DNA of 64,000 nt from Emticicia sp. BO119. Lineage in GTDB: Bacteria > Bacteroidota > Bacteroidia > Cytophagales > Spirosomataceae. The notes under the pieces are model-generated. The model made no database searches. It worked only from the letters and a program-made list of their open reading frames with translations, and had not been told where the DNA came from. How positions within the stretch are numbered: position 1 is the first letter of the stretch; the number at the start of each line of letters is the position of its first letter. The stretch covers positions 124,001-188,000 of the forward strand of contig NZ_JACETV010000008.1 of the NCBI RefSeq assembly GCF_013912375.1, read 5' to 3'. Of the stretch, positions 1 through 64,000 are shown piece after piece. Both the position numbers and the translations under genes were made by a program.

Positions 1-1091
1 CGGCTACCTTTAGACGATAAGTACAGACCTTTTTTATTAGTAAATTCAAGGCTGGCCGGCATTTCGCCAAAGAACAAATCTTTGGTATAGTTTCCATCTA
101 ATTTTGCGCCTATAGTTCCTCTGAGATTATCTTTGATAGTGAGTGTATAAGCTTCAGTGGTGCTGAAAAAACCTTTGATAATAAACCCATTTTCGGTTAC
201 TTCGGTTTGTGTTTCTACGGCTGGCTCAATGGTATAAGAATCTTTCAGCTTTCCATCTATAATCTGCTGGGTAGTAATCACCTTTACAAAACCCTGATTA
301 CCCTCAAAACCTGTTTCTACGTCAATCACCTTTACATGATAGGGTGAGGGCACTACGCCTTCTACAGTATAAGTCTGTTGGGTACTTGCTCCCCCGCCCG
401 ACATCTTTAAGCCCTTCTCGATGCTGGCTGTAAGAGGGGTTTCATCTTTTGATGAAGCAACTCCGTTCAAAGCCAGCACTATCTTATTGTCAGTGCCTGT
501 ATTACTAACAATGAAGTTTTTGTCAGTATCTTCTATTTTTAATTTCACAAGACTATTCAATTCAGTCTTCTGAACGGGGTAGTTGAAATCAATCCTTACT
601 TTGGCAGTGGGGTTACCATCATCTCCTTTCATCCAGTAGGTTTCTATCTTTTTGGGTTTCAGATATGGCGTATGAAACTCAACTATTTCGTTGTCGAGCG
701 TAAAGTTTTTAGTAGCTGATTTGCGAAGCAATGGTTTGCTAAGAACAGCCTTGTAAGCGGTGGCAGGCTTGAAGCCATTGTTAGGTGAAAAAACCAGTTC
801 ATTTTTTGCTGTCCATTTGAATACCCCTTCAACTTTAGGCTCGATTTTTACGTATTCTACAGCCTCCCAGTTATCCAGATCCGTATCCTCCACCAGGTCC
901 TTATTAAAAGTAAAAACAAGGTTCTGAGCTTGTTGAATTTCATCTTCAAAGTTTCGGGCAGAGATACCTACTTCATTTAGTTTTGAGCAACTGCTGGTAT
1001 ATATAGTTGTACAAAATACTAAAAAAGAAAAGAAGAAAATATTTAACAAGCCTAATGATTTAGTCTTGGAACTGAATAGTGAAGACTTCAT
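1..1091 (-). CDS. Alpha-2-macroglobulin-like lipoprotein (N-terminal part, runs off the left edge)
   Basis: The minus-strand frame is open from an ATG at 1089-1091 to the window edge, giving about 363 residues of a larger protein. The N-terminus has a hydrophobic stretch ending in TSSC (Cys35), a lipoprotein signal, so the protein should be anchored in the outer membrane or periplasm. The following segment resembles the MG1-type beta-sandwich of bacterial alpha-2-macroglobulins: a VFTFNKDLV strand, a W...YVKIEPKVEG..KW segment, then FSPNNGFKPATAYKAVL. Near the window edge the sequence reads SLEFTNKKGLYLSSKGS, also typical of that family. The role known for the family is trapping proteases at the cell surface. 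The thioester region, if present, lies outside the window, so I cannot say whether it is active. Family assignment is by pattern recognition. Confidence 0.7.
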   Translation of the reverse strand, partial: MKSSLFSSKTKSLGLLNIFFFSFLVFCTTIYTSSCSKLNEVGISARNFEDEIQQAQNLVFTFNKDLVEDTDLDNWEAVEYVKIEPKVEGVFKWTAKNELVFSPNNGFKPATAYKAVLSKPLLRKSATKNFTLDNEIVEFHTPYLKPKKIETYWMKGDDGNPTAKVRIDFNYPVQKTELNSLVKLKIEDTDKNFIVSNTGTDNKIVLALNGVASSKDETPLTASIEKGLKMSGGGASTQQTYTVEGVVPSPYHVKVIDVETGFEGNQGFVKVITTQQIIDGKLKDSYTIEPAVETQTEVTENGFIIKGFFSTTEAYTLTIKDNLRGTIGAKLDGNYTKDLFFGEMPASLEFTNKKGLYLSSKGS

Positions 1092-1233
1092 GGAAGTGAT
1101 GTTTTAATAGGTGTTTAACGCTACAATTAACGTAGGAAATTCGTGAAATTGTAGAGCAAATCAAAAAATATTTCTTTTATTTTATTTAGCGAAAAAATGC
1201 AGGACGCATCTATTTATTTGACGGAATTTTATT

Positions 1234-1241
1234 TATATTTG
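1234..1241 (+). promoter_or_regulatory. Possible Bacteroidetes -7 element
   Basis: TATATTTG fits TAnnTTTG and lies 21 bases before the ATG at 1262. The nearest upstream TTTG (1217-1220) is only 13 bases away, shorter than the usual 19-21, so the -33 element is not convincing. Confidence 0.25.
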
Positions 1242-1261
1242 ATGTGTCAAAGAAAGTAGAG

Positions 1262-1981
1262 ATGAAAAAAGTACTCATATTTTTTTTCTTAAGTTTATCC
1301 ATAAGAAGTTGTAGTGATGAGATAACACAATCCGAATTTTTGCAATTTCATTCAAAACTCTATGGCTCCGGCTTTAAGCCTCAACCCATTAATTTAGCTA
1401 ATAATGCTAATACCACCAAGTTTTTTTATGCCTTAAAAGCGCAAAGAGCTCATTATGATGAATTACTGGAAGAGATGGACATTTTGTTTCCGTTAGAGAA
1501 TTTTCCGGAGGAAGAGCGAATAGAAGCTGACCGGAAATATCGTTCTTTTGTGCAATCTCACCCCAATGAGGTATTCCTGCCTATTATCAGAAGCAGGTAT
1601 TCAAAATTTATGCTGGTGAATTTCAGGTTATTAGAAACTGAGAACTACGAACAGATAAAATATTATACTAATGAACTGATTGAAGCAAAATCAGACAGGC
1701 ATGAACTATTAATTAAATGCCTGAAAAAGCTAAAGGGCAATATTAATGTAAATGAGTTTAATCAATTGCAAAGACATACAGTTGATATATTGAAAGAACA
1801 GCAGGAGACTGAGACAACTCAGTTAATTATATTACGGAATAAAATAGAAGAATTAGCAGTAAGATATAGAGAAACAGAAGAAAAACCTACAAGATCTTTT
1901 GTAGATGAATTAGAAAGACAAATAAGAAAACTGGAAGAGAATACAATTGCTTGTATTATAGAAGAGGTAGAAACTATCTAA
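1262..1981 (+). CDS. Lipoprotein of unknown function, coiled-coil rich
   Basis: The 239-residue protein starts with [17 protein letters not shown]; Cys17 after a short hydrophobic stretch looks like a lipoprotein modification site. I chose the ATG at 1262 over a GTG at 1244 because it gives a compact signal peptide. The mature part is highly charged, rich in Glu, Lys and Arg, and its last third (about residues 165-235) looks like amphipathic helix or coiled coil. I do not recognise the family. The gene is convergent with lptB and the two reading frames overlap by four bases at their stop codons (1978-1981). The other neighbour is the divergent alpha-2-macroglobulin-like gene. Confidence 0.6.
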
Positions 1982-2715
1982 ATTTTACGTTTCAACTCAA
2001 AATGCTGGCCTAAATATACTTTTCTAACAAGCTCGTCACTTGCCAGATCTTCTGCAGTGCCTTGACGTAGAATTTTACCCTCAAATAGCAGATAGGCTCT
2101 GTCTGTAATAGATAAGGTTTCGTTTACGTTATGGTCGGTTATCAGAATACCGATATTACGATGCTTGAGTTTGGCTACAATGCCCTGAATTTCCTCTACG
2201 GCAATAGGGTCTACCCCGGCGAAGGGTTCATCTAATAGAATAAACTTAGGGTCAACAGCCAGGGCACGGGCAATCTCTGTCCGGCGACGCTCACCACCTG
2301 AACACACAATTCCTTTATTTTTACGTACGTGGGTCAAGCTGAATTCTTCTAAGAGATATTCCGTTTTTTCTTTTCGCTCGGCTTTTGACAATTTTGGTTT
2401 GGCTAATTCAAGTACACCCAGAATATTTTCCTCAACTGTTAATTGCCTGAAAACCGAGGGTTCCTGTGCCAAGTAACCTACGCCTAATTTGGCACGTTTA
2501 TACATGGGCAGAGAAGTAATATCCAGATCATCGAGCCATACCTTACCACTATTAGGCTTTACCAGACCCGTAGCCATATAAAAAGAAGTGGTCTTCCCTG
2601 CTCCGTTAGGGCCTAAAAGCCCCACAATCTCACCCTGCCCGACCTGATAACTTACATTATTATTGACTAAGCGTTGCCCGTATTTTTTAATAAGGTTTTC
2701 TGTTCGTAGAATCAT
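1978..2715 (-). CDS. lptB: LPS export ABC transporter ATP-binding protein LptB
   Basis: The 245-residue ABC ATPase has Walker A GPNGAGKT (35-42), Q-loop Gln84, signature CSGGERRR (138-145), Walker B FILLDEP (158-164) and the switch His195. The signature CSGGERRR and the AQEPSVFR segment are characteristic of LptB, which powers extraction of lipopolysaccharide from the inner membrane together with LptFG and LptC. Length matches the family. The partner genes are not in this window, which is common because lptB is often unlinked in Bacteroidota. A TAGTTTTG element lies upstream. The 3' end overlaps the convergent lipoprotein gene by four bases. Confidence 0.92.
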
Positions 2716-2742
2716 TTCTTTCTATTACACCCATTTCTTTTG

Positions 2743-2750
2743 CAAAACTA
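2743..2750 (-). promoter_or_regulatory. Possible -7 element for lptB
   Basis: Read on the minus strand this is TAGTTTTG, matching TAnnTTTG, 28 bases upstream of the lptB ATG. I see no good -33 TTTG at the expected distance. Confidence 0.3.
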
Positions 2751-2796
2751 ACGTCTTTTTTGCAGAAATCATGTTAATATTTATTAAATATGACCC

Positions 2797-4224
2797 TTAC
2801 CTGGCAAAACCCAGTTTTAATGAAAAATTGATAATGGTATTTGTATTTATACCTCTTCCTGGGTTTTGATTATTTGCCGGATGAATAGTCCTTTGCCGCA
2901 GGATATCGGTACTTATATCCAAAAAAGACCTGCGATTGGTTTGTAACTGGTAGCCAACACTTAATCCCCCACTTAATTCTTTTGTATTATAGTCGACAAT
3001 TGAGACAGAATTATTACCATCAAAACTGTGAATCCATTGATTCTGAACTTTATAACTACCAAGAACCCCTACATATAAACCATTCAGATTATTTGCAGAC
3101 TTCCCTTTTACAATCCGGTTTTTCATACCTATATAATAGCGTAACTGCTCCGCAAGTTCAAAGTTATAAGCCCAAAAATTATCTGTTTCAGTAGCAAAAG
3201 TCTGACGAGTCCTCCAACCCTGTAGCATACCCGCATTATTAAAGATACTATCTATTTTAGCCCCCGTTGGCGCATGAATAACCCTGTTAAAGAACCCTGA
3301 TTTTATGTTTGAATTGATTGAAAAAGGAGAACGACCTATTTTCCTTTCATAAGCTACATCTACTCCTAGGGCCTGCAAATAGCTATCAATATAGAGCATA
3401 TTATTTAAGTTTACCTTAAATAATTGCTTAACCTCATAATTACATTGAAGAAAATCACAGAAATTATTAGCTGTTCTTTTATTAAAAGGAAGAAGCAATC
3501 CCAGGCCAGCTTGTGCATTGCTTGAAATAAACCATGTGGTGGCAGTCTTACCAGAGAAATTAGTATCAATCCAAAAACCCTCATTATCTACAGCACCCCG
3601 ATCGCCAAGTTTTACCCCTGCCGAAACCCAGTAACTCACATTATTTCCTAATTGCCAACCCCAATTAACCCGGTAAGTTGAAGTTTCTCTGAAAACTATA
3701 TATCCACTACCAAAGCCAAAATCGTAAAAATTTCCGAACCTTGGATTGACCCTATATGGGTTTATTTCAGCTTTGAGGCTTAAATACTTACCGGTTATAT
3801 TTGGTTGCTGTTTACCTTGTGCTACTCTTTTCTTCATCTCGTAATACCATCTTCCCTCTAAGCCAATATTGGAATTCCAGAATAAATCATCTTTTGCCCT
3901 ATTGCTACTAAAATTAACAATCAGAGATTTATCTGCACTTATTTTTTGTTCAAATTGAATAATAGGGTCTAAACTTCTGATAAAATCTTTAATAGGATAA
4001 GGATGATTTCTGGATATATAAGTGGTAGGTATTCCGGCAAGACTTATTCGCAAACTACTCTTCACAACCCGGTTATTACCGAATGCTTTTTCGTATTCAT
4101 CAATCAATGTTGTCTTTTCAAAGTTTTCTACTTTTTCTTCCGAATATCGTATGCTTACACTGTCGTTTTGCGCTATTACCAATAGTGGAAAAAGGAAAAG
4201 AATATATATAATATATGTTCTCAT
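2797..4224 (-). CDS. Outer-membrane beta-barrel-like protein, last gene of ECF operon
   Basis: The 475-residue protein begins MRTYIIYILFLFPLLVIAQ, a signal peptide. The reading frame is open further upstream, but that extension overlaps the end of the preceding gene and lacks a signal, so I start at 4224. The mature part has alternating aromatic/polar strands (many Tyr, Trp, Asn and Gly turns) and ends in FSLKLGFAR, a typical barrel C-terminus. The first 60 mature residues are charged. I recognise no specific family. It follows the DUF4097-like gene by 13 bases and is probably co-transcribed with the sigma factor at 5688-6194, so it may be a target or sensor of that envelope-stress circuit (inference). 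Confidence 0.65.
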   Translation of the reverse strand: MRTYIIYILFLFPLLVIAQNDSVSIRYSEEKVENFEKTTLIDEYEKAFGNNRVVKSSLRISLAGIPTTYISRNHPYPIKDFIRSLDPIIQFEQKISADKSLIVNFSSNRAKDDLFWNSNIGLEGRWYYEMKKRVAQGKQQPNITGKYLSLKAEINPYRVNPRFGNFYDFGFGSGYIVFRETSTYRVNWGWQLGNNVSYWVSAGVKLGDRGAVDNEGFWIDTNFSGKTATTWFISSNAQAGLGLLLPFNKRTANNFCDFLQCNYEVKQLFKVNLNNMLYIDSYLQALGVDVAYERKIGRSPFSINSNIKSGFFNRVIHAPTGAKIDSIFNNAGMLQGWRTRQTFATETDNFWAYNFELAEQLRYYIGMKNRIVKGKSANNLNGLYVGVLGSYKVQNQWIHSFDGNNSVSIVDYNTKELSGGLSVGYQLQTNRRSFLDISTDILRQRTIHPANNQNPGRGINTNTIINFSLKLGFAR

Positions 4225-4237
4225 AATAAGTTTTTTA

Positions 4238-5122
4238 TCAATTGATAGAGATATTCCCGAACGAATTCTGAATACTAATTTTAGAAATAGCTGAGAGATT
4301 ATAGGTAGCGGCTTTGGTGTTATCTGTATTTTGCACCCATTTGAATCCATCTGGTAAAAACATTTTCCCATATCTGGTTTCCAGATTGAAACCATGATTC
4401 TGCAATGGAATTTTCAGATTGATTTCGGTCTTTTTAGCATTAATTGTTAGTGATTTAAGATTAACTACCGATTCAATTTCTATTTTACCATATTGTGCAT
4501 TAATTATATTTATGCCACTTAATTGTTGGAAAAAGAGTTCAGACCGTTCTGATTTAATCATGCTTACTCCACTAAAATTTTTGCTATGTACCACCCCATA
4601 GTAAGTTTCCATTTTAGCAATACCCTCCGCTTTTTGCAAGTCAAGCACACAGAATTCAGACTTGATGGTTAATTGGCTATACTTGCCTTGTATGAATATT
4701 TTCCCGAAACTGTTCTGAATGGTAACCTTTAAATTTTCAGGTAAATAAATGGTATATTTTGTTTTAAAATTAGAACCTGGTTTCTGTGCATTGCTCTGAA
4801 CAACCAAGTAGTTACGCAGCAGAATCTTATCCGACATTTTATCTGCTATATATTTCAGCATTTCTAAATCATTTTTGGCAACGTTTCTGTCAGGGTGTTT
4901 GGCAATCAGTTCAATCCTGGCCTGTATTTTATCTTTTTCCCAGGTAATCAGCTCAATATCAGCCTTTTCAGCTTCTACTACAAGATTCGGAGTAATTGAA
5001 AATGTCTTTTCTATACTCTTGGTAACAACCTGCAAGGTAGTCTGAGCTTTTGCCTGTTGTAACAAAAACAAACCTATCAACAGCGGTTTTAGCAAGTGTA
5101 TATATGTTCTGATTTTCTTCAT
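4238..5122 (-). CDS. Exported DUF4097-like beta-helix/adhesin-type protein
   Basis: The 294-residue protein has a signal peptide (about residues 1-26, ending QAKAQ). The mature protein is a run of short beta repeats of the kind IKSEFCVLDLQ, INAQYGKIEIES and ISIQNSFGNISI, in which NSFG-type and YGK-type turns recur. This is the pattern of DUF4097/GIN-type proteins often found behind ECF sigma and anti-sigma genes in Bacteroidota. No catalytic motif is seen. It sits between the membrane anti-sigma-like gene (15 bases upstream) and the outer-membrane gene, so it belongs to the same transcription unit. The function of the family is not established. Confidence 0.65.
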   Translation of the reverse strand: MKKIRTYIHLLKPLLIGLFLLQQAKAQTTLQVVTKSIEKTFSITPNLVVEAEKADIELITWEKDKIQARIELIAKHPDRNVAKNDLEMLKYIADKMSDKILLRNYLVVQSNAQKPGSNFKTKYTIYLPENLKVTIQNSFGKIFIQGKYSQLTIKSEFCVLDLQKAEGIAKMETYYGVVHSKNFSGVSMIKSERSELFFQQLSGINIINAQYGKIEIESVVNLKSLTINAKKTEINLKIPLQNHGFNLETRYGKMFLPDGFKWVQNTDNTKAATYNLSAISKISIQNSFGNISIN

Positions 5123-5137
5123 TTATATCAAACGGAT

Positions 5138-5683
5138 TTATATCTTCATTGCCATTTTTCTGATTACATCAGCTTTTTGTTGTTCAATGGTCGACAACTG
5201 TGCCATCAGTTCGGGTTCGGTATTATAGTTACCTACTGCCTCTTTTAACTGGATACTTGCATCATTCAAATCTTCCAGTTCTGATTTTAACTCTTTAAAC
5301 TCAGGGTTCTGACATACATAGGTCTGTTCTTTACAGTAGGCCATTATCATTTCATATTGTTTCTGGCTATCGTCGGTTGAACTCAGAAGCAATTGCTTTT
5401 CTATTTTTTCCTGTGAATAGCTAATATCAGTTGTATTCCAAGGCTTAGTATAGATGAGTATTCCTGCTATCAGCAATACTGAAGCTGCTATTGAAGCCCA
5501 TTTCCAGACAATTAATTTAGGTTTCTTTTGGTTTAATTCGCGGTTGATATTACTCCATATCTCTTCATCTGGCTCATACTCTGGTAGCTGACTGATAGCT
5601 TTTTGCATGAAATCATTATTGAGACCTGCCTCAATTCTTTTCCATACTTCGTCTGATGGCTCATATTCAGGTAATTGAAACAT
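5138..5683 (-). CDS. Membrane anti-sigma-like protein with duplicated N-terminal motif
   Basis: The 181-residue protein has a cytoplasmic N-terminus, one transmembrane helix (about residues 59-79) and a helical, Gln/Glu-rich periplasmic part. The N-terminus carries the same 18-residue motif twice: LPEYEPSDEVWKRIEAGL at 4-21 and LPEYEPDEEIWSNINREL at 33-50. The gene starts four bases after the stop of the sigma factor gene, so the two are translationally close, as expected for a sigma/anti-sigma pair. I infer that the cytoplasmic repeats contact the sigma factor and the periplasmic part senses the envelope. It lacks a visible zinc-binding HxxxCxxC motif, so it is not a ZAS-type anti-sigma factor. 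Confidence 0.65.
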   Translation of the reverse strand: MFQLPEYEPSDEVWKRIEAGLNNDFMQKAISQLPEYEPDEEIWSNINRELNQKKPKLIVWKWASIAASVLLIAGILIYTKPWNTTDISYSQEKIEKQLLLSSTDDSQKQYEMIMAYCKEQTYVCQNPEFKELKSELEDLNDASIQLKEAVGNYNTEPELMAQLSTIEQQKADVIRKMAMKI

Positions 5684-5687
5684 AGTT

Positions 5688-6194
5688 TTAATTTTTAAGC
5701 AACTCTCTTAATCTTTTTTTTGCATAAAAAAGCTGCGATTTTGATGTACCCTCTGATACTCCTAAAATCTCAGCCGCCTCTTTATGGGTGTATCCTTCAA
5801 CTTCTATCAGGATAAAGACCGTTCGGAAACCTTCCGGTAACGACTGAATGGCCTTTTCGAGATATTCTGCATTAATGGCGTCACCCCAATCAATTGCTGT
5901 TTCTTCAGGTATCTCTTCTACCAGCTGCCACATTTTTGGTCTTTCTAATTTCCGGTAGGCTTTCCTGACCACGATGGAACGAATCCATGCGCCTAAAGTA
6001 GCATCCCCTCTGAAACTTTCTAATTTCCTGAAGACATCCAGGAAGGCATCCTGTAGCACATCGTTGGCGTCATCGAAGTCATTAGTGAGCCTGTACGCCA
6101 ATGTGTACATTGCTCGCTTATAACGATCGTAAAGCACTCGTTGGGCAAATCTGTTGTTCTCTAAACAGGCCTTGATTAGTTCAGCTTCAGTCAT
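5688..6194 (-). CDS. ECF-type RNA polymerase sigma factor
   Basis: The 168-residue protein has a sigma-70 region 2 (about 10-75: RVLYDRYKRAMYTLAYRLT, then DANDVLQDAFLDVFRKL) and region 4 (about 112-165: LPEGFRTVFILIEVEGYTHK with the HTH EAAEILGVSEGTSKSQLFYAKKRL). Length and domain order are those of extracytoplasmic-function sigma factors. It heads an operon with an anti-sigma-like membrane protein, a DUF4097-like protein and an outer-membrane protein, all on the same strand with gaps under 20 bases. The divergent neighbour is a Crp/Fnr gene. The regulon cannot be read from the sequence. Confidence 0.92.
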   Translation of the reverse strand: MTEAELIKACLENNRFAQRVLYDRYKRAMYTLAYRLTNDFDDANDVLQDAFLDVFRKLESFRGDATLGAWIRSIVVRKAYRKLERPKMWQLVEEIPEETAIDWGDAINAEYLEKAIQSLPEGFRTVFILIEVEGYTHKEAAEILGVSEGTSKSQLFYAKKRLRELLKN

Positions 6195-6298
6195 TCAAAA
6201 CGGATTAATGCAACTTTATACTAAAGTGCCATAAAGGAAGTGAGATGGTTGTATTAGCAAGAATATTTTTTTGATATTTTTATAGCTAAGCATATTTA

Positions 6299-6332
6299 TT
6301 TGTTCGAAGGTAAACAAATACGCCTAAATTTG
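6299..6332 (+). promoter_or_regulatory. Promoter of the Crp/Fnr gene
   Basis: TTTG at 6299-6302 and TAAATTTG at 6325-6332 are separated by 22 bases, close to the Bacteroidetes consensus TTTG-N19-21-TAnnTTTG. The ATG follows 18 bases after the -7 element. Confidence 0.5.
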
Positions 6333-6349
6333 TTGAAATCATCAATGGT

Positions 6350-6934
6350 ATGTCCACCCCTATATTACAACTCAAACAATTAGTATCCGGCATAAACCCG
6401 ATGTCTGATGCTGACTGGGAAGATTTTGCAAAACTATGGAAACCTTTTTCGGCCAAAAGAAAGGAGATTATTACTGCTATGGGTGAAAAAGAAAAATATT
6501 TGTATTTTGTAGTAGAAGGTGTGCAAAGGGTCTATTATTTTGATGAACAAAACCGGGAAGCAACCCTGGTTTTTACCTATCCCCCATCATTTGGTGGGGT
6601 ACTCGACTCATTATTATTAGAAACCGAATCAAGGTATTTTTATGAAACGCTTACTCCCTCTACTTTTTTAAGAGTCCCTTTTTCAGAATTACAACTATTG
6701 ATACAAAGCAAACCAGCTATTGAAATACTTATCCGACAAGGCATTACTCATGCTTTATCTGGTTTATTGACAAGGCTAGTAGAATTACAATGTTATTCAT
6801 CCGAAGAGCGGTTTTTAGAATTACTTCAACGTAGTCCACATATTTTGCAATTAGTACCTCATAAATACCTCGCTAACTATTTAGGAATTGATGCCACTAA
6901 TTTCAGTAAGTTCATCAATAAAATAAAGATTTAG
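6350..6934 (+). CDS. Crp/Fnr family transcriptional regulator
   Basis: The 194-residue protein has a cyclic-nucleotide-binding-like beta barrel (about 20-115: KEIITAMGEKEKYLYFVVEG, PPSFGGVLDSLL, TLTPSTFLRVPFSEL), a dimer helix (120-140) and a C-terminal winged HTH with the recognition segment YLANYLGIDATNFSKFINKI. The ligand-binding Arg-Ser signature of E. coli CRP is not evident, and no Fnr-type Cys cluster is present, so the effector is unknown. The next gene, a DinB-like protein, is 92 bases downstream on the same strand. A well-formed promoter precedes the gene. Confidence 0.85.
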   Translation: MSTPILQLKQLVSGINPMSDADWEDFAKLWKPFSAKRKEIITAMGEKEKYLYFVVEGVQRVYYFDEQNREATLVFTYPPSFGGVLDSLLLETESRYFYETLTPSTFLRVPFSELQLLIQSKPAIEILIRQGITHALSGLLTRLVELQCYSSEERFLELLQRSPHILQLVPHKYLANYLGIDATNFSKFINKIKI

Positions 6935-7026
6935 CTCTTGTTAATTTAATGTTGGTATTTACCAAGATTTTTGTCGGTAAGCCTTCTCAATTTTGTAGCA
7001 TAATCTTTATTAAATCTTTGAATACA

Positions 7027-7596
7027 ATGAGAAAAATTGATAAATTCCAATTACTGGAATCTTTAGAAAACGAAGTGGAAACGCATTTACAAATAGCTAT
7101 ACACACTTTTCAGAACCTGAATGAAACAGCTTTATTACAAATTCCCGTTAGCGGAGGCTGGAGCATTGCGCAATGCTTTGAACATCTCAATAGTTATGGT
7201 CGTTACTATCTTCCACAAATAAAGAATGCGTTGAATAAAGATACCAACAAGGGGCTAAATAGCTTTTTTAAAGGCTCCTGGCTGGGCAGTTATTTTACTA
7301 AAATGATGCGGCCGTCCAATACCAAAAAATATAAGGCATTCAAAGACCATATTCCACCCATGAACCTTCATGCTCATGCAGTATTAGCAGAATTTATTGA
7401 GCAACAGGAGACCTTATTAAATTATCTTAAACAAGCCCGAGGTATTGATTTAGATAACATACGCATCCCCATTTCTATTAGTAAATGGGTAAGACTGAAA
7501 CTTGGTGATGTGTTTCAATTTATAATTGCCCATGATGAGAGACATATTCAGCAGGCGAAGCGTGTTCTATCTATAATTAAGGATTTTCAGTTTTAA
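7027..7596 (+). CDS. DinB/YfiT-like four-helix-bundle protein
   Basis: The 189-residue protein begins MRKIDKFQLLESLENEVE. I chose this ATG over an upstream in-frame start because the extra N-terminal residues do not resemble the family. The motif GGWSIAQCFEHLNSYG (His near residue 46) and the late HDERHIQQ segment match the three-histidine metal site of DinB/YfiT proteins, which act as thiol-dependent S-transferases or are of unknown function. It lies behind a Crp/Fnr gene and may be co-transcribed. It ends 20 bases before the convergent recJ stop codon. Confidence 0.75.
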   Translation: MRKIDKFQLLESLENEVETHLQIAIHTFQNLNETALLQIPVSGGWSIAQCFEHLNSYGRYYLPQIKNALNKDTNKGLNSFFKGSWLGSYFTKMMRPSNTKKYKAFKDHIPPMNLHAHAVLAEFIEQQETLLNYLKQARGIDLDNIRIPISISKWVRLKLGDVFQFIIAHDERHIQQAKRVLSIIKDFQF

Positions 7597-7616
7597 GCCA
7601 GTGTGTTACACATCGG

Positions 7617-9332
7617 CTAATACTTAATATCCTTCAACATCAATTGAAGTGTCGTTTTATTATTGAATGTATTTTCTTCAATCTGATAGGCAATTCTGAA
7701 ATATTTCTGTTCTATGAGTCTACGATAGTGCTCTTCAACCATACCAAAACCTACAGCTGTAAAAATTGCCCCTGTTTCTTCCTCAAAAAGTTCTAAACGA
7801 AGGTGTTTTTCTTTCATTATTCTTGGGGTATATTTTAGGGTGAGGTTTTCTGTCACAAAAACAGGTTGCATATTTTCTGGTCCGAAGGGAGACATCTGAT
7901 TAATGATACGTAAAAACTTGGGAGAGATATCGGCCAATCTTATTTTCAAGTCTATGGCTATCACAGGTGTTAGCTGTTCTTCTGTAATATATTTGGATAC
8001 TATTCTGTCGAACTCCTGTTGAAAAGGGGTAATATTATCAATATTGAGCGTCATACCAGCGGCATGCTTATGTCCTCCGAATTGCTCGAGAAGATGTGAA
8101 CATTCTTCAATAGCGGCGTATAAATCAAAGCCCGATACTGACCTTGCCGAACCTGCGGCCATGGTTTCCTTAGTCTTGGTAAAAATGATGGTTGGACGGT
8201 AATATTTTTCAATGCATCGGCTCGCAACTATGCCAATTACACCTTTATGCCAATCTTCTCTATAAAGTACTGTAGTCTTAGCCGTATTGGCTAACCAGTC
8301 ATCTCTTTCTATCATAGCCAATGCTTCTTCGGTCATTCGGGTATCATGTCCCCGACGTTCTATATTATGCTTCTGAATTTCATGTGCAAACGCTATTGCT
8401 TCATCAAAGTTGTCAGATAATAAAAGTTTTACAGCAGCTTTTGCGTGTTTGATTCTACCTGCGGCATTGATGCGTGGGCCTAAAATAAATACCACGTTTT
8501 CAATAGTCATATTGCTTGTAAAACCTGCTACATCTTTAAGAGCTCTTAAGCCTATACTTGGGTTTTCATTAAGTTTTTTCAGACCAAAATAAGCCAGAAC
8601 CCGGTTCTCTCCGGTTATAGGCACAATATCAGAAGCGATACTTACTACACACAAATCAATAAATTCATAAAGTTTTTCTAAGGCAATATTATTTTTTAAA
8701 CAGTAGGCTTGCAGGAGTTTGAACCCAACTCCATTACCTGTGAGTTCTTTGTAAGGATACAGACAATCCTTGCGTTTAGGATCAAGTACGGCTATCGCCT
8801 CTGGTAAATAATCGTCAGGCTCATGGTGGTCGCAGATAATAAAGTCTATCTTATATTTTTCTCTGGCAATTTTTACCTTATCCTGGGCTTTAATACCACA
8901 GTCTAAGCAAATAATTAATGACACCCCTTGTTCAGCAGCCCATTCAATGCCTTGCAGAGAAACGCCATATCCTTCTGTATAGCGATCCGGGTTATAGTAC
9001 TCTAAATTAGTATAGAAAGTAGACAAAAAGCCATATACTAATGAAACTGCTGTAGTACCGTCCACATCATAATCACCATAAATCATGATTTTTTGCTGCT
9101 GACCTATGGCTTCTTCCAGCCGTTCAACGGCCTTTGCCATATCAGCCATCAGGAATGGGTCGTGCAGGTGTTGCAGTTGTGGGCGAAAGAAGTCTTTTGC
9201 CTGTTCAAAATCATTGATTCCTCTTTGTACCAGCATACTGGCGAGGGTTTCTTCCACACTTATTTCCTTAGCTAATGATATAACTATCTCACGGTCAGGA
9301 ACAGGTTTATATGACCACCTCTTTTCAAACAT
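7617..9332 (-). CDS. recJ: Single-stranded-DNA-specific exonuclease RecJ
   Basis: RecJ degrades single-stranded DNA 5' to 3' in recombination and mismatch repair. The 571-residue protein shows DHH-family motifs: YGDYDVDGT (about 85-93), CDHHEPDD with DHH near 168-170, and the DHHA1 motif GGHKHAAGM near 417. Length matches the usual 560-590. I start at the ATG at 9332, preceded by a purine-rich AGAGAGC, rather than an ATG seven codons upstream, because family members typically begin close to KRW.YKP. The gene follows fadJ on the same strand with a 34-base gap. Confidence 0.95.
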   Translation of the reverse strand: MFEKRWSYKPVPDREIVISLAKEISVEETLASMLVQRGINDFEQAKDFFRPQLQHLHDPFLMADMAKAVERLEEAIGQQQKIMIYGDYDVDGTTAVSLVYGFLSTFYTNLEYYNPDRYTEGYGVSLQGIEWAAEQGVSLIICLDCGIKAQDKVKIAREKYKIDFIICDHHEPDDYLPEAIAVLDPKRKDCLYPYKELTGNGVGFKLLQAYCLKNNIALEKLYEFIDLCVVSIASDIVPITGENRVLAYFGLKKLNENPSIGLRALKDVAGFTSNMTIENVVFILGPRINAAGRIKHAKAAVKLLLSDNFDEAIAFAHEIQKHNIERRGHDTRMTEEALAMIERDDWLANTAKTTVLYREDWHKGVIGIVASRCIEKYYRPTIIFTKTKETMAAGSARSVSGFDLYAAIEECSHLLEQFGGHKHAAGMTLNIDNITPFQQEFDRIVSKYITEEQLTPVIAIDLKIRLADISPKFLRIINQMSPFGPENMQPVFVTENLTLKYTPRIMKEKHLRLELFEEETGAIFTAVGFGMVEEHYRRLIEQKYFRIAYQIEENTFNNKTTLQLMLKDIKY

Positions 9333-9366
9333 TGCTCTCTCTTTATTGTACAATTACAGCGTGTAA

Positions 9367-11511
9367 TTACAAAGTTTTTACTAATTCTTTCTGTTTTGCT
9401 GTGAGCCTGAATCGATCTCCATAAGTATCAGCCAGGCGGTCAGCCTCTTTCAGGAATGTTTCTATTCCAACATAATCGGGAAAATTAAGTGTGCCACCTG
9501 CATAAGCCGGGAAACCCCAGGCAAGAATAGAACCGATATTGCCATCTAACCGGGTAATAAGCACACCTTCGTCCAGGCAACGAATTGATTCCACTACCTG
9601 ACGATACAATAGACGTTTTTTTATTTCTTCCATATCTGGCTGGTTATCAGAAACCGGAAAATATTTTGCCAAACCTTCCCAAAGGTACTTCTTACCATCG
9701 GCGGGGTATTCATAAAATCCTTTCTTATTCTTTTTACCCAATCTATCCAGATCTTCAACCATCATTTTGGTTACCTGAAATGTAGGGTCATTTTCTCCCA
9801 AAGCACCATCCTTAATAGCTTGTTTTGAGATTTTCAAGGCTAAATCCAGTGCTACTTCGTCTGAAACCGCCAAAGCTCCAACAGGCATTCCTGCGTTTTT
9901 CCCGGCATTTTCTATCAATACCGGGTCAACCCCATCATTCAATAAAGCTATGCCTTCATAGGTATAAGTCCCGAAACAGCGGGAAGTATAAAAGCCTCTG
10001 GAATCGTTTACTACAATCGGAGTCTTTCTGATTTTTTTAACATAATCTACTGCCAATGCCACAGCATAATCAGAGGTTTCTTTTCCACGAATCAACTCCA
10101 CCAGCATCATTTTATCAACAGGCGAAAAGAAATGAATGCCAATAAAGTTTTCGGGTTTTGCCGATGCATTTGCTAATCCTGAAATCGGAAGCGTTGAAGT
10201 ATTTGAACCGAACACGCCACCCTCTGCCAGCATTGGTTCTGCTTCTTTGGTAACCATGGCTTTTAATTCACGATTTTCAAAAACTGCTTCTATAATCAAA
10301 TCACACCCTTTTAAGTCTTCTACCTTATCAGTTGTTTTTATCAGGTTTAATAATTGTTCGCCCTTCTCAACTGTTGTTTTGCCTTTCTCTATACCCTTTT
10401 TTATCAAATTTCTTGAATAATCTTTCCCTTTTTCGGCACCTTCTACACTTACATCTTTTAAAATTACCTCAATACCAGCCATTGCTGAAACATAGGCAAT
10501 ACCTGAGCCCATAAAGCCTGCGCCTAAAATTCCCAGTTTCTTCACTTCGGTTTTAGGAACATCTTTCGGGCGACTGGCACCTTTATCTGCTTCGTTTTTA
10601 CCAAGAAACATTACACCTATCAGGTTTTTAGCCTCCTTTGATGTGGCCACCTTCACAAAATGCCTTACTTCTACTACAATAGCCCTATCCATATTTACCT
10701 GCAAGCCCTCATAGACACACGACAAAATCTCAATCGGAGCTGGATAATTTCCTTTGGTTTTATCCATTATCATGGCTGTGCCACCTGCAAAGGTACGCAT
10801 ACCAGTCGGAGATTGTACATTGCCACCAGGTACTTTATAATTTTCACGAGCTTTAATTGCTCCGGTTTTCTTATCAATTTCATCCCAGGGCTGAATCGCA
10901 TTCGGATTAGCCAATACCCACTTAATGGCTTTTTCCATGAGTTCTTCTCTGCTATTGGCCAGATCGTTTACCATTCCATAGCCAAGTGCTTCTTTGGGAT
11001 TTACCCGTTTTCCCTCTACCATTAGCATCAAAGCCGCCTCCATGCCAATAATACGTGGCAGACGTTGAGTACCACCACCACCGGGTAATAAACCCAATTG
11101 CACCTCGGGCAAGCCAATTTGTGCTTTAGGATTATCTAAGGCAACCCTATAATGGCATGAAAGACATACTTCATAGCCACCACCCAAGGCAGTGCCATTG
11201 ATAGCGGCTACAACGGGTTTACCACAGGTTTCGAGCTTACGGAAAATATTATTAAAATCAAGAGAAAATTTAAAGGTTTCAGAAGGGTTTTTATCATTGT
11301 TTTTTAAAAGCATTTTCACATCAGCTCCAGCTATAAACTCATTTTTTTCAGAGGTAATAATAATACCTTTTACAACTGGGTCGGTATAGGCACTTTGAAG
11401 ATGTGATTCAAATTCAGGGATAGAAATATCATTTAATACATTCATGGGCGAAGTAGTCATATTCCAGCTGATAATCGCCACATTGTTTTCGATTCTATAA
11501 TTGATTTCCAT
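9367..11511 (-). CDS. fadJ: Bifunctional enoyl-CoA hydratase/3-hydroxyacyl-CoA dehydrogenase (FadJ/FadB type)
   Basis: This 714-residue protein should carry out the hydratase and NAD-dependent dehydrogenase steps of fatty-acid beta-oxidation. The N-terminal crotonase domain (about 1-190) has the oxyanion and catalytic segments IAGADVKML, GTALGGGYEVCLS and LPEVQLGLLPGGGGTQRL, with both catalytic Glu positions retained. The NAD-binding motif GAGFMGSGIA lies near 328 and the dehydrogenase catalytic segment GIHFFSPVDKMMLVE near 455. The C-terminal 3HCDH domains are complete. The thiolase partner (fadA/fadI) is not adjacent. The gene is two bases downstream of a nucleotidyltransferase-like gene and 34 bases upstream of recJ, so the three probably share a transcript. 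Confidence 0.92.
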   Translation of the reverse strand: MEINYRIENNVAIISWNMTTSPMNVLNDISIPEFESHLQSAYTDPVVKGIIITSEKNEFIAGADVKMLLKNNDKNPSETFKFSLDFNNIFRKLETCGKPVVAAINGTALGGGYEVCLSCHYRVALDNPKAQIGLPEVQLGLLPGGGGTQRLPRIIGMEAALMLMVEGKRVNPKEALGYGMVNDLANSREELMEKAIKWVLANPNAIQPWDEIDKKTGAIKARENYKVPGGNVQSPTGMRTFAGGTAMIMDKTKGNYPAPIEILSCVYEGLQVNMDRAIVVEVRHFVKVATSKEAKNLIGVMFLGKNEADKGASRPKDVPKTEVKKLGILGAGFMGSGIAYVSAMAGIEVILKDVSVEGAEKGKDYSRNLIKKGIEKGKTTVEKGEQLLNLIKTTDKVEDLKGCDLIIEAVFENRELKAMVTKEAEPMLAEGGVFGSNTSTLPISGLANASAKPENFIGIHFFSPVDKMMLVELIRGKETSDYAVALAVDYVKKIRKTPIVVNDSRGFYTSRCFGTYTYEGIALLNDGVDPVLIENAGKNAGMPVGALAVSDEVALDLALKISKQAIKDGALGENDPTFQVTKMMVEDLDRLGKKNKKGFYEYPADGKKYLWEGLAKYFPVSDNQPDMEEIKKRLLYRQVVESIRCLDEGVLITRLDGNIGSILAWGFPAYAGGTLNFPDYVGIETFLKEADRLADTYGDRFRLTAKQKELVKTL

Positions 11512-11513
11512 TT

Positions 11514-11987
11514 TCAGGGTTGAATTTTATGCTTTAAAATTAAATCTGCTTTTGTTAAATCTTTTTTTCGTCCAAAGAGTCTGAATATCCTTTCCTGTTC
11601 ATTAAGGGTAGGTATTCTCACAGATAGTTGATTAATATTTATTTCAAAGTATTCAGTTATCTGTAGTATTTGCCACTCTCCGTGATGAAATACTTCTAAA
11701 TCTCCCATTACTTCTACCAGAATATTCTCCCATTGAAATCTTCCGAAAACAGAACGAAACTTATGGGCACCATCTGGTGTGTACTCTCTTACTTTATTGG
11801 CTTCCCAAAGCTCTTTTAAAAAGCTGGCATCGCGAGATGAAGTCAGTAAATCAATGTCGTCGGTTATTTCTAAGGGAATCCTGGTCAAAACAAGGGCCGA
11901 ACTACCAATGATATAGAATGGGTCTTGTAGTTTTGCCAAATCATCAGATAAAAAGGCAATTGATTTTTCTATTTTCTCTTTCAACAT
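11514..11987 (-). CDS. Nucleotidyltransferase-superfamily protein
   Basis: The 157-residue protein contains IIGSSALVL followed by DDIDLLTS, the GS(x)-DxD core of the DNA polymerase beta-like nucleotidyltransferase fold (MNT/AbiEii-like or DUF6036-like). It is a minimal domain without a C-terminal partner domain, and no HEPN or toxin gene is beside it. The stop is two bases before the fadJ start, so translation is probably coupled, an unusual partner for a beta-oxidation gene. Substrate and role are unknown. A palindrome lies 20 bases upstream of the start. Confidence 0.65.
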   Translation of the reverse strand: MLKEKIEKSIAFLSDDLAKLQDPFYIIGSSALVLTRIPLEITDDIDLLTSSRDASFLKELWEANKVREYTPDGAHKFRSVFGRFQWENILVEVMGDLEVFHHGEWQILQITEYFEININQLSVRIPTLNEQERIFRLFGRKKDLTKADLILKHKIQP

Positions 11988-12006
11988 AAGGATATGTTTC
12001 CAACAA

Positions 12007-12022
12007 AGTATGCAAGCATACT
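12007..12022. promoter_or_regulatory. Palindromic candidate operator upstream of the nucleotidyltransferase-fadJ-recJ genes
   Basis: AGTATGC-AA-GCATACT has 7-base perfect arms with a 2-base spacer. It sits between the -7-like element at 12029-12036 and the ATG at 11987, where the transcription start would be expected, so a repressor bound here would block initiation. The regulator is not identified. Confidence 0.4.
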
Positions 12023-12028
12023 GTCATG

Positions 12029-12036
12029 CAAATATA
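12029..12036 (-). promoter_or_regulatory. -7 element for the nucleotidyltransferase-fadJ-recJ unit
   Basis: On the minus strand this reads TATATTTG (TAnnTTTG), 42 bases upstream of the ATG. No clear TTTG is found at the -33 position. Confidence 0.4.
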
Positions 12037-12179
12037 GAAAATTATGTATAAGGTGTTTTGCCTGTAATATAAATTTTAGCTGGAGTACTTTTTGTTATGT
12101 GAATAAATTATTTGTATCTTTTGTAGAAAGCACACTAATTTGAAAGAGGGCGTTCAGTCAGTATTAGGATATTTTTTTG

Positions 12180-12542
12180 CTATGCCAACAGGGTTATGAG
12201 TAAGGCAAGAATAGCCGGTACTGCCTGAACTACAAATATTCTTCTACTTGCTGAAATAGCTCCATAAATACCTGCCACAATTACACATCCTAAAAAGAAA
12301 TAAGCTACATTTTTGCTCCATACTACATCTGAAATTAGTAAAGACCATATTAGTCCTGCTGATAGAAATCCATTATATAAACCTTGATTTGCTGCTAACG
12401 AAATAGTCTTAGGGAATAACTCTTTAGGAAAGTTTTTAAATACCTTTGGTCCTCTGGTAGTCCAGGCAAACATTTCGAGGTATAAAATATAGAGATGTTC
12501 AAGGGCAACTGCACCAATCAGAATTTTAGATAGGATTTCCAT
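12180..12542 (-). CDS. DUF1304 family inner-membrane protein
   Basis: The 120-residue protein is four predicted transmembrane helices (about 3-22, 48-68, 75-95 and 98-118). It starts with the family hallmark ILIGAVALEHLYILYLEMF and has the conserved segment AANQGLYNGFLSAGL between helices 1 and 2. DUF1304 proteins are small inner-membrane proteins of unknown function. It is 52 bases downstream of the LD-carboxypeptidase gene on the same strand and could be read from the same transcript. Confidence 0.85.
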   Translation of the reverse strand: MEILSKILIGAVALEHLYILYLEMFAWTTRGPKVFKNFPKELFPKTISLAANQGLYNGFLSAGLIWSLLISDVVWSKNVAYFFLGCVIVAGIYGAISASRRIFVVQAVPAILALLITLLA

Positions 12543-12594
12543 TAGTCAGGTATTATAGGTTATCGGGTACAATATAGGTAATTTAGCTGATTAT

Positions 12595-13500
12595 TTACTG
12601 AAACGTCAGAACAGTTTTAGAGGTGTTTACTTTTAAATTGGCTACTCTTCCACATGGTATTGCCCAATTAGCGTTATCATGTCCGGTCGGGAATCCAAAA
12701 CAGACCGGATAGTTGTACTCTGAAACGTGTTCTGCAATAATTTCATAGGCTGTTTTCCCGAAAGGTTCATCATTTTCTTTGCTATCCGTAAACGAACCAA
12801 CAATTAATCCTTGTAGGTTTCGGAGTTTACCGACCCGTTTTAACTGAACCATCATGCGGTCGATGTTATACAAATATTCGCCTATATCTTCAATAAACAG
12901 AATTTTATCATCCCAGTTAATATCTGATTGTGAACCCACCAGATGAGCCAATAGACACAGATTCCCTCCTATTATTTGCCCTTGTGTTACACCGATTCTA
13001 TCCAATTCATCACCGCTTACCTCATACTTCTTATTCTCACCAAAAAGAAAAGCATGCAGGGTTTCAAGCGAGTAATTGTCTTTCATAAATGTCTTAGGCA
13101 TAGGTGCATGCAAACTTTGAAAACCCAAAGACTGAATATGACTATGGACTGCGGTAATATCAGAAAAACCAACAACCCATTTAGGGCTTTGCCGAAATAC
13201 TGTAAAATCTATGTTGTCGATAATCCTTGAACTACCGTAACCCCCACGAGCTGAAAAAATTGCTTTAACAGAGGAATCATCCAGCATTTTCTGAAAATCT
13301 TGCGTGCGAATTTTGTCTGTTCCCGCAAATCCATAATAAGAGGCACTAACTGACTCTCCAATTATTACTTCTAAGCCCCAATTATCTTTCATTAACTGAA
13401 TGGCTGGCTGAATACCGTCAGGGTTGAGTTTACTGGCTAAGGCCACTATGGCTACTTTATCACCTTTTTGTAAGGCTTGTGGGGCAATTAATGATTCCAA
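12595..13500 (-). CDS. ldcA: LD-carboxypeptidase (peptidase family S66)
   Basis: The 301-residue protein shows the S66 landmarks: PQALQKGDKVAIVA near the N-terminus, SARGGYGSSRIIDNID (83-98), the nucleophile segment GFSDIT with Ser113, the catalytic Glu region LFIEDIGEYLYNIDR, and PTGHDN with the catalytic His near the C-terminus. The family removes the terminal D-Ala from murein tetrapeptides during cell-wall recycling. No signal peptide is present, which agrees with a cytoplasmic recycling enzyme. The gene lies 15 bases after the potassium-channel gene and is probably co-transcribed with it. Confidence 0.88.
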   Translation of the reverse strand: MESLIAPQALQKGDKVAIVALASKLNPDGIQPAIQLMKDNWGLEVIIGESVSASYYGFAGTDKIRTQDFQKMLDDSSVKAIFSARGGYGSSRIIDNIDFTVFRQSPKWVVGFSDITAVHSHIQSLGFQSLHAPMPKTFMKDNYSLETLHAFLFGENKKYEVSGDELDRIGVTQGQIIGGNLCLLAHLVGSQSDINWDDKILFIEDIGEYLYNIDRMMVQLKRVGKLRNLQGLIVGSFTDSKENDEPFGKTAYEIIAEHVSEYNYPVCFGFPTGHDNANWAIPCGRVANLKVNTSKTVLTFQ

Positions 13501-13515
13501 ATCAGTTTGTTTTGT

Positions 13516-14475
13516 TTAATAATTCAAGTTGGCAGACCTGTAATTACCTACTTTCTTTAAATCTAATATATAGGTTTCATCACCATCTTCTTCAATCATA
13601 GGTGTAAATTTTGCACCCCAAACAATTTCTTCTGTTTTATAGGAATGCCGTACATGAACCGCATCTGCAAAGGTATCATCAACGCCTTGAATAGCAATCA
13701 TAAATTCTGCATCACTGGTGGCCAATGATTCAGGCGTTTCATTATACATCGGACTATCTTCGGTAAGTGGGTGAACGATTGTCCAGTCTGTCGGGAAGAA
13801 GTTGACCTTTGATCTTTCCAACTTCAACCCATAATACCTTCTGTTCAGAACACCATTTCTCTCTTCAATCTTTGAAAATACCAGGCTTACTTCCATATTA
13901 ATGAGTTGATTACTTCTTTCGTTTACCATTCTGAACATAAACGCATTGATATTCAGGTAGGGTGCAATCAGGGCATTGGTACTGAATAAAATACGCGGAT
14001 TTGGTTTTGAAAAACGGCCATACAGTAATCCTGTTACAATTGCAAACATCATTAATCCCACTAACGATTCAAGGCTCGAAACCCAACTGGCAGCAAATCC
14101 ATCAGGAGAAATACGACCATAACCAACTGTAGTAAGTGATTGTGCACTAAAAAAGAATGCATCCCAGAATTGTGAATGTACACTCGTCATATTCACCCCT
14201 ACCAGGTGCTCTACCCCTATTATATAGTAGGTAATAGCAAAAAGAAAATTGAGCAAAAGGTAAACCATCAATACAATAAGGAAAAAAGTACCCCACCGCA
14301 TCATGATAAACCTATTATAGATATTCAACCATGCCTCAAATGATTGACCTTTACGTTTAATATTAAATTGTCCGTCTTGTTTGAGAAGTCTTTTCCGGCG
14401 GTCGGTCAGTTTTGTGCCAAATCCTAAATCCTGACGATTACTTTCATTTTCGACAAGTACATTTTTTTTGCTCAT
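13516..14475 (-). CDS. Inward-rectifier-type potassium channel (KirBac family)
   Basis: The 319-residue protein has two transmembrane helices (about 62-86 and 134-153) flanking a pore loop with selectivity filter TVGYG (116-120) followed by R, as in Kir channels. A long C-terminal immunoglobulin-like cytoplasmic domain follows (about 158-319; NTNALIAPYLNINAFMFRM, IVHPLTEDSPMY). The N-terminal stretch is basic. The layout matches KirBac proteins. In this window it is followed by LD-carboxypeptidase. No gating partner is visible. Confidence 0.9.
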   Translation of the reverse strand: MSKKNVLVENESNRQDLGFGTKLTDRRKRLLKQDGQFNIKRKGQSFEAWLNIYNRFIMMRWGTFFLIVLMVYLLLNFLFAITYYIIGVEHLVGVNMTSVHSQFWDAFFFSAQSLTTVGYGRISPDGFAASWVSSLESLVGLMMFAIVTGLLYGRFSKPNPRILFSTNALIAPYLNINAFMFRMVNERSNQLINMEVSLVFSKIEERNGVLNRRYYGLKLERSKVNFFPTDWTIVHPLTEDSPMYNETPESLATSDAEFMIAIQGVDDTFADAVHVRHSYKTEEIVWGAKFTPMIEEDGDETYILDLKKVGNYRSANLNY

Positions 14476-14560
14476 AAGTATAAAGACTTTTTCTTAGGGT
14501 GGTTGCTAATTGTTTTTAGCAATTTAACAAAATAGTCTCTAAAAAAGGTTTAGCAAGAGC

Positions 14561-14866
14561 TTATAAAAAAATAACATCGTCAATTACGGATTCCCCTACA
14601 TCTTTGTTGACAAGGTCTATTAATTTGGTTTTTGCCATAAATAATTCCTGACGTAGAGGAGAAGAATCTATCCGAAGGTATAATACCCGGTTTTTTACGT
14701 AGATTTCTTTTGTGCGTGAAGCAATGATTTTCCCCATCATACGCTCCCAGAAAGCTTCAAGGTAGGTCTCATTGAATTTCGATTTAAGGTTAAAAGTCTT
14801 CAGAAATGCTTCGATGGCATCTTTTAAAGGCGTAGCCTGGGAACGACGAGCGGTTTCTGATGGCAT
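14561..14866 (-). CDS. DUF721 (DciA-like) protein
   Basis: The 101-residue protein is a DUF721 domain: LKDAIEAFLKTFNLKSKFNE, then AFWERMMGKIIASRTKEIYV and the conserved LYLRIDSSPLRQELFM. Proteins of this family include DciA, a helicase loader or operator in many bacteria, but in Bacteroidota the role is less certain, so no gene name is given. It lies between a strong hairpin (14903-14940) that separates it from ybbR and the Kir gene downstream. Confidence 0.8.
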   Translation of the reverse strand: MPSETARRSQATPLKDAIEAFLKTFNLKSKFNETYLEAFWERMMGKIIASRTKEIYVKNRVLYLRIDSSPLRQELFMAKTKLIDLVNKDVGESVIDDVIFL

Positions 14867-14902
14867 CGGTCAATGACTGGATAATTGTAAAATGATGAAA
14901 AC

Positions 14903-14940
14903 AGCTACAAAATGAAGAATTGTTGGTTCATTTTGTAGCT
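14903..14940 (-). terminator. Strong hairpin between ybbR and the DUF721 gene
   Basis: AGCTACAAAATGAA (14903-14916) and TTCATTTTGTAGCT (14927-14940) form a perfect 14-bp stem with a 10-base loop. Read on the minus strand the stem is followed by a T-rich GTTTTCATCATTTT. It lies 52 bases after the ybbR stop, so it probably ends the nusB-ybbR transcript. Confidence 0.55.
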
Positions 14941-14991
14941 AAAATCATATAAATTTATCAATATAACAAACGAAATAGCTGAATGTTTGTA

Positions 14992-15645
14992 CTATTTTAA
15001 CAACTCAGCTACCTCAAAACTTACTGAAACCCTTTCGGCACTAATTTTTACCAATGGGTTTTTCGGAAAAGGAATTGCAATCTGGTCGTCAAAATTGACA
15101 GCTAAATTTTTTGCCGGTATCTTCAAATAAAACGTATCCTGATACTCTTTTAAAGCTGAAGCAGGCCCCTCTATAATTAGCTCTGAAGGAGTTACATTAA
15201 TCAGGCTCGCTATTACAAAGTTCTTCTCTAAATCTACCCCAAGGCTATCCACCTTTAGGGTTATTTTCCTGATATATTTTCTCTCAAAATTTAAGGCAAA
15301 AGTATCTGCAACAATGTAGTTTATTTTAGAGTCTTTCAGTTTTGCTGAAAGTTTTTCTATTAAAACTGTAGTACTTAATTGTTTTTCGCTGTCTGGGTTT
15401 TCAACCTCGTATAACAATGGAGACGCATTGAAAGAAAAATTATCTTTTAATAAATTCCACCCTGTACTTGACAAACTTACCTTGATTGTTTTGGGCAAGG
15501 GGGTAACCGGCATATAGCGTGAATCGTCGTATATTACCTCGATAGGATAATTTATCTTGGTTGTATAGCCCGGCTTATTCAGGGCATTCAGCAACCAGAA
15601 TATACCGGCTGCTAAAAAACACAAGATTAATGTTTTAAAATTCAT
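14992..15645 (-). CDS. YbbR-like domain protein
   Basis: The 217-residue protein starts MNFKTLILCFLAAGIFWLLN, a membrane anchor, followed by two YbbR-type beta units (about 30-120 and 125-210; the second with ...LITVTPSELIIEGP spacing, here INVTPSELIIEGPASALK). I preferred this ATG to one five codons upstream. In Firmicutes YbbR (CdaR) regulates a diadenylate cyclase, but no such gene is adjacent here and the genomic setting (nusB-ytxH-DUF1573-yajC-ybbR) is the usual Bacteroidota one. It is the last gene before a hairpin. Confidence 0.75.
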   Translation of the reverse strand: MNFKTLILCFLAAGIFWLLNALNKPGYTTKINYPIEVIYDDSRYMPVTPLPKTIKVSLSSTGWNLLKDNFSFNASPLLYEVENPDSEKQLSTTVLIEKLSAKLKDSKINYIVADTFALNFERKYIRKITLKVDSLGVDLEKNFVIASLINVTPSELIIEGPASALKEYQDTFYLKIPAKNLAVNFDDQIAIPFPKNPLVKISAERVSVSFEVAELLK

Positions 15646-15701
15646 ACAATTATAAGGCACTTATACAGCACCTGGTTCACTCAGAATCTAACTTGTGAAT
15701 C

Positions 15702-15980
15702 TTATTTCTTTCTTGCAATTGATGTTTTCTCAAAAGTCAACCTTGCACCACCGCCTGCCGAAATTGTAACGGTTGTTTCATCTTTTGATACTATTTTACC
15801 GTGCATTCCTCCGAATGTTACTACTTCATCGCCTTCTTTTAATTCTTCTACCATTTTTTTCTGGTCTGAAGCTTTTTTCTGTTGCGGACGTATCATAAAA
15901 AAATAGAATACTGCAATCATGCCGACCATCATTATTATCGAAAACATTCCGTTTCCGCCTTGTGCTTGTAAGAGTACCAT
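15702..15980 (-). CDS. yajC: Preprotein translocase subunit YajC
   Basis: The 92-residue protein has one transmembrane helix (about 12-30) followed directly by FFMIRPQQKK, the YajC hallmark, then the conserved LKEGDEVVTFGGMHGKIVSKDETTVTI. YajC binds SecDF and assists Sec export. It lies between the DUF1573 lipoprotein gene (30 bases upstream) and ybbR (56 bases downstream), all on one strand. Confidence 0.95.
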   Translation of the reverse strand: MVLLQAQGGNGMFSIIMMVGMIAVFYFFMIRPQQKKASDQKKMVEELKEGDEVVTFGGMHGKIVSKDETTVTISAGGGARLTFEKTSIARKK

Positions 15981-16010
15981 TTTAAATTGTTTTTATCTTT
16001 ATTAGTGGGG

Positions 16011-16502
16011 TTATTTCAATACTTTTTTTGCCTTATCCAATATGGCTTGCGCAGAATCAGCAGTCTGTTTTGCTAATACCTCTGCGGTAAATGACAGGAC
16101 GGTCTGTGGTGGAACAGCATTGGAATAAATGGTTACAAACTTTTTATTTACACCGACCTTTCCTAAACTATTAAAACGCACAACAATCTTGTCTTTCTGC
16201 CCGATTCCAACCGGGGTTTCAGGCTTTGAGGCTACAGTGCAACCACATTGTACCTGTACATTCAATATCTGTAGGGGGCTCTTACCTACATTTTTAAATA
16301 CAAATTCGTGTTCTTTTATATCGCCTTCTGTTAATGTGCCAAAATCAAAACTTTCATGGTCAAACTCAATTTTAGGGGCGTTTTCAGCAATAGCCAATGA
16401 GTCTGCACTACTCATGTTTCCCTTTGAATCAATAAGATTACATGAAAAATTCAGACTACCCAAAATTACAGTTGTAAATAAGGCCAATAATACTTTTTTC
16501 AT
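16011..16502 (-). CDS. DUF1573 lipoprotein
   Basis: The 163-residue protein has a lipoprotein signal ending LNFSC (Cys21). The mature part is a DUF1573 domain, an Ig-like fold, with FDFGTLTEGDIKEHEFVFKN and QCGCTVASKPETPVGIGQKD, the latter containing the conserved CGCT. Function is unknown; DUF1573 proteins are abundant surface or periplasmic proteins in Bacteroidota. The gene is embedded in the nusB-yajC unit. Confidence 0.85.
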   Translation of the reverse strand: MKKVLLALFTTVILGSLNFSCNLIDSKGNMSSADSLAIAENAPKIEFDHESFDFGTLTEGDIKEHEFVFKNVGKSPLQILNVQVQCGCTVASKPETPVGIGQKDKIVVRFNSLGKVGVNKKFVTIYSNAVPPQTVLSFTAEVLAKQTADSAQAILDKAKKVLK

Positions 16503-16530
16503 TATTTTACGGTTAACTTTGTACGTCTGA

Positions 16531-16851
16531 TTAGTTTTTTGCTTTTATCTGACTCATCAAAGACTCAACATCTTCTAATAATTTCTCGGCTTTCTGACGA
16601 GCCTCGCTCACTACTTTTTGTCCTTCTGCTTTAGCTGAGCTATCGCCACCTACTACTTCCATCGCTACTTCGTCACCTCTTTCAATCAAGTCATTGATAA
16701 ATTTCTGTAATTGCTCACGATACCTCGACAAACGGTAGGATAGTTTATCACGAGTGATTTCTCCTTTATCAGGTGCATATAAAACACCTAAAGCGGCTCC
16801 TGTGGCCACACCAACTAAAAATGAAATAAATGTTCTTGATGAATTGCTCAT
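16531..16851 (-). CDS. YtxH-domain small membrane protein
   Basis: The 106-residue protein starts MSNSSRTFISFLVGVATGA, continues into a Gly-rich single membrane helix (about 8-28, GVATGAALGVLYAPDKG) and ends in a charged, probably coiled-coil tail. The segment LYAPDKGEITRDKL is the YtxH signature. I preferred this ATG over one 22 codons upstream because the extension is not hydrophobic and does not resemble the family. The role is unknown; in other phyla the family is stress-induced. It sits between nusB and the DUF1573 gene. Confidence 0.8.
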   Translation of the reverse strand: MSNSSRTFISFLVGVATGAALGVLYAPDKGEITRDKLSYRLSRYREQLQKFINDLIERGDEVAMEVVGGDSSAKAEGQKVVSEARQKAEKLLEDVESLMSQIKAKN

Positions 16852-16943
16852 AATACCCGTGTCCCGGTTGGGATAGTTAATAATGGATAATAATTTAATT
16901 CTGTCCAGGACTAACAATAAGATAGTGCCCAGAAGTATTCAAT

Positions 16944-18080
16944 TTATTTATTGTCTAACATTCCCCTTCCGCTTTTGCGAATCTTACCCGATTCTTTCAA
17001 TTCTTTTGAAAGGCTGTCAAGGATACCATTCACAAACTGCCCGCTTTTGGGAGTGCTGTAATCTTTTGCTATTTCGATGATTTCGTTAATTGTAACTTTA
17101 ATCGGAATACTCGGGTAGTTCAACAACTCAATCAACGCCATTTTCAATAATATCTGATCTGTTTCTGAAATCCGCTCAATTTCCCAGTTTTTCAGTTTCG
17201 GAATCAGAATCTCTTCCAAATCCTTTTCTTCTAAAATACTTTTACGATACAAAGTTTGTAAAAAATCTTTTCTATCCTCCCATTCCTCATCTAAAAGAGT
17301 AATTTTAAATTTGCCATCTTCGACGAATGACTGAAACGTATGAGTGACTGCAGCACGCAGGGTTTCAATATCATCAATCCAGTACAAATCCTGCTTTTCG
17401 AAATACTCCCAAGTCAATTCATTTTTCAGGATAACATTTTTAAGCAGGTATTTTAAAAACGAGAAGTCTTCTTCTAAAGTATGATTCTTTTTTGCACAAT
17501 ATTCGGTATAATGCGTATTATTGCGCAGTACTTCGCGATATAATTTGGCGACCAGTACCTGCTCGGTACTCCAGTTGACATTACGACGAATAGCTTGGGT
17601 TTCTAAGAGTCTTTCCTGACGAAGTTTTTTAATAATCTGATTGTCAGACAGTTTCGATTGAGAAGCATCTCTTTCATCGGCTTCGGCACGGTTGGCCAGC
17701 TCAATAAAGAGTAATAAGATCTGTAAGTAAAAATCATGAACCCTTTCGGCCTCTAATATCATTCTACCGGCATAGTGATCAAAATCTTTTTTGTTTTTAA
17801 GCAGAAAAAAATCTTTGGCTTTTTCTACTGACATTTTCACTTCCTGCGGAGCACTGAAATCATCATCCTGCTGACGAGAAAAGGCTTCCTGAAGCAATTG
17901 TTGTCCTAATTTTTTGTATCCCTCTAATTTCTCACGGTCCTGAAATTCCATTGAATTCAAATCTGGAGCAAAATCATTTGCAATGAGGTCTAATGATAAC
18001 TGGAAATTCGCACCCTCAGCTTGTTTATAAGCATACAAGGCTTGCATCGCACGAATCCGTATGAGGCGTCTGTTAAGCAT
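16944..18080 (-). CDS. nusB: Transcription antitermination factor NusB, long Bacteroidetes form
   Basis: The 378-residue protein begins MLNRRLIRIRAMQALYAY, a NusB N-terminal helix, and its last 120 residues contain the NusB fold: LIPKLKNWEIERISETDQILLKMALIELLNYPSIPIKVTINEIIEIAKDYS, followed by FVNGILDSL. Compared with the E. coli protein of about 140 residues, a large helical, highly charged insertion (about residues 30-250) separates the first helix from the C-terminal bundle. Long NusB proteins are usual in this phylum. NusB with NusE binds boxA and prevents early termination in rRNA operons. It heads the nusB-ytxH-DUF1573-yajC-ybbR set. Confidence 0.9.
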   Translation of the reverse strand: MLNRRLIRIRAMQALYAYKQAEGANFQLSLDLIANDFAPDLNSMEFQDREKLEGYKKLGQQLLQEAFSRQQDDDFSAPQEVKMSVEKAKDFFLLKNKKDFDHYAGRMILEAERVHDFYLQILLLFIELANRAEADERDASQSKLSDNQIIKKLRQERLLETQAIRRNVNWSTEQVLVAKLYREVLRNNTHYTEYCAKKNHTLEEDFSFLKYLLKNVILKNELTWEYFEKQDLYWIDDIETLRAAVTHTFQSFVEDGKFKITLLDEEWEDRKDFLQTLYRKSILEEKDLEEILIPKLKNWEIERISETDQILLKMALIELLNYPSIPIKVTINEIIEIAKDYSTPKSGQFVNGILDSLSKELKESGKIRKSGRGMLDNK

Positions 18081-18110
18081 GGGCGTTCAAAGAACGATTT
18101 TATTAAGCTG

Positions 18111-18118
18111 CAAAATTA
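18111..18118 (-). promoter_or_regulatory. -7 element for nusB
   Basis: Minus-strand TAATTTTG (TAnnTTTG) lies 30 bases upstream of the nusB ATG. The -33 region is not a clear TTTG. Confidence 0.35.
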
Positions 18119-18352
18119 ATAAAAAATAAGGAGACTGCCTAAAACCCATTATCTGAATTTGTAGTTTACTAATTTTATCTCATTCATAAAAGTCAGATTT
18201 CTGACCCAATTCAGCACAAATTTTGCTGTGAATTTATCCAGGAGAAATAATAGACCAATTATATAATATTTTGTCTGAAATTTCATTATAATTCAACATT
18301 CACCAAAATTGATAAATGATAGCTTTCTGGACGAATGACTGTAGGACAGGTG

Positions 18353-18383
18353 CTTGAAAAAATCAAATTTTTTATTAAATTTG
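18353..18383 (+). promoter_or_regulatory. Promoter of the first S41 protease
   Basis: CTTG (18353-18356, one mismatch to TTTG), 19 bases, then TAAATTTG (18376-18383). The ATG follows 21 bases later. Confidence 0.45.
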
Positions 18384-18404
18384 AATGACGAAAATTAGCC
18401 TGCG

Positions 18405-19898
18405 ATGAAAAGAACTTTTACTTATATCCTGACAACCTTACTCTTATTCATTAGCGTATTTGCTTTTGCCCAATCTTATTCGGGCGAGCAAATTAAGGAA
18501 GATCTGAGCTCTCTGAAGAGTGAAATAGAAAAATATCACCCTGATCCTTTCAAATATATTTCTAAAGAAAAATATGAGGCTTTACATGATTCTATTGCGG
18601 GAACCATAAAAAGCCGATTAACGCTCCGTGAGGCTTATTTTGCGCTTTTACCTATGGTTCAGGCTATTGGCTGTGGACATACACACATGATGCTTGACCG
18701 TCGATTATTAGGAAAAAGTGCTTCGTCTTCCGAAAGACCTAAATATTTTCCGTTTAGTGTGCGCTTAATTAATGACCAGTTATTGGTATCGAGAAACTAT
18801 TCGGCTGATAAAAAGATTACACGTGGCACAGAAATAACTGAGATTGACGGACAACCCGTTAAAAAGGTTATTGAGAGTTTAGAGAAAAAATCTTATTATA
18901 ATGGTGACGGCATTAATCCAAATGCCCGTAAATATTATGCTATCAGGGAATTCAGGAAATTGTATTATTTATGGAAAGGCGAGCAGGAGACCTTCGCTAT
19001 TAGTTACCGTAAACAAGGGCAAGAAAAACTCAGAACCACTAAAATAGATGCCAAAGATACGTATTTTATGGAGAAGATGTTAGAAACACGATACCCTGAC
19101 GTTGATGAAGATACTACAGGGATGGTTTCTTACAGAGTTATTGATTCAACAAAAAAAGTAGCTATGGTTGATGTACGCTCTTTCATGTATGATTTCAATA
19201 ACATGAGCAGAGGAAATTTTGAAGGCGAAACCAAGAAAATTTTCAGAAAGTTACAGGAAAATAAAATCGAAAACCTGATTCTTGATCTGAGGGGTAATTC
19301 TGGTGGTCTATTGGAGTATTCTATCTTTTTGCTTAGATATTTTACCAATCAGCCATTTGACGCTTACCGATTGGGGTTTCGTGATGAAAGCTTACAGCGT
19401 TTGAAACAGGATTATAAAAAATATGATGGCGGCTATGCCAAAGAAGCGGCATCAAGACTGAACACAGAGTTTTCAGTCAGAAATCAGGATGGTTTCCTTG
19501 AAAGTAAATATGCCCAAAAGCAACGTCCGCACGATGAGTTCAGGTTTAACAAGAATGTATATGTATTGATGAACGGCGGTACTTTTTCAGCGGCTGCCTT
19601 GCTGGTATCCAAACTTCATAATATGGGTGTAGGTACTTATGTAGGTATGAGTTGTGGAGGAGCCTATGATGGCTGTTCAGCTGCGCAGTTTTCAACCATT
19701 CAATTGCCTAATACTTCTTTAGAAATTTCGTTGCCTTTAGGCAGAATATTGTATAATGTTGATGCCAAAAAGTATAATAAGCCTATTTTACAGCCTGATT
19801 TTGAAGTTAGTGCTAATCTTGACGACTTCCTTAACAACGAGGATACAGTTCTGAAATTCACTTTGGATCTGATTAAGAAAAACATTAAAATCAGATAA
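18405..19898 (+). CDS. Exported S41-family (C-terminal processing-like) peptidase
   Basis: The 497-residue protein has a signal peptide (residues 1-23, ending AFAQ). It has an N-terminal helical part, a PDZ-like region (about 120-165, TRGTEITEIDGQPVKKVIE) and the S41 core with LILDLRGNSGG near 290-300 and the nucleophile segment NGGTFSAAALL with Ser near 395. The family cleaves near C-termini of exported proteins. A CGGAYDGC motif follows the active site. A second, similar protein lies 78 bases downstream on the same strand. Substrate is unknown. Confidence 0.8.
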   Translation: MKRTFTYILTTLLLFISVFAFAQSYSGEQIKEDLSSLKSEIEKYHPDPFKYISKEKYEALHDSIAGTIKSRLTLREAYFALLPMVQAIGCGHTHMMLDRRLLGKSASSSERPKYFPFSVRLINDQLLVSRNYSADKKITRGTEITEIDGQPVKKVIESLEKKSYYNGDGINPNARKYYAIREFRKLYYLWKGEQETFAISYRKQGQEKLRTTKIDAKDTYFMEKMLETRYPDVDEDTTGMVSYRVIDSTKKVAMVDVRSFMYDFNNMSRGNFEGETKKIFRKLQENKIENLILDLRGNSGGLLEYSIFLLRYFTNQPFDAYRLGFRDESLQRLKQDYKKYDGGYAKEAASRLNTEFSVRNQDGFLESKYAQKQRPHDEFRFNKNVYVLMNGGTFSAAALLVSKLHNMGVGTYVGMSCGGAYDGCSAAQFSTIQLPNTSLEISLPLGRILYNVDAKKYNKPILQPDFEVSANLDDFLNNEDTVLKFTLDLIKKNIKIR

Positions 19899-19976
19899 TC
19901 TGCTTTTTTTCGTTAATTGAATATTCACAGAGGGGTTTATCTTTCTGATTAATTTATTTTATAGAGGTTTTGTTTA

Positions 19977-21434
19977 ATGAAAAAACTGCTCATTCTGTTC
20001 TTCTCGTTTATCAGCTTGTACAGCCATGCCCAGAAACAAACATTTTCAGTAGAAGAAGTCAGAGAAGATATGGCAGTACTGAAGCGGAAATTTGAAAAAC
20101 TACACCCCGGCATGTACTATTACAAAAGTAAAGAGGTTTACGAAAAACTCTATGATTCGCTCTATAATAGTCTTACCCAACCTCTTAGTTATTTAGAAGC
20201 CTATAAAGTATTAGCTCATTTAGTAACAGCCGTAGAAGATGGGCATACCGGTATAAGATTTGATGCCAATCGTTTTAATCACAAAAATGTAAAATATGTG
20301 CCGTTTTATCTGCGAAAGATTGGCGACAGCTATTATATAAGCCTCAATACTTCTCAAGATTCAACCATTGTAAGAGGTTCAGAGATTTTCAGAGTAAATA
20401 ACGAACCTATTGACGATCTCATCAGCAAACTGAAAATATTTGTATCAAGCGATAAGGGGAATGAAGCAACAAAAGAATATTATACCACTGGTTTATTCCC
20501 AAATTATTATTTAAGAGAGTATGGCGAAATTGACTCGGTAAGCATTACTTATCGCTTGCCTGATGGCAACGTTGTGCTCAGAAAAAAATTAGCTTGCCTG
20601 ACTAATGGTCAAATTAACAAAATTTCTGAAAAACGTTATAAGGCTTTTAAGAGGCCCAATTTATCTGTAAAAATAGTGGATAGTCTTAATCATATTGCTG
20701 TACTGGATATTACTACTTTCAGTATGACAGGTAATCCTCTTGATTTTGATCAGCATAAGTTTAGAAGAGCACTCCATAATAGTTTTAAAACCATCAGAGA
20801 AAAAGGGGTTGAGCATCTGATTATCGATTTCAGAGCCAATGGAGGGGGGTATGTTCCAAATATATCAAGATTACTTAAATACCTTTCTCCTAAGCCCTTT
20901 ACAATTATTGATACTGTTGCTTTTAAAAAAAGTGCTTATTTTGCTCTTGCCAAGCCTTATTATATCAGCCCGCCACTTATATTCTGGATGTTTTTCCCGA
21001 AACGAAAGGGTGAATTTATGTATAGGGTAAATAAAAACGGTAATAATCAAAAACCAGTTAAAGATTTGTCTTATAAGGGTAAAACCTATTTTTTAACAGA
21101 TCCGGGTTGTTATTCGGCCACTACTTTTACTCTAAATGTAGCCAAAGACCTTGGTATCGGGCAGGCATTCATAGGCCAGCAGGTTGGTGGTGCCAGTTGG
21201 GGTAGTTTTGCCGGAACATGGATTGATTTCAAACTACCTCATACCAAATACATTATTCATACACCTCTTTATAAAATCGTACACCGATTACCAAATCAAG
21301 CAAATAAAGGTTTTTTTCTGGATTTGGATTATGAAGTAAACCGTAATTATGAAGAGTTACTCAGAAATAATACAAGCGTCATAGATTTTACTGTCGGGAT
21401 GATTCGGGCAAGCAAGGACTCCCATATGAGATAG
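19977..21434 (+). CDS. Exported S41-family peptidase, paralogue of the upstream gene
   Basis: The 485-residue protein has a signal peptide (about 1-19, YSHAQ). Its start, FSVEEVREDMAVLKRKFEKLHP, parallels the upstream protein, which indicates tandem duplication followed by divergence. The S41 core has LIIDFRANGGGYVPN near 283 and DPGCYSATTFTL with the likely nucleophile Ser near 380. The residue before it is Tyr rather than Phe. The two proteins differ in the segment between the core strands, where this one has an extended PYYISPPLIFWMFFPKRKGE insertion. Probably part of a two-gene unit. Confidence 0.75.
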   Translation: MKKLLILFFSFISLYSHAQKQTFSVEEVREDMAVLKRKFEKLHPGMYYYKSKEVYEKLYDSLYNSLTQPLSYLEAYKVLAHLVTAVEDGHTGIRFDANRFNHKNVKYVPFYLRKIGDSYYISLNTSQDSTIVRGSEIFRVNNEPIDDLISKLKIFVSSDKGNEATKEYYTTGLFPNYYLREYGEIDSVSITYRLPDGNVVLRKKLACLTNGQINKISEKRYKAFKRPNLSVKIVDSLNHIAVLDITTFSMTGNPLDFDQHKFRRALHNSFKTIREKGVEHLIIDFRANGGGYVPNISRLLKYLSPKPFTIIDTVAFKKSAYFALAKPYYISPPLIFWMFFPKRKGEFMYRVNKNGNNQKPVKDLSYKGKTYFLTDPGCYSATTFTLNVAKDLGIGQAFIGQQVGGASWGSFAGTWIDFKLPHTKYIIHTPLYKIVHRLPNQANKGFFLDLDYEVNRNYEELLRNNTSVIDFTVGMIRASKDSHMR

Positions 21435-21470
21435 ATAATAAATATCTTCTGCAACAAATATTATAATAAT

Positions 21471-21503
21471 GTTACAAATTTTCGAATCATGAAAAATTGT
21501 AAC
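21471..21503 (+). promoter_or_regulatory. Hairpin just upstream of the SNF2 helicase gene
   Basis: GTTACAAATTTTC (21471-21483) and GAAAAATTGTAAC (21491-21503) pair over 13 bases with one mismatch around a 7-base loop. It ends 31 bases before the helicase ATG and 37 bases after the protease stop. It could terminate the S41 transcript or act in the helicase leader; there is no clean T-run, so the role is open. Confidence 0.35.
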
Positions 21504-21534
21504 TTCGGGGACTTTTTAGACACTTTCTTTAAAA

Positions 21535-24033
21535 ATGGCAATAACAAAATCCTCCAAAAGCAAAGCTGCAAAAAAAACTAAGGTAGAAAATCCAAAGAAA
21601 ATATCTTATTACCGAAAGCCTGAAAACCTTACACTTGACCAATGGCAGATAGTACTACGAAAGCAATTCGGTGAAGATAACGAACATGAGTTCAGGATTC
21701 TGAATCTTGGGAGTCAGGAGTTTTTCTCTGATTTTCAGGTAACCAATACACAAACTAACAATACGTATAAAGTAGCTATCAGAAGTGCCGACGATAGTCA
21801 GAATTTCTGTGAGTGTTTCGATTTTAAAACCAATCGGCTTGGCGTATGCAAACACATTAGTGCTGTAAAGCACCACTTAAGCCAAAGAAAAGGTTTTAAA
21901 ACAGCCATGAAAGGTGGTTTTCATCCTCATTATACCTCTGTATATGTGGACTACAGGCAAGGTCGGGAAATAAAAATACGCATAGGCTCTAATAAAAAAG
22001 AAGAATTTGAAGGGTTGGCCCAAACATATTTTAATGCCGAGAATACTTTGAAAGAAGCTTCATTTGGCGTTTTTGAATTATTTTTAGAAAAAGCAGCGGC
22101 TTTAAGTAACTCTTTCAGATGTTATCCTGATGCTCTCGATCTTGTGATAGCAGAGCGGGATAAAATTCGTCGGAGAGATTATTTATGGCGTATTATGCCT
22201 GATGGCGAAAACGATAAGTATTTTGATGATTTAATTAAAGCCACCCTATTCCCTTATCAGCGAAAAGGGGTGTTTTTTGCAGCCTTAGCCGGAAAAAGCC
22301 TGATTGCTGATGAAATGGGTCTTGGCAAAACCCTGCAAGCCATTGCTACAGCCGAACTCTATAAGCGTGAATTGGGTATTCATCGGGTATTGATTGTTTG
22401 CCCTACTTCGCTCAAATACCAATGGAAGGCCGAAATTGAGAAGTTTACTGATAGCAGTGTCTATGTAATTGAAGGTAGTTTACAAAAACGGAAAGACAGA
22501 TACTGGCGAAGTGATGCTTTTTATGTGGTTGTAAGTTATCATACCATGACACATGATTTAGACTGGCTTAACCGGATGGAACCAGATCTGGTGATTTTAG
22601 ATGAAGCCCAGCGTATCAAAAACTGGAAAACCAAGGTTTCCCAACAAATTAAGCGGATTGTTACACCTTACTCTATCGTACTGACAGGCACACCTTTAGA
22701 AAATAAATTAGAGGAATTGTATTCTATCATGCAGTTTATTGATGTGTATCGGTTGGGGCCGATGTACAGATTCCTGAATGAGCATCAGATTACCGACGAT
22801 TCGGGGCAGGTAATAGGATACAAGAATCTGAACAGAATTGCGGAGAATCTGAGAGATGTTCTGATTCGCAGAACTAAAAAAGAGGTTCTGTCAGAATTGC
22901 CTAAGCGAATGGATAAAAATCTGTTTGTGCCTATGACACCTCAACAAATGAGAATTCATGATGAATTTGGTGACAACGTAGCAAAAATAGTAAACAAATG
23001 GAGAAGATTTGGTTTTCTGAACGAAACTGACCGCAAGCGACTGGTATTGGCATTAAGCCAAATGCGAATGGTATGCGATAGTACCTATATTCTTGACCAG
23101 AAAACAAGATATGATACAAAAATTGATGAGGTGATGAATATTTTAGATGAAGTATTTGAAACCTCTGATGAAAAAGTGGTGATTTTCAGCCAATGGGAAC
23201 GCATGACTCGGCTGGTAGCACACGAATTAGAACAAAAGCAAATTAAATTTGAATATCTGTATGGGGGAGTAGAAAGTATTAAGAGAAAAGATTTATTAGA
23301 GAACTTTCAGAATAACCCGGAGAGTAAGGTATTTCTTTCAACTGATGCAGGAGGGGTTGGATTGAATTTACAGAATGCTTCTTTACTGATTAATTTAGAT
23401 ATTCCCTGGAATCCGGCTGTTTTAGAACAGCGTATTGCCCGCATTTACCGGTTGGGGCAAGAGAAAAATGTTTCTATTATCAATCTTATATCTTCAGGTA
23501 CTATCGAAGAAAGAATGCTTGACGTTTTACGGTTTAAAGGTGCTATGGCAAAAGGTGTTTTAGATGGCGGTGAAGACACTATTTTTGTGGGAGAGGACCA
23601 GTTCAGACAGTTTATGGATTCGGTTGAAAATCTGGTACCGCAAGAAGTAGCTACCACTGAAACGATAGATTCATCTGAAAGTGAAGAGGAAACTATTAAA
23701 TATGAATTGCCTGATGAACTTTTGGTAGATAAGCCTGAGGCTGCTACCACATTTATGGGAGATGATGATGTAAAGGAAACGAATCAACCTTCTGGTAGCG
23801 GAGCAAGTACAGATGCACCGCCTCAGGAATTAATACATAATGGCATTAATTTTTTTGCACAATTAGGCAAGACCTTAAAAAATCCTGAAGCGACAAAGGA
23901 ATTAATTGAAAGTATCATGCAAAAAGATGATTCTGGCAAGGTTTATCTGAAGATTCCAATTGAAAACGAAGAAGTAATTAACAATGCAGTACAGGCATTA
24001 AGTACTTTATTTGGGGCATTTATGAAACAATAA
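21535..24033 (+). CDS. SNF2-family helicase with SWIM zinc finger
   Basis: The 832-residue protein has a basic N-terminus and a SWIM-type zinc finger with Cys92, Cys94, Cys105 and His107 (CEC...CKH). The SNF2 ATPase follows: DEMGLGKTL near 259-267, the DEAQ box LDEAQRIKN near 355, LTGTPLENKLEELYS, and in the second lobe FLSTDAGGVGLNLQ and QRIARIYRLGQ. The C-terminal 150 residues are acidic and low in complexity (SSESEEETIKYE) and end in a helical segment. Such bacterial SNF2 proteins are thought to translocate on DNA or remodel nucleoprotein; the substrate is unknown. Confidence 0.9.
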   Translation: MAITKSSKSKAAKKTKVENPKKISYYRKPENLTLDQWQIVLRKQFGEDNEHEFRILNLGSQEFFSDFQVTNTQTNNTYKVAIRSADDSQNFCECFDFKTNRLGVCKHISAVKHHLSQRKGFKTAMKGGFHPHYTSVYVDYRQGREIKIRIGSNKKEEFEGLAQTYFNAENTLKEASFGVFELFLEKAAALSNSFRCYPDALDLVIAERDKIRRRDYLWRIMPDGENDKYFDDLIKATLFPYQRKGVFFAALAGKSLIADEMGLGKTLQAIATAELYKRELGIHRVLIVCPTSLKYQWKAEIEKFTDSSVYVIEGSLQKRKDRYWRSDAFYVVVSYHTMTHDLDWLNRMEPDLVILDEAQRIKNWKTKVSQQIKRIVTPYSIVLTGTPLENKLEELYSIMQFIDVYRLGPMYRFLNEHQITDDSGQVIGYKNLNRIAENLRDVLIRRTKKEVLSELPKRMDKNLFVPMTPQQMRIHDEFGDNVAKIVNKWRRFGFLNETDRKRLVLALSQMRMVCDSTYILDQKTRYDTKIDEVMNILDEVFETSDEKVVIFSQWERMTRLVAHELEQKQIKFEYLYGGVESIKRKDLLENFQNNPESKVFLSTDAGGVGLNLQNASLLINLDIPWNPAVLEQRIARIYRLGQEKNVSIINLISSGTIEERMLDVLRFKGAMAKGVLDGGEDTIFVGEDQFRQFMDSVENLVPQEVATTETIDSSESEEETIKYELPDELLVDKPEAATTFMGDDDVKETNQPSGSGASTDAPPQELIHNGINFFAQLGKTLKNPEATKELIESIMQKDDSGKVYLKIPIENEEVINNAVQALSTLFGAFMKQ

Positions 24034-24101
24034 AAGGCATATCTTACTCATTGGTATCTCATTACTGACACACTTGTTTCATTCAACAAAAAGAATTAAA
24101 A

Positions 24102-25604
24102 ATGAAAGAGAAAAACAATACAAACGATGTAATACTGATAGGTGCAGGAATTATGAGTGCTACTCTGGGTACTTTTCTGAAAAAACTTGAACCAAGCTGG
24201 CAAATAAAAATATTTGAGCGTATGGATAGGGTAACTGCTGAATCATCGGAAGCATGGAATAATGCCGGAACGGGTCATTCGGCTTTTTGTGAATTGAATT
24301 ATACCCCTGAAATGGAAGACGGAAGTATTAATATTGATAAAGCTGTAAAGATTGCGGCTTCGTTTGAAGTTTCGAAAGAGTTTTGGGCGACTTTGGTGCA
24401 GGAAGGTATCATCGCAGATCCAACAACTACACTTCGCCGGATTCCACATATGAGTTTTGTATGGGGAGATATAAACACCAAATACTTACACAAACGTTAC
24501 GATGCATTAAAGAAGCATCACCTTTTCAGCGATATGGAGTTTGCTGATGATTATGATAATATAGCCAATTGGATGCCTTTGATTATGGAAGGTCGTAACA
24601 GAAGTGAGAAATTAGCAGCTACATGTATGGATATAGGCACGGATGTTAACTTTGGAGCTTTGTCTCGTTCCATGTTCTCTTATTTAGAAAATGCCGATGG
24701 TGTTGAACTGAAATTACACCATGAAGTAGAAGACATCAGACGACTGGACAATGGTGACTGGCAATTGGAAATAAAAAATTCAGATACTGGAAAGACTCAT
24801 ATCTATACCTCAAAATTTGTGTTTATCGGCGCAGGTGGCGGATCTCTCCCATTACTCGAAAAATCCGATATTCCTGAGGGCAGAGGTTATGGTGGGTTTC
24901 CGATAAGTGGCAAATGGCTGGTATGTAACAAGCCAGATTTGGTAGAGCAACATTGCGCTAAAGTTTATGGTAAAGCGAGCGTTGGCTCCCCTCCTATGTC
25001 GGTTCCGCATTTGGATACCCGGATGATTGATGGCAAAAAAGCATTGCTTTTTGGGCCTTATGCAGGGTTTTCAACTAAATTTCTGAAACATGGGTCTTAT
25101 ATGGATTTACCTCAATCTATTAAATGGAGCAATATATGGCCTTTGATTTCCGCCGGAGTACATAATATTCCTTTAACCAAATATCTGATAGAACAGGTAA
25201 CACAATCGTCAGAAGACCGTCTGGAAGCTTTGTTAGAATATATGCCCACTGCAAAAATGGAAGATTGGGATCTCATGGATGCAGGGCAACGTGTTCAGGT
25301 AATAAAGAAAGACGAAAAAGAAGGTGGCATTTTAGAATTTGGCACTGAGGTAGTTTATGCACAAGATGGTTCTTTAGCGACTTTACTCGGTGCATCACCA
25401 GGAGCATCAACCTCTGTTTCTATTATGCTTGACCTGTTAAAAAAATGTTTCCCGGGCTTAGAAGCTACTGATTCATGGCAAAAAGAACTCAAAAGGCTGA
25501 TTCCTTCGTATGGACAGTCATTGGCAAAAGATGCTGCATTGGCCAAGAGGACTCGCGCCAGAACAACAGAGGTATTACATTTGAGGGAAATGGCATTCGC
25601 ATGA
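24102..25604 (+). CDS. mqo: Malate:quinone oxidoreductase
   Basis: The 500-residue flavoprotein oxidises malate to oxaloacetate and passes electrons to the quinone pool at the inner membrane. The N-terminal FAD motif is LIGAGIMSATLG (12-23). Family signatures follow: SSEAWNNAGTGHSAFCELNY, the region MDIGTDVNFGALSRSMF, GAGGGSLPLLEKS, and the C-terminal GASPGASTSVSIMLDLL. Length matches the usual 490-510. It ends in a 168-base convergent gap with the phosphodiesterase gene. Confidence 0.95.
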   Translation: MKEKNNTNDVILIGAGIMSATLGTFLKKLEPSWQIKIFERMDRVTAESSEAWNNAGTGHSAFCELNYTPEMEDGSINIDKAVKIAASFEVSKEFWATLVQEGIIADPTTTLRRIPHMSFVWGDINTKYLHKRYDALKKHHLFSDMEFADDYDNIANWMPLIMEGRNRSEKLAATCMDIGTDVNFGALSRSMFSYLENADGVELKLHHEVEDIRRLDNGDWQLEIKNSDTGKTHIYTSKFVFIGAGGGSLPLLEKSDIPEGRGYGGFPISGKWLVCNKPDLVEQHCAKVYGKASVGSPPMSVPHLDTRMIDGKKALLFGPYAGFSTKFLKHGSYMDLPQSIKWSNIWPLISAGVHNIPLTKYLIEQVTQSSEDRLEALLEYMPTAKMEDWDLMDAGQRVQVIKKDEKEGGILEFGTEVVYAQDGSLATLLGASPGASTSVSIMLDLLKKCFPGLEATDSWQKELKRLIPSYGQSLAKDAALAKRTRARTTEVLHLREMAFA

Positions 25605-25632
25605 GTCTATTTCGTGATTGAATAATTGCCTT

Positions 25633-25736
25633 AAACTCTGCTTTAAATAATTTGACCTGATTTGGCTGATTCTAATTGATTACTTAGAATAATTTATTAA
25701 AACCCGTGCAACTCTCAAATCAGGCTAATCAGAGTT
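25633..25736. repeat. Imperfect inverted repeat in the convergent gap after mqo
   Basis: AAACTCTGC (25633-25641) and CAGAGTT (25730-25736) bracket a second, inner pair of CTGATTTGGCTGATT-like and AATCAGGCTAATCAG-like segments. The arrangement is a large imperfect stem between two convergent genes and may stop transcription from both sides. Pairing was judged by eye. Confidence 0.3.
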
Positions 25737-25772
25737 CAGAATAGCAGTTTAAACTATTAATTATTAGCTTAC

Positions 25773-27023
25773 TCATTTCTTAATTATCCCCTGCAAGACT
25801 TTCACGTCACCATCAATGTTTGGTGGCACAGGTATTCCTAAGAGTGAAGCTACAAAAGGATAGACATGTATATTCTGAAATTCAGGAATTGTTTTTCTTT
25901 TTTTAACATTCGGGCCTTTGGCGTAGAAGATAGCTCCCATTTCAGGGGTAGTATATGGATCGAAACCGTGTGCCCCCCATACGTTTTTAGTCATAGGCCG
26001 TTTTGCCAGGCTTTCTCTTGAATAAAAACTGTACCCTGCCTCTGCGATGAGTGTTAAATCTCCGATACGGGGGTGATCATTATAATGAAGATTCTGAGGA
26101 ATATCTGCTTTTTTATAAACTTTGAAATGGTTTTGTCTGGTTGCAATGCTTTGCTGCACACTTTCTTCTATGGTTTTGTTTTTGAGAAAAATATTAGCGT
26201 GTGTACCACTATTTACGAAAACAAAGTCATTTTTATTCAAGCCCTCTAATAAATCTTCTATATAAATAAATTTATCTGCTTCATTTTTCATCTCATACAT
26301 ACCATGGTCTGAGGTCAGAATAACATTTACAGGTAAATCGATTTTCTTTAAGCCTTTCATCAACATCCCTACGAGGCTATCAGCTTCCATTACAGCAGCT
26401 TTTGTTTCAGAAGCATCAGGCCCATATTCATGGCCTTGAGTGTCTACCATTGAGAAATAGACAGTAATCAGGTGTGGGCGCTGAGGTTCAGGCAGATTCA
26501 GCCAGTCGAATACCCCTTGTACTCTTTTTTTATTGGACACCTTCTCATCATATATGTGATAATATGTTGGGTGAGTGCCTCCAACAGGAGCTTCAGAACC
26601 TACCCAGAAATAAGAAGCTGCTTTCATACCATTCTGTTGTACAAGCTGCCAAATAGGTATACCTCCGTAATAATATGGGTCTTCGACCTTATCTCTTTGC
26701 CTAATAGAATAGAAGGTATCCCTGTTTACATCATAAAAAGTATTATCGACCAACCCGTGATGCGCAGGATACAAACCCGTAACTAAGGTATAGTGATTCG
26801 GAAAAGTTTTACTTGGATATGACGGAAACATTTTAGTAGCCGCAGACCCTTTTTTAATGAATTTTTTAATGTGCTTTGGATTATATTTCTGTACATAATC
26901 GTGCCGGAATCCATCAAAGGAAACCATTACTATATAGGGTACTTCTTTAGACTGACTAAAAGCAGAGAAATTAAAAAAAAACAATAAGAGGCACGCAAAT
27001 ACATATCTTAATAATGGCGACAT
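25773..27023 (-). CDS. Exported ectonucleotide pyrophosphatase/phosphodiesterase (alkaline phosphatase superfamily)
   Basis: The 416-residue protein has a signal peptide (about 1-23, SAFSQ). It then has the metal-binding start VMVSFDGFRHDYVQKY and the nucleophile region PSYPSKTFPNHYTLVTGLYP, in which the Thr before FPNHY is the expected catalytic residue. The metal ligands ILTSDHGMYEM, the segment NVWGAHGFDPYTTPEMGAIF and the C-terminal His segment complete the fold. Such enzymes hydrolyse nucleotide or phosphodiester substrates in the periplasm. It is separated from mqo by a convergent gap. Confidence 0.88.
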   Translation of the reverse strand: MSPLLRYVFACLLLFFFNFSAFSQSKEVPYIVMVSFDGFRHDYVQKYNPKHIKKFIKKGSAATKMFPSYPSKTFPNHYTLVTGLYPAHHGLVDNTFYDVNRDTFYSIRQRDKVEDPYYYGGIPIWQLVQQNGMKAASYFWVGSEAPVGGTHPTYYHIYDEKVSNKKRVQGVFDWLNLPEPQRPHLITVYFSMVDTQGHEYGPDASETKAAVMEADSLVGMLMKGLKKIDLPVNVILTSDHGMYEMKNEADKFIYIEDLLEGLNKNDFVFVNSGTHANIFLKNKTIEESVQQSIATRQNHFKVYKKADIPQNLHYNDHPRIGDLTLIAEAGYSFYSRESLAKRPMTKNVWGAHGFDPYTTPEMGAIFYAKGPNVKKRKTIPEFQNIHVYPFVASLLGIPVPPNIDGDVKVLQGIIKK

Positions 27024-27046
27024 ACAGTTAGTTGTTGATGGTAAAA

Positions 27047-27089
27047 CATTTAAAAATTAAGCGCATCTTAAAAAATTTAAGATGCGCTT
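27047..27089 (-). terminator. Terminator of the 34-residue protein gene
   Basis: Arms 27059-27072 and 27076-27089 form a 14-bp perfect stem (AAGCGCATCTTAAA / TTTAAGATGCGCTT) with a 3-base loop. On the minus strand it is followed by AATTTTTAAATG. The stem starts 24 bases past the stop codon of the small gene. Confidence 0.75.
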
Positions 27090-27112
27090 ACAAATAAAAG
27101 GCAGAAATAACG

Positions 27113-27217
27113 TTAGTCTCGCTTACTATTGCGTTTTTCTTCCTTGGCAGCGCGTTTTTCTTTCAACGTTTTCGTTGACTCCTTTTTCGCTTCTTTTGCA
27201 GGCTTATCCTTTGCCAT
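27113..27217 (-). CDS. 34-residue lysine-rich small protein
   Basis: Reading the minus strand from ATG at 27217 gives a 34-residue protein that begins MAKDKPAKEAKKESTK and ends KRNSKRD followed by TAA at 27113-27115. It is strongly basic and helix-forming, has no signal peptide or transmembrane segment, and sits alone between the phosphodiesterase and the Tat-exported dehydrogenase. A strong terminator follows, which supports its being a real transcript. Small Lys/Ala/Glu-rich proteins of this kind may bind nucleic acid, but that is inference. Confidence 0.6.
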   Translation of the reverse strand: MAKDKPAKEAKKESTKTLKEKRAAKEEKRNSKRD

Positions 27218-27365
27218 ATCTTTAATTATTTAGTAATACTAAAGTAAATTAATGTATTTCTACAACCTTAACTAATATCAAATTGTTAAAAATTCTTTCA
27301 TGAATTTTCTTCCCCAATTTCAATATGCCGTATCTATCTTCCAATTAACCAATTTTGTCTTTCAA

Positions 27366-28649
27366 TTAAGCCAAATCCCACTCTTTGCGGTATTCTCTCG
27401 AAAGTAAAGCATTGGCCTCTTTATCATGTCTGAATTTCTCTTTCCGTGCATTCCAGTGTAATTCGCGTCCTAATCTATAAGAGATTAACCCTAAATGCAT
27501 TGGCATGGTCATCATGCGGGCATACTCGAGGTTTGATTCAGGTTGCGTACGGTTTTTCACCGCTGTAACAAAGTTTTGCTGATGCCCTGGTGAACGAGCA
27601 ATGGAAACAGGAATCTCAGGAACATCCTTCATGGCAACACCATTAATGATTAGTTCGCAAGAGCCATAATCGCACATTAATGTCCCTTTATCTCCTTCAA
27701 AATAAGCTCCGATACCTTTTTTATCGGCACCTGGTATATTGGGCGGTTGAGAAGTCCAGTGCAGCTTTAAGCCATCAAACTGGTAATCAATATCAATCCA
27801 TTTAGGGGCATCTCCAATACCTTCAGGAGCCTCCCCTTTAGCTTTGATGGTAGTCAGACCTTTCGGCTCTATTGCCCACCATACCACATCTGCAATATGA
27901 CACCAGAAATCCTGAAAAACACCTCCGGAATAATCCAGAAAATACCTATATGTAAAATGGCAACGCTCAGGGCTATATTGATGATAAGGTGCTGGCCCTA
28001 ACCACATATCCCAGTTAAGAGAAGCAGGAGGGGTCTGATAGTTAGCAGGCCCTAATACAGGAGGGAAGCCCGTTTTCCAAAGCCTCACGGTATGCACTTT
28101 ACCAATAGCCCCTCCTTTAATCAGTTCTACTACTCTATGATAATTATCGCCGGCATGAATCTGTGTTCCTAACTGAAAAATACGGTCATGCTTTTTCATA
28201 GCTTTCAGCATCTGCTGCCCTTCTCTTACATCGTAAGACAAGGGTTTTTCACCATATACGTCTTTCCCTGCCTGAAAGGCCATAATGGCAACCTGAGCAT
28301 GCCAATGGTCAGGGGTGGCACAGGTAATAGCATCTACATCCTTACGGTCAAGAATGTGACGAAAATCTGAATAGAGCTGTGCCTTGGTATCTGGCTGCTT
28401 CTTCTGGAGATTTTTCAGGCTGGAATTCAGATGTTCTGAATCAAGATCACATAAAGCAACTACTTCTACTTCAGGCAAGGAGGCAAACCAGTTCAGGTGG
28501 TTATTACCCATGCCTCCCAAACCAATATGTGCCACCCTAAGGCGGTCGCTGGGAGCTACTTTACGCACCATGCCCGGAAGCATTGTGAGACCTAATGCGG
28601 CAAAACTACTTTGTCGGATAAAATCACGACGATTGAGTGTGCTTTTCAT
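27366..28649 (-). CDS. Tat-exported Gfo/Idh/MocA-family oxidoreductase
   Basis: The 427-residue protein carries a twin-arginine signal (NRRDFIRQSSFAALGLTM, about 6-23), so it is exported folded, presumably with its NAD(P) cofactor. The Rossmann motif AHIGLGGMGNNH lies near 35-46 and the family EKP motif (YGEKPLSYD) near 131-139. The C-terminal substrate domain includes GGVFQDFWCHIADVVWWAIEPKG, with the conserved HIxD. Members with Tat signals are common in Bacteroidota and act on sugars or inositols; the substrate here is unknown. No sugar-utilisation genes lie beside it. Confidence 0.88.
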   Translation of the reverse strand: MKSTLNRRDFIRQSSFAALGLTMLPGMVRKVAPSDRLRVAHIGLGGMGNNHLNWFASLPEVEVVALCDLDSEHLNSSLKNLQKKQPDTKAQLYSDFRHILDRKDVDAITCATPDHWHAQVAIMAFQAGKDVYGEKPLSYDVREGQQMLKAMKKHDRIFQLGTQIHAGDNYHRVVELIKGGAIGKVHTVRLWKTGFPPVLGPANYQTPPASLNWDMWLGPAPYHQYSPERCHFTYRYFLDYSGGVFQDFWCHIADVVWWAIEPKGLTTIKAKGEAPEGIGDAPKWIDIDYQFDGLKLHWTSQPPNIPGADKKGIGAYFEGDKGTLMCDYGSCELIINGVAMKDVPEIPVSIARSPGHQQNFVTAVKNRTQPESNLEYARMMTMPMHLGLISYRLGRELHWNARKEKFRHDKEANALLSREYRKEWDLA

Positions 28650-28945
28650 TGTAAAATATAAATAGTGTAGGAGTGAATATTTAGATAAAAGAATACGGAT
28701 ACAATTTAAAAAAAATACTTGGAATCATGTATGATTACGAAAAATGTGCCTGCAAAATCAAGAACTAATCTGATAATCTGTCAGATATTCTTCAAAATAA
28801 ATGTATAAATAATCTTATTTTTTAGTATTCGGATCAATTATTAAGCAATTGTTACCCTTTAATAAGAATCTGCCCATTCAATAAAAAAAGCTATTAAAAT
28901 GATAGTTTTTTATATATTTTTATATTGAAATACAGTTACTCAAGA

Positions 28946-31900
28946 ATGCCAAAATTTTACCCTTTACTTTTATTGCTCGCTCTTTGTCAGTCAGTAAATG
29001 CTCAAACCTTGTCCGTTTCTTTTAATGGGCAAAATCTTTGTCGAGGAAAAGTTGAAAAAATTAATTTCAGTACTTCAGGAGATTTCAATGCCGATAATTA
29101 CTTCAAAATTCAACTTTCAGATGCTTCAGGAGACTTTACCAATCCTGTTGAATTAACAAAGTTTTATACTGCTTCCCTTCAAAAAGTTGCCTTTGTAATT
29201 CCTGCCACTTTAGCAACGGGCACGCATTATCGTATCAGGGCGGTAAGTACAAGCCCGGTTGTTACAGCTTTACCGACTGATACCCTATCTGTGCTTAGTA
29301 CTTGTAGTACGCCTGTCTTAGTTCCAAAAGTAAGTTTACAAGAGTTGGAATCTAATGTAATCTGTGCTAATACAACAATTACGCTTAACTGGACAGTTAC
29401 CGGAGATATATTAGGTGCCAATCATTTTTTTACTGTGCAACTATCCGATAGTAGCGGTTCCTTTACCTCTCCCTATAATATTGTGGTGGCAGAGGCTAAT
29501 AGTACTACAGCCAGTTTTAGTGTTCCTGGCGGTTTTATAGAAGGCACCAGATATAGGCTTAGAGTTATTGTTACGAGTCCAAGTATTATCAGTGATACCA
29601 ACAATGCTGAATTAAGTATATCTTCAAAACCTCTCCCCTCAATTAATCTCATTCCTGCAAAACCTTGTCTTGGAGATACCATCAGGCTTATTGCCAATAA
29701 TGGAGAGTCAGAAGGTAGTACTTACTCCTGGACCGGTCCTGTTACAGCTTCAACAGACACTTTACTGATTACATCCGGTAGCCTTTCTCATGATGGCACT
29801 TATGAAGTGACCGTTACAAGAAATGGTTGTTCGGCCTCCACATCCAAAAGTCTGATGCTTACTAATTGCAAACCTGCGTGGTCATGGGCATTGACTGATA
29901 ATTTCTGGACTAATACTTTTAATTATCCATCTACCATAGTTGATACTGAAATAGACAGCGAAAACAATTTGTTTATTGCTGGCTTCTTTTCTCAAGCCAT
30001 GAATCTGGGGAATACACTTATTACCACGATTAACGGAAATAATGTTTTCTGCAATGATTCTGAAACAGCTGATAAACGAACAGGATTTATAGCTAAAATA
30101 AGTGCCAATGGACAATTAGCCTGGTATAGAAAATGGAATACACAAAGTGATATAAGTGATTATCAATATTGCGACTTAGCCTTGGATAACGGACAGGTTT
30201 TTTTAGTATCTGAATTCAGGGCAGCTGCCAATTGCCCCACTAACCCCAGAAATGAAGCCTCTCTAATAATTGCCGATGAAGAAGATTTTGCATTAGGGAC
30301 TATCATTGGTTATTGCAGATACTCTGTTCCGAACACATTCCCGGCACAATATGAGTATCGCTATAAAGGCCGTTTTGCATGGGTAGCCAAATTTGACATA
30401 AATGGCAATTTAGATGTATTAAGTAATCTTTCTGAAGTAAAAACCTGTGGAATTTCAACAGCTAATTTCGATTTCAGACCAAACTATGGTTTGGGAGAAA
30501 AAGGATATTATTCACTTAAAGCCCGTAATAATAAGCTCTGGTTGCTCTATACCTGGAATCAGGGATTACCCGGCACAATGCGCTTTATAAACGGTAATGA
30601 GACCACCAATGAGGAGGCTGGATTACTTGTAATGGAGCTTAGCCAGACCAGCCTGAATATTCTTAATTATCAGAAAGCGAATGTTTATTCGCCGTCAGGT
30701 TCATTGGGGATGTCAAATCTTGAAATTGATACACAGAACAATATCATTGTAACTGGTTCAACGGCTACAATCGGCGTAGGTACTGCCGAGGCTGTTTCAT
30801 TTGGTGCTTATCCACTTGTATTTGGTGATACTGATTATTTTGTAGCTAAGTTTAATACAACCGCAAACAATTGGGTATGGGCAAAGCAATCGCAACTGAT
30901 ATTATTAGATAACAATGCCGATGCCGCTCCTTCTGTTAAAACAGATTCGCAGAATAACATCTATTTAGGGTTCTCTCTGCGAACTTCTTACGGTGGGAAT
31001 TTTGCCAATATTACCCTCCCTAACACACCACAGGATTATGATTCAAACAATACATCGGCCTTATTAAAGCTCAATGCAAATGGAGATGGACAATGGGTAA
31101 AACTGAATAATCATACACTGAGGAATGGCCGGAATATAATGGGTATAGATGATGAAGACAATATCTATTTTACAAGTTATCTTAACAACTCAGCTACCGC
31201 TAATCGTTTTTTAATTAATGAACATCGCCTTCCACAAAAAGATCTGGCAACCTTTAGCAGTGTCTCGGGTAATCCGTTTGTTGCTATTTATAAACCAACA
31301 GGAGATTTATTGGGCTCAGTTAATAATATCAGAGTATATGACGGACTTTACGTAAATGGACTGGCAGTAGATCATAACAAGAGTATCATTTTAGGTGGAG
31401 TTAATCTTGGTAAAGCAAGTTTCGGAGAGTTGGGCATTAGCACTAATTTCGGTGATGCTTCTAACGCTGCTGATAACCGCCATAGGGGTTTTATTACTAA
31501 AATTGAGAACCCAAAAAGTATTGTATTAGATAATACCAATACATTTTTATGCACAGGGATTGAAAACCAGATAAGGTTTAGTACTACAGGCAGCTTCGCA
31601 AATACCTCGTTCAAAGCTGAACTGATTGATGTAAATACTAATAAGGTCATAACGGTGGCAACAGGTAATACAAGTCCGCTTTCGTTTATGATTACTGATA
31701 GTCTTGTGGGTAAGCATTACTATGCAAGGGTGGTAACAGCCGATAATGCTGTTGTAGGCACAGTGCGAATGGATAAAATTCTTGAAATTAATACGACACT
31801 CCTGCCTGTAATATCAAGTACGCTATTAGGAACAGCTCCGGTGCAGGGTATTTGTTATACACAATTACCAAGTTATCGTATTCAAACTAATATTACGGAT

Positions 31901-34003
31901 GCGCATATTACTTTAAAGAGAAATGGAGAAACTGTATATGAAGGTGCAAATCAGGACTTCGCACCAATGGAAGGCCAAACAGGTGTATATAAGGTATTTG
32001 TTGAGCATCAGGGCTGTACGGGCGAAAGTGCTGATTTAGATTTCAGAGTGTCTCGTCCGGCAAGTGCTACACTTTTAGGTACACAAACGGTTAGTGATTT
32101 TGACTCTCCTATATATCTTTCTCTCTTGTTAGAAGGTGGTGGTGAGTATGAGGTAAACATTGCTGGTATCTCATCAACATTAAAATTGAACAACCCTCAT
32201 GAAACAATAACAGTTACGCCATCTCAGAATACTACCTATTCTTTAACTTCTGTGTCTAATTATTGCGGACCCGGGAGTGTTACTGGGGTAGCAAATATTT
32301 TACTCTGCCAGAATTCTTTATCGCTTACAAATCCAAAAGATAACTATACCACAGGCATAATTATTAAAGAAACTGACGGTACCCACGGTGAAATTGTAGC
32401 GAATAATAAAATCAGCGACAGTGCCAAAGTAACTTACAGTGCCGGAAGAAGCGTTATATTGAATCCGGGCTTTTATGTTTCTAATTCAGGTAATTTCATT
32501 GCTGAAATTAAAGGTTGTAATAATGTAGTAGCCAATCATCAGGATCGTGACTTTAAGTTAGGATATCAGAAACTACATATCAATCGCCCTACGGCGGACA
32601 AGACCATTGCTGAAATGACAGAGTTTGCACAAAGAGGCGCACGGCTCTTTGAAGTAACTCTCAGGCTTGATGATGTTTTTAAGACCCGTTCACAGTTTGA
32701 CGAGACTAACCCCGAAATTTTAAATGAATACTGGTCTTTGTATGACAAAATCATTAAACATGCTAATAATATCTATGACTTTGTGGTGTTCAGGGTTAGT
32801 GTAGATTATGATGACACCCGGTATTACTTTCAGGACAGAAATGAGTTTGACCCATCGCAATTGCCCTATGATAACTTTGAGAATGCCTTGTTCAACTTAT
32901 TTGGAGAGATTGTGCAAGACCAGTTTAATAATCCGGCACGGGTGGGTTATGGTTCGGGACATGGTTCATTTTCTTCTCTGACAGCCATAGCCAAAATGAA
33001 AGGTTTTGTACAAAAGATAATGGACAGGTATTATCCGATTTTAGGACAAAAACTTTACTGGGTTTCAGTAGTTAGTTCAGCACAATTTGAGACCGGATTT
33101 AACTTTGAAAATGGTTGGGATGGCGAAAACTTTATTAGCCCTCACCCTTGCGAATATGATTATTCTACCGATAATGTAAATGCTTTCAGATATTGGCTGG
33201 TAAATGAACGGTATAATGGTCTGGCAGAGGTAAATTCAGCTTATAATACTAATTATAGTGATATGAACCTTATTGAACCTCCTAAAGTGGGAGTTAATAA
33301 TATACAGTATATGAATGCAGGAAATATAGCGGCCATGTACAATACGGTTGTATTTGAAGACTGGTATCGATTCAATTATAAACAAATGAAAAACTTTTTA
33401 TTAATGTGCAAAAGTATTGTTAAGGCAAAAAGCAATGATATTAAGTTTTGTTTTGAATCAGGATCGGTTGCTGACCAATTAGGGGCTGCCCGTAAAACCC
33501 TTGATGTACCTGATATTAATACTTATGCAGATGTATTAAAAACCAATACAGCAACTATGAGTTTTGGAGGGTTGCATATGTGGGATGGTGATATTGTAAG
33601 GTCTAATTTTAGTGGTGAAATAGAGACAGAAATTAATGAAATGGATGTTGTTCATATGGGAGGTATTACAGACCCAGCCATGGTAAAACAAAAAATGCTT
33701 GAATATTCAAAAGCTGCTTATCTGAACAATACCCGGGCTATTATTTTTGTTGCGGATAAAGACACTCCTTATTATAGTAATTCGCTTGATGCTTTAGGAG
33801 AACTGAAAACATGGATTGATACCCATACCGAACAATTCAGCCAGGGCGAAACAATCTATATCAATTTATCAGATTTAATCCGAAACTTTCCGCAGGCCAT
33901 TGCACCATTCAGTATTCTTTCTTCTTCACTGCCAACGAATGGCTATGAGAACCGCCCCAAAATTATTATCAATAATAATGCCCCTACCCCATCAGGAAAT
34001 TAA
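28946..34003 (+). CDS. Large exported multidomain protein: Ig-like repeats, SBBP beta-propeller, C-terminal glycosidase-like TIM barrel
   Basis: The 1685-residue protein starts with a signal peptide (MPKFYPLLLLLALCQSVNAQ). I took the ATG at 28946; a TTG seven codons earlier is possible. From N to C (numbered from that TTG): three Ig-like or PKD-like domains (about 28-128, 131-237, 238-318); a region of repeated VDTEIDSENNLFIAGFF, EIDTQNNIIVTG and KTDSQNNIYLG segments typical of SBBP seven-bladed propellers (about 319-860); further beta domains (860-1195); and a C-terminal region (about 1200-1690) with MTEFAQRGARLFEVTL, AFRYWLVNERYNGLAEVN and NFLLMCKSIVKAKSNDIKF, resembling GH42-type glycosidase barrels. 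No T9SS C-terminal sorting domain is evident. Substrate is unknown, and the barrel call is inference. Confidence 0.55.
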   Translation: MPKFYPLLLLLALCQSVNAQTLSVSFNGQNLCRGKVEKINFSTSGDFNADNYFKIQLSDASGDFTNPVELTKFYTASLQKVAFVIPATLATGTHYRIRAVSTSPVVTALPTDTLSVLSTCSTPVLVPKVSLQELESNVICANTTITLNWTVTGDILGANHFFTVQLSDSSGSFTSPYNIVVAEANSTTASFSVPGGFIEGTRYRLRVIVTSPSIISDTNNAELSISSKPLPSINLIPAKPCLGDTIRLIANNGESEGSTYSWTGPVTASTDTLLITSGSLSHDGTYEVTVTRNGCSASTSKSLMLTNCKPAWSWALTDNFWTNTFNYPSTIVDTEIDSENNLFIAGFFSQAMNLGNTLITTINGNNVFCNDSETADKRTGFIAKISANGQLAWYRKWNTQSDISDYQYCDLALDNGQVFLVSEFRAAANCPTNPRNEASLIIADEEDFALGTIIGYCRYSVPNTFPAQYEYRYKGRFAWVAKFDINGNLDVLSNLSEVKTCGISTANFDFRPNYGLGEKGYYSLKARNNKLWLLYTWNQGLPGTMRFINGNETTNEEAGLLVMELSQTSLNILNYQKANVYSPSGSLGMSNLEIDTQNNIIVTGSTATIGVGTAEAVSFGAYPLVFGDTDYFVAKFNTTANNWVWAKQSQLILLDNNADAAPSVKTDSQNNIYLGFSLRTSYGGNFANITLPNTPQDYDSNNTSALLKLNANGDGQWVKLNNHTLRNGRNIMGIDDEDNIYFTSYLNNSATANRFLINEHRLPQKDLATFSSVSGNPFVAIYKPTGDLLGSVNNIRVYDGLYVNGLAVDHNKSIILGGVNLGKASFGELGISTNFGDASNAADNRHRGFITKIENPKSIVLDNTNTFLCTGIENQIRFSTTGSFANTSFKAELIDVNTNKVITVATGNTSPLSFMITDSLVGKHYYARVVTADNAVVGTVRMDKILEINTTLLPVISSTLLGTAPVQGICYTQLPSYRIQTNITDAHITLKRNGETVYEGANQDFAPMEGQTGVYKVFVEHQGCTGESADLDFRVSRPASATLLGTQTVSDFDSPIYLSLLLEGGGEYEVNIAGISSTLKLNNPHETITVTPSQNTTYSLTSVSNYCGPGSVTGVANILLCQNSLSLTNPKDNYTTGIIIKETDGTHGEIVANNKISDSAKVTYSAGRSVILNPGFYVSNSGNFIAEIKGCNNVVANHQDRDFKLGYQKLHINRPTADKTIAEMTEFAQRGARLFEVTLRLDDVFKTRSQFDETNPEILNEYWSLYDKIIKHANNIYDFVVFRVSVDYDDTRYYFQDRNEFDPSQLPYDNFENALFNLFGEIVQDQFNNPARVGYGSGHGSFSSLTAIAKMKGFVQKIMDRYYPILGQKLYWVSVVSSAQFETGFNFENGWDGENFISPHPCEYDYSTDNVNAFRYWLVNERYNGLAEVNSAYNTNYSDMNLIEPPKVGVNNIQYMNAGNIAAMYNTVVFEDWYRFNYKQMKNFLLMCKSIVKAKSNDIKFCFESGSVADQLGAARKTLDVPDINTYADVLKTNTATMSFGGLHMWDGDIVRSNFSGEIETEINEMDVVHMGGITDPAMVKQKMLEYSKAAYLNNTRAIIFVADKDTPYYSNSLDALGELKTWIDTHTEQFSQGETIYINLSDLIRNFPQAIAPFSILSSSLPTNGYENRPKIIINNNAPTPSGN

Positions 34004-34115
34004 AATCATATACCCTGAATTTGATGCAACAATTTTCAGTAAAATACTGTTAGGTTTTTATAGTCAGTTCAGAACGGCTTCTGAACCGACTCAAACCAAC
34101 GGAATATAATTTTTT

Positions 34116-35897
34116 GTGAAACATTTAGCCTATCTCAACAAGTTTCTGTTTAAATACAAATGGTATCTGATATTGGGTACGATTTTCACTATTATTTCTA
34201 ATCTTTTTGGTGTTATTCCGGCGCAGGTTGTTCGTCATGCACTCGATCTGGTGAAGGAAACCATTGATGTGTATTTCCTTTTTGCCAATACTGAGATACA
34301 AAAAAGCATGTATGATGTCTTTACGACAAGTATCAGTATTTATGGGTTGTTGATTTTATTAATGGCAATTCTGAAAGGCATCTTCCTTTTTGCTGTCCGC
34401 CAGACATTGATTGTGATGTCACGACATATTGAGTATGACCTTAAAAACGAAATCTATGCCCATTACCAGACACTTCCTTTAAGTTTTTACAGAAAGAATA
34501 ATACAGGTGATCTTATGGCTCGCATTTCGGAAGATGTAAGCAAAGTCAGAATGTATATTGGCCCTTCTATTATGTATCTGATGAACATGGCAGTTCTGGT
34601 AATCTTGGTGTTGAGTTATATGTTTTCAGTAAATACGCGCCTTACATGGTGGGTTTTACTACCTATGCCTTTGCTATCAGCCAGCATCTTTTTTGTAAGT
34701 ACGTCTGTCAACAAACGGTCAGAAGAAATTCAACGAAGTCTCTCAAAGTTGTCTACTTTTGTTCAGGAAGCTTTTTCGGGTATCAGAGTTCTGAAAGCAT
34801 TTGCGCGTGAAGATGATTCTGTAAAACGTTTCAGAAAAGAAAGCAATGTATATAAAGCGAAATCATTGTCTCTTACCCGTTTTGATGCGCTCTTTACTCC
34901 GACCATCGCCTTATTAATTGGATTGAGTACAGTCTTATGCGTTTATATAGGTGGACAGGAGATTATTGCAGGCAGACTGACCCCTGGTAATATTACTGAG
35001 TTTATCATGTATGTATTTATGCTTACATGGCCTCTGACCGCTTTGGGCTGGACATCCAGCCAGATTCAGAGAGCGGCGGCTTCACAGCAACGGATCAATG
35101 AGTTTTTACTTACTAAAACGGATATTGTCTCTGAAAAAAATCTGACTAAAGAGATTGAAGGGAGTATCACTTTCAGGAATGTGAATTTTACATACCCTGA
35201 TTCGGGTATTCAGGCCTTAAAAGATTTTAACCTGGATATTAAAGCTGGCGAATCTGTGGCAATATTGGGTACGACAGGCTCAGGTAAAAGTACCATTGCC
35301 AACCTGATTGTGAGAATGTATGATGCAACCGAAGGCGAAATCATGATTGATGGCATTTCAATTAAAGATTATAATATTCAATATGTAAGAAGCCAGATGG
35401 GTTATGTGCCACAAGAGGTATTCTTATTCTCAGATACGATCCTGAATAATGCTAAATTCGGCTCGCCGGACATTACCGACGAGCGTATAAGAAAAGCGGT
35501 TAAAGATGCTGATTTGTATAAAAACATAATGGATTTCCCTGATAAGTTTGATACAAAGTTAGGCGAGCGAGGTATTACCCTTTCTGGTGGACAAAAACAA
35601 CGTTTATCTATTGCCCGTGCCATTGCCCGAGAGCCCAAAATCTTAGTTTTAGACGACTGTCTTTCAGCCGTTGATACAAATACCGAAAATATCATTCTGA
35701 ATAATCTGGAAAGAATTATGCAGAACCGAACCTCGATTATTATCTCTCACCGCGTTTCCTCTGCGAAATTAGCAGATAAAATCCTGATGTTGGATGAGGG
35801 TGTAGTAATTGAACAAGGCACCCATGAAGAGCTCTTGAAAAAAGACGGTGCTTATAAAGAATTGTATGAAAAACAATTGCAGGGGGAAGAGGTATAA
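34116..35897 (+). CDS. ABC exporter (MdlB/MsbA-type), transmembrane plus ATPase half-transporter
   Basis: The 593-residue protein starts at a GTG and reads MKHLAYLNKFLFKYKWYLIL. It has six transmembrane helices in the first 320 residues, including the coupling-helix region YAHYQTLPLSFYRKNNTGDL. The ATPase domain has Walker A GTTGSGKST (383-391), signature LSGGQKQRLS (489-498) and Walker B ILVLDD (509-514). Substrate could be lipid or peptide; the sequence does not decide it. A family homodimer is the likely active form. It lies 112 bases after the large exported protein on the same strand and is followed by a 289-base gap. Confidence 0.85.
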   Translation: MKHLAYLNKFLFKYKWYLILGTIFTIISNLFGVIPAQVVRHALDLVKETIDVYFLFANTEIQKSMYDVFTTSISIYGLLILLMAILKGIFLFAVRQTLIVMSRHIEYDLKNEIYAHYQTLPLSFYRKNNTGDLMARISEDVSKVRMYIGPSIMYLMNMAVLVILVLSYMFSVNTRLTWWVLLPMPLLSASIFFVSTSVNKRSEEIQRSLSKLSTFVQEAFSGIRVLKAFAREDDSVKRFRKESNVYKAKSLSLTRFDALFTPTIALLIGLSTVLCVYIGGQEIIAGRLTPGNITEFIMYVFMLTWPLTALGWTSSQIQRAAASQQRINEFLLTKTDIVSEKNLTKEIEGSITFRNVNFTYPDSGIQALKDFNLDIKAGESVAILGTTGSGKSTIANLIVRMYDATEGEIMIDGISIKDYNIQYVRSQMGYVPQEVFLFSDTILNNAKFGSPDITDERIRKAVKDADLYKNIMDFPDKFDTKLGERGITLSGGQKQRLSIARAIAREPKILVLDDCLSAVDTNTENIILNNLERIMQNRTSIIISHRVSSAKLADKILMLDEGVVIEQGTHEELLKKDGAYKELYEKQLQGEEV

Positions 35898-36129
35898 TAA
35901 AAATCCTTTTCTATAATGAGACAAGTTCTTGATACAAATGTATATAAATGTTTTAGAGTATAAATGAGTGTTCTTAATTAATCAGTCATTCATACAATAA
36001 AACATACTCCACAATAAAATACCCAACCTAATCGGACTTATACGCTCAAATACAAATATCGCTCACTCAGCGACCTATTTTGACTATTTGTAATGTTAAA
36101 AAATATTTATTGAATATAAACATATATTT

Positions 36130-36160
36130 ATTGTTTATCAATAAAATTTTATTACCTTTG
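36130..36160 (+). promoter_or_regulatory. Promoter of the DUF2975-HTH operon
   Basis: ATTG (36130-36133, one mismatch to TTTG), 19 bases, TACCTTTG (36153-36160) matches the Bacteroidetes consensus. The ATG lies 27 bases downstream. Confidence 0.5.
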
Positions 36161-36186
36161 GCATATCAAATTTAATTTTAACAATT

Positions 36187-36723
36187 ATGTCAAAAACAAA
36201 CAACTTCGTATTCTGGGGCTTATATATTGTGGCCTGGATCATTTTTATCGGCCTGTCTATTGAGGCAGGGGGCTTAATAGTAAATTTCTTTTTCAGTCTG
36301 TATAAGCCTGAATTTATCCCGAATCTTTATCAAAAGTTGGATTTAACTGCAATGTATAGAGACAGTAGATTAGCTTTTTTCGGCATCTATGGCTTTGTTC
36401 TAACCATTTCAATTTTAAAAGCGCACCTATTTTACATAGTTATCAGACTTATGCATACAATGGATTTATCAAAACCATTTAACACTTTTGTTGCGAGACA
36501 AATTTCACAAGTTAGTTATTATACCCTTTCAATTGGCCTGTTAAGTCACATTGCCAGAGAGTTAACTAAAAATTTAATGCATCACGGTTTTGTTACCGAC
36601 AGCTTAAACCAATTCTGGGGAGACAGTCAAGCCTTTATTTTAATGGGAGCTGTAATTTATATTATTGCTACAATTTTCAAAAAAGGAGTAGACATTCAAA
36701 ACGAAAATGATTTAACTGTATAA
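36187..36723 (+). CDS. DUF2975 family membrane protein
   Basis: The 178-residue protein has four predicted transmembrane helices (about 9-37, 61-84, 105-125, 143-164). The family features include a FYIVIRLMHTMDLSKPFN loop and F..RQISQVSYYTLSIGLL. DUF2975 proteins are almost always followed by a small XRE-type HTH protein, as here, where the gap is three bases. Function is unknown; the pair may be a membrane sensor and its regulator, by inference from conserved linkage. Confidence 0.85.
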   Translation: MSKTNNFVFWGLYIVAWIIFIGLSIEAGGLIVNFFFSLYKPEFIPNLYQKLDLTAMYRDSRLAFFGIYGFVLTISILKAHLFYIVIRLMHTMDLSKPFNTFVARQISQVSYYTLSIGLLSHIARELTKNLMHHGFVTDSLNQFWGDSQAFILMGAVIYIIATIFKKGVDIQNENDLTV

Positions 36724-36726
36724 AGT

Positions 36727-36954
36727 ATGGCAATCATTGTAAATTTAGACGTAATGATGGCAAAGAGGAAGATGTCACTGAATGAGCTTTCTGAAAAAAT
36801 TGGGCTGACTTTATCGAACCTTTCTATTTTAAAGACAGGAAAAGCGAAGGCAATTAGATTTAGCACATTAGAGACAATTTGTAATGTATTAGATTGCCAG
36901 CCGGGTGACATTTTAGAATATGTTAATGACAAACAAAAAACAACGACCCACTAA
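36727..36954 (+). CDS. Small XRE-family HTH transcriptional regulator (YozG-like)
   Basis: The 75-residue protein is a single HTH domain starting MAIIVNLDVMMAKRKMSLNE. Its central segment IGLTLSNLSILKTGKAKAIR, followed by FSTLETICNVLDCQPGDILEY, is characteristic of the regulators encoded with DUF2975 proteins. The start is three bases after the DUF2975 stop. The last residues (DKQKTTTH) are encoded by the 5' arm of a hairpin that extends past the stop. DNA target is unknown. Confidence 0.88.
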   Translation: MAIIVNLDVMMAKRKMSLNELSEKIGLTLSNLSILKTGKAKAIRFSTLETICNVLDCQPGDILEYVNDKQKTTTH

Positions 36955-36982
36955 CAATTGCTCCAAGTGGGGCTGGTCGTTG
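36941..36982 (+). terminator. Hairpin at the 3' end of the HTH gene
   Basis: CAACGACC (36941-36948) pairs with GGTCGTTG (36975-36982), with an inner CACT/AGTG pairing. It overlaps the stop codon of the HTH gene. No T-run follows, so termination is not certain. Confidence 0.4.
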
Positions 36983-37097
36983 AAACTTCGGATGGTTGTA
37001 TCGCTATAATTTGGTTCAGGCTGGACTGAATACGATCTTAGTCGTTTCGTTGCAATTTTCCACTATTAGTGTTAAATCTTAACTAAACCCCAGTTCT

Positions 37098-37799
37098 TTA
37101 CCCTATATACTTCAAAAACTCCGCCTTGGTAGCTTCCTGCTGAAATTTGCCACCATAGAAACTTGTAATGGTTGTAGAAGTGTCATCCTGCACACCGCGA
37201 GAAGCCACGCATAAGTGTTTGGCATCCATTACAACAGCCACATCTTCTGTACCTAATACTCTCTGTAATTCTTTCGCAATCTGCATTGTCAGGCGTTCCT
37301 GTACCTGAGGTCTTTTGGAAAAATATTGTACTATTCTATTCAGTTTCGATAAGCCAATTACTTTACCATTGGCAATATAGGCCACATGCGCTTTGCCGAA
37401 AATCGGTACGAAATGGTGTTCGCAATTGGAGTAGAATGAAATGTCTTTTTCAACCAACATCTCGTTGTACTGATACCTATTATCAAAAAGTGTGACTTTT
37501 GGTTTATTCTCTGGATTAAGCCCGCTGAAAATCTCTTTTACATACATTTTGGCTACACGGTTTGGTGTACCTTTCAAAGAATCATCCCTTAAATCTAATC
37601 CGAGCGTATCCATTATCTGGCGGAAATAGTATTCAATCTGCGCTATTTTCTCATCATCGTTCATGTCAAAGGCATCGGCACGCATAGGGGTGTCTACAGA
37701 AGTACTTATGTGGTCATCACCTATTTCTTCAGCTGTAAGGGCAACTTTGGTATCTTCTTCAAATAACAGGGTATTCAACAAAGTTTCGTTCGGTTTCAT
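37098..37799 (-). CDS. folE: GTP cyclohydrolase I
   Basis: The 233-residue enzyme converts GTP to 7,8-dihydroneopterin triphosphate, the first step of folate and tetrahydrobiopterin synthesis. The catalytic and zinc-binding residues are present: SNCEHHFVP with Cys126, His128 and His129, and HLCV with Cys197. It has an N-terminal extension (about 45 residues) with the conserved EEIGDDHISTS and TPMRADAF segments seen in Bacteroidota homologues. The first 13 codons overlap the end of the upstream 6-pyruvoyltetrahydropterin synthase-type gene by 41 bases, so the two are probably translationally coupled. Confidence 0.95.
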   Translation of the reverse strand: MKPNETLLNTLLFEEDTKVALTAEEIGDDHISTSVDTPMRADAFDMNDDEKIAQIEYYFRQIMDTLGLDLRDDSLKGTPNRVAKMYVKEIFSGLNPENKPKVTLFDNRYQYNEMLVEKDISFYSNCEHHFVPIFGKAHVAYIANGKVIGLSKLNRIVQYFSKRPQVQERLTMQIAKELQRVLGTEDVAVVMDAKHLCVASRGVQDDTSTTITSFYGGKFQQEATKAEFLKYIG

Positions 37800-38178
37800 A
37801 TAATCTGATTCTAAGGTCTAAATAATCCGGCAGTTTTGCCCTCAATTTCTCATAAATTACAATAGCAATATTTTCAGCTGATGGATTAATATCTTTGAAT
37901 TCTTCGGTATCAAGGTTTAGGTTTTTGTGGTCAAACTTGTCCAGAATTTCTTCTTTTATTAAATCACTTAATAGCTTCATATCCATAACATAACCTGATT
38001 CAGGGTCAATTTTGCCAATTACCTGAACTACAAGATCATAGTTATGACCATGGAAATTGTAATTATTACACTTTCCATACACGCGTTCATTTTTCTCCTC
38101 CGACCAGTTCGGATTGTTGAGACGATGAGCAGCATTGAAATGTTCTTTTCTGAACACCGCAACTCGTTTAGAACTCAT
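37759..38178 (-). CDS. 6-pyruvoyltetrahydropterin synthase-type protein (CX5HGH motif)
   Basis: The 139-residue protein belongs to COG0720. Zinc ligands His18, His43 and His45 lie in FNAAHRL and HGHNY. The catalytic Cys37 is in CNNYNFHGH, spaced as CX5HGH, the pattern of eukaryotic 6-pyruvoyltetrahydropterin synthase (human: KCNNPNGHGHNY), whereas bacterial QueD has CX3HGH. Later segments IGKIDPESGYVMDMKLL and LDKFDHKNLNLD also match the eukaryotic-type enzyme. The gene overlaps folE by 41 bases. This points to tetrahydrobiopterin synthesis rather than queuosine (inference). A stem-loop lies 78 bases upstream. Confidence 0.85.
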   Translation of the reverse strand: MSSKRVAVFRKEHFNAAHRLNNPNWSEEKNERVYGKCNNYNFHGHNYDLVVQVIGKIDPESGYVMDMKLLSDLIKEEILDKFDHKNLNLDTEEFKDINPSAENIAIVIYEKLRAKLPDYLDLRIRLYETERNFVEYPVI

Positions 38179-38255
38179 TATTTTTTTGATTTAAATGCTT
38201 TTGAGTACTTTATACAAATACCAAAATCTATGAAATTTCAGGGATTTAGTCTCAA

Positions 38256-38299
38256 AGTTTAAAAGTCGTCTGAAAGGTTGTCAGCAACACTTTTAAACT
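38256..38299 (-). other. Nested hairpin upstream of the 6-pyruvoyltetrahydropterin synthase gene
   Basis: AGTTTAAAAGT (38256-38266) and ACTTTTAAACT (38289-38299) are an 11-bp perfect inverted repeat, with a second CTGA/TCAG pairing inside the loop. It ends 78 bases before the start codon. It could be a leader structure or a terminator remnant; no known riboswitch core was recognised. Confidence 0.35.
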
Positions 38300-38484
38300 A
38301 AATCTGCGAGAATTTTTCTTTTTACGTAAAATGCTTTTTTGTTTAATATTAACATAACAAAATTATATATAAAAAGTTGCAAGTGGCTTTAGAGAATTAT
38401 TTAACAAACTGACAATCAATACTTTAAAGCCAATTAAATTACATATATAACAGTGAATATAATTTGGCGCAACACCAGAGTCAG

Positions 38485-38530
38485 TAAAAAAACAAAAAAA
38501 CTCACTCCCCTGACAAGTCAAGAAAGTGAG
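38485..38530 (-). terminator. Terminator of the degenerate haloperoxidase gene
   Basis: CTCACT (38501-38506) pairs with AGTGAG (38525-38530) and an inner TGAC pairs with GTCA. On the minus strand the stem is followed by a long T-run (the complement of the A-run at 38486-38500). It lies 57 bases past the stop codon of the gene at 38588. Confidence 0.6.
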
Positions 38531-38587
38531 CCTGGTTTTAAACAAAGGGATTCTATCGTGTACTAAAAATCTTTTTTACTCCTCAGG

Positions 38588-39949
38588 TTATTTTTTAAAA
38601 TTAAGCTTTAATATATTCTTTGCAATCTCTTTGCCATTCTTTTGCCCGTTCTCATTTGCCATCCTATACTGAACTCCACCAAATAATTGGGCAATAGTGG
38701 CTTCGTTTGCATATTCTTCAAATGATTTGAACGTTCGGTTTGGTAAGCTTCCCTGATAGGTATTATCTGTGAAAGCATAATTGTCTCCAAAAACAGATGT
38801 TAATATCTCCGCACTTGCACCCGAACTTGTTGCGTTATCAGACGTATAAGACGGAACTGGCTGAGTAGCAATATAGGGAGACCAAGTTGGTGAAATAGCC
38901 TGTTTGATATAAGTAATGGGTGCCATCAGGTTATAATTATATTTCGATTTCCAACAAGCAACAAAGGCATCATTTATTGTCAGACCTAATTTAATATATA
39001 CCTCAGCTGCTTTATCGAGTTTAGATTTTTCTTTTTTGAGAACAATGTTAGCAATACTGAAACTATGCCCTCCCGGTGTAATACTTGCATCTGTCCAGAA
39101 GTGAGCTATTTCCTTTTGGTCATCAGTTAAAGTTTTAGCTACTGTATATACTTCTTTAGCTGCATTATACATTATTGAATTTTCTTTAAATGAAAAAGCG
39201 ATAGGATCTGATGGCACTACGGTATTATTAAGCGATGAAAAATTACGGTTTTTACCCCAATAAGGTAATAAAGGTATTTTCTGATTACTTACAGGTTCCC
39301 ATGATCCAATTGCCACTGGCACTTTATAGGAAGTCGGAAAATTATTATTCCAGCCCTCATTACCACCATCGGTTTTAGAGTAATCCCAGATAGCTTTGGC
39401 AATATCAGCCCCGAAGTTAATTGAGCGTTCTATTAATTCCTGATTGGTTACACCTGTTTTCAGTGCTGTTTCAGAAACCCGCCGTAAAGAGTCTATTGAA
39501 GCTTTATTATCATCGTTGGTTGTAGTATATAATTCTTTTACCAAGGTTGAGATGGCGGCATTGGCTGCTATGCCCCAGTTATATTCTTTGGTTGAATCTG
39601 GTACAGGTAATTTTGTTAAGCCTGAGATTTTCCCTGCCAACGACTGATAACCCTCCAGTCCATATACTACACTTTCATAAAAGGCAAGGCTGGTATAAGC
39701 CAGACTACGCGCTGCAACAGGGGCTGCATACCCAGGTGTTGATTTAATCAAACGCAATTGCAGATTCGTCCAGTTGATAGCAAGGCTGGCATCGTATGTA
39801 TTTGTTTTTTTTGATTCAACAGCAGGAGCAATTACTTCTTTGCCAGGTTTATCTTTGCAAGAAGTGAGGTAAACAGTAAATATGCAAGTAATGGCGTATA
39901 AAGTTACCTTTACGCGTTTTAGTAAGAATACTGCGTATAGATTCCCCAT
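38588..39949 (-). CDS. Vanadium haloperoxidase/PAP2-like lipoprotein with degenerate active site
   Basis: The 453-residue lipoprotein (TSC at residues 29-31) matches the vanadium-dependent haloperoxidase/PAP2 fold along its length, as shown by NWTNLQLRLIKSTPGYAAPVAARSLAYTSLAFYESV and PGGHSFSIANI. However, every motif residue expected for catalysis is changed: the KX6RP site reads K...AP (near 333), the SGH position reads SDN (near 366), and the SRX5HX3D site reads AQ...Q...A (near 421). An intact relative lies at 53641-55179. I therefore infer a non-catalytic, perhaps binding, role. It is followed by a terminator and is not co-transcribed with the AhpD locus. Confidence 0.7.
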   Translation of the reverse strand: MGNLYAVFLLKRVKVTLYAITCIFTVYLTSCKDKPGKEVIAPAVESKKTNTYDASLAINWTNLQLRLIKSTPGYAAPVAARSLAYTSLAFYESVVYGLEGYQSLAGKISGLTKLPVPDSTKEYNWGIAANAAISTLVKELYTTTNDDNKASIDSLRRVSETALKTGVTNQELIERSINFGADIAKAIWDYSKTDGGNEGWNNNFPTSYKVPVAIGSWEPVSNQKIPLLPYWGKNRNFSSLNNTVVPSDPIAFSFKENSIMYNAAKEVYTVAKTLTDDQKEIAHFWTDASITPGGHSFSIANIVLKKEKSKLDKAAEVYIKLGLTINDAFVACWKSKYNYNLMAPITYIKQAISPTWSPYIATQPVPSYTSDNATSSGASAEILTSVFGDNYAFTDNTYQGSLPNRTFKSFEEYANEATIAQLFGGVQYRMANENGQKNGKEIAKNILKLNFKK

Positions 39950-39989
39950 AAAGTTTTCTTTTATCCTGACCTAAAAATCTATTCAGATT

Positions 39990-40027
39990 AAAATCAAAAA
40001 CCTTGCCAAAAGAAAAGGCAAGGTTTT
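39990..40027 (-). terminator. Terminator of the gamma-carbonic-anhydrase gene
   Basis: AAAACCTTGCC (39997-40007) and GGCAAGGTTTT (40017-40027) form an 11-bp perfect stem with a 9-base loop. On the minus strand it ends in GGTTTTTGATTTT. It lies 43 bases past the stop of the gene at 40071. Confidence 0.7.
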
Positions 40028-40070
40028 GTTATTTGATTATATTTTGAGAAAACTATAGATTGACAGAAAT

Positions 40071-40562
40071 TTATTGGTTAGCCTTTAAAGGGAACTTACC
40101 AGACTGGTGTTCATGCGACATTTCTACATAGTGAGCTGCACTAATGGCTAATTTTTCAGCTATTTCCGGTGGTAATGTTTTAATCACCCTGGCAGGTGTA
40201 CCCACTGCCATCGAATAATCAGGAATTTCTGTACCTTCGGTTACCAGTGCATTAGCGCCTATAATACAATATTTGCCGATTTTAGCTCTGTTAAGAATAG
40301 TTGCCCTCATGCCTATCAACGAATAATCGCCCACTGTTGCACCATGCACAATAGCACCATGGCCCACAGTTACGCTTTCGCCGATGAGAGTGGGCTCACC
40401 AAAATCTGCGTGCAGGATAGCCCCATCCTGAATATTGGTGCGGTTACCAATCACAATTTTTTCAACATCAGCCCGAATCACTGCCGAATACCAGACAGAA
40501 ACATCTTCGCCAAGTGTTACATCGCCCATCACACTGGCATTAGGCGCAATAAAATATCCCAT
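40071..40562 (-). CDS. Gamma-carbonic anhydrase family protein (left-handed beta-helix)
   Basis: The 163-residue protein is a left-handed beta-helix of hexapeptide repeats (SVMGDVTLGEDVSVWYSAVI, IVIGNRTNIQDG, TVGHGAIVHGATVG). The three zinc ligands of the gamma-carbonic anhydrase fold are present as His in ILHADF, and in GHGAIVHG. The ATG at 40562 gives the usual N-terminus; a GTG eight codons upstream is also possible. YrdA/PaaY-type proteins of this family often have weak or no carbonic anhydrase activity. It lies between two hairpins and is probably monocistronic. Confidence 0.85.
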   Translation of the reverse strand: MGYFIAPNASVMGDVTLGEDVSVWYSAVIRADVEKIVIGNRTNIQDGAILHADFGEPTLIGESVTVGHGAIVHGATVGDYSLIGMRATILNRAKIGKYCIIGANALVTEGTEIPDYSMAVGTPARVIKTLPPEIAEKLAISAAHYVEMSHEHQSGKFPLKANQ

Positions 40563-40594
40563 TTTATAGAATTTTGAATATGGCACGAATAAAC

Positions 40595-40647
40595 ATAAAT
40601 GCTATGAATTTTCAAGAAGCAATCTTTAAAAAATTCATAGCATTTAT
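40595..40647 (-). terminator. Terminator of the DUF3179 gene
   Basis: Arms 40595-40612 and 40630-40647 form an 18-bp perfect stem (outer part AAATGCTATGAATTTT / AAAATTCATAGCATTT) with a 17-base loop. It starts 4 bases past the stop of the DUF3179 gene and lies 33 bases before the gamma-carbonic-anhydrase ATG. Only a weak T-run follows on the minus strand. Confidence 0.55.
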
Positions 40648-40650
40648 TAA

Positions 40651-41856
40651 TTATCTTGACTTTAAATTATCATAATCCCAGATTTCGGTAGGTTTGTGGA
40701 ATTGCTTCCATGCTCGAAGATACTCTTGATATGCTTGTATTTTTGCTAATTTCTTCCCTTTTAATGCTCCTTCTATACATTCGCCCCTATCATTCCATAT
40801 ACTATAAGTTTCTTTATCCTTAAATCCTGAAGTTTCTGAAACAAAGTTTAAGATTTTGCCATCAATCTCCCTATTAAAAACATGGAAGGAATGTCTGTCA
40901 TCTTCTAATACAATTACGAATGATGTATTTCCTATTTTATCATTAAGTACTGGTGGTAATGACCTCCATGCATAAGCTTTATTTTTATTTTCAATAGTTA
41001 CACCTAAGATCCAGCTTTTGTCCCAGAATTTGTTAGGATTCGTCAGAGAATCTTCATCCATTTTCTGACGACGGTCATAGGTTTTCAATTCATCATATTC
41101 TTCACTAAAAGTATTATCAGGCTGAAATACCAGACCATCAGGGTATTGAGCAAAAAAGGCTTTCAAAGTCATTTGTTCTGATGGAATAATATCTAATTTC
41201 TTTCCTTCCTGTGCGCCTACTGCTGCATCTCCAGTAGCCTGATACCACCAGGATTTGGTATCAGAATCTTCTATTACGGCATTATAGTGCCTTGCCCCTA
41301 CCAAACGGAAAATCTGTTTCTTACCATCTACAATTGGACTAAAAACCAAACCCGTGCGACACATGGTACAATAAGTAATCAATACGGGTGTATCACCCAC
41401 ATTATCCTGTATTTTATGATGATAACCTACGAACTTAATCGGATACGCTTTGGCTATACTACCATTTACAACAGTCATCACTACTAAACTATCTGGCACT
41501 TTACTATCTTTTTGGGTTGCGAACTGAATCTTTTCAGGTTCTTTAAACATTACCTCTGCTCTGTACGAAACATCGGTAAAGTAATAAAGTACTATGGCTA
41601 CCAATACAATGATTCCTACTAATCCCTTCTGTTTGTTGCTGCCTTGAGTAATAAATGACCACGCAGGAATAGCCAATAGCAATAAGCCTATAATTCGTGA
41701 AGCAGGAATGAGCTTCTCAAGATAATAGGTAAGCTTGATTGCTTCTAAATCCTGACTACCAGGAAAGGGCATCAAAAGATAGGCCTCTAATAAGGCTGGT
41801 AAGATAAGGCAAACAGCACCTATCCAGAACAAACGTTTTTTAAATGTAGGAGTCAT
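40651..41856 (-). CDS. DUF3179 family membrane protein
   Basis: The 401-residue protein starts MTPTFKKRLFWIGAVCLILPALLEAYLL and has four helices in the first 100 residues. The DUF3179 domain follows, with the paired cysteines TYCTMCRTGLVFSP near 180, KQIFRLVGARHYNAV and TKSWWYQATGDAAVG. I used the ATG at 41856; the frame upstream runs into the end of the TonB receptor gene. DUF3179 function is unknown. It follows the FecA-like receptor by 55 bases on the same strand, so the receptor and this protein are probably co-expressed. Confidence 0.8.
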   Translation of the reverse strand: MTPTFKKRLFWIGAVCLILPALLEAYLLMPFPGSQDLEAIKLTYYLEKLIPASRIIGLLLLAIPAWSFITQGSNKQKGLVGIIVLVAIVLYYFTDVSYRAEVMFKEPEKIQFATQKDSKVPDSLVVMTVVNGSIAKAYPIKFVGYHHKIQDNVGDTPVLITYCTMCRTGLVFSPIVDGKKQIFRLVGARHYNAVIEDSDTKSWWYQATGDAAVGAQEGKKLDIIPSEQMTLKAFFAQYPDGLVFQPDNTFSEEYDELKTYDRRQKMDEDSLTNPNKFWDKSWILGVTIENKNKAYAWRSLPPVLNDKIGNTSFVIVLEDDRHSFHVFNREIDGKILNFVSETSGFKDKETYSIWNDRGECIEGALKGKKLAKIQAYQEYLRAWKQFHKPTEIWDYDNLKSR

Positions 41857-41911
41857 TGTATTCAGATATTTCAGGTAAAAGGCCTCTTCTGCAAGGGCCT
41901 TTTTAATTTGT

Positions 41912-44089
41912 TTATATTTTAAAAGCGAATGAAACATTCACACTTCTACCGTCTGATGACCATACGGCAGGGCCAGGATAAAAAGCTGGTCTTTTGGTAA
42001 AGTATTGTTCGTTAGTCAGATTATTGATATTCAGTTTTACCATCATACTTTGGGTTAACCGGTATGTAGCATTGATATCCAACAATCCATACGATGGTAC
42101 TAAACCCACTGCGCCTGTGGCAGATGGTTTTACAGTGTTCAGTGCATCAGCATAACTATTGGCAGTATAGCTGTAAAGAGCCGTAACACTTAGTTTCGTA
42201 TAACGGAATGTTATTCCGTTGCGGCTTATCCAGTCTGGGGTACTTTCTACCTTGTTACCCTTTACGCTCACATTTTTATCTCCTGCTCTTATGGAAGCAT
42301 CCTCATATCTGGCATCCATATAAGCAGTAGAAGTAAAGACTGAAAATGTGGATTTTGGCGAAAATCGGGTATCATACTGAACAAATATCTCCAAGCCATT
42401 GATATGTGAATTGCCAATATTAGTGCGTAAATAATAAAAATCCCCATCGGTTTCCGTACCGTAGGTCATACCCATACGGTTGTTATACTGAATCTGAAAG
42501 GCACTTATATCCCATTTCCAATGCTCTGTATTGCCTTTATAACCTATTTCGGCATTATAACCATACGCATCTTTCAGATTTTTATCTATCTTCTCGTATG
42601 TGGCCGACGGGATAATATCTTTAAATACTACCGGTCGATAGGCCTGCGCAAAACCTGCATAGATATTCTGCGATTGGCTCAACTGGTAATTAGCATTCAA
42701 TCCTAAAAGAGGAAATTTATGCGTAATAGTGGTTGGCAGCTGGTTGGCATCATAATAAGCAATCTTACCACTCAAATCAGACTCGCCTAATTCTACTCTA
42801 ATACCTGGTGTAACTGAAAATTTAGAAGTAATTGCAAAACGGTTTTCGGCAAAGATTGCAAAATTCTTAGTTTTCAGGTGCATATCTCTCACCCAATCGC
42901 CGGTTTTGGAAATATCAAAATCTGATCCCGTAGTACCTTTCCCTAATTGCTGGCGGTTCAGATCATTGTTCATTAACTGTACTCCTGTTACTAAGATGGA
43001 TGAAACTTTACCTAACTCATAATTGTGTAACAGACGTGCTTCAACTGTATAACTGTTAAAATGATCTATATCAACCTGACGATTTGCATATTGCAGGGTA
43101 GTAGGATCAATTGCATCCACAATGTTGGCGGGTTTGTCAAATGTTACACTGTTTCTGTCGCCTAATACAGCAGATGCTATAAAGGAAGCACGAGTACGTG
43201 CACTTAAACGGAAATCTGCTGTGAAAGATGGTACATAGATAGTAGGGTTAAAATAATTACGTGCACGGGTTGACATTCGGGGATTTGCATAAAACATACT
43301 ATCTGTCAACGGCCCTGGTATTTGGTACAGATATTTTGAGTGTTTGAAATCCGCTTTCAATTTAATCTTTGATGAAACCTGATAAATTAACCCAAGTGCT
43401 TCCCCGCTATAATCACTTTCTGAATTAGTGCGGTATCCATCAGAATGGCGCCTTGAGTAATACCCGTAATACTGGAGCTTACCGATTTTCCCGCTTATTC
43501 CATTATAAGTACTAACTAAACCAAAAGAACCTATGGAATTAATGGTCTCAAAATTAAAAGCCTTTGTTGTATCAGGTTGTTTGGCAATATAGTTCAGCAT
43601 ACCTCCAAATTGAGCTCCATATTGCAAGGAACCTGTACCGCGTACTAACTGAATGGTCTGAATAGCTTCCATAGGTAAGCTAAAATGACTTGCCGGATAG
43701 GCATACATATCTGAATTAGTAAGAATACCATCAGCACGTATATTAAACTCCCAGCCACGGTGCGGGTCAAGCCCACGAGTTGAAATATTGGTTTGATTGC
43801 CTGTACCATCCATATCATAAACAAATACACCAGGTACTTTGGCAAATATCTGACGAGGCGTTTTTTCTGCAATATTAGCATCTGCACCTAATAAATTAAT
43901 TACTTCGCTTTTTTTCCCTCCAAAAAGATAAGTACCTTGTGTGAGAGGCAATCGCTCAATTGTATTTTTGTATCGCTGCTCTAAAATATTTATTTCTTCT
44001 AATTCTTTTACTTTTACAGAATCTGTTCGCTGGGCAAATATATGTGTAGTGCATACCATGAGTACGCATAGTAATTGTATTGACTTCAT
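41912..44089 (-). CDS. TonB-dependent outer-membrane receptor (FecA-like)
   Basis: The 725-residue receptor has a signal peptide (about 1-19, THIFAQ) and a plug domain with TPRQIFAKVPGVFVYD, NISTRGLDPHRGWEFNI and IQLVRGTGSLQYGAQFGGMLNYI. The barrel ends in DGRSVNVSFAFKI, a typical C-terminal strand with aromatic and Ile ending. The plug sequence resembles ferric-dicitrate-type receptors (FecA), but the substrate cannot be proven from sequence. It has no N-terminal STN domain and no adjacent sigma/anti-sigma pair. The HSPPP-A membrane protein gene lies upstream on the same strand and the DUF3179 gene downstream. Confidence 0.85.
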   Translation of the reverse strand: MKSIQLLCVLMVCTTHIFAQRTDSVKVKELEEINILEQRYKNTIERLPLTQGTYLFGGKKSEVINLLGADANIAEKTPRQIFAKVPGVFVYDMDGTGNQTNISTRGLDPHRGWEFNIRADGILTNSDMYAYPASHFSLPMEAIQTIQLVRGTGSLQYGAQFGGMLNYIAKQPDTTKAFNFETINSIGSFGLVSTYNGISGKIGKLQYYGYYSRRHSDGYRTNSESDYSGEALGLIYQVSSKIKLKADFKHSKYLYQIPGPLTDSMFYANPRMSTRARNYFNPTIYVPSFTADFRLSARTRASFIASAVLGDRNSVTFDKPANIVDAIDPTTLQYANRQVDIDHFNSYTVEARLLHNYELGKVSSILVTGVQLMNNDLNRQQLGKGTTGSDFDISKTGDWVRDMHLKTKNFAIFAENRFAITSKFSVTPGIRVELGESDLSGKIAYYDANQLPTTITHKFPLLGLNANYQLSQSQNIYAGFAQAYRPVVFKDIIPSATYEKIDKNLKDAYGYNAEIGYKGNTEHWKWDISAFQIQYNNRMGMTYGTETDGDFYYLRTNIGNSHINGLEIFVQYDTRFSPKSTFSVFTSTAYMDARYEDASIRAGDKNVSVKGNKVESTPDWISRNGITFRYTKLSVTALYSYTANSYADALNTVKPSATGAVGLVPSYGLLDINATYRLTQSMMVKLNINNLTNEQYFTKRPAFYPGPAVWSSDGRSVNVSFAFKI

Positions 44090-44165
44090 AAAAATATTCT
44101 TTGAAAGTAATACAAGGTTGTCCTGTATTGCTTAAATTAATTACTGATTATACTATAAGAGAATA

Positions 44166-44197
44166 GGTATAACATTCTCCAAGGAGGACATTATACC
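44166..44197 (-). other. Hairpin between the HSPPP-A gene and the FecA-like receptor gene
   Basis: GGTATAACATTCTCC (44166-44180) and GGAGGACATTATACC (44183-44197) form a 15-position stem with three mismatches and a 2-base loop. It lies 20 bases past the stop of the HSPPP-A gene and 77 bases before the receptor ATG. It may terminate or attenuate read-through; no T-run follows. Confidence 0.4.
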
Positions 44198-44216
44198 AAG
44201 GAATAGTTATATAAAA

Positions 44217-44756
44217 TCAGGTTAATTCAGGCGGAGGCGAATGTAACAGGTGTATTACCTGATAGTCTGATTGGGTTGGTTCTGTATAAAAAGAGGGGTC
44301 ATATATTTCGACAATGGGTTCAGTTAAAGCCAATTGCAATGAATCAGAAACATAAACTTTCTGTAAATCACCTAACAGTTTTATGAGTTTCCCTAATGGG
44401 CTGCGAGATATATCAGAATCAGGCGCAGTCATACCTTGTACCATTGATGCCAATTCGGCAAAACGCTCCTGCGCATTCTGATTCGACTTCAGAATTACAT
44501 ATAATGTATCATTCTCCTGATACTCGTGCATAATATTATAAAAATCATTTCCGCTACGTATCAGCCCTTCCTTATGTCCATTCCTGTAATGCACATCTTT
44601 TGAAGTTGTCGGAATTTTAATAATTTTCCATTTATCATCAAAAATCACATTAGAATTTGTTCGGTAATTAGTCTCAAAAAACAGCATAGTTATTGTCAGC
44701 CCAAACATATTGTAGAGCAGAAGTAATAAAAGACCTATTGACGCTATTTTTTTCAC
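44217..44756 (-). CDS. Small membrane-anchored protein ending in HSPPPEL (HSPPP-A)
   Basis: The 179-residue protein starts with a membrane anchor (KKIASIGLLLLLLYNMFGLTITMLF, residues 2-26) and has a soluble domain with VIFDDKWKIIKIP and EGLIRSGNDFYN, then ENDTLYV, and a helix. It ends QVIHLLHSPPPELT. The protein at 56417-56992 shares the anchor (KKVAAISLLVLLICNILG), the GLI..G and NDTLY segments, and the C-terminal HSPPP(D/E)L, so the two are paralogues. I recognise no family. It is upstream of the FecA-like receptor and DUF3179 genes, and downstream of AhpD-like genes. The His-Ser-Pro-rich tail could bind a metal or partner, by inference only. Confidence 0.6.
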   Translation of the reverse strand: MKKIASIGLLLLLLYNMFGLTITMLFFETNYRTNSNVIFDDKWKIIKIPTTSKDVHYRNGHKEGLIRSGNDFYNIMHEYQENDTLYVILKSNQNAQERFAELASMVQGMTAPDSDISRSPLGKLIKLLGDLQKVYVSDSLQLALTEPIVEIYDPSFYTEPTQSDYQVIHLLHSPPPELT

Positions 44757-44810
44757 AGTAAATACTGAAAATTTATCAAATTCAATAAAAAACCTTTATT
44801 TTTCAAATAA

Positions 44811-44839
44811 ACTCTGCACATCTATCAGATATGCAGAGT
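44811..44839. repeat. Hairpin element, copy 1 (ACTCTGCACATCT ... AGATATGCAGAGT)
   Basis: A 13-bp stem with one mismatch and a 3-base loop (arms 44811-44823 and 44827-44839) lies in the 243-base gap between the AhpD-like gene at 45000 and HSPPP-A. A close relative is at 44928-44955. Confidence 0.5.
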
Positions 44840-44927
44840 CTGTGAATTTTTTAACTAAAAACAAAACATATATTAATTTCTTGTAAGAATCCTTGTTTTG
44901 ATTAATCCTCGTAATTATTTGTCAGAA

Positions 44928-44955
44928 ACTCTGCGCATCAAATGATGCACAGAGT
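44928..44955 (-). terminator. Hairpin element, copy 2, directly after the AhpD-like gene
   Basis: ACTCTGCGCATCA (44928-44940) and TGATGCACAGAGT (44943-44955) pair with one mismatch around a 2-base loop. It is 45 bases past the stop of the AhpD-like gene at 45000, so it may end that transcript, but it lacks a strong T-run. Its arms resemble copy 1. Confidence 0.45.
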
Positions 44956-44999
44956 ATAATAGTCAACCTATGATTAAATCAAAACTAAGATTCAATATC

Positions 45000-45569
45000 T
45001 TATTTACCGATGCTTTTCATAGCATCAAAATTGGCATAACCTTCTTCTGAAATACGGATACCTCTGGCTATATATGCCTTAGGATCAGCAGGTGCCCATG
45101 TACCTAAACCATCTACATAACGATTGAACATACAAAAGGCTGCGGCAATCAATACAGTATCATGGATTTCTTTATCATTCGCCCCCTCGTTTCTTGCGGC
45201 ATCTATTTGTTCGGTTGTTACATTTTTGCCACCTTTTTGTACATTTGCAGCAATAGCTAATAAGGTCTTAAGCTTTTTTGAAACTGGTGCTTCTTCGTAA
45301 TTTTTCTTGATTTGATCAATCAATGCACCATCATCGTCTAAATAACATTGTGCGGCAGCTCCATGCACACTCTGACAAAACCAGCAATCATTCAGGTAAG
45401 AAACATAAGTAGCTATGGTTTCTCGCTCACCTCTCGAAAGTCCAGTACTCTCATCTCTCAATAATATGTCTGCCAAAGCATTCAATGGGCGAGCCGTCTC
45501 AGGACGAAAAGCCATTAATCCTCTGATGCCTGGCAGAAGTTCTTCTTCTGGTAATTTGATGTATGCCAT
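45000..45569 (-). CDS. AhpD-like carboxymuconolactone decarboxylase family protein, copy 1
   Basis: The 189-residue protein shows the AhpD thiol motif CWFCQSVH (Cys62, Cys65, His69), preceded by an ERE segment, and a second block VLIAAAFCMFNRYVDGLGTW near 140. Peroxidase-related members of this family reduce disulfides or hydroperoxides with partner proteins. No AhpC or lipoyl partner gene is near. It begins MAYIKLPEEE, as do copies 2 and 4. It follows copy 2 with a 29-base gap and is the last gene of the AhpD-MFS block, ending before two hairpins. Confidence 0.88.
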   Translation of the reverse strand: MAYIKLPEEELLPGIRGLMAFRPETARPLNALADILLRDESTGLSRGERETIATYVSYLNDCWFCQSVHGAAAQCYLDDDGALIDQIKKNYEEAPVSKKLKTLLAIAANVQKGGKNVTTEQIDAARNEGANDKEIHDTVLIAAAFCMFNRYVDGLGTWAPADPKAYIARGIRISEEGYANFDAMKSIGK

Positions 45570-45598
45570 AACATATTTTTTTAAACTCTTTATTTGTT

Positions 45599-46141
45599 TT
45601 ACTTTTTGGGTGCGTAACCCAAGCCCTTTGCAATCATTCTGCCTCTTTGGCGAAAAATTTCTGAATCTTGTATGGGGTCAATTCCCAAACCATCTAAATA
45701 GCGATTAAAAAAACAGAACGTTGCTGCTATAATCACCGTATCATGTATTTCTATATCTGTTGCCCCTAAATCTCTGGCTCTTTGTATCTGGCTTTCTGAA
45801 ACATATTTGCCGCCTTTTTGTACACTTGTAGCAATATTTAATAAAGCTTTCAGTTTATCAGAAATCGGTGCCTTTTTATAATCTTCTTTAATTTGTTCTA
45901 TTAGTACTTCGTTATCATCTAAATAACAGGCCGCCACTGCTCCGTGTACTCCTTCACATAATTGGCAATCATTCAGTTTAGATACTAAAGTACCTATAAT
46001 CTCGCGTTCGGCTTTCGTCAGTCCATCTTCAATACATAGAATTCCTTCTGTAAATGCGCCTAAATGCGGTGCAAGATGTGGGCGAAAAGCCATCAATCCT
46101 CTCATTCCTGCCGCATTGTCAGGCAATTTGATATAAGCCAT
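45599..46141 (-). CDS. AhpD-like carboxymuconolactone decarboxylase family protein, copy 2
   Basis: The 180-residue paralogue has CQLCEGVH (Cys59, Cys62, His66) and AATFCFFNRYLDGLGI, so all three conserved positions (CxxCxxxH and FCxxNRYxDGL) are kept. An additional Cys lies at about 36. It lies 17 bases after the MFS transporter gene and before copy 1, which suggests co-expression of the pair with the transporter. Substrate is unknown. Confidence 0.88.
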   Translation of the reverse strand: MAYIKLPDNAAGMRGLMAFRPHLAPHLGAFTEGILCIEDGLTKAEREIIGTLVSKLNDCQLCEGVHGAVAACYLDDNEVLIEQIKEDYKKAPISDKLKALLNIATSVQKGGKYVSESQIQRARDLGATDIEIHDTVIIAATFCFFNRYLDGLGIDPIQDSEIFRQRGRMIAKGLGYAPKK

Positions 46142-46158
46142 TGAAATTCTTTTTTGAA

Positions 46159-47412
46159 TTATGAATTAATTAGGTTTGCTTCCTTTTCTTTGCTAAAACA
46201 GGCCATGATAAAAGCCACAATAAAAGTACTCGAAAATGCAAGTAAGGCGTTTCCAAAGCCACCAAAAACAGTTACTAATGCACCTACAAAAAACACTGCC
46301 GTAGCAGTAAAGAAACGGCCGACATTAAAGCAGAAACCTGTTGCTGTTGCTCTGATAATTGTAGGAAAAAGCTCAGGTATATAGCTTGACAATGATCCTT
46401 GACTAATTCCGAAACACAGCGTCAGTAAAGCGGTTTCGACATAGATAACCGGGGTGAATGTTTTATTCGTTAAAAATAACAGACAGCTTGCTACTATCAG
46501 ACTGATAAATGTCAGCATAAGGGTTTTTCGGTTGCCTAATGTCTGAATCAGAAATCCTGATAAAATTCCTCCGGCAATACCTCCCAAGCCTAATAACATC
46601 ATTGTATTACCCCTTTCATTTTGTCCGGTTTGGCCGGCAGGCAGTAAGGTTTGCACCCAAGTAGGTAGCCACGAAAATATCCCCCAAAGGCCAATTAATA
46701 CAGCACCAAATATTATAGAGCCTTTGATCAGGTTCGGCCTATAGGAATTATCAAACAAACTACCTGATGATGTCTGCTCAACATTTTTAAGGTTTTGCCA
46801 TTTAGGAGATTCCGGTAATAATACTGCTATCAAAATGGCTATGGCTGCTGGTATCAACCCAATCCAGAAAGCATTATGCCATTCTGAGAATAGTTTGCTT
46901 AATCCACCAGATGCTACTATGCCTAATGGAAAGGCAATTGCCAGGATACCCACAAAGACAGGGCGTGTTTTCTCAATCCAAATTTCAGAAATATAAACCG
47001 TTGTTACCAGCAATACACCGCCCACACCCATACCCGTAAAAAACCGACAAGCTAACAATATATACCAGTTAGTGACAAATACAGTCAGCAAAGTGGCTAA
47101 TCCATATAATCCTGTTACTAATACCAATACTTTTTTACGACCGATTTTATCGCTTACCACCCCAAACAAAATACCACCAATCATCCAACCATATAATGAG
47201 ATTGCACTGATATATGCACCCTCCTCTCCTAAGCGTGCTTCTGAAATTTTCTCATCCAATAGCTCAGGTATAGCTACGGGCAAATAAACCGACATTAAAG
47301 TGGAAACAGTCCCCCCAAAAGCATAACTAATCAGGCACAGAATAAATGCCAGTATTCTGATATTGGATGAAAGCACTTCCTGTTTTAAGTTATTCTCCGT
47401 GATTAAGGTCAT
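46159..47412 (-). CDS. MFS transporter, proton symporter type
   Basis: The 417-residue protein has twelve predicted transmembrane helices and the MFS loop GVVSDKIGRKK after helix 2. The sequence CRFFTGMGVGGVLLVTTVYISEIW in helices 4-5 is reminiscent of aromatic-acid and sugar symporters (AAHS or SP type). A DoxX-like gene lies 20 bases upstream and an AhpD-like gene 17 bases downstream, so transport and thiol redox chemistry appear linked here. Substrate is unknown. Confidence 0.85.
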   Translation of the reverse strand: MTLITENNLKQEVLSSNIRILAFILCLISYAFGGTVSTLMSVYLPVAIPELLDEKISEARLGEEGAYISAISLYGWMIGGILFGVVSDKIGRKKVLVLVTGLYGLATLLTVFVTNWYILLACRFFTGMGVGGVLLVTTVYISEIWIEKTRPVFVGILAIAFPLGIVASGGLSKLFSEWHNAFWIGLIPAAIAILIAVLLPESPKWQNLKNVEQTSSGSLFDNSYRPNLIKGSIIFGAVLIGLWGIFSWLPTWVQTLLPAGQTGQNERGNTMMLLGLGGIAGGILSGFLIQTLGNRKTLMLTFISLIVASCLLFLTNKTFTPVIYVETALLTLCFGISQGSLSSYIPELFPTIIRATATGFCFNVGRFFTATAVFFVGALVTVFGGFGNALLAFSSTFIVAFIMACFSKEKEANLINS

Positions 47413-47432
47413 TGTTTAGGTTTATTAAAAGT

Positions 47433-48290
47433 TTATCGGGTTTTTGAAACTATAGCTTGATGCCTGAATTGACTGTGATACTTAGAGCGATAATATTCAA
47501 AAAGAATCATAGGTAGGACATAGTCACCCATGCGCTCAATTGTTTCAAAAATATCTCTGGCAGTTCCTACAATCGGGAAAAGCAACTCAAATCCTAATTT
47601 GTATAAGCATATAAATATCAATAAGCCCGGAATACGAGGTCTGAGCAAGACAAGAAAAGCCAATACAATCTCGAACATACCAAAAATCTGTAAGTTTGAG
47701 CCAGTCATCGGCAACCCGATTCCAGTCATGTTTTTAATTAAACCCGGATGGTTCATAAATACAGCCAAACCGCCATGGCCTGCTAATAGACTAAACAGGC
47801 TTAATCGGGGTATCCATTCGACCAGATAAGCTTGTTGGAGTGAAAGCGTAGCAAGTGGTTTTAGTTTAGACCACCATTTTTCGCCTACAACCGGAAATCC
47901 ATATAACAGTAAGAAAAGAATCGGCACCCCGAAATTACCAGCACGCTCAAAAAACTCTGACATCCCCATACTGGCTGACGGGCGCAACAAGGCCGTAAAG
48001 ACTGTCCAGAAAGATGCCCATAATAAGAGAACTCGGTTAGGGTAAAAAAATACAGTAAGCCCTATCAGGATATCCATTGCACCAATCAAGGGCATAAAAT
48101 TGTAGGCAATTGGTTCGTTTATAAAGAAAACTTTAAAAAATGGTAACCAACCTTTCTTCAAAACGATGCCCCAGAAACCATGTCCAACAAAGCACCCCAA
48201 TACACCCATGCGCAACCAGAAGAAAAGTTTTTCTTCAAAAGCAAGTTTTGAAGAAAAAGGATTAATGAATAGTGAATTACTTGTACTCAT
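47433..48290 (-). CDS. DoxX-like integral membrane protein
   Basis: The 285-residue protein has about seven hydrophobic helices, with LRMGVLGCFVGHGFWGIVLK in the first and GNFGVPILFLLLYGFP in the middle. The first helix motif GxxFxxHGxxG resembles the DoxX/TQO family, which includes thiosulfate:quinone oxidoreductase subunits and other quinone-linked membrane proteins. I started at MSTSNSLFINPF; an upstream ATG adds 12 residues. It lies before the MFS gene, separated by 20 bases. Function is unknown. Confidence 0.65.
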   Translation of the reverse strand: MSTSNSLFINPFSSKLAFEEKLFFWLRMGVLGCFVGHGFWGIVLKKGWLPFFKVFFINEPIAYNFMPLIGAMDILIGLTVFFYPNRVLLLWASFWTVFTALLRPSASMGMSEFFERAGNFGVPILFLLLYGFPVVGEKWWSKLKPLATLSLQQAYLVEWIPRLSLFSLLAGHGGLAVFMNHPGLIKNMTGIGLPMTGSNLQIFGMFEIVLAFLVLLRPRIPGLLIFICLYKLGFELLFPIVGTARDIFETIERMGDYVLPMILFEYYRSKYHSQFRHQAIVSKTR

Positions 48291-48444
48291 ACTCTTTAAT
48301 TTATATAGTGTTTTTATAAACTCCAACTCCTCTTTTTATTACTGAGTTTAGTTATACAAAAATCTAAATGTTTTTACTTTATAAAAAATTTAAAGGCCAA
48401 TTATTACTATTTATTAAGTCTTCATTTTCAAGCTATTAGAGTAT

Positions 48445-48482
48445 AACAGGCAAAATTAGTCACAGCATAATTAATGCCTGTT
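48445..48482 (-). terminator. Possible terminator after the large TonB receptor gene
   Basis: AACAGGCA (48445-48452) and TGCCTGTT (48475-48482) form an 8-bp stem with a 22-base loop, 10 bases past the receptor stop codon. The T-run is on the plus side, so function on the minus strand is doubtful. Confidence 0.3.
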
Positions 48483-48491
48483 TTTCGTTAA

Positions 48492-51260
48492 CTATCGTAA
48501 TAATTCATCAAAGTTCAAACTTACATAGTACAAACCACCAACAGCAGGAGAGCCGTAAGCTTGTACAATGTACTGATTAGTCAGATTTGATGCGCCAACC
48601 TTGATAATAGATCTGATAACTGGCACTTTATAACTTACCTGTGCATCTAATAAACTATAAGCATTGATTCGACCCGGGAAATTAGAAGTAAATGTACCGT
48701 ACCAATCAAAAGCACTTTGCCAGTGCCATGCTATACTAAAGCCTAATTTATCAGTCAATTTCGAATTGCTCAACACTACATTAGTTTTCCAGGTTGGTGT
48801 ATTAAATGCCGGAATATTACTTGGATTTGCATCCATCAGATTGAAATCAATCCAGGTTATATTGGTATTCAATCGGTAGCTCTCAGGAAATAAATAAGAA
48901 AGCCCGGCACTTACCCCCTGAATAGAAACCTTATCTCTTGCATTTGTATATAATTGAAATGCCTGAGTTTTACCACCTAAAATATCTGCTGCTGCGGACG
49001 GATTAATTGACCCATCTGGCAAAAGAACAGGGTTATCAGGACGGATAACTACAGTATTGATGATAAAATCTTTATACTGGCTGTAGTAATAATTAATATC
49101 AAATAATAGCTTCTGGTTGAATACACCTTTATAACCAATCTCAAGGCTTTGTACCTTTTCAGGCTGAATATAAGGCACATTAGATTTCACCAGTTTGTCT
49201 TTATGATTCGCAATAGCTGTCTGTGGCGGAACACCCTGTGCCAATTGCGCCCCTGCAGCACCACCAAATGCACTTACAGAAGCGACAGTAAAAGAGTTTT
49301 CATAGGCACCCATACCTACAGAGTTTACGGGAGCACCACCTAAGATAATGATTGGTCCAACATTCAGCTTAATGTATTGGTCGCCAATTACAGGGTTACG
49401 GAAGCCTGTCTGATAAGAAGCTCTGATGTGATGATTATCATTAGGAGAAAAAACTGCTGAAGCTCTTGGAGTAAAACGGCCGTCAAAATTTTCATTTTTG
49501 TCATAACGTCCAGACAAGGTTATTTTCAATTTATTATTCGCTAAAGATTTTGAGGCCTGAATAAACGCCCCATACTCATCATTTGTCAGATTTTTATCTT
49601 TATCATCAAATAGTGTTCCTTGTGTATCTAAGTAATATCTTCTGTAGTTGGCACCAACTTGTATATTAACCATTTTAAACAATTGGCTGAAATCATACAT
49701 ACCTTCAATATGTTTCAATCCACAACGACTGAAAATACCCGCACCGCTTAACCCTTGTGTTTTAATTAACTGCTCTTTGGCAGCATCGAATGCTGATGTA
49801 CCAGGTAGTAATCTTCCCTGGTCGGCAAAGGTCCGGGCTATTGTATGATCTTGCCCTGTTATGCCATTAATCGTTCCGTTATAGGCCGCCGTATAGCGCT
49901 GGAACCAGGTAGCATCTGCCTGCGCAGGAGCAACAGTATTACCATCAAGACCTTTTACCCACATTCGGTTAATCAATTGGCCTAACGAACGGCTATTATA
50001 TGAATCCTGCGAGTCTTCCTGATTTGAATACGCTCTTACATAGAAATTGCTTCCTTTTAATTCCAGGCGATGCTGCATCATGTGGAAATTATTGATTACA
50101 AACCGACTACTACCTGTATATTGCGCAATACCCTCACTATAATTTGCCTGATAATTTGCTTCAAGATTATCGGTAATGCGATAGTACACTGAGCCGTTTA
50201 ATTTAAGGCTATAAACACCGTATTGTGCTAAATCTTTCTCTTCATAACCAGTTCTTGATACGCGACCAATACCTGCAATAGTTTGTGCTACTTCATCGCC
50301 ATAGATATTCAATGAATTTTTGCCGGGGTTGTCAGGACCACGGCTTCCCGCAGCTGTATTCGGGTCAACATCAGTATAGTCATTGGCATACCAGTCTGTA
50401 CCTTTGAGATAAGCCACATTTGCTTTAAAAGCGAAACGGTTGTTAAATGCTTTAGCGTATCTTAAAGCCAAATCATATACAGGTTTCGCACCAAGACTTG
50501 TTCCATCGTTCAGGTGATTCACACCCAATTTGGCCTGCGCACTTAATCCCTGGTAATCGAACGGATTTTTGCTTCGAATCTGCAACATACCATTGAAAGC
50601 AATAGGACCGTAAAGCGCAGAGGCAGCACCTGGAATTAACTCGACACTTTCAACATCAATATCGTGCGGGCCGAAAAGGTTGCCCATTGTAAAACCTAAG
50701 CCTGCCGACTGGTTATCAACCCCATCTACCAATTGGAGGAAACGGCTGTTTCCGGTAGTGTTAAATCCACGGGTATTGATTTGTTTATAAGTAAGACTAC
50801 TGGTTACCATATCCAGCGATTTCATATTAAGCAAAGCATCATAGAAATTAGGAGAAGGGCTTTGCTGAATACTTCTTGCATCCATCTTCTCTATGCTTAC
50901 AGGCGAACGTAAGATACTTTCCTCAATTCTTGAAGCAGATACAACCACTTGATTCAGGTCTTCCGAACCTGCCTTCAAGGAAATATTTAATAATGAGGTT
51001 TCACTATTCACAACTATTTCCTGACGCTCGTAGCCGATCATTGATACTACTAAAATGACAGGAAGTGTGGTGTTCAACTCAAAATTACCTTCAGTGTTAG
51101 TGATGGTTCCTGCTACTTTTCCTTTAATAGCTATAGAAGCCCCAACTAATGGTTTTTGCGTTTCAATGTCCGAGACTTTGCCTCTAACCAAAGTTTTCTG
51201 GGCAAAAACTCCACTTGAAACAAAAAATAAGAAACTAATATATGGAAAGATTTTTTTCAT
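48492..51260 (-). CDS. TonB-dependent receptor with CarboxypepD-like N-terminal domain
   Basis: The 922-residue receptor has a signal peptide (about 1-20, SGVFAQ) and a carboxypeptidase-regulatory-like domain (about 22-105, LVRGKVSDIETQKPLVGASI...TNTEGNFELNT). The plug has LLNMKSLDMVTSSLTYKQIN, TRGFNTTGNSRFLQLVDGVD and VELIPGAASALYGPIAFNGML. The long beta barrel ends in YYVSLNFDELLR. It is not clearly SusC-type: no SusD-like partner is adjacent. It lies between AhpD-like copies 3/4 and the DoxX-MFS genes, all on one strand. Substrate is unknown but probably an organic ligand. Confidence 0.85.
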   Translation of the reverse strand: MKKIFPYISFLFFVSSGVFAQKTLVRGKVSDIETQKPLVGASIAIKGKVAGTITNTEGNFELNTTLPVILVVSMIGYERQEIVVNSETSLLNISLKAGSEDLNQVVVSASRIEESILRSPVSIEKMDARSIQQSPSPNFYDALLNMKSLDMVTSSLTYKQINTRGFNTTGNSRFLQLVDGVDNQSAGLGFTMGNLFGPHDIDVESVELIPGAASALYGPIAFNGMLQIRSKNPFDYQGLSAQAKLGVNHLNDGTSLGAKPVYDLALRYAKAFNNRFAFKANVAYLKGTDWYANDYTDVDPNTAAGSRGPDNPGKNSLNIYGDEVAQTIAGIGRVSRTGYEEKDLAQYGVYSLKLNGSVYYRITDNLEANYQANYSEGIAQYTGSSRFVINNFHMMQHRLELKGSNFYVRAYSNQEDSQDSYNSRSLGQLINRMWVKGLDGNTVAPAQADATWFQRYTAAYNGTINGITGQDHTIARTFADQGRLLPGTSAFDAAKEQLIKTQGLSGAGIFSRCGLKHIEGMYDFSQLFKMVNIQVGANYRRYYLDTQGTLFDDKDKNLTNDEYGAFIQASKSLANNKLKITLSGRYDKNENFDGRFTPRASAVFSPNDNHHIRASYQTGFRNPVIGDQYIKLNVGPIIILGGAPVNSVGMGAYENSFTVASVSAFGGAAGAQLAQGVPPQTAIANHKDKLVKSNVPYIQPEKVQSLEIGYKGVFNQKLLFDINYYYSQYKDFIINTVVIRPDNPVLLPDGSINPSAAADILGGKTQAFQLYTNARDKVSIQGVSAGLSYLFPESYRLNTNITWIDFNLMDANPSNIPAFNTPTWKTNVVLSNSKLTDKLGFSIAWHWQSAFDWYGTFTSNFPGRINAYSLLDAQVSYKVPVIRSIIKVGASNLTNQYIVQAYGSPAVGGLYYVSLNFDELLR

Positions 51261-51309
51261 CAGAATTATTCAGGTTAATACTCGAGTGATAATGATTTTA
51301 ATACTCCGT

Positions 51310-51873
51310 TTAACTATTCTTCAGGTGATCATAGCCTTGTGGTAATCGTGTGTACCCATGATTGACGATTCTTTCACCTAAATACTGATAAAATGAGGAG
51401 TCATCAGGTGTAACGCTCGCCAAGCCATCAACATAGCGGTTATATAAACAGAAAAGCGCAGCAATCAATACAGTATCATGAATCTCTATATCTGTTGCAC
51501 CTTGTGCTTTAGCATTAGTTATGGCTTCAGGCGAAACACTTTTTCCACTTTTTTGTACCATTTTAGCAATTGTCAGCAAGGCTTTCATTTTATCACTGAC
51601 TGGCGCATTGTCTAAATCATATTTTACCATTTCACAGGTTTCTGACTCTCCTAATAATAAATCAGCAGCGGCTGTATGAGCCGAGGTACAGAATCTGCAC
51701 TCATTGTTATGTGAGACTACGGTGGCTATTAACTCTCTTTCGCCTTGTGTCAGAGAATTGTCACCTCTTAATAAGATTTGTGTCAGTTCGCGAATAGGAG
51801 CTGCTGTATTCTGACTGAATTCTAATAATCCGGTAATGCCGGGTAAATGGTCAGGAAGTGATATATGAGGCAT
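51310..51873 (-). CDS. AhpD-like carboxymuconolactone decarboxylase family protein, copy 3
   Basis: The 187-residue protein is the most divergent of four paralogues. It keeps CRFCTSAH (Cys59, Cys62, His66) and AALFCLYNRYVDGLAS, but starts MPHISLPDHLPG rather than MAYIKLP. I started at the ATG at 51873; an ATG 11 codons upstream adds no recognisable sequence. It lies 49 bases before the TonB receptor ATG and 97 bases after copy 4, all on the same strand. Confidence 0.85.
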   Translation of the reverse strand: MPHISLPDHLPGITGLLEFSQNTAAPIRELTQILLRGDNSLTQGERELIATVVSHNNECRFCTSAHTAAADLLLGESETCEMVKYDLDNAPVSDKMKALLTIAKMVQKSGKSVSPEAITNAKAQGATDIEIHDTVLIAALFCLYNRYVDGLASVTPDDSSFYQYLGERIVNHGYTRLPQGYDHLKNS

Positions 51874-51970
51874 AATTTTGGACAATAGAAATCCTGTATT
51901 GGTCAATCTTGGCCAATTTGAGTGATGTTATAAATAAAAACAGGGAAAGTTAACAGAATGAATCTGCTAC

Positions 51971-52513
51971 TTAGCGAGTGCGATTATAACCTAAAAAGGC
52001 CATTTTCTCACCCATTTCACGATAAGCCTCGTTTTCTTCCGGAGCCCACGTGCCTAAGCCATCAACATAGCGATTAAACATACAGAATGCTGCTGCAATC
52101 AACACCGAATCATGAATTTCTTCATCGGTAGCACCTTCGCTGCTGGCAGCCTCAATATCTGCTGCCTGCACATATTTTCCGCCTTTTTGTACTTTTGCGG
52201 CAATGTTAAGCAAGGTTCTCAGCTTAGGTGAAATGTCTGTTTGAGCAAAATTCATTTTGATGTCATCAATTATCGATAAATCACAGGCTAAATGTGCCGC
52301 TGCCGCTGCTCCATGAGAAGTATGGCAAAAATGGCAATCATTCAGGTGCGAAACGTAAGAGGCAATCAATTCCCGTTCACCACTCGTCAGCGTAGACGGG
52401 CTTCGCAACAAAGTTTCCGCTAAATTCAACAGCGGTACGGCTGTACGAGGATTATTGGCGAGAAGGCCCGAGATACCCGGGAGTTCCTCATTCAACAATT
52501 TGATATAAGCCAT
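51971..52513 (-). CDS. AhpD-like carboxymuconolactone decarboxylase family protein, copy 4
   Basis: The 180-residue paralogue has CHFCHTSH (Cys60, Cys63, His67) and AAFCMFNRYVDGLGTW, the latter identical to the same segment in copy 1. It starts MAYIKLLNEE. The ATG is two bases after the stop of the outer-membrane protein gene, which shows tight coupling between an outer-membrane protein and this redox protein. Confidence 0.88.
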   Translation of the reverse strand: MAYIKLLNEELPGISGLLANNPRTAVPLLNLAETLLRSPSTLTSGERELIASYVSHLNDCHFCHTSHGAAAAAHLACDLSIIDDIKMNFAQTDISPKLRTLLNIAAKVQKGGKYVQAADIEAASSEGATDEEIHDSVLIAAAFCMFNRYVDGLGTWAPEENEAYREMGEKMAFLGYNRTR

Positions 52514-52515
52514 AA

Positions 52516-53586
52516 TCAGAAACGGTAGGCATAAGTTGCTGAGATCAGATAGTCAGCAAATGCGGCATCGCCGTGTTTTTTGCCTGTGGGGTCTTGCATA
52601 TCACTCCACGATTTAATGCGATTACGAACGACTGCGTACGGCACAGCAAATACAAAAGAATGATGGTGTGTATTGAGCAATAAACTTGGTTCTACTGAAA
52701 CAATATAACCCGGACGACGATTGCCTTCGCTGCTACCTATTCTATCAATAGCTGGTAGCCCCTCTACTCTACCGCCCAAAGCAAAAGAGATTCCGCTTTT
52801 AGGTATAATGGCATAGCTTAAACCTACCCTGCCGGCAAATTGATCTGGTACTGAAAAATTGGTGGCCGGATTTACTACTTTAGGGCTGAACATATAGAAA
52901 CCATTAAAATAGACCGATGCATTTTTGAATATAGACTGATACCCTTGAAGCTCAACGCTATATCCCCAGCCACTATCACCTAATTGCATGGATTGGTCAA
53001 GTGCTTTACGCTGAATATATTCCTTTTTGTTTTTGTCTAATTTATGAAAATCTCCCTGCACGTTGGCATCACCAGTTGGAGCCTTAACACCCACACCTAT
53101 AGCAATGTTACCTTTCAGGTGAGTGGCTGGGTTTAACAACCAATAGGTAGTTGAAAGACGCATATCACCTACACCTTTTGAGTATGTATGGAAACGCTTC
53201 TGCTCAGGATTAGTCTCAATCGAATTACCATAATGCTCATATAAAGAAGAGCGGTCATTATCCAGATATGGGATATTTAAAGCAAAACTTATACGGGGGT
53301 TTACGGCATAGCTTAACCCAAAATCAAAAGCATGTGAATTATTGATAACCTGAGTCCCGTTTTCGATACGTTCTTTTTGCTCTTCTGTTCCAACAAAGTG
53401 GCGGAACGAGTGAAGATAACGGTAAGACGCTGTAAACTGAAATTGTCCACCTTTCATCATTGATGCCGGACTATTGGGATTACCAGTAGCCGAAGCCATG
53501 TGACGAACAGCAATACAACCCTGAGAATAAGCATTTATTGCTCCCATTAGCATTGCTATTAAAAAGAAAGAATATATTTTTTTCAT
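52516..53586 (-). CDS. Outer-membrane beta-barrel transporter-like protein
   Basis: The 356-residue protein has a signal peptide (about 1-21, AYSQG) and alternating beta strands (GQFQFTASYRYLHSFRHF, FDFGLSYAVNPRISFALNIPY, GVGDMRLSTTYWL). It ends in SATYAYRF, a typical barrel C-terminus. It resembles the loosely defined transporter family of Bacteroidota and Proteobacteria outer-membrane proteins. It lies between the haloperoxidase gene and AhpD-like copy 4 (two-base gap). Substrate is unknown. Confidence 0.65.
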   Translation of the reverse strand: MKKIYSFFLIAMLMGAINAYSQGCIAVRHMASATGNPNSPASMMKGGQFQFTASYRYLHSFRHFVGTEEQKERIENGTQVINNSHAFDFGLSYAVNPRISFALNIPYLDNDRSSLYEHYGNSIETNPEQKRFHTYSKGVGDMRLSTTYWLLNPATHLKGNIAIGVGVKAPTGDANVQGDFHKLDKNKKEYIQRKALDQSMQLGDSGWGYSVELQGYQSIFKNASVYFNGFYMFSPKVVNPATNFSVPDQFAGRVGLSYAIIPKSGISFALGGRVEGLPAIDRIGSSEGNRRPGYIVSVEPSLLLNTHHHSFVFAVPYAVVRNRIKSWSDMQDPTGKKHGDAAFADYLISATYAYRF

Positions 53587-53640
53587 TGTTAATACGTTTG
53601 AAAGAAAATGTAAATAGATTTTAAATCAATTCCAGAGGTC

Positions 53641-55179
53641 TTATAGACCCGAGCCATCGGCCTTACCGCGAGCTATGGCATATTGACCGATTTTTTCTCC
53701 ATGCTCCAACCCTGTCTGGGCGTCAAACCGGTAGTGAATCAGACCATAGACTCTTGAATTAGATGCCTCTAATGCCATAGCTTTTAGCTTCTCTGCTTCT
53801 GATGGAAAAATAGCACCTAATACAGTAGCTGCCGCACTTGAGAAAGTTGAATGACCTGAAGTATATGATTGAAAATTTGGTAATCCTACAGAGGTTTTCA
53901 AACCAAATTGCTGAGGGCGAGGATAATAATAATAGTTCTTGGTATCCCAGCAAGCAATTCCGGCATCCATTTCGGCAGTTCCTAAAAGAGCTAACGTACG
54001 TGCAGTTGCCAGTTCACTATATTTGTTTTTAAAGCATAAATTAGCCGCCGCTCTGTGCCAATGCCCAGGAGGAGTATAACTTCCTGCCCCATCAGACCAA
54101 TAATTGGCTATCCGGGCCTGCTCACGTGTTTGTCCTTTATCAATCTTTTTCAATTCATCAAGATCCTTGTTGAATTCATCACTATCCAAAGCAGGAGGTG
54201 GGCCAGGACGCATGGCAATCATCGTTGCTCTATCAAAATTCCAGGTCTGTACAGTACCATAATTTGGAAGCATAGGTGGGCGGGCAGGAAATTCCTGACT
54301 TAACCATTCTGATTTTAAACCCATAGCTTTGGCATTTGCGATGGCTGCAGCATTGACTGTCTGATTGTTAGAAGCACTCATACCATCAGCTTTTGCTCTA
54401 CCCATTACTTTGGCCGCAACCGCTTTCCCTAATGCATCGCCTGCTGCAATATCAGAATCCACATTCATTCCACCCCAGATACGGGCATTTTTTGCTTCAG
54501 CCAGCTTAGCGTCTAAAAGTGGTACTTCGCCCGGAAACATAGCTACTAAAACAGTATATGAGGCAGCTGCCACAACTGCATCTTCTGATGGATACGATGG
54601 CAGGTCAGAAACCGGTAATAAGGCAGAAACCGAAGCATCGTTTTTAGAAGGTGCTTTACGGCTATACTTATACTTATAATTCCAGGCAGCAACTAAGGCA
54701 TCATATTGAGCTACGCTCAGATACGCCAAAGCACGGGCTACATATGGTGGGTTGGCAAATGGAAATTTAGGGTCTGCCAATGGATTAGCCGCATCAGGAG
54801 CTGGATATTTGCCTTCTGCATTAGAAGCAGGAGGGATATTATAGCGTGCTGATAATTCGCGGGCTATCTCATTCCAGCGATATACGGCGCCAGCACCCCA
54901 ATATGCTACTGCTTTTTTGTTTTCTGGAGTAATGGTAGAAATGGTAGTTTTTAGCTTGGTAATCTCTGCCTGATACTCTACAGAATTAGTCGCTTTAGGC
55001 TCTGCAACGGGAACTTCGTCTGAACCGGCTAAAATATATGTTTTCCATGTGCCCCCTTTTTCATCTAATTTGGCAGGAATATAAGCCTCTTTTAGTGGCT
55101 CTTCCAGCTCTTTGTTACAAGATGAAACAAAAACGCTCAATGCTGCAAGAAGGATCAGTGATAAATGTATCTTTTTCAT
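53641..55179 (-). CDS. Vanadium-dependent haloperoxidase / PAP2-family lipoprotein (intact active site)
   Basis: The 512-residue protein has a lipoprotein signal (VSSC, Cys21), so it is exported and anchored. All three vanadate/phosphate motifs are present: KX6RP as KNYYYYPRP (near 414), SGH in YTSGHST (near 438) and SRX5HX3D as SRVYGLIHYRFD (near 474-485). The family includes vanadium chloroperoxidases/bromoperoxidases, which oxidise halide with hydrogen peroxide, and acid phosphatases of the same fold. The sequence alone cannot tell these apart. The gene lies between two outer-membrane protein genes and upstream of AhpD-like genes, so a peroxide-linked role is plausible. Confidence 0.85.
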   Translation of the reverse strand: MKKIHLSLILLAALSVFVSSCNKELEEPLKEAYIPAKLDEKGGTWKTYILAGSDEVPVAEPKATNSVEYQAEITKLKTTISTITPENKKAVAYWGAGAVYRWNEIARELSARYNIPPASNAEGKYPAPDAANPLADPKFPFANPPYVARALAYLSVAQYDALVAAWNYKYKYSRKAPSKNDASVSALLPVSDLPSYPSEDAVVAAASYTVLVAMFPGEVPLLDAKLAEAKNARIWGGMNVDSDIAAGDALGKAVAAKVMGRAKADGMSASNNQTVNAAAIANAKAMGLKSEWLSQEFPARPPMLPNYGTVQTWNFDRATMIAMRPGPPPALDSDEFNKDLDELKKIDKGQTREQARIANYWSDGAGSYTPPGHWHRAAANLCFKNKYSELATARTLALLGTAEMDAGIACWDTKNYYYYPRPQQFGLKTSVGLPNFQSYTSGHSTFSSAAATVLGAIFPSEAEKLKAMALEASNSRVYGLIHYRFDAQTGLEHGEKIGQYAIARGKADGSGL

Positions 55180-55254
55180 ATTACGGCCCCTTGTTCGATT
55201 AATGAACTGCTTGGGGAAGCATATTTTCTGTGATTAATCTTTTCTACAATTTTA

Positions 55255-56172
55255 TTATTTGGTGGCCTCTGCCGACTTCGTTCTGAAATTTATCTGATAT
55301 AAGAACCCTGCCGAAATAGTAGTTGACTGGCCCATGTTCTGACCATCTATTACTCTTCTGACAGTTAGATTGAAACCAATGTTTTTAGGCTGAAATTTGC
55401 CGTAAAAGCCTACACCAGTAGATTTCATATTGTTTGTCGGGAAAGGCATATCATTTCGGCGGATATAGTCGCCACCTACACAGGTATTTTTATCAATGAA
55501 AATCTCTGCCTGAATGCCTTTTTTATAATACCCGGCGCGTGCAGCCACATCAGTTGCATTGGGTATTCTTACTTCGTTGGTATTATAAACCCGATCATCG
55601 GCCTGGTAAGCGTCTCTGTCAACTTTTATATTGCTACGAAAGATATAGCTTCCGTGAGCAGTTATATAAAAGCCCGATTTATGTTTATAATGCACAATCA
55701 GACGTGTAGTAAATGTTTTAGCTCCTATCCCGATTGACATCGGTAAAAAATCTTTTACATAGTTTGTTAAAGGGACAGAACCTCCTAACACTCCATGTAA
55801 CGACAATCCGTTTTCAGCTTGAACCATATTGTATTTTGCAAATAACGATAAATCTTGCAGGCCTTTTTGTCCCATTAGATTCCCAGCACTTGTCTTAGTC
55901 CATACATAAGGTACTCCAGCAATAAGATTCAATTTTTTGGTAATTCCATAGGCAACCATTGGCATAACACTCTGCATTGTATATGTCCCGATATTCAGGT
56001 TTTCTCGTTTGAGGTTATTTTCCCAATATTCACTCCATTGACTGTTAGAATATGTCGTTGCAATACAAATTGATTTTTTATTCATATAGATTGCATCATG
56101 AGGCATTTGAGCATAGGTGTTCATACAAACACTGCCTACCAACACAAGTATTAACTTGTAAAGTAATTTCAT
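55255..56172 (-). CDS. Outer-membrane beta-barrel-like protein, second transporter-like copy
   Basis: The 305-residue protein has a signal peptide (about 1-21, NTYAQ) and strand-rich sequence (MPMVAYGITKKLNLIAGVPY, GVGFYGKFQPKNIGFNLTVR). It resembles the protein at 52516-53586 in kind, not closely in sequence. A MPHDAIYMNKKS segment follows the signal. It lies 75 bases before the haloperoxidase start codon and follows the HSPPP-B gene across a 244-base gap. Substrate is unknown. Confidence 0.6.
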   Translation of the reverse strand: MKLLYKLILVLVGSVCMNTYAQMPHDAIYMNKKSICIATTYSNSQWSEYWENNLKRENLNIGTYTMQSVMPMVAYGITKKLNLIAGVPYVWTKTSAGNLMGQKGLQDLSLFAKYNMVQAENGLSLHGVLGGSVPLTNYVKDFLPMSIGIGAKTFTTRLIVHYKHKSGFYITAHGSYIFRSNIKVDRDAYQADDRVYNTNEVRIPNATDVAARAGYYKKGIQAEIFIDKNTCVGGDYIRRNDMPFPTNNMKSTGVGFYGKFQPKNIGFNLTVRRVIDGQNMGQSTTISAGFLYQINFRTKSAEATK

Positions 56173-56416
56173 TTTTAAAATACAGAGTTTTGGTTAAAAA
56201 CAGTCTTGTTATACAAGAGAACCATTCACTTTGCAGGCATTGAGAAGTGGTATCAGGGAAATCTGAAGCACTTTCGACAAATACCCATGCACGTAGGTTG
56301 TAAACCTATATGATTCACTCGAAAAGTGTGTTAATTAGAATGTAAATCCCATCATCGATAACAAAGTGCACACTTCGCCCATCTTTGACAAAAATTGTAG
56401 AAAAGAAGAATCTGTT

Positions 56417-56992
56417 TTAAACCAAATCTGGCGGAGGAGAATGAACTAATGTTGTTGTAGCAGGAATAAACTCCTGATAGGTGTAGATTTTTAACGGGAG
56501 GTCCTCAACCCAAAAATAAGCAATTGTGTGGGTACTGAACTGAGTATAATCTTTTGTAAGATTCTTAAAGAAATTAAGTGCTTTTTTACCCGGACTCGTC
56601 GGCTCGTCACTCACATGTTTCTTTACTTGTTGCAACAAACTAAACACATTTTCACGGCTTGCGTTTTCTTTGGTACAATAAGTGTAAAGGGTATCGTTGG
56701 CAAACTTACGTTGGGTAGTACGAAAAAAATTACCTTTGAAGATAATAAGACCATCTGCATCTTCTGATTCATTCCAACTGGACATATAAGGAATAGCCAT
56801 TGGAACTTTCATTACTAATTGCTCTCCATTTTCTTCATAAAATACATTTGTCTGTACCATACGTTGCTCCTGCCATTTGTCCATTAAAAAAACAAATGTA
56901 GAGCCAAGTATATTACAGATAAGTAATACAAGGAGCGATATGGCAGCAACTTTTTTCAGTAGTAGTTTTGGTTCATGCAACAAATTAATCAA
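56417..56992 (-). CDS. Small membrane-anchored protein ending in HSPPPDL (HSPPP-B)
   Basis: The 191-residue paralogue of HSPPP-A has a membrane anchor (KKVAAISLLVLLICNILGST, about 13-32) preceded by a short basic cytoplasmic segment. The domain DGLIIFKGNFFR, ANDTLYTY and the C-terminus TTLVHSPPPDLV parallel HSPPP-A. It lies upstream (on the minus strand) of the barrel-haloperoxidase-AhpD block and 26 bases after the TRIC channel gene, with which it may be co-transcribed. Function is unknown. The conservation of the last seven residues in both copies suggests that the tail is the functional part. Confidence 0.6.
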   Translation of the reverse strand: MINLLHEPKLLLKKVAAISLLVLLICNILGSTFVFLMDKWQEQRMVQTNVFYEENGEQLVMKVPMAIPYMSSWNESEDADGLIIFKGNFFRTTQRKFANDTLYTYCTKENASRENVFSLLQQVKKHVSDEPTSPGKKALNFFKNLTKDYTQFSTHTIAYFWVEDLPLKIYTYQEFIPATTTLVHSPPPDLV

Positions 56993-57018
56993 TTAAATTG
57001 AAATTTTCCAACAACTTT

Positions 57019-57630
57019 TTACATTTTATTGATTTTTGGTAAATGAATATTCTTTTTAATAGCCAAGGTACGAATGCCAAAAATGAATAAAACCGTTGTT
57101 ATTTCAATTAATTCATCAGAGATATTTAATTGTTGTAATACAAAAAACAGACACCCCCCTATTATACATACAGTAGCGTATAACTGACCTGTGCGAAAAA
57201 GTGCCGGAATTTCGTTTAATAATATATCTCTTATCACACCACCAAAACAAGCAGTAATGGTTCCTAAGATAATACATGATGGAATATTCAGTTGCACGGC
57301 TATGCCTTCCTGTATTCCTCTTAAGGCAAAAAAACCAAGACCAAGCGAATCGAAAAAAGTAAGTGTTTTATCCAAATGATCGATTTTGCTTCTAAAAAGA
57401 ACCGTTAAGCCTGTTACACCTATAATTAAAAGAATAATTGATGAGTCAAGAATCCATCTGACAGGTAAATGCCCTATCAACATATCTCGGATAGTGCCTC
57501 CACCAACAGAGGTAACAAATGCGATCACTAAAACACCAAAGATGTCTAAATTCTTCCGCATAGCAGCCAAAGTACCCGAAGCAGTAAAGGCAATGGTTCC
57601 GGCTATATTTATAAAGCTAAAAAATTCCAT
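57019..57630 (-). CDS. TRIC-type trimeric cation channel family protein (UPF0126)
   Basis: The 203-residue protein has seven predicted transmembrane helices in an internal repeat, each half bearing the GGG.IRD motif: SVGGGTIRDMLIG near 41-53 and CFGGVIRDILLNEIPALF near 128-145. This matches the UPF0126 (YicG/YadS) family, which includes prokaryotic homologues of the trimeric intracellular cation channels. It is divergent from dnaG, with an inverted repeat carrying facing promoter elements between them. Confidence 0.85.
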   Translation of the reverse strand: MEFFSFINIAGTIAFTASGTLAAMRKNLDIFGVLVIAFVTSVGGGTIRDMLIGHLPVRWILDSSIILLIIGVTGLTVLFRSKIDHLDKTLTFFDSLGLGFFALRGIQEGIAVQLNIPSCIILGTITACFGGVIRDILLNEIPALFRTGQLYATVCIIGGCLFFVLQQLNISDELIEITTVLFIFGIRTLAIKKNIHLPKINKM

Positions 57631-57639
57631 AGGTTTTCT

Positions 57640-57658
57640 TAATTTTGGAACAAAATTA
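57640..57658. promoter_or_regulatory. Inverted repeat with two facing -7 elements between the TRIC gene and dnaG
   Basis: TAATTTTG-GAA-CAAAATTA has perfect 8-base arms. Each arm is a TAnnTTTG element, one read towards dnaG (ATG at 57703) and one towards the channel gene (ATG at 57630). The layout would make the two promoters overlap and compete. No -33 element is evident for either. Confidence 0.4.
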
Positions 57659-57702
57659 GCCAGAAAAACGTCACCCTAACGTTATCTGAGTAAAATAGCT
57701 AT

Positions 57703-59682
57703 ATGCGCATAGACCAGGACACCGTTCAGCAGATTATTCAGGCCGCCGATATAGTAGAGGTGGTGGGCGATTATGTTTCTCTTAAAAAGAGAGGCGCAAA
57801 TATGATTGCCTGTTGCCCTTTTCATAATGAAAAAACACCTTCCTTTTCTGTTTCACCATCAAAAGGTATTTACAAGTGTTTTGGTTGTGGAAAAGCAGGA
57901 GACTCTGTGAGGTTTGTGATGGATATTGAAGGTATAGGCTACCCTGAAGCCCTCAGACACTTAGCTAAAAAATATGGGATTGAAGTTAGTGAAAAAGAAA
58001 TAACAAGTGAAGAACAACAAACCCAGAACGAAAAAGAGAGTTTATATATAGCCTTAGATTTTGCCAATAAGTATTTTCAGGATCAACTCTGGAAAACACC
58101 GGAGGGAGAAAGCATAGGGCAGAGCTATTTTAAAGAACGTGGATTTAATCACCCGACTATCCATAAGTTTGACTTAGGGTATAGCCCTGATGGCTGGGAT
58201 ACTTTTACCAGACATGCTTTAAAAAGTGGATTTTCGCTTGACATTCTTGAAAAAGCAGGATTGACTGTTGTCAGAGAAGGTAAAGATCCGATTGATCGGT
58301 TCAGAGGGCGGGTTATTTTCCCGATCCATAATGTAGCCGGAAAAGCCATTGCCTTCGGAGCCAGGATTCTGAAAAAAGATCCTAATTCACCTAAATACCT
58401 TAACTCCCCTGAAACGGCTGTCTATCATAAGAGCTTCATTGTTTACGGTATTGCTCAGGCCAAAAATCCTATACGGCAGGAAGAGAATTGTTATTTAGTT
58501 GAAGGTTATACCGACGTTGTTTCGCTCAATCAGGCAGGGATTGAGAATGTAGTGGCTTCTTCAGGTACATCTCTTACCAAAGAGCAAATCCAGTTAATCA
58601 GACGTTTTTCTGATAATGTTACTGTTTTATATGATGGGGATGCCGCTGGTATCAAGGCTTCTTTACGTGGGATTGACATTATATTAGAAGAAGGGCTGAA
58701 TGTAAAAGCCGTTGTTTTTCCTGATGGGGATGACCCTGATAGCTTTGTACAAAAAGTGGGAAGCCAGGCATTTAAGGATTATGTCAGAAATACGCAAAAA
58801 GATTTTATACGTTTTAAGACCGAAATCTCCCTTAAAGATGTAGGTAATGACCCTATCAGAAGAGCCGAGTTAATAAAAGATCTGGTTGAAACTATCTCTA
58901 AAATTCCTGATTCCATCAAACGCTCGGTATTTTATAAAGAAGTTGCTTCTTTGCTAAGTATTGATGAGCATATATTGATTACCGAAGGCAACAAAATCTT
59001 TCAGAAAAAAGCACACGACTCTGAGAAAGAAAGACAAAGACAGCAAAGAATCCAGTCAGTTGCTGACGTTGATATTCCTGTTGAGAATTTTATTCCTACC
59101 GACTATGAGTATCAGGAGTTTGTTGAGGTAAAACAGGAAAAAGAAAGAACTGTTTTATCTTATCATGAAGAAGAATGTGTTCGGTTGCTGGTTTGCTACG
59201 GCAGCAATGTGCTTGAAAGGAATGTAATAGATAATATTGATTTTACACTGACAGATTATATTTTTAATGAAATAAAAGATATACAGTTTGAGAACCAGAC
59301 TTATCAGAAGATTCTGAATATTTGTCGGGAGTTCCATCAGAGAGGAGAAATTCCTCAGACTTTATATTTCACAAGTCATCAGGATATTGAGATACAACAG
59401 CAAGCCATTAACTGGCTTTCTACGCCGCATCATTTAAGTGAAAACTGGCTGAAGTTTGAAATTTATGTGCCATTAGAGGCCGACAAGCTGTCAGATATGG
59501 CTTATACCAATATACTGCGCTTAAAGAAAAGCAGATTTGAAACTGATATGACCAAATTGGAGGCAGAACTAATGGAAGCTGAATCTTATGAAACACAGGA
59601 ACAGATATTGATAAAAATGATGCAACTCAAAGAAGTAATAAAGAAAATAGCTAAACTACTGGGCACTGTAATACAAGGATAA
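57703..59682 (+). CDS. dnaG: DNA primase DnaG
   Basis: The 659-residue primase makes RNA primers for replication. The N-terminal zinc ribbon has Cys38, His41, Cys59 and Cys62 (CPFH...CFGC). The TOPRIM domain has VEGYTDVVSL near 266-275 and a DGDAAG segment near 311-316. The C-terminal helicase-interaction region is helical and variable. It starts 72 bases from the divergent channel gene and is followed by arfB 21 bases downstream. Confidence 0.95.
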   Translation: MRIDQDTVQQIIQAADIVEVVGDYVSLKKRGANMIACCPFHNEKTPSFSVSPSKGIYKCFGCGKAGDSVRFVMDIEGIGYPEALRHLAKKYGIEVSEKEITSEEQQTQNEKESLYIALDFANKYFQDQLWKTPEGESIGQSYFKERGFNHPTIHKFDLGYSPDGWDTFTRHALKSGFSLDILEKAGLTVVREGKDPIDRFRGRVIFPIHNVAGKAIAFGARILKKDPNSPKYLNSPETAVYHKSFIVYGIAQAKNPIRQEENCYLVEGYTDVVSLNQAGIENVVASSGTSLTKEQIQLIRRFSDNVTVLYDGDAAGIKASLRGIDIILEEGLNVKAVVFPDGDDPDSFVQKVGSQAFKDYVRNTQKDFIRFKTEISLKDVGNDPIRRAELIKDLVETISKIPDSIKRSVFYKEVASLLSIDEHILITEGNKIFQKKAHDSEKERQRQQRIQSVADVDIPVENFIPTDYEYQEFVEVKQEKERTVLSYHEEECVRLLVCYGSNVLERNVIDNIDFTLTDYIFNEIKDIQFENQTYQKILNICREFHQRGEIPQTLYFTSHQDIEIQQQAINWLSTPHHLSENWLKFEIYVPLEADKLSDMAYTNILRLKKSRFETDMTKLEAELMEAESYETQEQILIKMMQLKEVIKKIAKLLGTVIQG

Positions 59683-59703
59683 AATTCTCACACAATAAAA
59701 ACA

Positions 59704-60111
59704 ATGATAAAAGATATAGATTTTTCGCCCGAATTTGAATTTGCTACCTCCAGAAGTGGAGGCCCGGGTGGGCAAAATGTAAATAAAGTAGAAACTAAAG
59801 TAGAATTGCGATTTAATATACAAGCCTCTATTTTATTGACAGACAAACAAAAAGCAAGGCTTCTGGAAAAATTAAAAAATCAGTTAGTCCAGGAAACAAT
59901 ATTAGTTATTACAGCACAAGAGAAACGCAGCCAGTTAAAGAATAAAGAATTGACCATCCAAAAGTTTTATGGAGTTGTGGAAAGCGCTTTGCATGAGAAG
60001 AAAAAAAGGCTGGCAACTAAACCAAGTGAAGTATCGGTAGAAAAAAGATTGAAGTCTAAGAAGATAGAATCAGATAAAAAAGCAATCAGAAATCAGAAGA
60101 TAGAATATTAA
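59704..60111 (+). CDS. arfB: Alternative ribosome-rescue factor ArfB (peptidyl-tRNA hydrolase)
   Basis: The 135-residue protein has the catalytic GGQ (22-24) in SRSGGPGGQNVNKVETKVEL and a basic C-terminal tail (KKKRLATKPSEVSVEKRLKS onward) that enters the empty mRNA channel of stalled ribosomes. Length matches ArfB/YaeJ (about 140) and is far shorter than peptide-chain release factors. It lies 21 bases after dnaG on the same strand and may share its transcript. Confidence 0.9.
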   Translation: MIKDIDFSPEFEFATSRSGGPGGQNVNKVETKVELRFNIQASILLTDKQKARLLEKLKNQLVQETILVITAQEKRSQLKNKELTIQKFYGVVESALHEKKKRLATKPSEVSVEKRLKSKKIESDKKAIRNQKIEY

Positions 60112-60228
60112 CTGACCATAAAATAAAAAAACGTCTGCTAACGCTTGCAAGCAGGATTAAATATTTATTAATGCCAATATCTTACCGTGATAATCGTTTT
60201 CTTTGCATAGATTATTTCCAACAGCCGA

Positions 60229-61128
60229 ATGAAAAAAAATCTTCTATATTTATTAATTCCATTTTTTATAAGCTCTTGCGACTGGTTTACAAAACCTGAC
60301 CCCGACCCACAACCTGATGTACTACCTGAATTCGAGACAACTCCGACTATTGCTACTCTTTCATCAAATATAGCTAATGAGGCTTCAGGAGTATGTGATA
60401 GCCGAAGTATGCCTGGAAACGTTTGGGTTGAAGAAGATGGCGATAACCCAAACAAAATTCATTTATTTTCGCATCAGGGGCAATATAAGGGGGCAATACA
60501 AATGCCATTCCCTAATCGGGACTGGGAGGATATTTCTATAGGGCCGGGGCCTGAAAATCAAAAAAATTATATATATTTAGCTGATATTGGAGACAATTTA
60601 GCCGTTTACGAAAATAAATATTATATCTACCGTTTTGTAGAACCTCAATCATTGAGCCAATCGGTTACAGCCTTTGACCGTATCTCTTTTCAATACCCTG
60701 ATGGTAGCCGGGATGCTGAATGTATATTAATTGACCCTGCAACAAAAGACATCTACATTGTTACGAAGCGTGAATTTAATGTACGCCTGTATCGGCTTAA
60801 ATATCCGCAATCTGTTTCAGAAATGCAGACAGCCGAGTTTTTACAAAATATTCCAATTCAGATTGTAACCAGTGGTGGCATTTCACCTGATGGCAAAGAA
60901 GTCGTGATTCGTAATTATGAGGTATTATATTATTGGTATCGAAAAGATGGAGAAACGATTCCTCAAACCCTTTCAAGAAGTAGAGATCTGTTATTACCTT
61001 ATATAAAAGAATCGCAGGGGGAAGGTTTTTGTTTTGATAAAGACGGAAGTGGATATTTTACGAATAGTGAAAAACCTGACGGGCAAACGACTCCTTCTTA
61101 TTTATATTACTTCTCTAAAAAGAAATAA
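60229..61128 (+). CDS. Lipoprotein of unknown function, beta-propeller-like
   Basis: The 299-residue protein has a lipoprotein signal (ISSC, Cys17), followed by an Asp/Pro-rich linker (PDPDPQPD). The rest is a series of four-strand units: EASGVCDSRSMPGNVWVEED, DWEDISIGPGPENQKNYIYL, DAECILIDPATKDIYIVT and GISPDGKEVVIRNYEVL. The repeats suggest a beta-propeller. No catalytic motif is visible. It converges with hslU across a 79-base gap that contains a 15-bp hairpin. Confidence 0.6.
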   Translation: MKKNLLYLLIPFFISSCDWFTKPDPDPQPDVLPEFETTPTIATLSSNIANEASGVCDSRSMPGNVWVEEDGDNPNKIHLFSHQGQYKGAIQMPFPNRDWEDISIGPGPENQKNYIYLADIGDNLAVYENKYYIYRFVEPQSLSQSVTAFDRISFQYPDGSRDAECILIDPATKDIYIVTKREFNVRLYRLKYPQSVSEMQTAEFLQNIPIQIVTSGGISPDGKEVVIRNYEVLYYWYRKDGETIPQTLSRSRDLLLPYIKESQGEGFCFDKDGSGYFTNSEKPDGQTTPSYLYYFSKKK

Positions 61129-61151
61129 TACTGTATTTAGTATATTTCAAC

Positions 61152-61190
61152 CACGGAGTTACTCTGTGAAAGATTCAGAGTAACTCCGTG
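61152..61190. terminator. Hairpin between convergent genes
   Basis: CACGGAGTTACTCTG (61152-61166) and CAGAGTAACTCCGTG (61176-61190) form a perfect 15-bp stem with a 9-base loop, between the lipoprotein and hslU stop codons. No T-run on either side, but the position suggests a shared terminator. Confidence 0.5.
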
Positions 61191-61207
61191 ATTAAAAACG
61201 CACCATT

Positions 61208-62602
61208 CTACAAAATATACTGACTCAAGTCCTTATTCTTTACCAGATTTGATAATCGCTCATTTACTATGTCTTTTGTAATAAGAATTGTAGAATTTGC
61301 CCCAATTATATCAGGTACCTCAAACATGATTTCGTTCAATAAATGGCTCATTACTGTTTGCAGGCGTCTTGCACCTATATTTTCAACTTCGCTATTGGCA
61401 TGAAAAGCGATCCGGGCAATTTCTTTCAATGCTTCTGTATCAAAACTCAGATTTACCCCTTCTGCTTCAAGCATCGCTTCATATTGCTTTGTTAAAGCGT
61501 TTTTCGGGGCTTTCAGAATCTGATAAAAATTCTCTTCTGTCAGGCTTTCCAGTTCTACTCTGATCGGGAAACGACCTTGTAATTCGGGGATCAAATCGGA
61601 AGGTTTGGCAACATGAAAAGCTCCTGCTGCTATAAACAGGACATGATCAGTTTTTACTGAACCATGTTTGGTGTTTACTGTGCTTCCTTCTACAATAGGT
61701 AACAAATCTCTTTGTACACCCTCACGGCTCACATCAGGACCACCAGATTTGCCACTTGATGAAGCAATTTTGTCTATTTCATCAATAAATATGATACCTA
61801 AATTTTCGGCTTTCCAGATAGCTTCTTCTTTTACCTCGTCCATATCTATCAGTTTGGCGGCCTCTTCCTCCAATAAAAGTTTTCTGGCTTCGGCGATACT
61901 TACTTTACGTTTTTTACCTTTTTTCGGTAGCATTCCCCCTATCATCTCCTGAATATTCATCATCGAAACATCATCAATCGGGCCGCCCATAACACCAATT
62001 GAGGGTGTATTATTACCCTGCAAATCAATTTCTACCTTTCTATGGTCTAATTCTCCGTTACGCAACTTGTCCCTGAAAGCTTCACGTGTTTTTTCGTTCA
62101 ACAAATTTTCGGTATAATCTTCGATTTCCTCTTTTTTGTTTTCAACCTTGAAACCAAATTCTTTTTTATCTTTTACAGGAGGAATCAGAATATCCAACAG
62201 GTTATCCTCAACTGTTTCGAGGGCTTTAGCTTTGACCTCTTCTTTTTTGGCAGCTCTCACCATATTTACCGATTGCTCCACCAAATCTCTTACCATACTT
62301 TCACAATCACGACCCACATAACCTACTTCTGTAAATTTTGAAGCTTCTACTTTTGTAAAAGGGGCATCAGCAATTTTTGCCAACCGGCGGGCGATTTCTG
62401 TTTTCCCGACCCCCGTAGTACCTATCATCAATATATTGTTCGGAATAATCTCTGACTGCATTTCTACATTGGCATTCATTCTGCGCCAGCGATTTCTTAA
62501 CGCAATAGCTACGTTTCTTTTTGCTTCTTTCTGACCAATAATATATTTGTCGAGTTCGTGTACAATTTGTTGCGGTGTAAGATTTTCTATGATTTTCGCC
62601 AT
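61208..62602 (-). CDS. hslU: ATP-dependent protease ATPase subunit HslU
   Basis: The 464-residue AAA+ unfoldase feeds HslV. Walker A is GTTGVGKTE (61-69) and Walker B IIFIDEIDKI near 270. Between them lies the acidic, variable I-domain. The C-terminal segment ends in LSNLVKNKDLSQYIL, the HslV-activating tail. The hslV gene is not adjacent. A good promoter precedes the gene. Confidence 0.95.
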   Translation of the reverse strand: MAKIIENLTPQQIVHELDKYIIGQKEAKRNVAIALRNRWRRMNANVEMQSEIIPNNILMIGTTGVGKTEIARRLAKIADAPFTKVEASKFTEVGYVGRDCESMVRDLVEQSVNMVRAAKKEEVKAKALETVEDNLLDILIPPVKDKKEFGFKVENKKEEIEDYTENLLNEKTREAFRDKLRNGELDHRKVEIDLQGNNTPSIGVMGGPIDDVSMMNIQEMIGGMLPKKGKKRKVSIAEARKLLLEEEAAKLIDMDEVKEEAIWKAENLGIIFIDEIDKIASSSGKSGGPDVSREGVQRDLLPIVEGSTVNTKHGSVKTDHVLFIAAGAFHVAKPSDLIPELQGRFPIRVELESLTEENFYQILKAPKNALTKQYEAMLEAEGVNLSFDTEALKEIARIAFHANSEVENIGARRLQTVMSHLLNEIMFEVPDIIGANSTILITKDIVNERLSNLVKNKDLSQYIL

Positions 62603-62654
62603 TAAAATAAGCTTCTATTTAATTGTTTAATGTATTTTATCAACAGTCAGGCTA

Positions 62655-62685
62655 CAAATTTAGTTTTCATTCTTTCCAAAACAAA
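62655..62685 (-). promoter_or_regulatory. Promoter of hslU
   Basis: On the minus strand TTTG (62682-62685), 19 bases, TAAATTTG (62655-62662): an exact match to the Bacteroidetes vegetative promoter. The ATG lies 52 bases downstream. Confidence 0.6.
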
Positions 62686-62799
62686 AAGCAGGCCTGTTTT
62701 TATGATTAGCGGTTGACATAGTTTATAAAAAACAGATTATTCTCTTTTGCCAATATTGTATCATTTTTCTAAACTGCCTTCATTCTAATTTATCGGTTA

Positions 62800-63331
62800 A
62801 TGAAACGTGTTGTTAATTACAAAAGAATCTTCCAGATCATATTCCTTATTATAATTGCAGGTTTCCTGATACCCCAGATTTTCCGTATGCCAGTCAGGGG
62901 GCGCAACAAAATCAAGTTTTAATCAAAAGTCTTATTGGTATTATTCATGGGGTAAATCAGGTACTCACAAGGGAGTGGATATTTTTGCTGTCAAAGGTGT
63001 GGTGGTTAATCCGGCAACTAAAGGGTTTGTCATTTTTAAAGGAAATTCAGGCATAGGGTGCAAAGTTGTTATGGTTTTAGGACCTAAATGGAGGGTACAT
63101 TATTATGCCCATTTAGATACCATTTCGGCTAAGTTTTTTTCTTATGTAAACGGGCAAAGTACCATTGGTACAGTAAGTGATTCAGGCAATGCCAAAGGCA
63201 AAGCACCACATTCACATTATTCTCTTGTTACACTTTTTCCATATTTCTGGCAGATAGATCGGGCTAAGCAAGGTTGGAAGAAAATGTTTTATCTGAATCC
63301 TATTCCTTATCAGAGCCAGGCTCTCTCCTAA
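62800..63331 (+). pseudogene. M23-family metallopeptidase gene, frameshifted by one base
   Basis: The first frame starts MKRVVNYKRIFQIIFLII, a membrane anchor, and stops at TAA 62920-62922. The downstream frame, +1 relative to the first, carries the rest of an M23 peptidase (YWYYSWGKSGTHKGVDIFA, with HKGVD, and PHSHYSLV with the second His pair). Removing one T from the TTTT run at 62917-62920 joins the two into KIKFNQKSYWYYSWGKS, as in intact relatives. The metal ligands are present, so the gene would encode an active peptidase if the frame were restored. It may be a true mutation, a sequencing error in a homopolymer, or recoding. Confidence 0.8.
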
Positions 63332-63332
63332 G

Positions 63333-63707
63333 TCAAGACTTAATTTCGATCATTTCTCCTTCGGTATTACCTAAGTTTCTCCCCCATTTAGCGATGGCTT
63401 CAAGAGCGGGAATTAATGTTTTGCCAAAATCACTTAGTGAATATTCAACTCTCAATGGAACTTCTGCAAATACCTCTCTTTTTACCAACCCATCTTCTTC
63501 TAAGGCTTTCAGTTGTATGCTCAACATCTTTTCGGTTATATCAGGTATCTGCTTTTTTAACTCACCAAAACGGAGGGTTTTGTTACGTAAATACCAAAGT
63601 ACTACGGTTTTCCATTTGCCACCTATGTAGCCCATCGTTACATCCATAGCACAGTGATACATCTTATTTTTTATCTTAAAAGCATAAATTTTTTCTTGTA
63701 TTATCAT
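63333..63707 (-). CDS. HxlR-family transcriptional regulator
   Basis: The 124-residue protein is a winged helix with the HxlR core: GYIGGKWKTVVLWYL, LRFGELKKQIPDITEKMLSI and GLVKREVFAEVPLRVEYSLS. Cys19 in MYHCAMD near the N-terminus is the position used for redox sensing in YodB/HypR-type members. It is divergent from an NAD(P)-binding oxidoreductase and the intergenic region carries several inverted repeats. The 3' end is 2 bases beyond the M23 pseudogene stop, convergent. Confidence 0.88.
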   Translation of the reverse strand: MIIQEKIYAFKIKNKMYHCAMDVTMGYIGGKWKTVVLWYLRNKTLRFGELKKQIPDITEKMLSIQLKALEEDGLVKREVFAEVPLRVEYSLSDFGKTLIPALEAIAKWGRNLGNTEGEMIEIKS

Positions 63708-63726
63708 TTTTTGAAACTTTTCTTAT

Positions 63727-63744
63727 ACTGTCAAATTTGACAGT
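63727..63744. promoter_or_regulatory. Perfect 18-bp palindrome, candidate HxlR operator
   Basis: ACTGTCAAATTTGACAGT is a perfect palindrome. It lies just downstream of the minus-strand -7 element TATCTTTG (63750-63757), about where hxlR transcription would start, which suggests autorepression. Confidence 0.5.
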
Positions 63745-63745
63745 T

Positions 63746-63781
63746 ATTGCAAAGATAATCTACTATACATAGTTTTGCAAC
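63746..63781. promoter_or_regulatory. Overlapping divergent promoters of the HxlR gene and the oxidoreductase gene
   Basis: Plus strand: ATTG (63746-63749), 20 bases, TAGTTTTG (63770-63777). Minus strand: GTTG (complement of 63778-63781), 20 bases, TATCTTTG (complement of 63750-63757). Both have a perfect -7 and a one-mismatch -33. Confidence 0.45.
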
Positions 63782-63796
63782 TATACTTTTTATAGT
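63762..63796. promoter_or_regulatory. Two ACTAT...ATAGT inverted repeats upstream of the oxidoreductase gene
   Basis: ACTAT-AC-ATAGT (63762-63773) and ACTATA-CTTTT-TATAGT (63780-63796) share half-sites and lie 45 and 22 bases before the ATG. Half-sites of this type (TACT...AGTA) are known for the HxlR-family repressor YodB, so these are candidate operators. Confidence 0.4.
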
Positions 63797-63817
63797 AACA
63801 AAATCAACAGTCTACTC

Positions 63818-64000
63818 ATGAAAAAAATCGGAATTCTGGGCACAGGTATAGTAGGTAAAACTATCGGCTCAAAACTTATTCAATTAGGCTACGAAGTTAA
63901 AATGGGCAGCCGTACAGCTACTAACGAAAAAGCTATTGCCTGGGCTAAAGCCAACGGCAACAAGGCTTTGACAGGTACTTTTGCAGATGTTGCCACCTTT
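63818..64000 (+). CDS. NAD(P)-binding oxidoreductase, F420-reductase-like (5' part, cut by window edge)
   Basis: The first 61 residues are visible: [20 protein letters not shown], the Rossmann GxGxxG, then YEVKMGSRT with the NADP-type GSR after the second strand. This matches the NADPH-dependent F420 reductase/NAD(P)-binding family. The gene is divergent from an HxlR regulator, which suggests induction by a redox or electrophile signal. The remainder lies outside the window. Confidence 0.75.

Follow-up and report, generated by a model that had tools for sequence, protein, structure and literature searches.

Stand-alone AhpD-like proteins have been described in two settings: RclX, which protects against HOCl/HOSCN (PMC7950407, accessible part), and the AhpD of the PfAR-1 region, which protects against allicin (PMC7119367, accessible part). 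As far as these portions of the two reports go, the premise of an earlier note on the locus described here, that AhpD proteins normally recycle peroxiredoxin, is too narrow. The available tables of two further sources list selenoprotein forms of both TIGR01926 AhpD-like proteins (CxxU) and DUF3179 proteins (UxxC/T) (PMC9312934, PMC13188914). A separate set of genes relevant to this family is the enediyne cassette, composed of E3/E4/E5/E/E10 (PMC5181780).

The locus of Emticicia sp. BO119 combines several AhpD-like proteins with a TonB-dependent receptor and a major facilitator superfamily (MFS) transporter. Operons of this uptake type are conserved in many Bacteroidota but uncharacterised, and open-access searches yielded no description of them.

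Gene content and organization

The window is the whole 64,000-nucleotide stretch of contig NZ_JACETV010000008.1 that was analysed. The earlier note had placed a cluster of thirteen genes at 44217-56992; its account of open reading frames, gene order, strand, and gene kinds holds, while twelve genes, all on the minus strand, lie within those bounds and the FecA-like receptor lies beyond them, followed by a DUF3179 gene. In the order of transcription, the features are:

56417..56992, minus strand: HSPPP-B, membrane-anchored, ends in HSPPPDLV; without Pfam or NCBIfam match
55255..56172, minus strand: barrel protein B, Phenol_MetA_deg-like, optional (PF13557, 24.7 bits against a cut-off of 22)
53641..55179, minus strand: haloperoxidase-like PAP2 lipoprotein, optional (PF01569; closest solved sequence 4cit)
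52516..53586, minus strand: barrel protein A, optional; without Pfam match
51971..52513, minus strand: AhpD copy 4, in the clade of AhpDs that stand second upstream of the TonB receptor (PF02627, TIGR01926, tree)
51310..51906, minus strand: AhpD copy 3, in the clade of AhpDs that lie closest upstream of the TonB receptor (PF02627, TIGR01926, tree)
48492..51260, minus strand: TonB-dependent receptor of the module (PF00593/PF07715/PF13715)
47433..48326, minus strand: DoxX-like membrane protein, accessory (weak DoxX_3 match below cut-off)
46159..47412, minus strand: MFS transporter, aromatic-acid/H+ symporter-like (PF07690; best NCBIfam TIGR00895)
45599..46141, minus strand: AhpD copy 2, downstream group (PF02627, TIGR01926, tree)
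45000..45569, minus strand: AhpD copy 1, downstream group (PF02627, TIGR01926, tree)
44757..44999, minus strand: gap with two hairpins, TTT after each (predicted fold of -68.0 kcal/mol over 243 nt)
44217..44756, minus strand: HSPPP-A, of the family shared with HSPPP-B
41912..44089, minus strand: FecA-like TonB receptor, accessory (PF00593/PF07715)
40651..41937, minus strand: DUF3179 membrane protein with a CxxCRTG motif, frequent partner (PF11376, 172.9 bits)

The true start of AhpD copy 3 is likely near 51873. The hairpin gap, the first hairpin of which occurs only once in the window, is a possible end of the AhpD transcript on the basis of its predicted fold, and HSPPP-A, the FecA-like receptor, and the DUF3179 protein perhaps form a separate unit. 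Promoter and terminator scans gave signals no richer than those in shuffled sequence, and no Rfam family was found in the window.

Conservation across Bacteroidota

Neighborhoods were compared at 80 loci, the best 80 of at least 552 confirmed and chosen via the TonB receptor; 13 are shorter than 22 kb, so some absences reflect contig ends. AhpDs are present at 78 of the 80 loci when counted in six frames (76 when only the longest open reading frames are used, which miss masked genes), the MFS transporter at 77, an HSPPP protein at 76, DUF3179 at 43, and the FecA-like receptor at 21. The optional genes are rarer: haloperoxidase 17, barrel protein B 17, barrel protein A 16, and DoxX 2, both of the latter in Emticicia. 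Every other gene group is confined to 10 of the 80 loci or fewer, and most small groups are unannotated.

Synteny is conserved as well. Among the module genes, the one closest to the receptor is an AhpD on the upstream side at 70 of the 80 loci and the MFS gene on the downstream side at 74; 213 of 214 AhpD copies share the strand of the receptor. The general order HSP..AhpD..TonB..MFS..AhpD is kept at 55 loci and the exact order HSP-AhpD-TonB-MFS-AhpD-AhpD at 34. The module is thus real, with a core consisting of the HSPPP protein, the AhpDs, the TonB receptor, the MFS transporter and, often, DUF3179. That these genes are merely chance neighbors is refuted for the core, for which nothing speaks in its favor and whose clustering recurs far beyond chance; as an account of the whole locus it is exceedingly improbable, being plausible for DoxX and, to some extent, for the haloperoxidase and barrel genes.

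The receptor and the AhpDs are also inherited together. Within the family, an orthologous receptor (score above 1290 bits, with two split copies added; this cut was set after the gap had been seen) occurs in 99 of 222 genomes, and all 99 carry AhpDs. Lower-scoring receptors alone are found in 18 more genomes, three of them with an AhpD, such that dropping the cut gives AhpDs in 102 of 117. The operon is present in 15 of the 36 genera sampled within this family. Co-occurrence in other genomes had been named in the earlier note as one result on which its uptake and redox module would stand or fall; across the 222 genomes and 80 loci the core passed, and the gene kinds fit such a module, but the haloperoxidase, barrel, and DoxX genes, which the note had included, are not part of the core.

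The combination of AhpD, MFS, and TonB recurs with non-orthologous TonB receptors at four loci in other classes, and AhpD and MFS stand together at one more. In several genomes of another class, represented by two loci, a subfamily AhpD has an aminotransferase nearby but neither TonB nor MFS, and the receptor orthologue is absent in three of the first 13 neighborhoods. The enzyme is therefore not tied to import.

The AhpD subfamily

All four window AhpDs pass the PF02627 and TIGR01926 cut-offs, retain the Glu-Cys-Cys-His residues of AhpD, and carry both CxxCxxxH and FCxxNRYxDGL, as the earlier note had reported. They share 44-60% pairwise identity and group in position-linked clades; one clade of 72 sequences (support 1.0) unites all 69 of 69 copies nearest upstream of TonB, copy 3, and two others. 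Recent tandem duplication was rejected on the basis of these identities and clades, and the copies are old paralogues that form a distinct subfamily.

All 212 copies have Glu50, Cys65, His69, Asn149, Tyr151, and Asp153, whereas the first cysteine of the CxxC motif (C62) is kept in 187 and replaced by Thr in 25; this replacement speaks against a disulfide relay being indispensable to the family. No AhpC/TSA or lipoyl family was matched among the 17 proteins scanned against Pfam (38588-57630), in agreement with the earlier observation that such a partner is not nearby. The Sec of the tabulated CxxU AhpD-like forms falls at the position of Cys65 and, as far as the available tables extend, the selenoprotein forms of AhpD-like and DUF3179 proteins fit redox-active cysteines.

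Haloperoxidase-like protein and a possible oxidant defence

The active-site residues Lys414, Arg421, Ser-Gly-His 441-443, Arg476, and His482 are all present in the haloperoxidase-like PAP2 protein. The vanadate-site residues are invariant in five aligned orthologues and conserved in 21-24 of 24 in a wider set; 4cit is matched at E 2.3e-16 and acid phosphatases at E 1.5e-4 to 3.7e-4. The family occurs more often in genomes with the module (103 of 105) than in the others (76 of 117, both at E<=1e-60; Fisher 2.4e-11, kinship ignored), yet it does not depend on the module. Its candidacy as the heart of the module was rejected, since 76 of 117 non-module genomes carry it and only 17 of 80 loci do.

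A rival reading is a defence against peroxide or hypohalous acid, in which the AhpDs would work in the cytosol as peroxidases or as reductases of oxidants and the surface proteins would be part of a stress response. Such a role is unlikely: neither H2O2 nor HOCl readily accounts for a dedicated TonB receptor and an importer-like MFS, 25 of 212 copies have lost the first CxxC cysteine, and many genomes that lack the module (76 of 117) carry the haloperoxidase. It nevertheless draws on (i) the assignment of all four AhpDs to TIGR01926, "peroxidase-related", (ii) the need for the AhpD-like RclX of Pseudomonas aeruginosa against HOCl/HOSCN (PMC7950407, accessible part), (iii) the induction of a Zobellia carboxymuconolactone decarboxylase family protein with antioxidant genes on brown algae (PMC9296495, accessible part), and (iv) the haloperoxidase of 17 of the 80 modules, which could produce hypohalite.

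Receptors, transporter, and envelope proteins

The core TonB receptor scores 122.5 bits against the SusC/RagA model TIGR04056, below the cut-off of 368.25, and no SusD was matched among the 17 window proteins scanned. It also matches haemin, enterobactin, and CirA models below cut-off (TonB-hemin, 101.2 versus 316.85). Once SusC homologues are set aside, the solved sequence nearest to it is that of the colicin I receptor, the siderophore receptor CirA, with similarity confined to the plug. Together with a siderophore-transport GO term on the receptor in a Spirosoma record, the FecA-like receptor at 21 of 80 loci, and a weak similarity of the MFS transporter to FslD, these matches raise the prospect of siderophore or metal-chelate acquisition, with both receptors and the MFS importing and AhpD/DUF3179 releasing the metal. 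We regard this as rather improbable, because no siderophore-receptor model passes its cut-off (the FecA-like receptor reaches 121.8 against 223.5 for TIGR01783 and is likewise below cut-off for FecA models) and no further gene group is shared by over 10 of the 80 loci.

The MFS transporter resembles the TIGR00895 (161.9 bits, cut-off 418.55), MhpT, and PcaK models, all far below their cut-offs. Catabolism of aromatic or halogenated aromatic compounds, for which the MFS would serve as an aromatic-acid symporter and the AhpD/CMD proteins would perform decarboxylase- or isomerase-like steps, could account for this resemblance, for the match of barrel protein B to Phenol_MetA_deg, and for single subfamily AhpDs near a homogentisate dioxygenase and an HPPD-like gene. 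The two dioxygenase neighbors are found at one locus each, however, the transporter scores fall far short, and the core contains no ring-opening enzyme, given that no additional gene group exceeds 10 of the 80 loci; this route is quite unlikely.

The AlphaFold model of HSPPP-B (pLDDT 73) consists of a long N-terminal helix followed by strands, and a structure search of the PDB returned nothing at E<=0.001. The CxxCRTG motif of DUF3179 is invariant in 21 aligned sequences; its model (pLDDT 87) likewise gave nothing in the PDB at E<=0.001, with weak Rieske-ferredoxin-like fold matches above that threshold (5bok, probability 0.99 but E 0.04).

Association with enediyne genes

The AhpD subfamily recurs with the enediyne cassette. 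Among 72,556 plasmid records, 47 carry a subfamily AhpD (E<=1e-20) and 45 of these also carry the cassette gene E4 (E<=1e-30), counts that, for Streptomyces, cover plasmids only. The 45 records bear 19 organism names (16 are S. clavuligerus and 6 S. zaomyceticus), and several of their AhpDs lie tens of kilobases from E4. A subfamily AhpD (WP_010056303.1) is located inside the C-1027 enediyne cluster. That Streptomyces shares the MFS family of the operon was not borne out: three of the four AhpD-adjoining MFS proteins there score 47-54 bits against the operon MFS profile, the fourth being unreported.

In Bacteroidota, AhpD, E4, and E5 are adjacent at three loci, and E4 evidence was counted only for these E4-type proteins with an adjoining E5. 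Generic FG-GAP/UnbV proteins were rejected as weak proof, the E4 of C-1027 scoring only 35 bits against a UnbV profile built from 10 operon copies; the window genome has seven UnbV genes, none inside the window. Both E5 and AhpD occur in 12 of 395 genomes (26 with AhpD, 23 with E5; Fisher 3.5e-10, kinship ignored). Eight of the 12 belong to one family, in which the two genes are on separate contigs or some 560 kb from each other, one genome has a weak E5 match (94 bits), and eight other E5 regions, three from AhpD-carrying genomes, have no AhpD nearby. The Bacteroidota link thus rests on the three adjacent cases. The window genome contains no E5 at E<=1e-15, so the E4/E5 link fails there, and the operon is not classed as an enediyne cluster, a designation that calls for the complete cassette.

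The recurrence of the subfamily beside enediyne genes hints that the operon handles a very reactive small molecule. A bolder and rather doubtful proposal is that the subfamily is a dedicated single-cysteine catalyst of enediyne-type chemistry, acting on highly unsaturated intermediates (polyene, polyyne, iodinated) to build, disarm, or dehalogenate them. Producers would keep AhpD in or near clusters with E4/E5, while in Bacteroidota it would have become part of a TonB/MFS import operon that scavenges such compounds or renders them harmless, with E4/E5 replacing TonB/MFS in some lineages.

Proposed function

The reading that we favor, at somewhat less than even probability, is that the operon takes up reactive small molecules of a single class and processes them chemically. 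The compound would cross the outer membrane through the TonB receptor and the inner membrane through the MFS transporter, inward transport being presumed in both cases and, for the MFS, unreadable from sequence. Usually two to four paralogous, presumably cytosolic AhpDs would then attack it via Cys65, with Glu50 and His69 assisting; the attack would either reduce a group that is oxidised or halogenated or yield a short-lived thiol adduct. The membrane HSPPP protein and DUF3179 may act in the envelope, and the haloperoxidase and barrel proteins would be an optional add-on.

The operon AhpDs define a subfamily marked by invariant residues of its own, which also accompanies the enediyne cassette on plasmids of Streptomyces. 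Should the chemistry be shared, the operon offers a tractable handle on (i) the roles of unnamed accessory proteins in enediyne clusters and (ii) the ways in which bacteria of soil and fresh water withstand or exploit enediyne-type compounds.

Comparison with known systems

Solved AhpD relatives include 2pfx, 2prr, 3c1l, 6k40, and 2oyo. Mycobacterium tuberculosis AhpD belongs to the same family, and its Glu118, Cys130, Cys133, and His137 have the spacing seen in the window AhpDs. The latter add His136, Cys146, and Asn149-x-Tyr151-x-Asp153; the first CxxC cysteine is not obligatory in their subfamily, and they reside in an operon with TonB and MFS and with no AhpC or lipoyl partner among the 17 neighbors scanned.

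The closest solved sequence to the PAP2 protein, 4cit, a Zobellia iodoperoxidase, is a vanadium-dependent haloperoxidase that shares the vanadate-site residues, but the match spans only about 200 residues and the haloperoxidase role is putative.

RclX and the PfAR-1 AhpD are similar in being AhpD-like proteins directed against thiol-reactive compounds. Unlike the operon, and as described in the accessible parts of their reports, RclX is encoded by a single gene beside its own regulator, the PfAR-1 gene belongs to a set with oye, 4-ot, kefF, and kefC, and a TonB receptor is named for neither.

The C-1027 AhpD belongs to the same subfamily, with 39-49% identity to the four window copies and 220 bits against the operon profile, on which 11 other AhpD-like proteins reach no more than 106. 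It differs in having TxxC in place of CxxC, Ser in place of Asp153, and no TonB, and it groups with other actinobacterial copies.

Gene Organization and Predicted Transcription Units

Within the host genome (28 contigs, 6.57 Mb), the ORFs of the window bear out the gene order and strand described in the earlier note, with twelve minus-strand genes at 44217-56992. The closest relatives of the window are Emticicia; Emticicia agri and Emticicia sp. C21 have the same cluster on contigs whose TonB receptors are 89% and 90% identical to that of the window. Further genes of interest are:

41912-44089, minus, FecA-like receptor, next after the twelve-gene set
40651-41937, minus, DUF3179 gene, after the FecA-like receptor
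38588-39949, minus, second vanadium-haloperoxidase-like protein, active-site residues lost

Intergenic distances from barrel A (an outer-membrane protein) to AhpD-1, the last of four AhpD copies, are 2-165 nt. The 243-nt gap 3′ of AhpD-1 (44757-44999, minus) contains two similar hairpins with CTCTG..CAGAG stems, which suggest that HSPPP-A (of the same family as HSPPP-B, a membrane-anchored protein ending in HSPPPDLV), the FecA-like receptor, and DUF3179 form a separate, predicted second transcription unit. The protein at 38588-39949 has Ala in place of Arg421, SDN in place of SGH, and Gln in place of Arg476 and His482, and is probably a non-catalytic haloperoxidase paralogue. In two relatives (L040 and L041), the TonB and DoxX genes flank an FG-GAP/UnbV gene; L043 and the corresponding interval of the window (48327-48491) lack it.

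Conservation of the Module

Among 58 relatives searched at the protein level, AhpDs are patchily distributed but clustered. AhpDs occur with an orthologous receptor and MFS in 10 of 13 neighbourhoods (11 genomes); the others hold (i) a single AhpD on its own (L046), (ii) an AhpD with a different TonB-type protein and DUF3179 (L050), and (iii) AhpD-MFS-AhpD with no receptor in between (L052).

With the TonB receptor as the search handle, the best 80 genome loci, of at least 552 confirmed, were translated in six frames. AhpDs are present at 78 of these 80 loci (214 copies, 213 on the receptor strand), MFS at 77, HSPPP at 76, and DUF3179 at 43, followed by FecA-like (21), haloperoxidase (17), barrel B (17), barrel A (16), UnbV/FG-GAP (10), and DoxX (2). 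Three AhpDs per locus are commonest (51/80), while four, as in the window, occur in 6/80. The nearest module gene is an AhpD upstream of the receptor in 70 of the best 80 loci and MFS downstream in 74; 55 loci have the arrangement HSP..AhpD..TonB..MFS..AhpD, and 34 show HSP-AhpD-TonB-MFS-AhpD-AhpD exactly.

Among 222 genomes of the host family, AhpDs are present in 105 and the orthologous receptor (cut-off 1290 bits, plus two split receptors admitted) in 99. The earlier note staked its module on co-occurrence in other genomes, and the core does co-occur: all 99 receptor-bearing genomes have AhpDs, which appear without such a receptor in six. Eighteen more genomes have lower-scoring receptors only, three of them with AhpDs. 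The haloperoxidase, counted by that note as part of the module, does not bear this out: its family (179/222 genomes) occurs in 103 of 105 genomes with the module and also in 76 of 117 without.

Across the phylum, the AhpD subfamily is found in 26 of 395 genomes, host included (E ≤ 1e-30). In other classes, AhpDs accompany MFS and a non-orthologous TonB receptor (L137, L138, L139, L162) or, in L136, whose contig is short, MFS without a receptor. L139 additionally has a UnbV protein, plus a gene that reaches 194 bits against the haloperoxidase profile but is unrecognised by Pfam and NCBIfam. AhpDs lie without TonB or MFS near a class-III aminotransferase (L153, L154) or homogentisate dioxygenase (L152). 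By inspection, in L147 (8852-10256, minus) a subfamily AhpD is flanked by nuoJ-like and nuoK-like complex I genes, likewise without TonB or MFS.

AhpD Paralogues and Conserved Residues

All four AhpD-like proteins of the window exceed the Pfam CMD and TIGR01926 cut-offs. They have Glu50 in common and, as the earlier note stated, carry both CxxCxxxH (here Cys62-x2-Cys65-x3-His69) and FCxxNRYxDGL. In a tree of 212 copies, clades follow operon position. The copies nearest upstream of TonB (69/69) share a 72-member clade (support 1.0) with window copy 3. A second clade (0.86) comprises 50 of the 63 copies that come first downstream, and the other groups take in window copies 1, 2, and 4. Most operons thus contain old paralogues distinct from one another, and this points to separate roles or hetero-oligomers.

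Glu50, Cys65, His69, His136, Asn149, Tyr151, and Asp153 are invariant (212/212), while Cys62 is Thr in 25 copies and Cys146 is Ser in 28. Because Cys62 can be replaced and Cys65 is invariant, the CxxC disulfide, although kept in all four window AhpDs, is by residue conservation dispensable within the family and Cys65 indispensable.

Association with Enediyne Genes

A tblastn search of a plasmid collection with AhpD-3, the copy nearest upstream of the TonB receptor, returned Streptomyces in 45 of 58 records (E ≤ 1e-8). Sixteen regions were examined: 14 from Streptomyces, one from Nonomuraea (unannotated), and one Spirosoma plasmid, which bears the operon itself. We take CRTAC1 to be E4 and the RnfD-like protein E5 because of their location next to the PKS in the C-1027 record. 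Flanks of four regions contain enediyne-type genes: respectively, a KedN5-type methyltransferase, an enediyne chromoprotein, CRTAC1 with two DUF1702 genes, and DUF1702; the fetched flanks of L169, L170, and L171, among others, hold no enediyne-type genes. E4, a member of the enediyne cassette E3/E4/E5/E/E10 in the available text of PMC5181780, is somewhere on the record in all 15 actinobacterial plasmid records examined.

Among 72,556 plasmid records, the AhpD subfamily occurs in 47, E4 in 49, and both in 45; as background, P450 is on 290 Streptomyces plasmid records versus 45 for AhpD. Of the 47 AhpD records, only the Spirosoma plasmid and a single Streptomyces record lack E4; the E4 records lacking AhpD are two from Streptomyces, one from Sinorhizobium, and one from Serratia. 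The C-1027 plasmid has one subfamily AhpD within the enediyne cluster and a second 9 kb past E4. A longer CMD/AhpD-type protein (331-346 aa, with CxxC) adjoins the short AhpD in C-1027-like clusters (L184, 19400-20395; relatives in L173, L178, and L181).

In an alignment from which an outlying copy and four CMD proteins of greater length were excluded, TxxC is found in all 16 Streptomyces copies and CxxC in both Nonomuraea copies. Seventeen of 18 actinobacterial copies form one clade (0.94) apart from the Bacteroidota copies (244), which group together without support (0.0); the tree of 18 versus 244 copies gives no sign of recent transfer.

In Bacteroidota, AhpD, E4, and E5 are adjacent on the same strand at L140, L148, and L150, from three families. 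In L140, two AhpDs come after an HSPPP-family protein (102 bits) and are followed by E4-E5, which occupy the position that TonB-MFS have in the window. AhpD and E5 are both present in 12 of 395 genomes, eight of them belonging to a single family, where AhpD and E5 are not seen together. Eight further Bacteroidota E5 regions have no AhpD close by, and the host genome has no E5 at E ≤ 1e-15. The AhpD-enediyne link is strong on Streptomyces plasmids and, in Bacteroidota, real though sparse.

The Bacteroidota locus L193 (genome G344, 1420-11203, minus) encodes E5-like (269 bits) and E4-like (447 bits) proteins, a 325-aa protein at the E3 position, and, by inspection, a 2010-aa PKS-like protein; it looks like a true enediyne-type cassette. 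Bacteroidota loci L189-L192, L195, and L196 have E4/E5-like pairs with no PKS in view, some near large TonB-type and 1150-aa proteins, and E4/E5 seem to exist outside enediyne clusters too.

Proposed Function and Comparison with Known Systems

The best-supported reading of these sequences is that TonB and MFS would import a reactive small molecule, which the set of AhpD-fold enzymes would convert in a cysteine-dependent manner. Enediyne cores are said, in a 2024 Nature Chemical Biology report, to form via iodinated polyunsaturated intermediates. With the optional haloperoxidase considered as well, halogenated or polyunsaturated compounds become attractive, if speculative, candidate substrates. 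Among the open-access matches listed for the parts of the operon and for enediynes with this enzyme, no title or abstract opening describes the operon. We class the operon as TonB-coupled uptake with AhpD-fold enzymes; the enediyne reading would be the novel case.

The Glu-Cys-Cys-His spacing of the window AhpDs equals that of Mycobacterium tuberculosis AhpD, whose residues we take to be Glu118, Cys130, Cys133, and His137. In selenoprotein tables (PMC9312934, PMC13188914), TIGR01926 AhpD-like proteins have entries with CxxU and DUF3179 has entries with UxxC/T; these entries fit redox-active cysteines in both. In the available text of the respective sources, stand-alone AhpD-like proteins guard against HOCl/HOSCN (PMC7950407) and allicin (PMC7119367); by analogy, such protective proteins may be closer functional counterparts of the window AhpDs than AhpC recycling.
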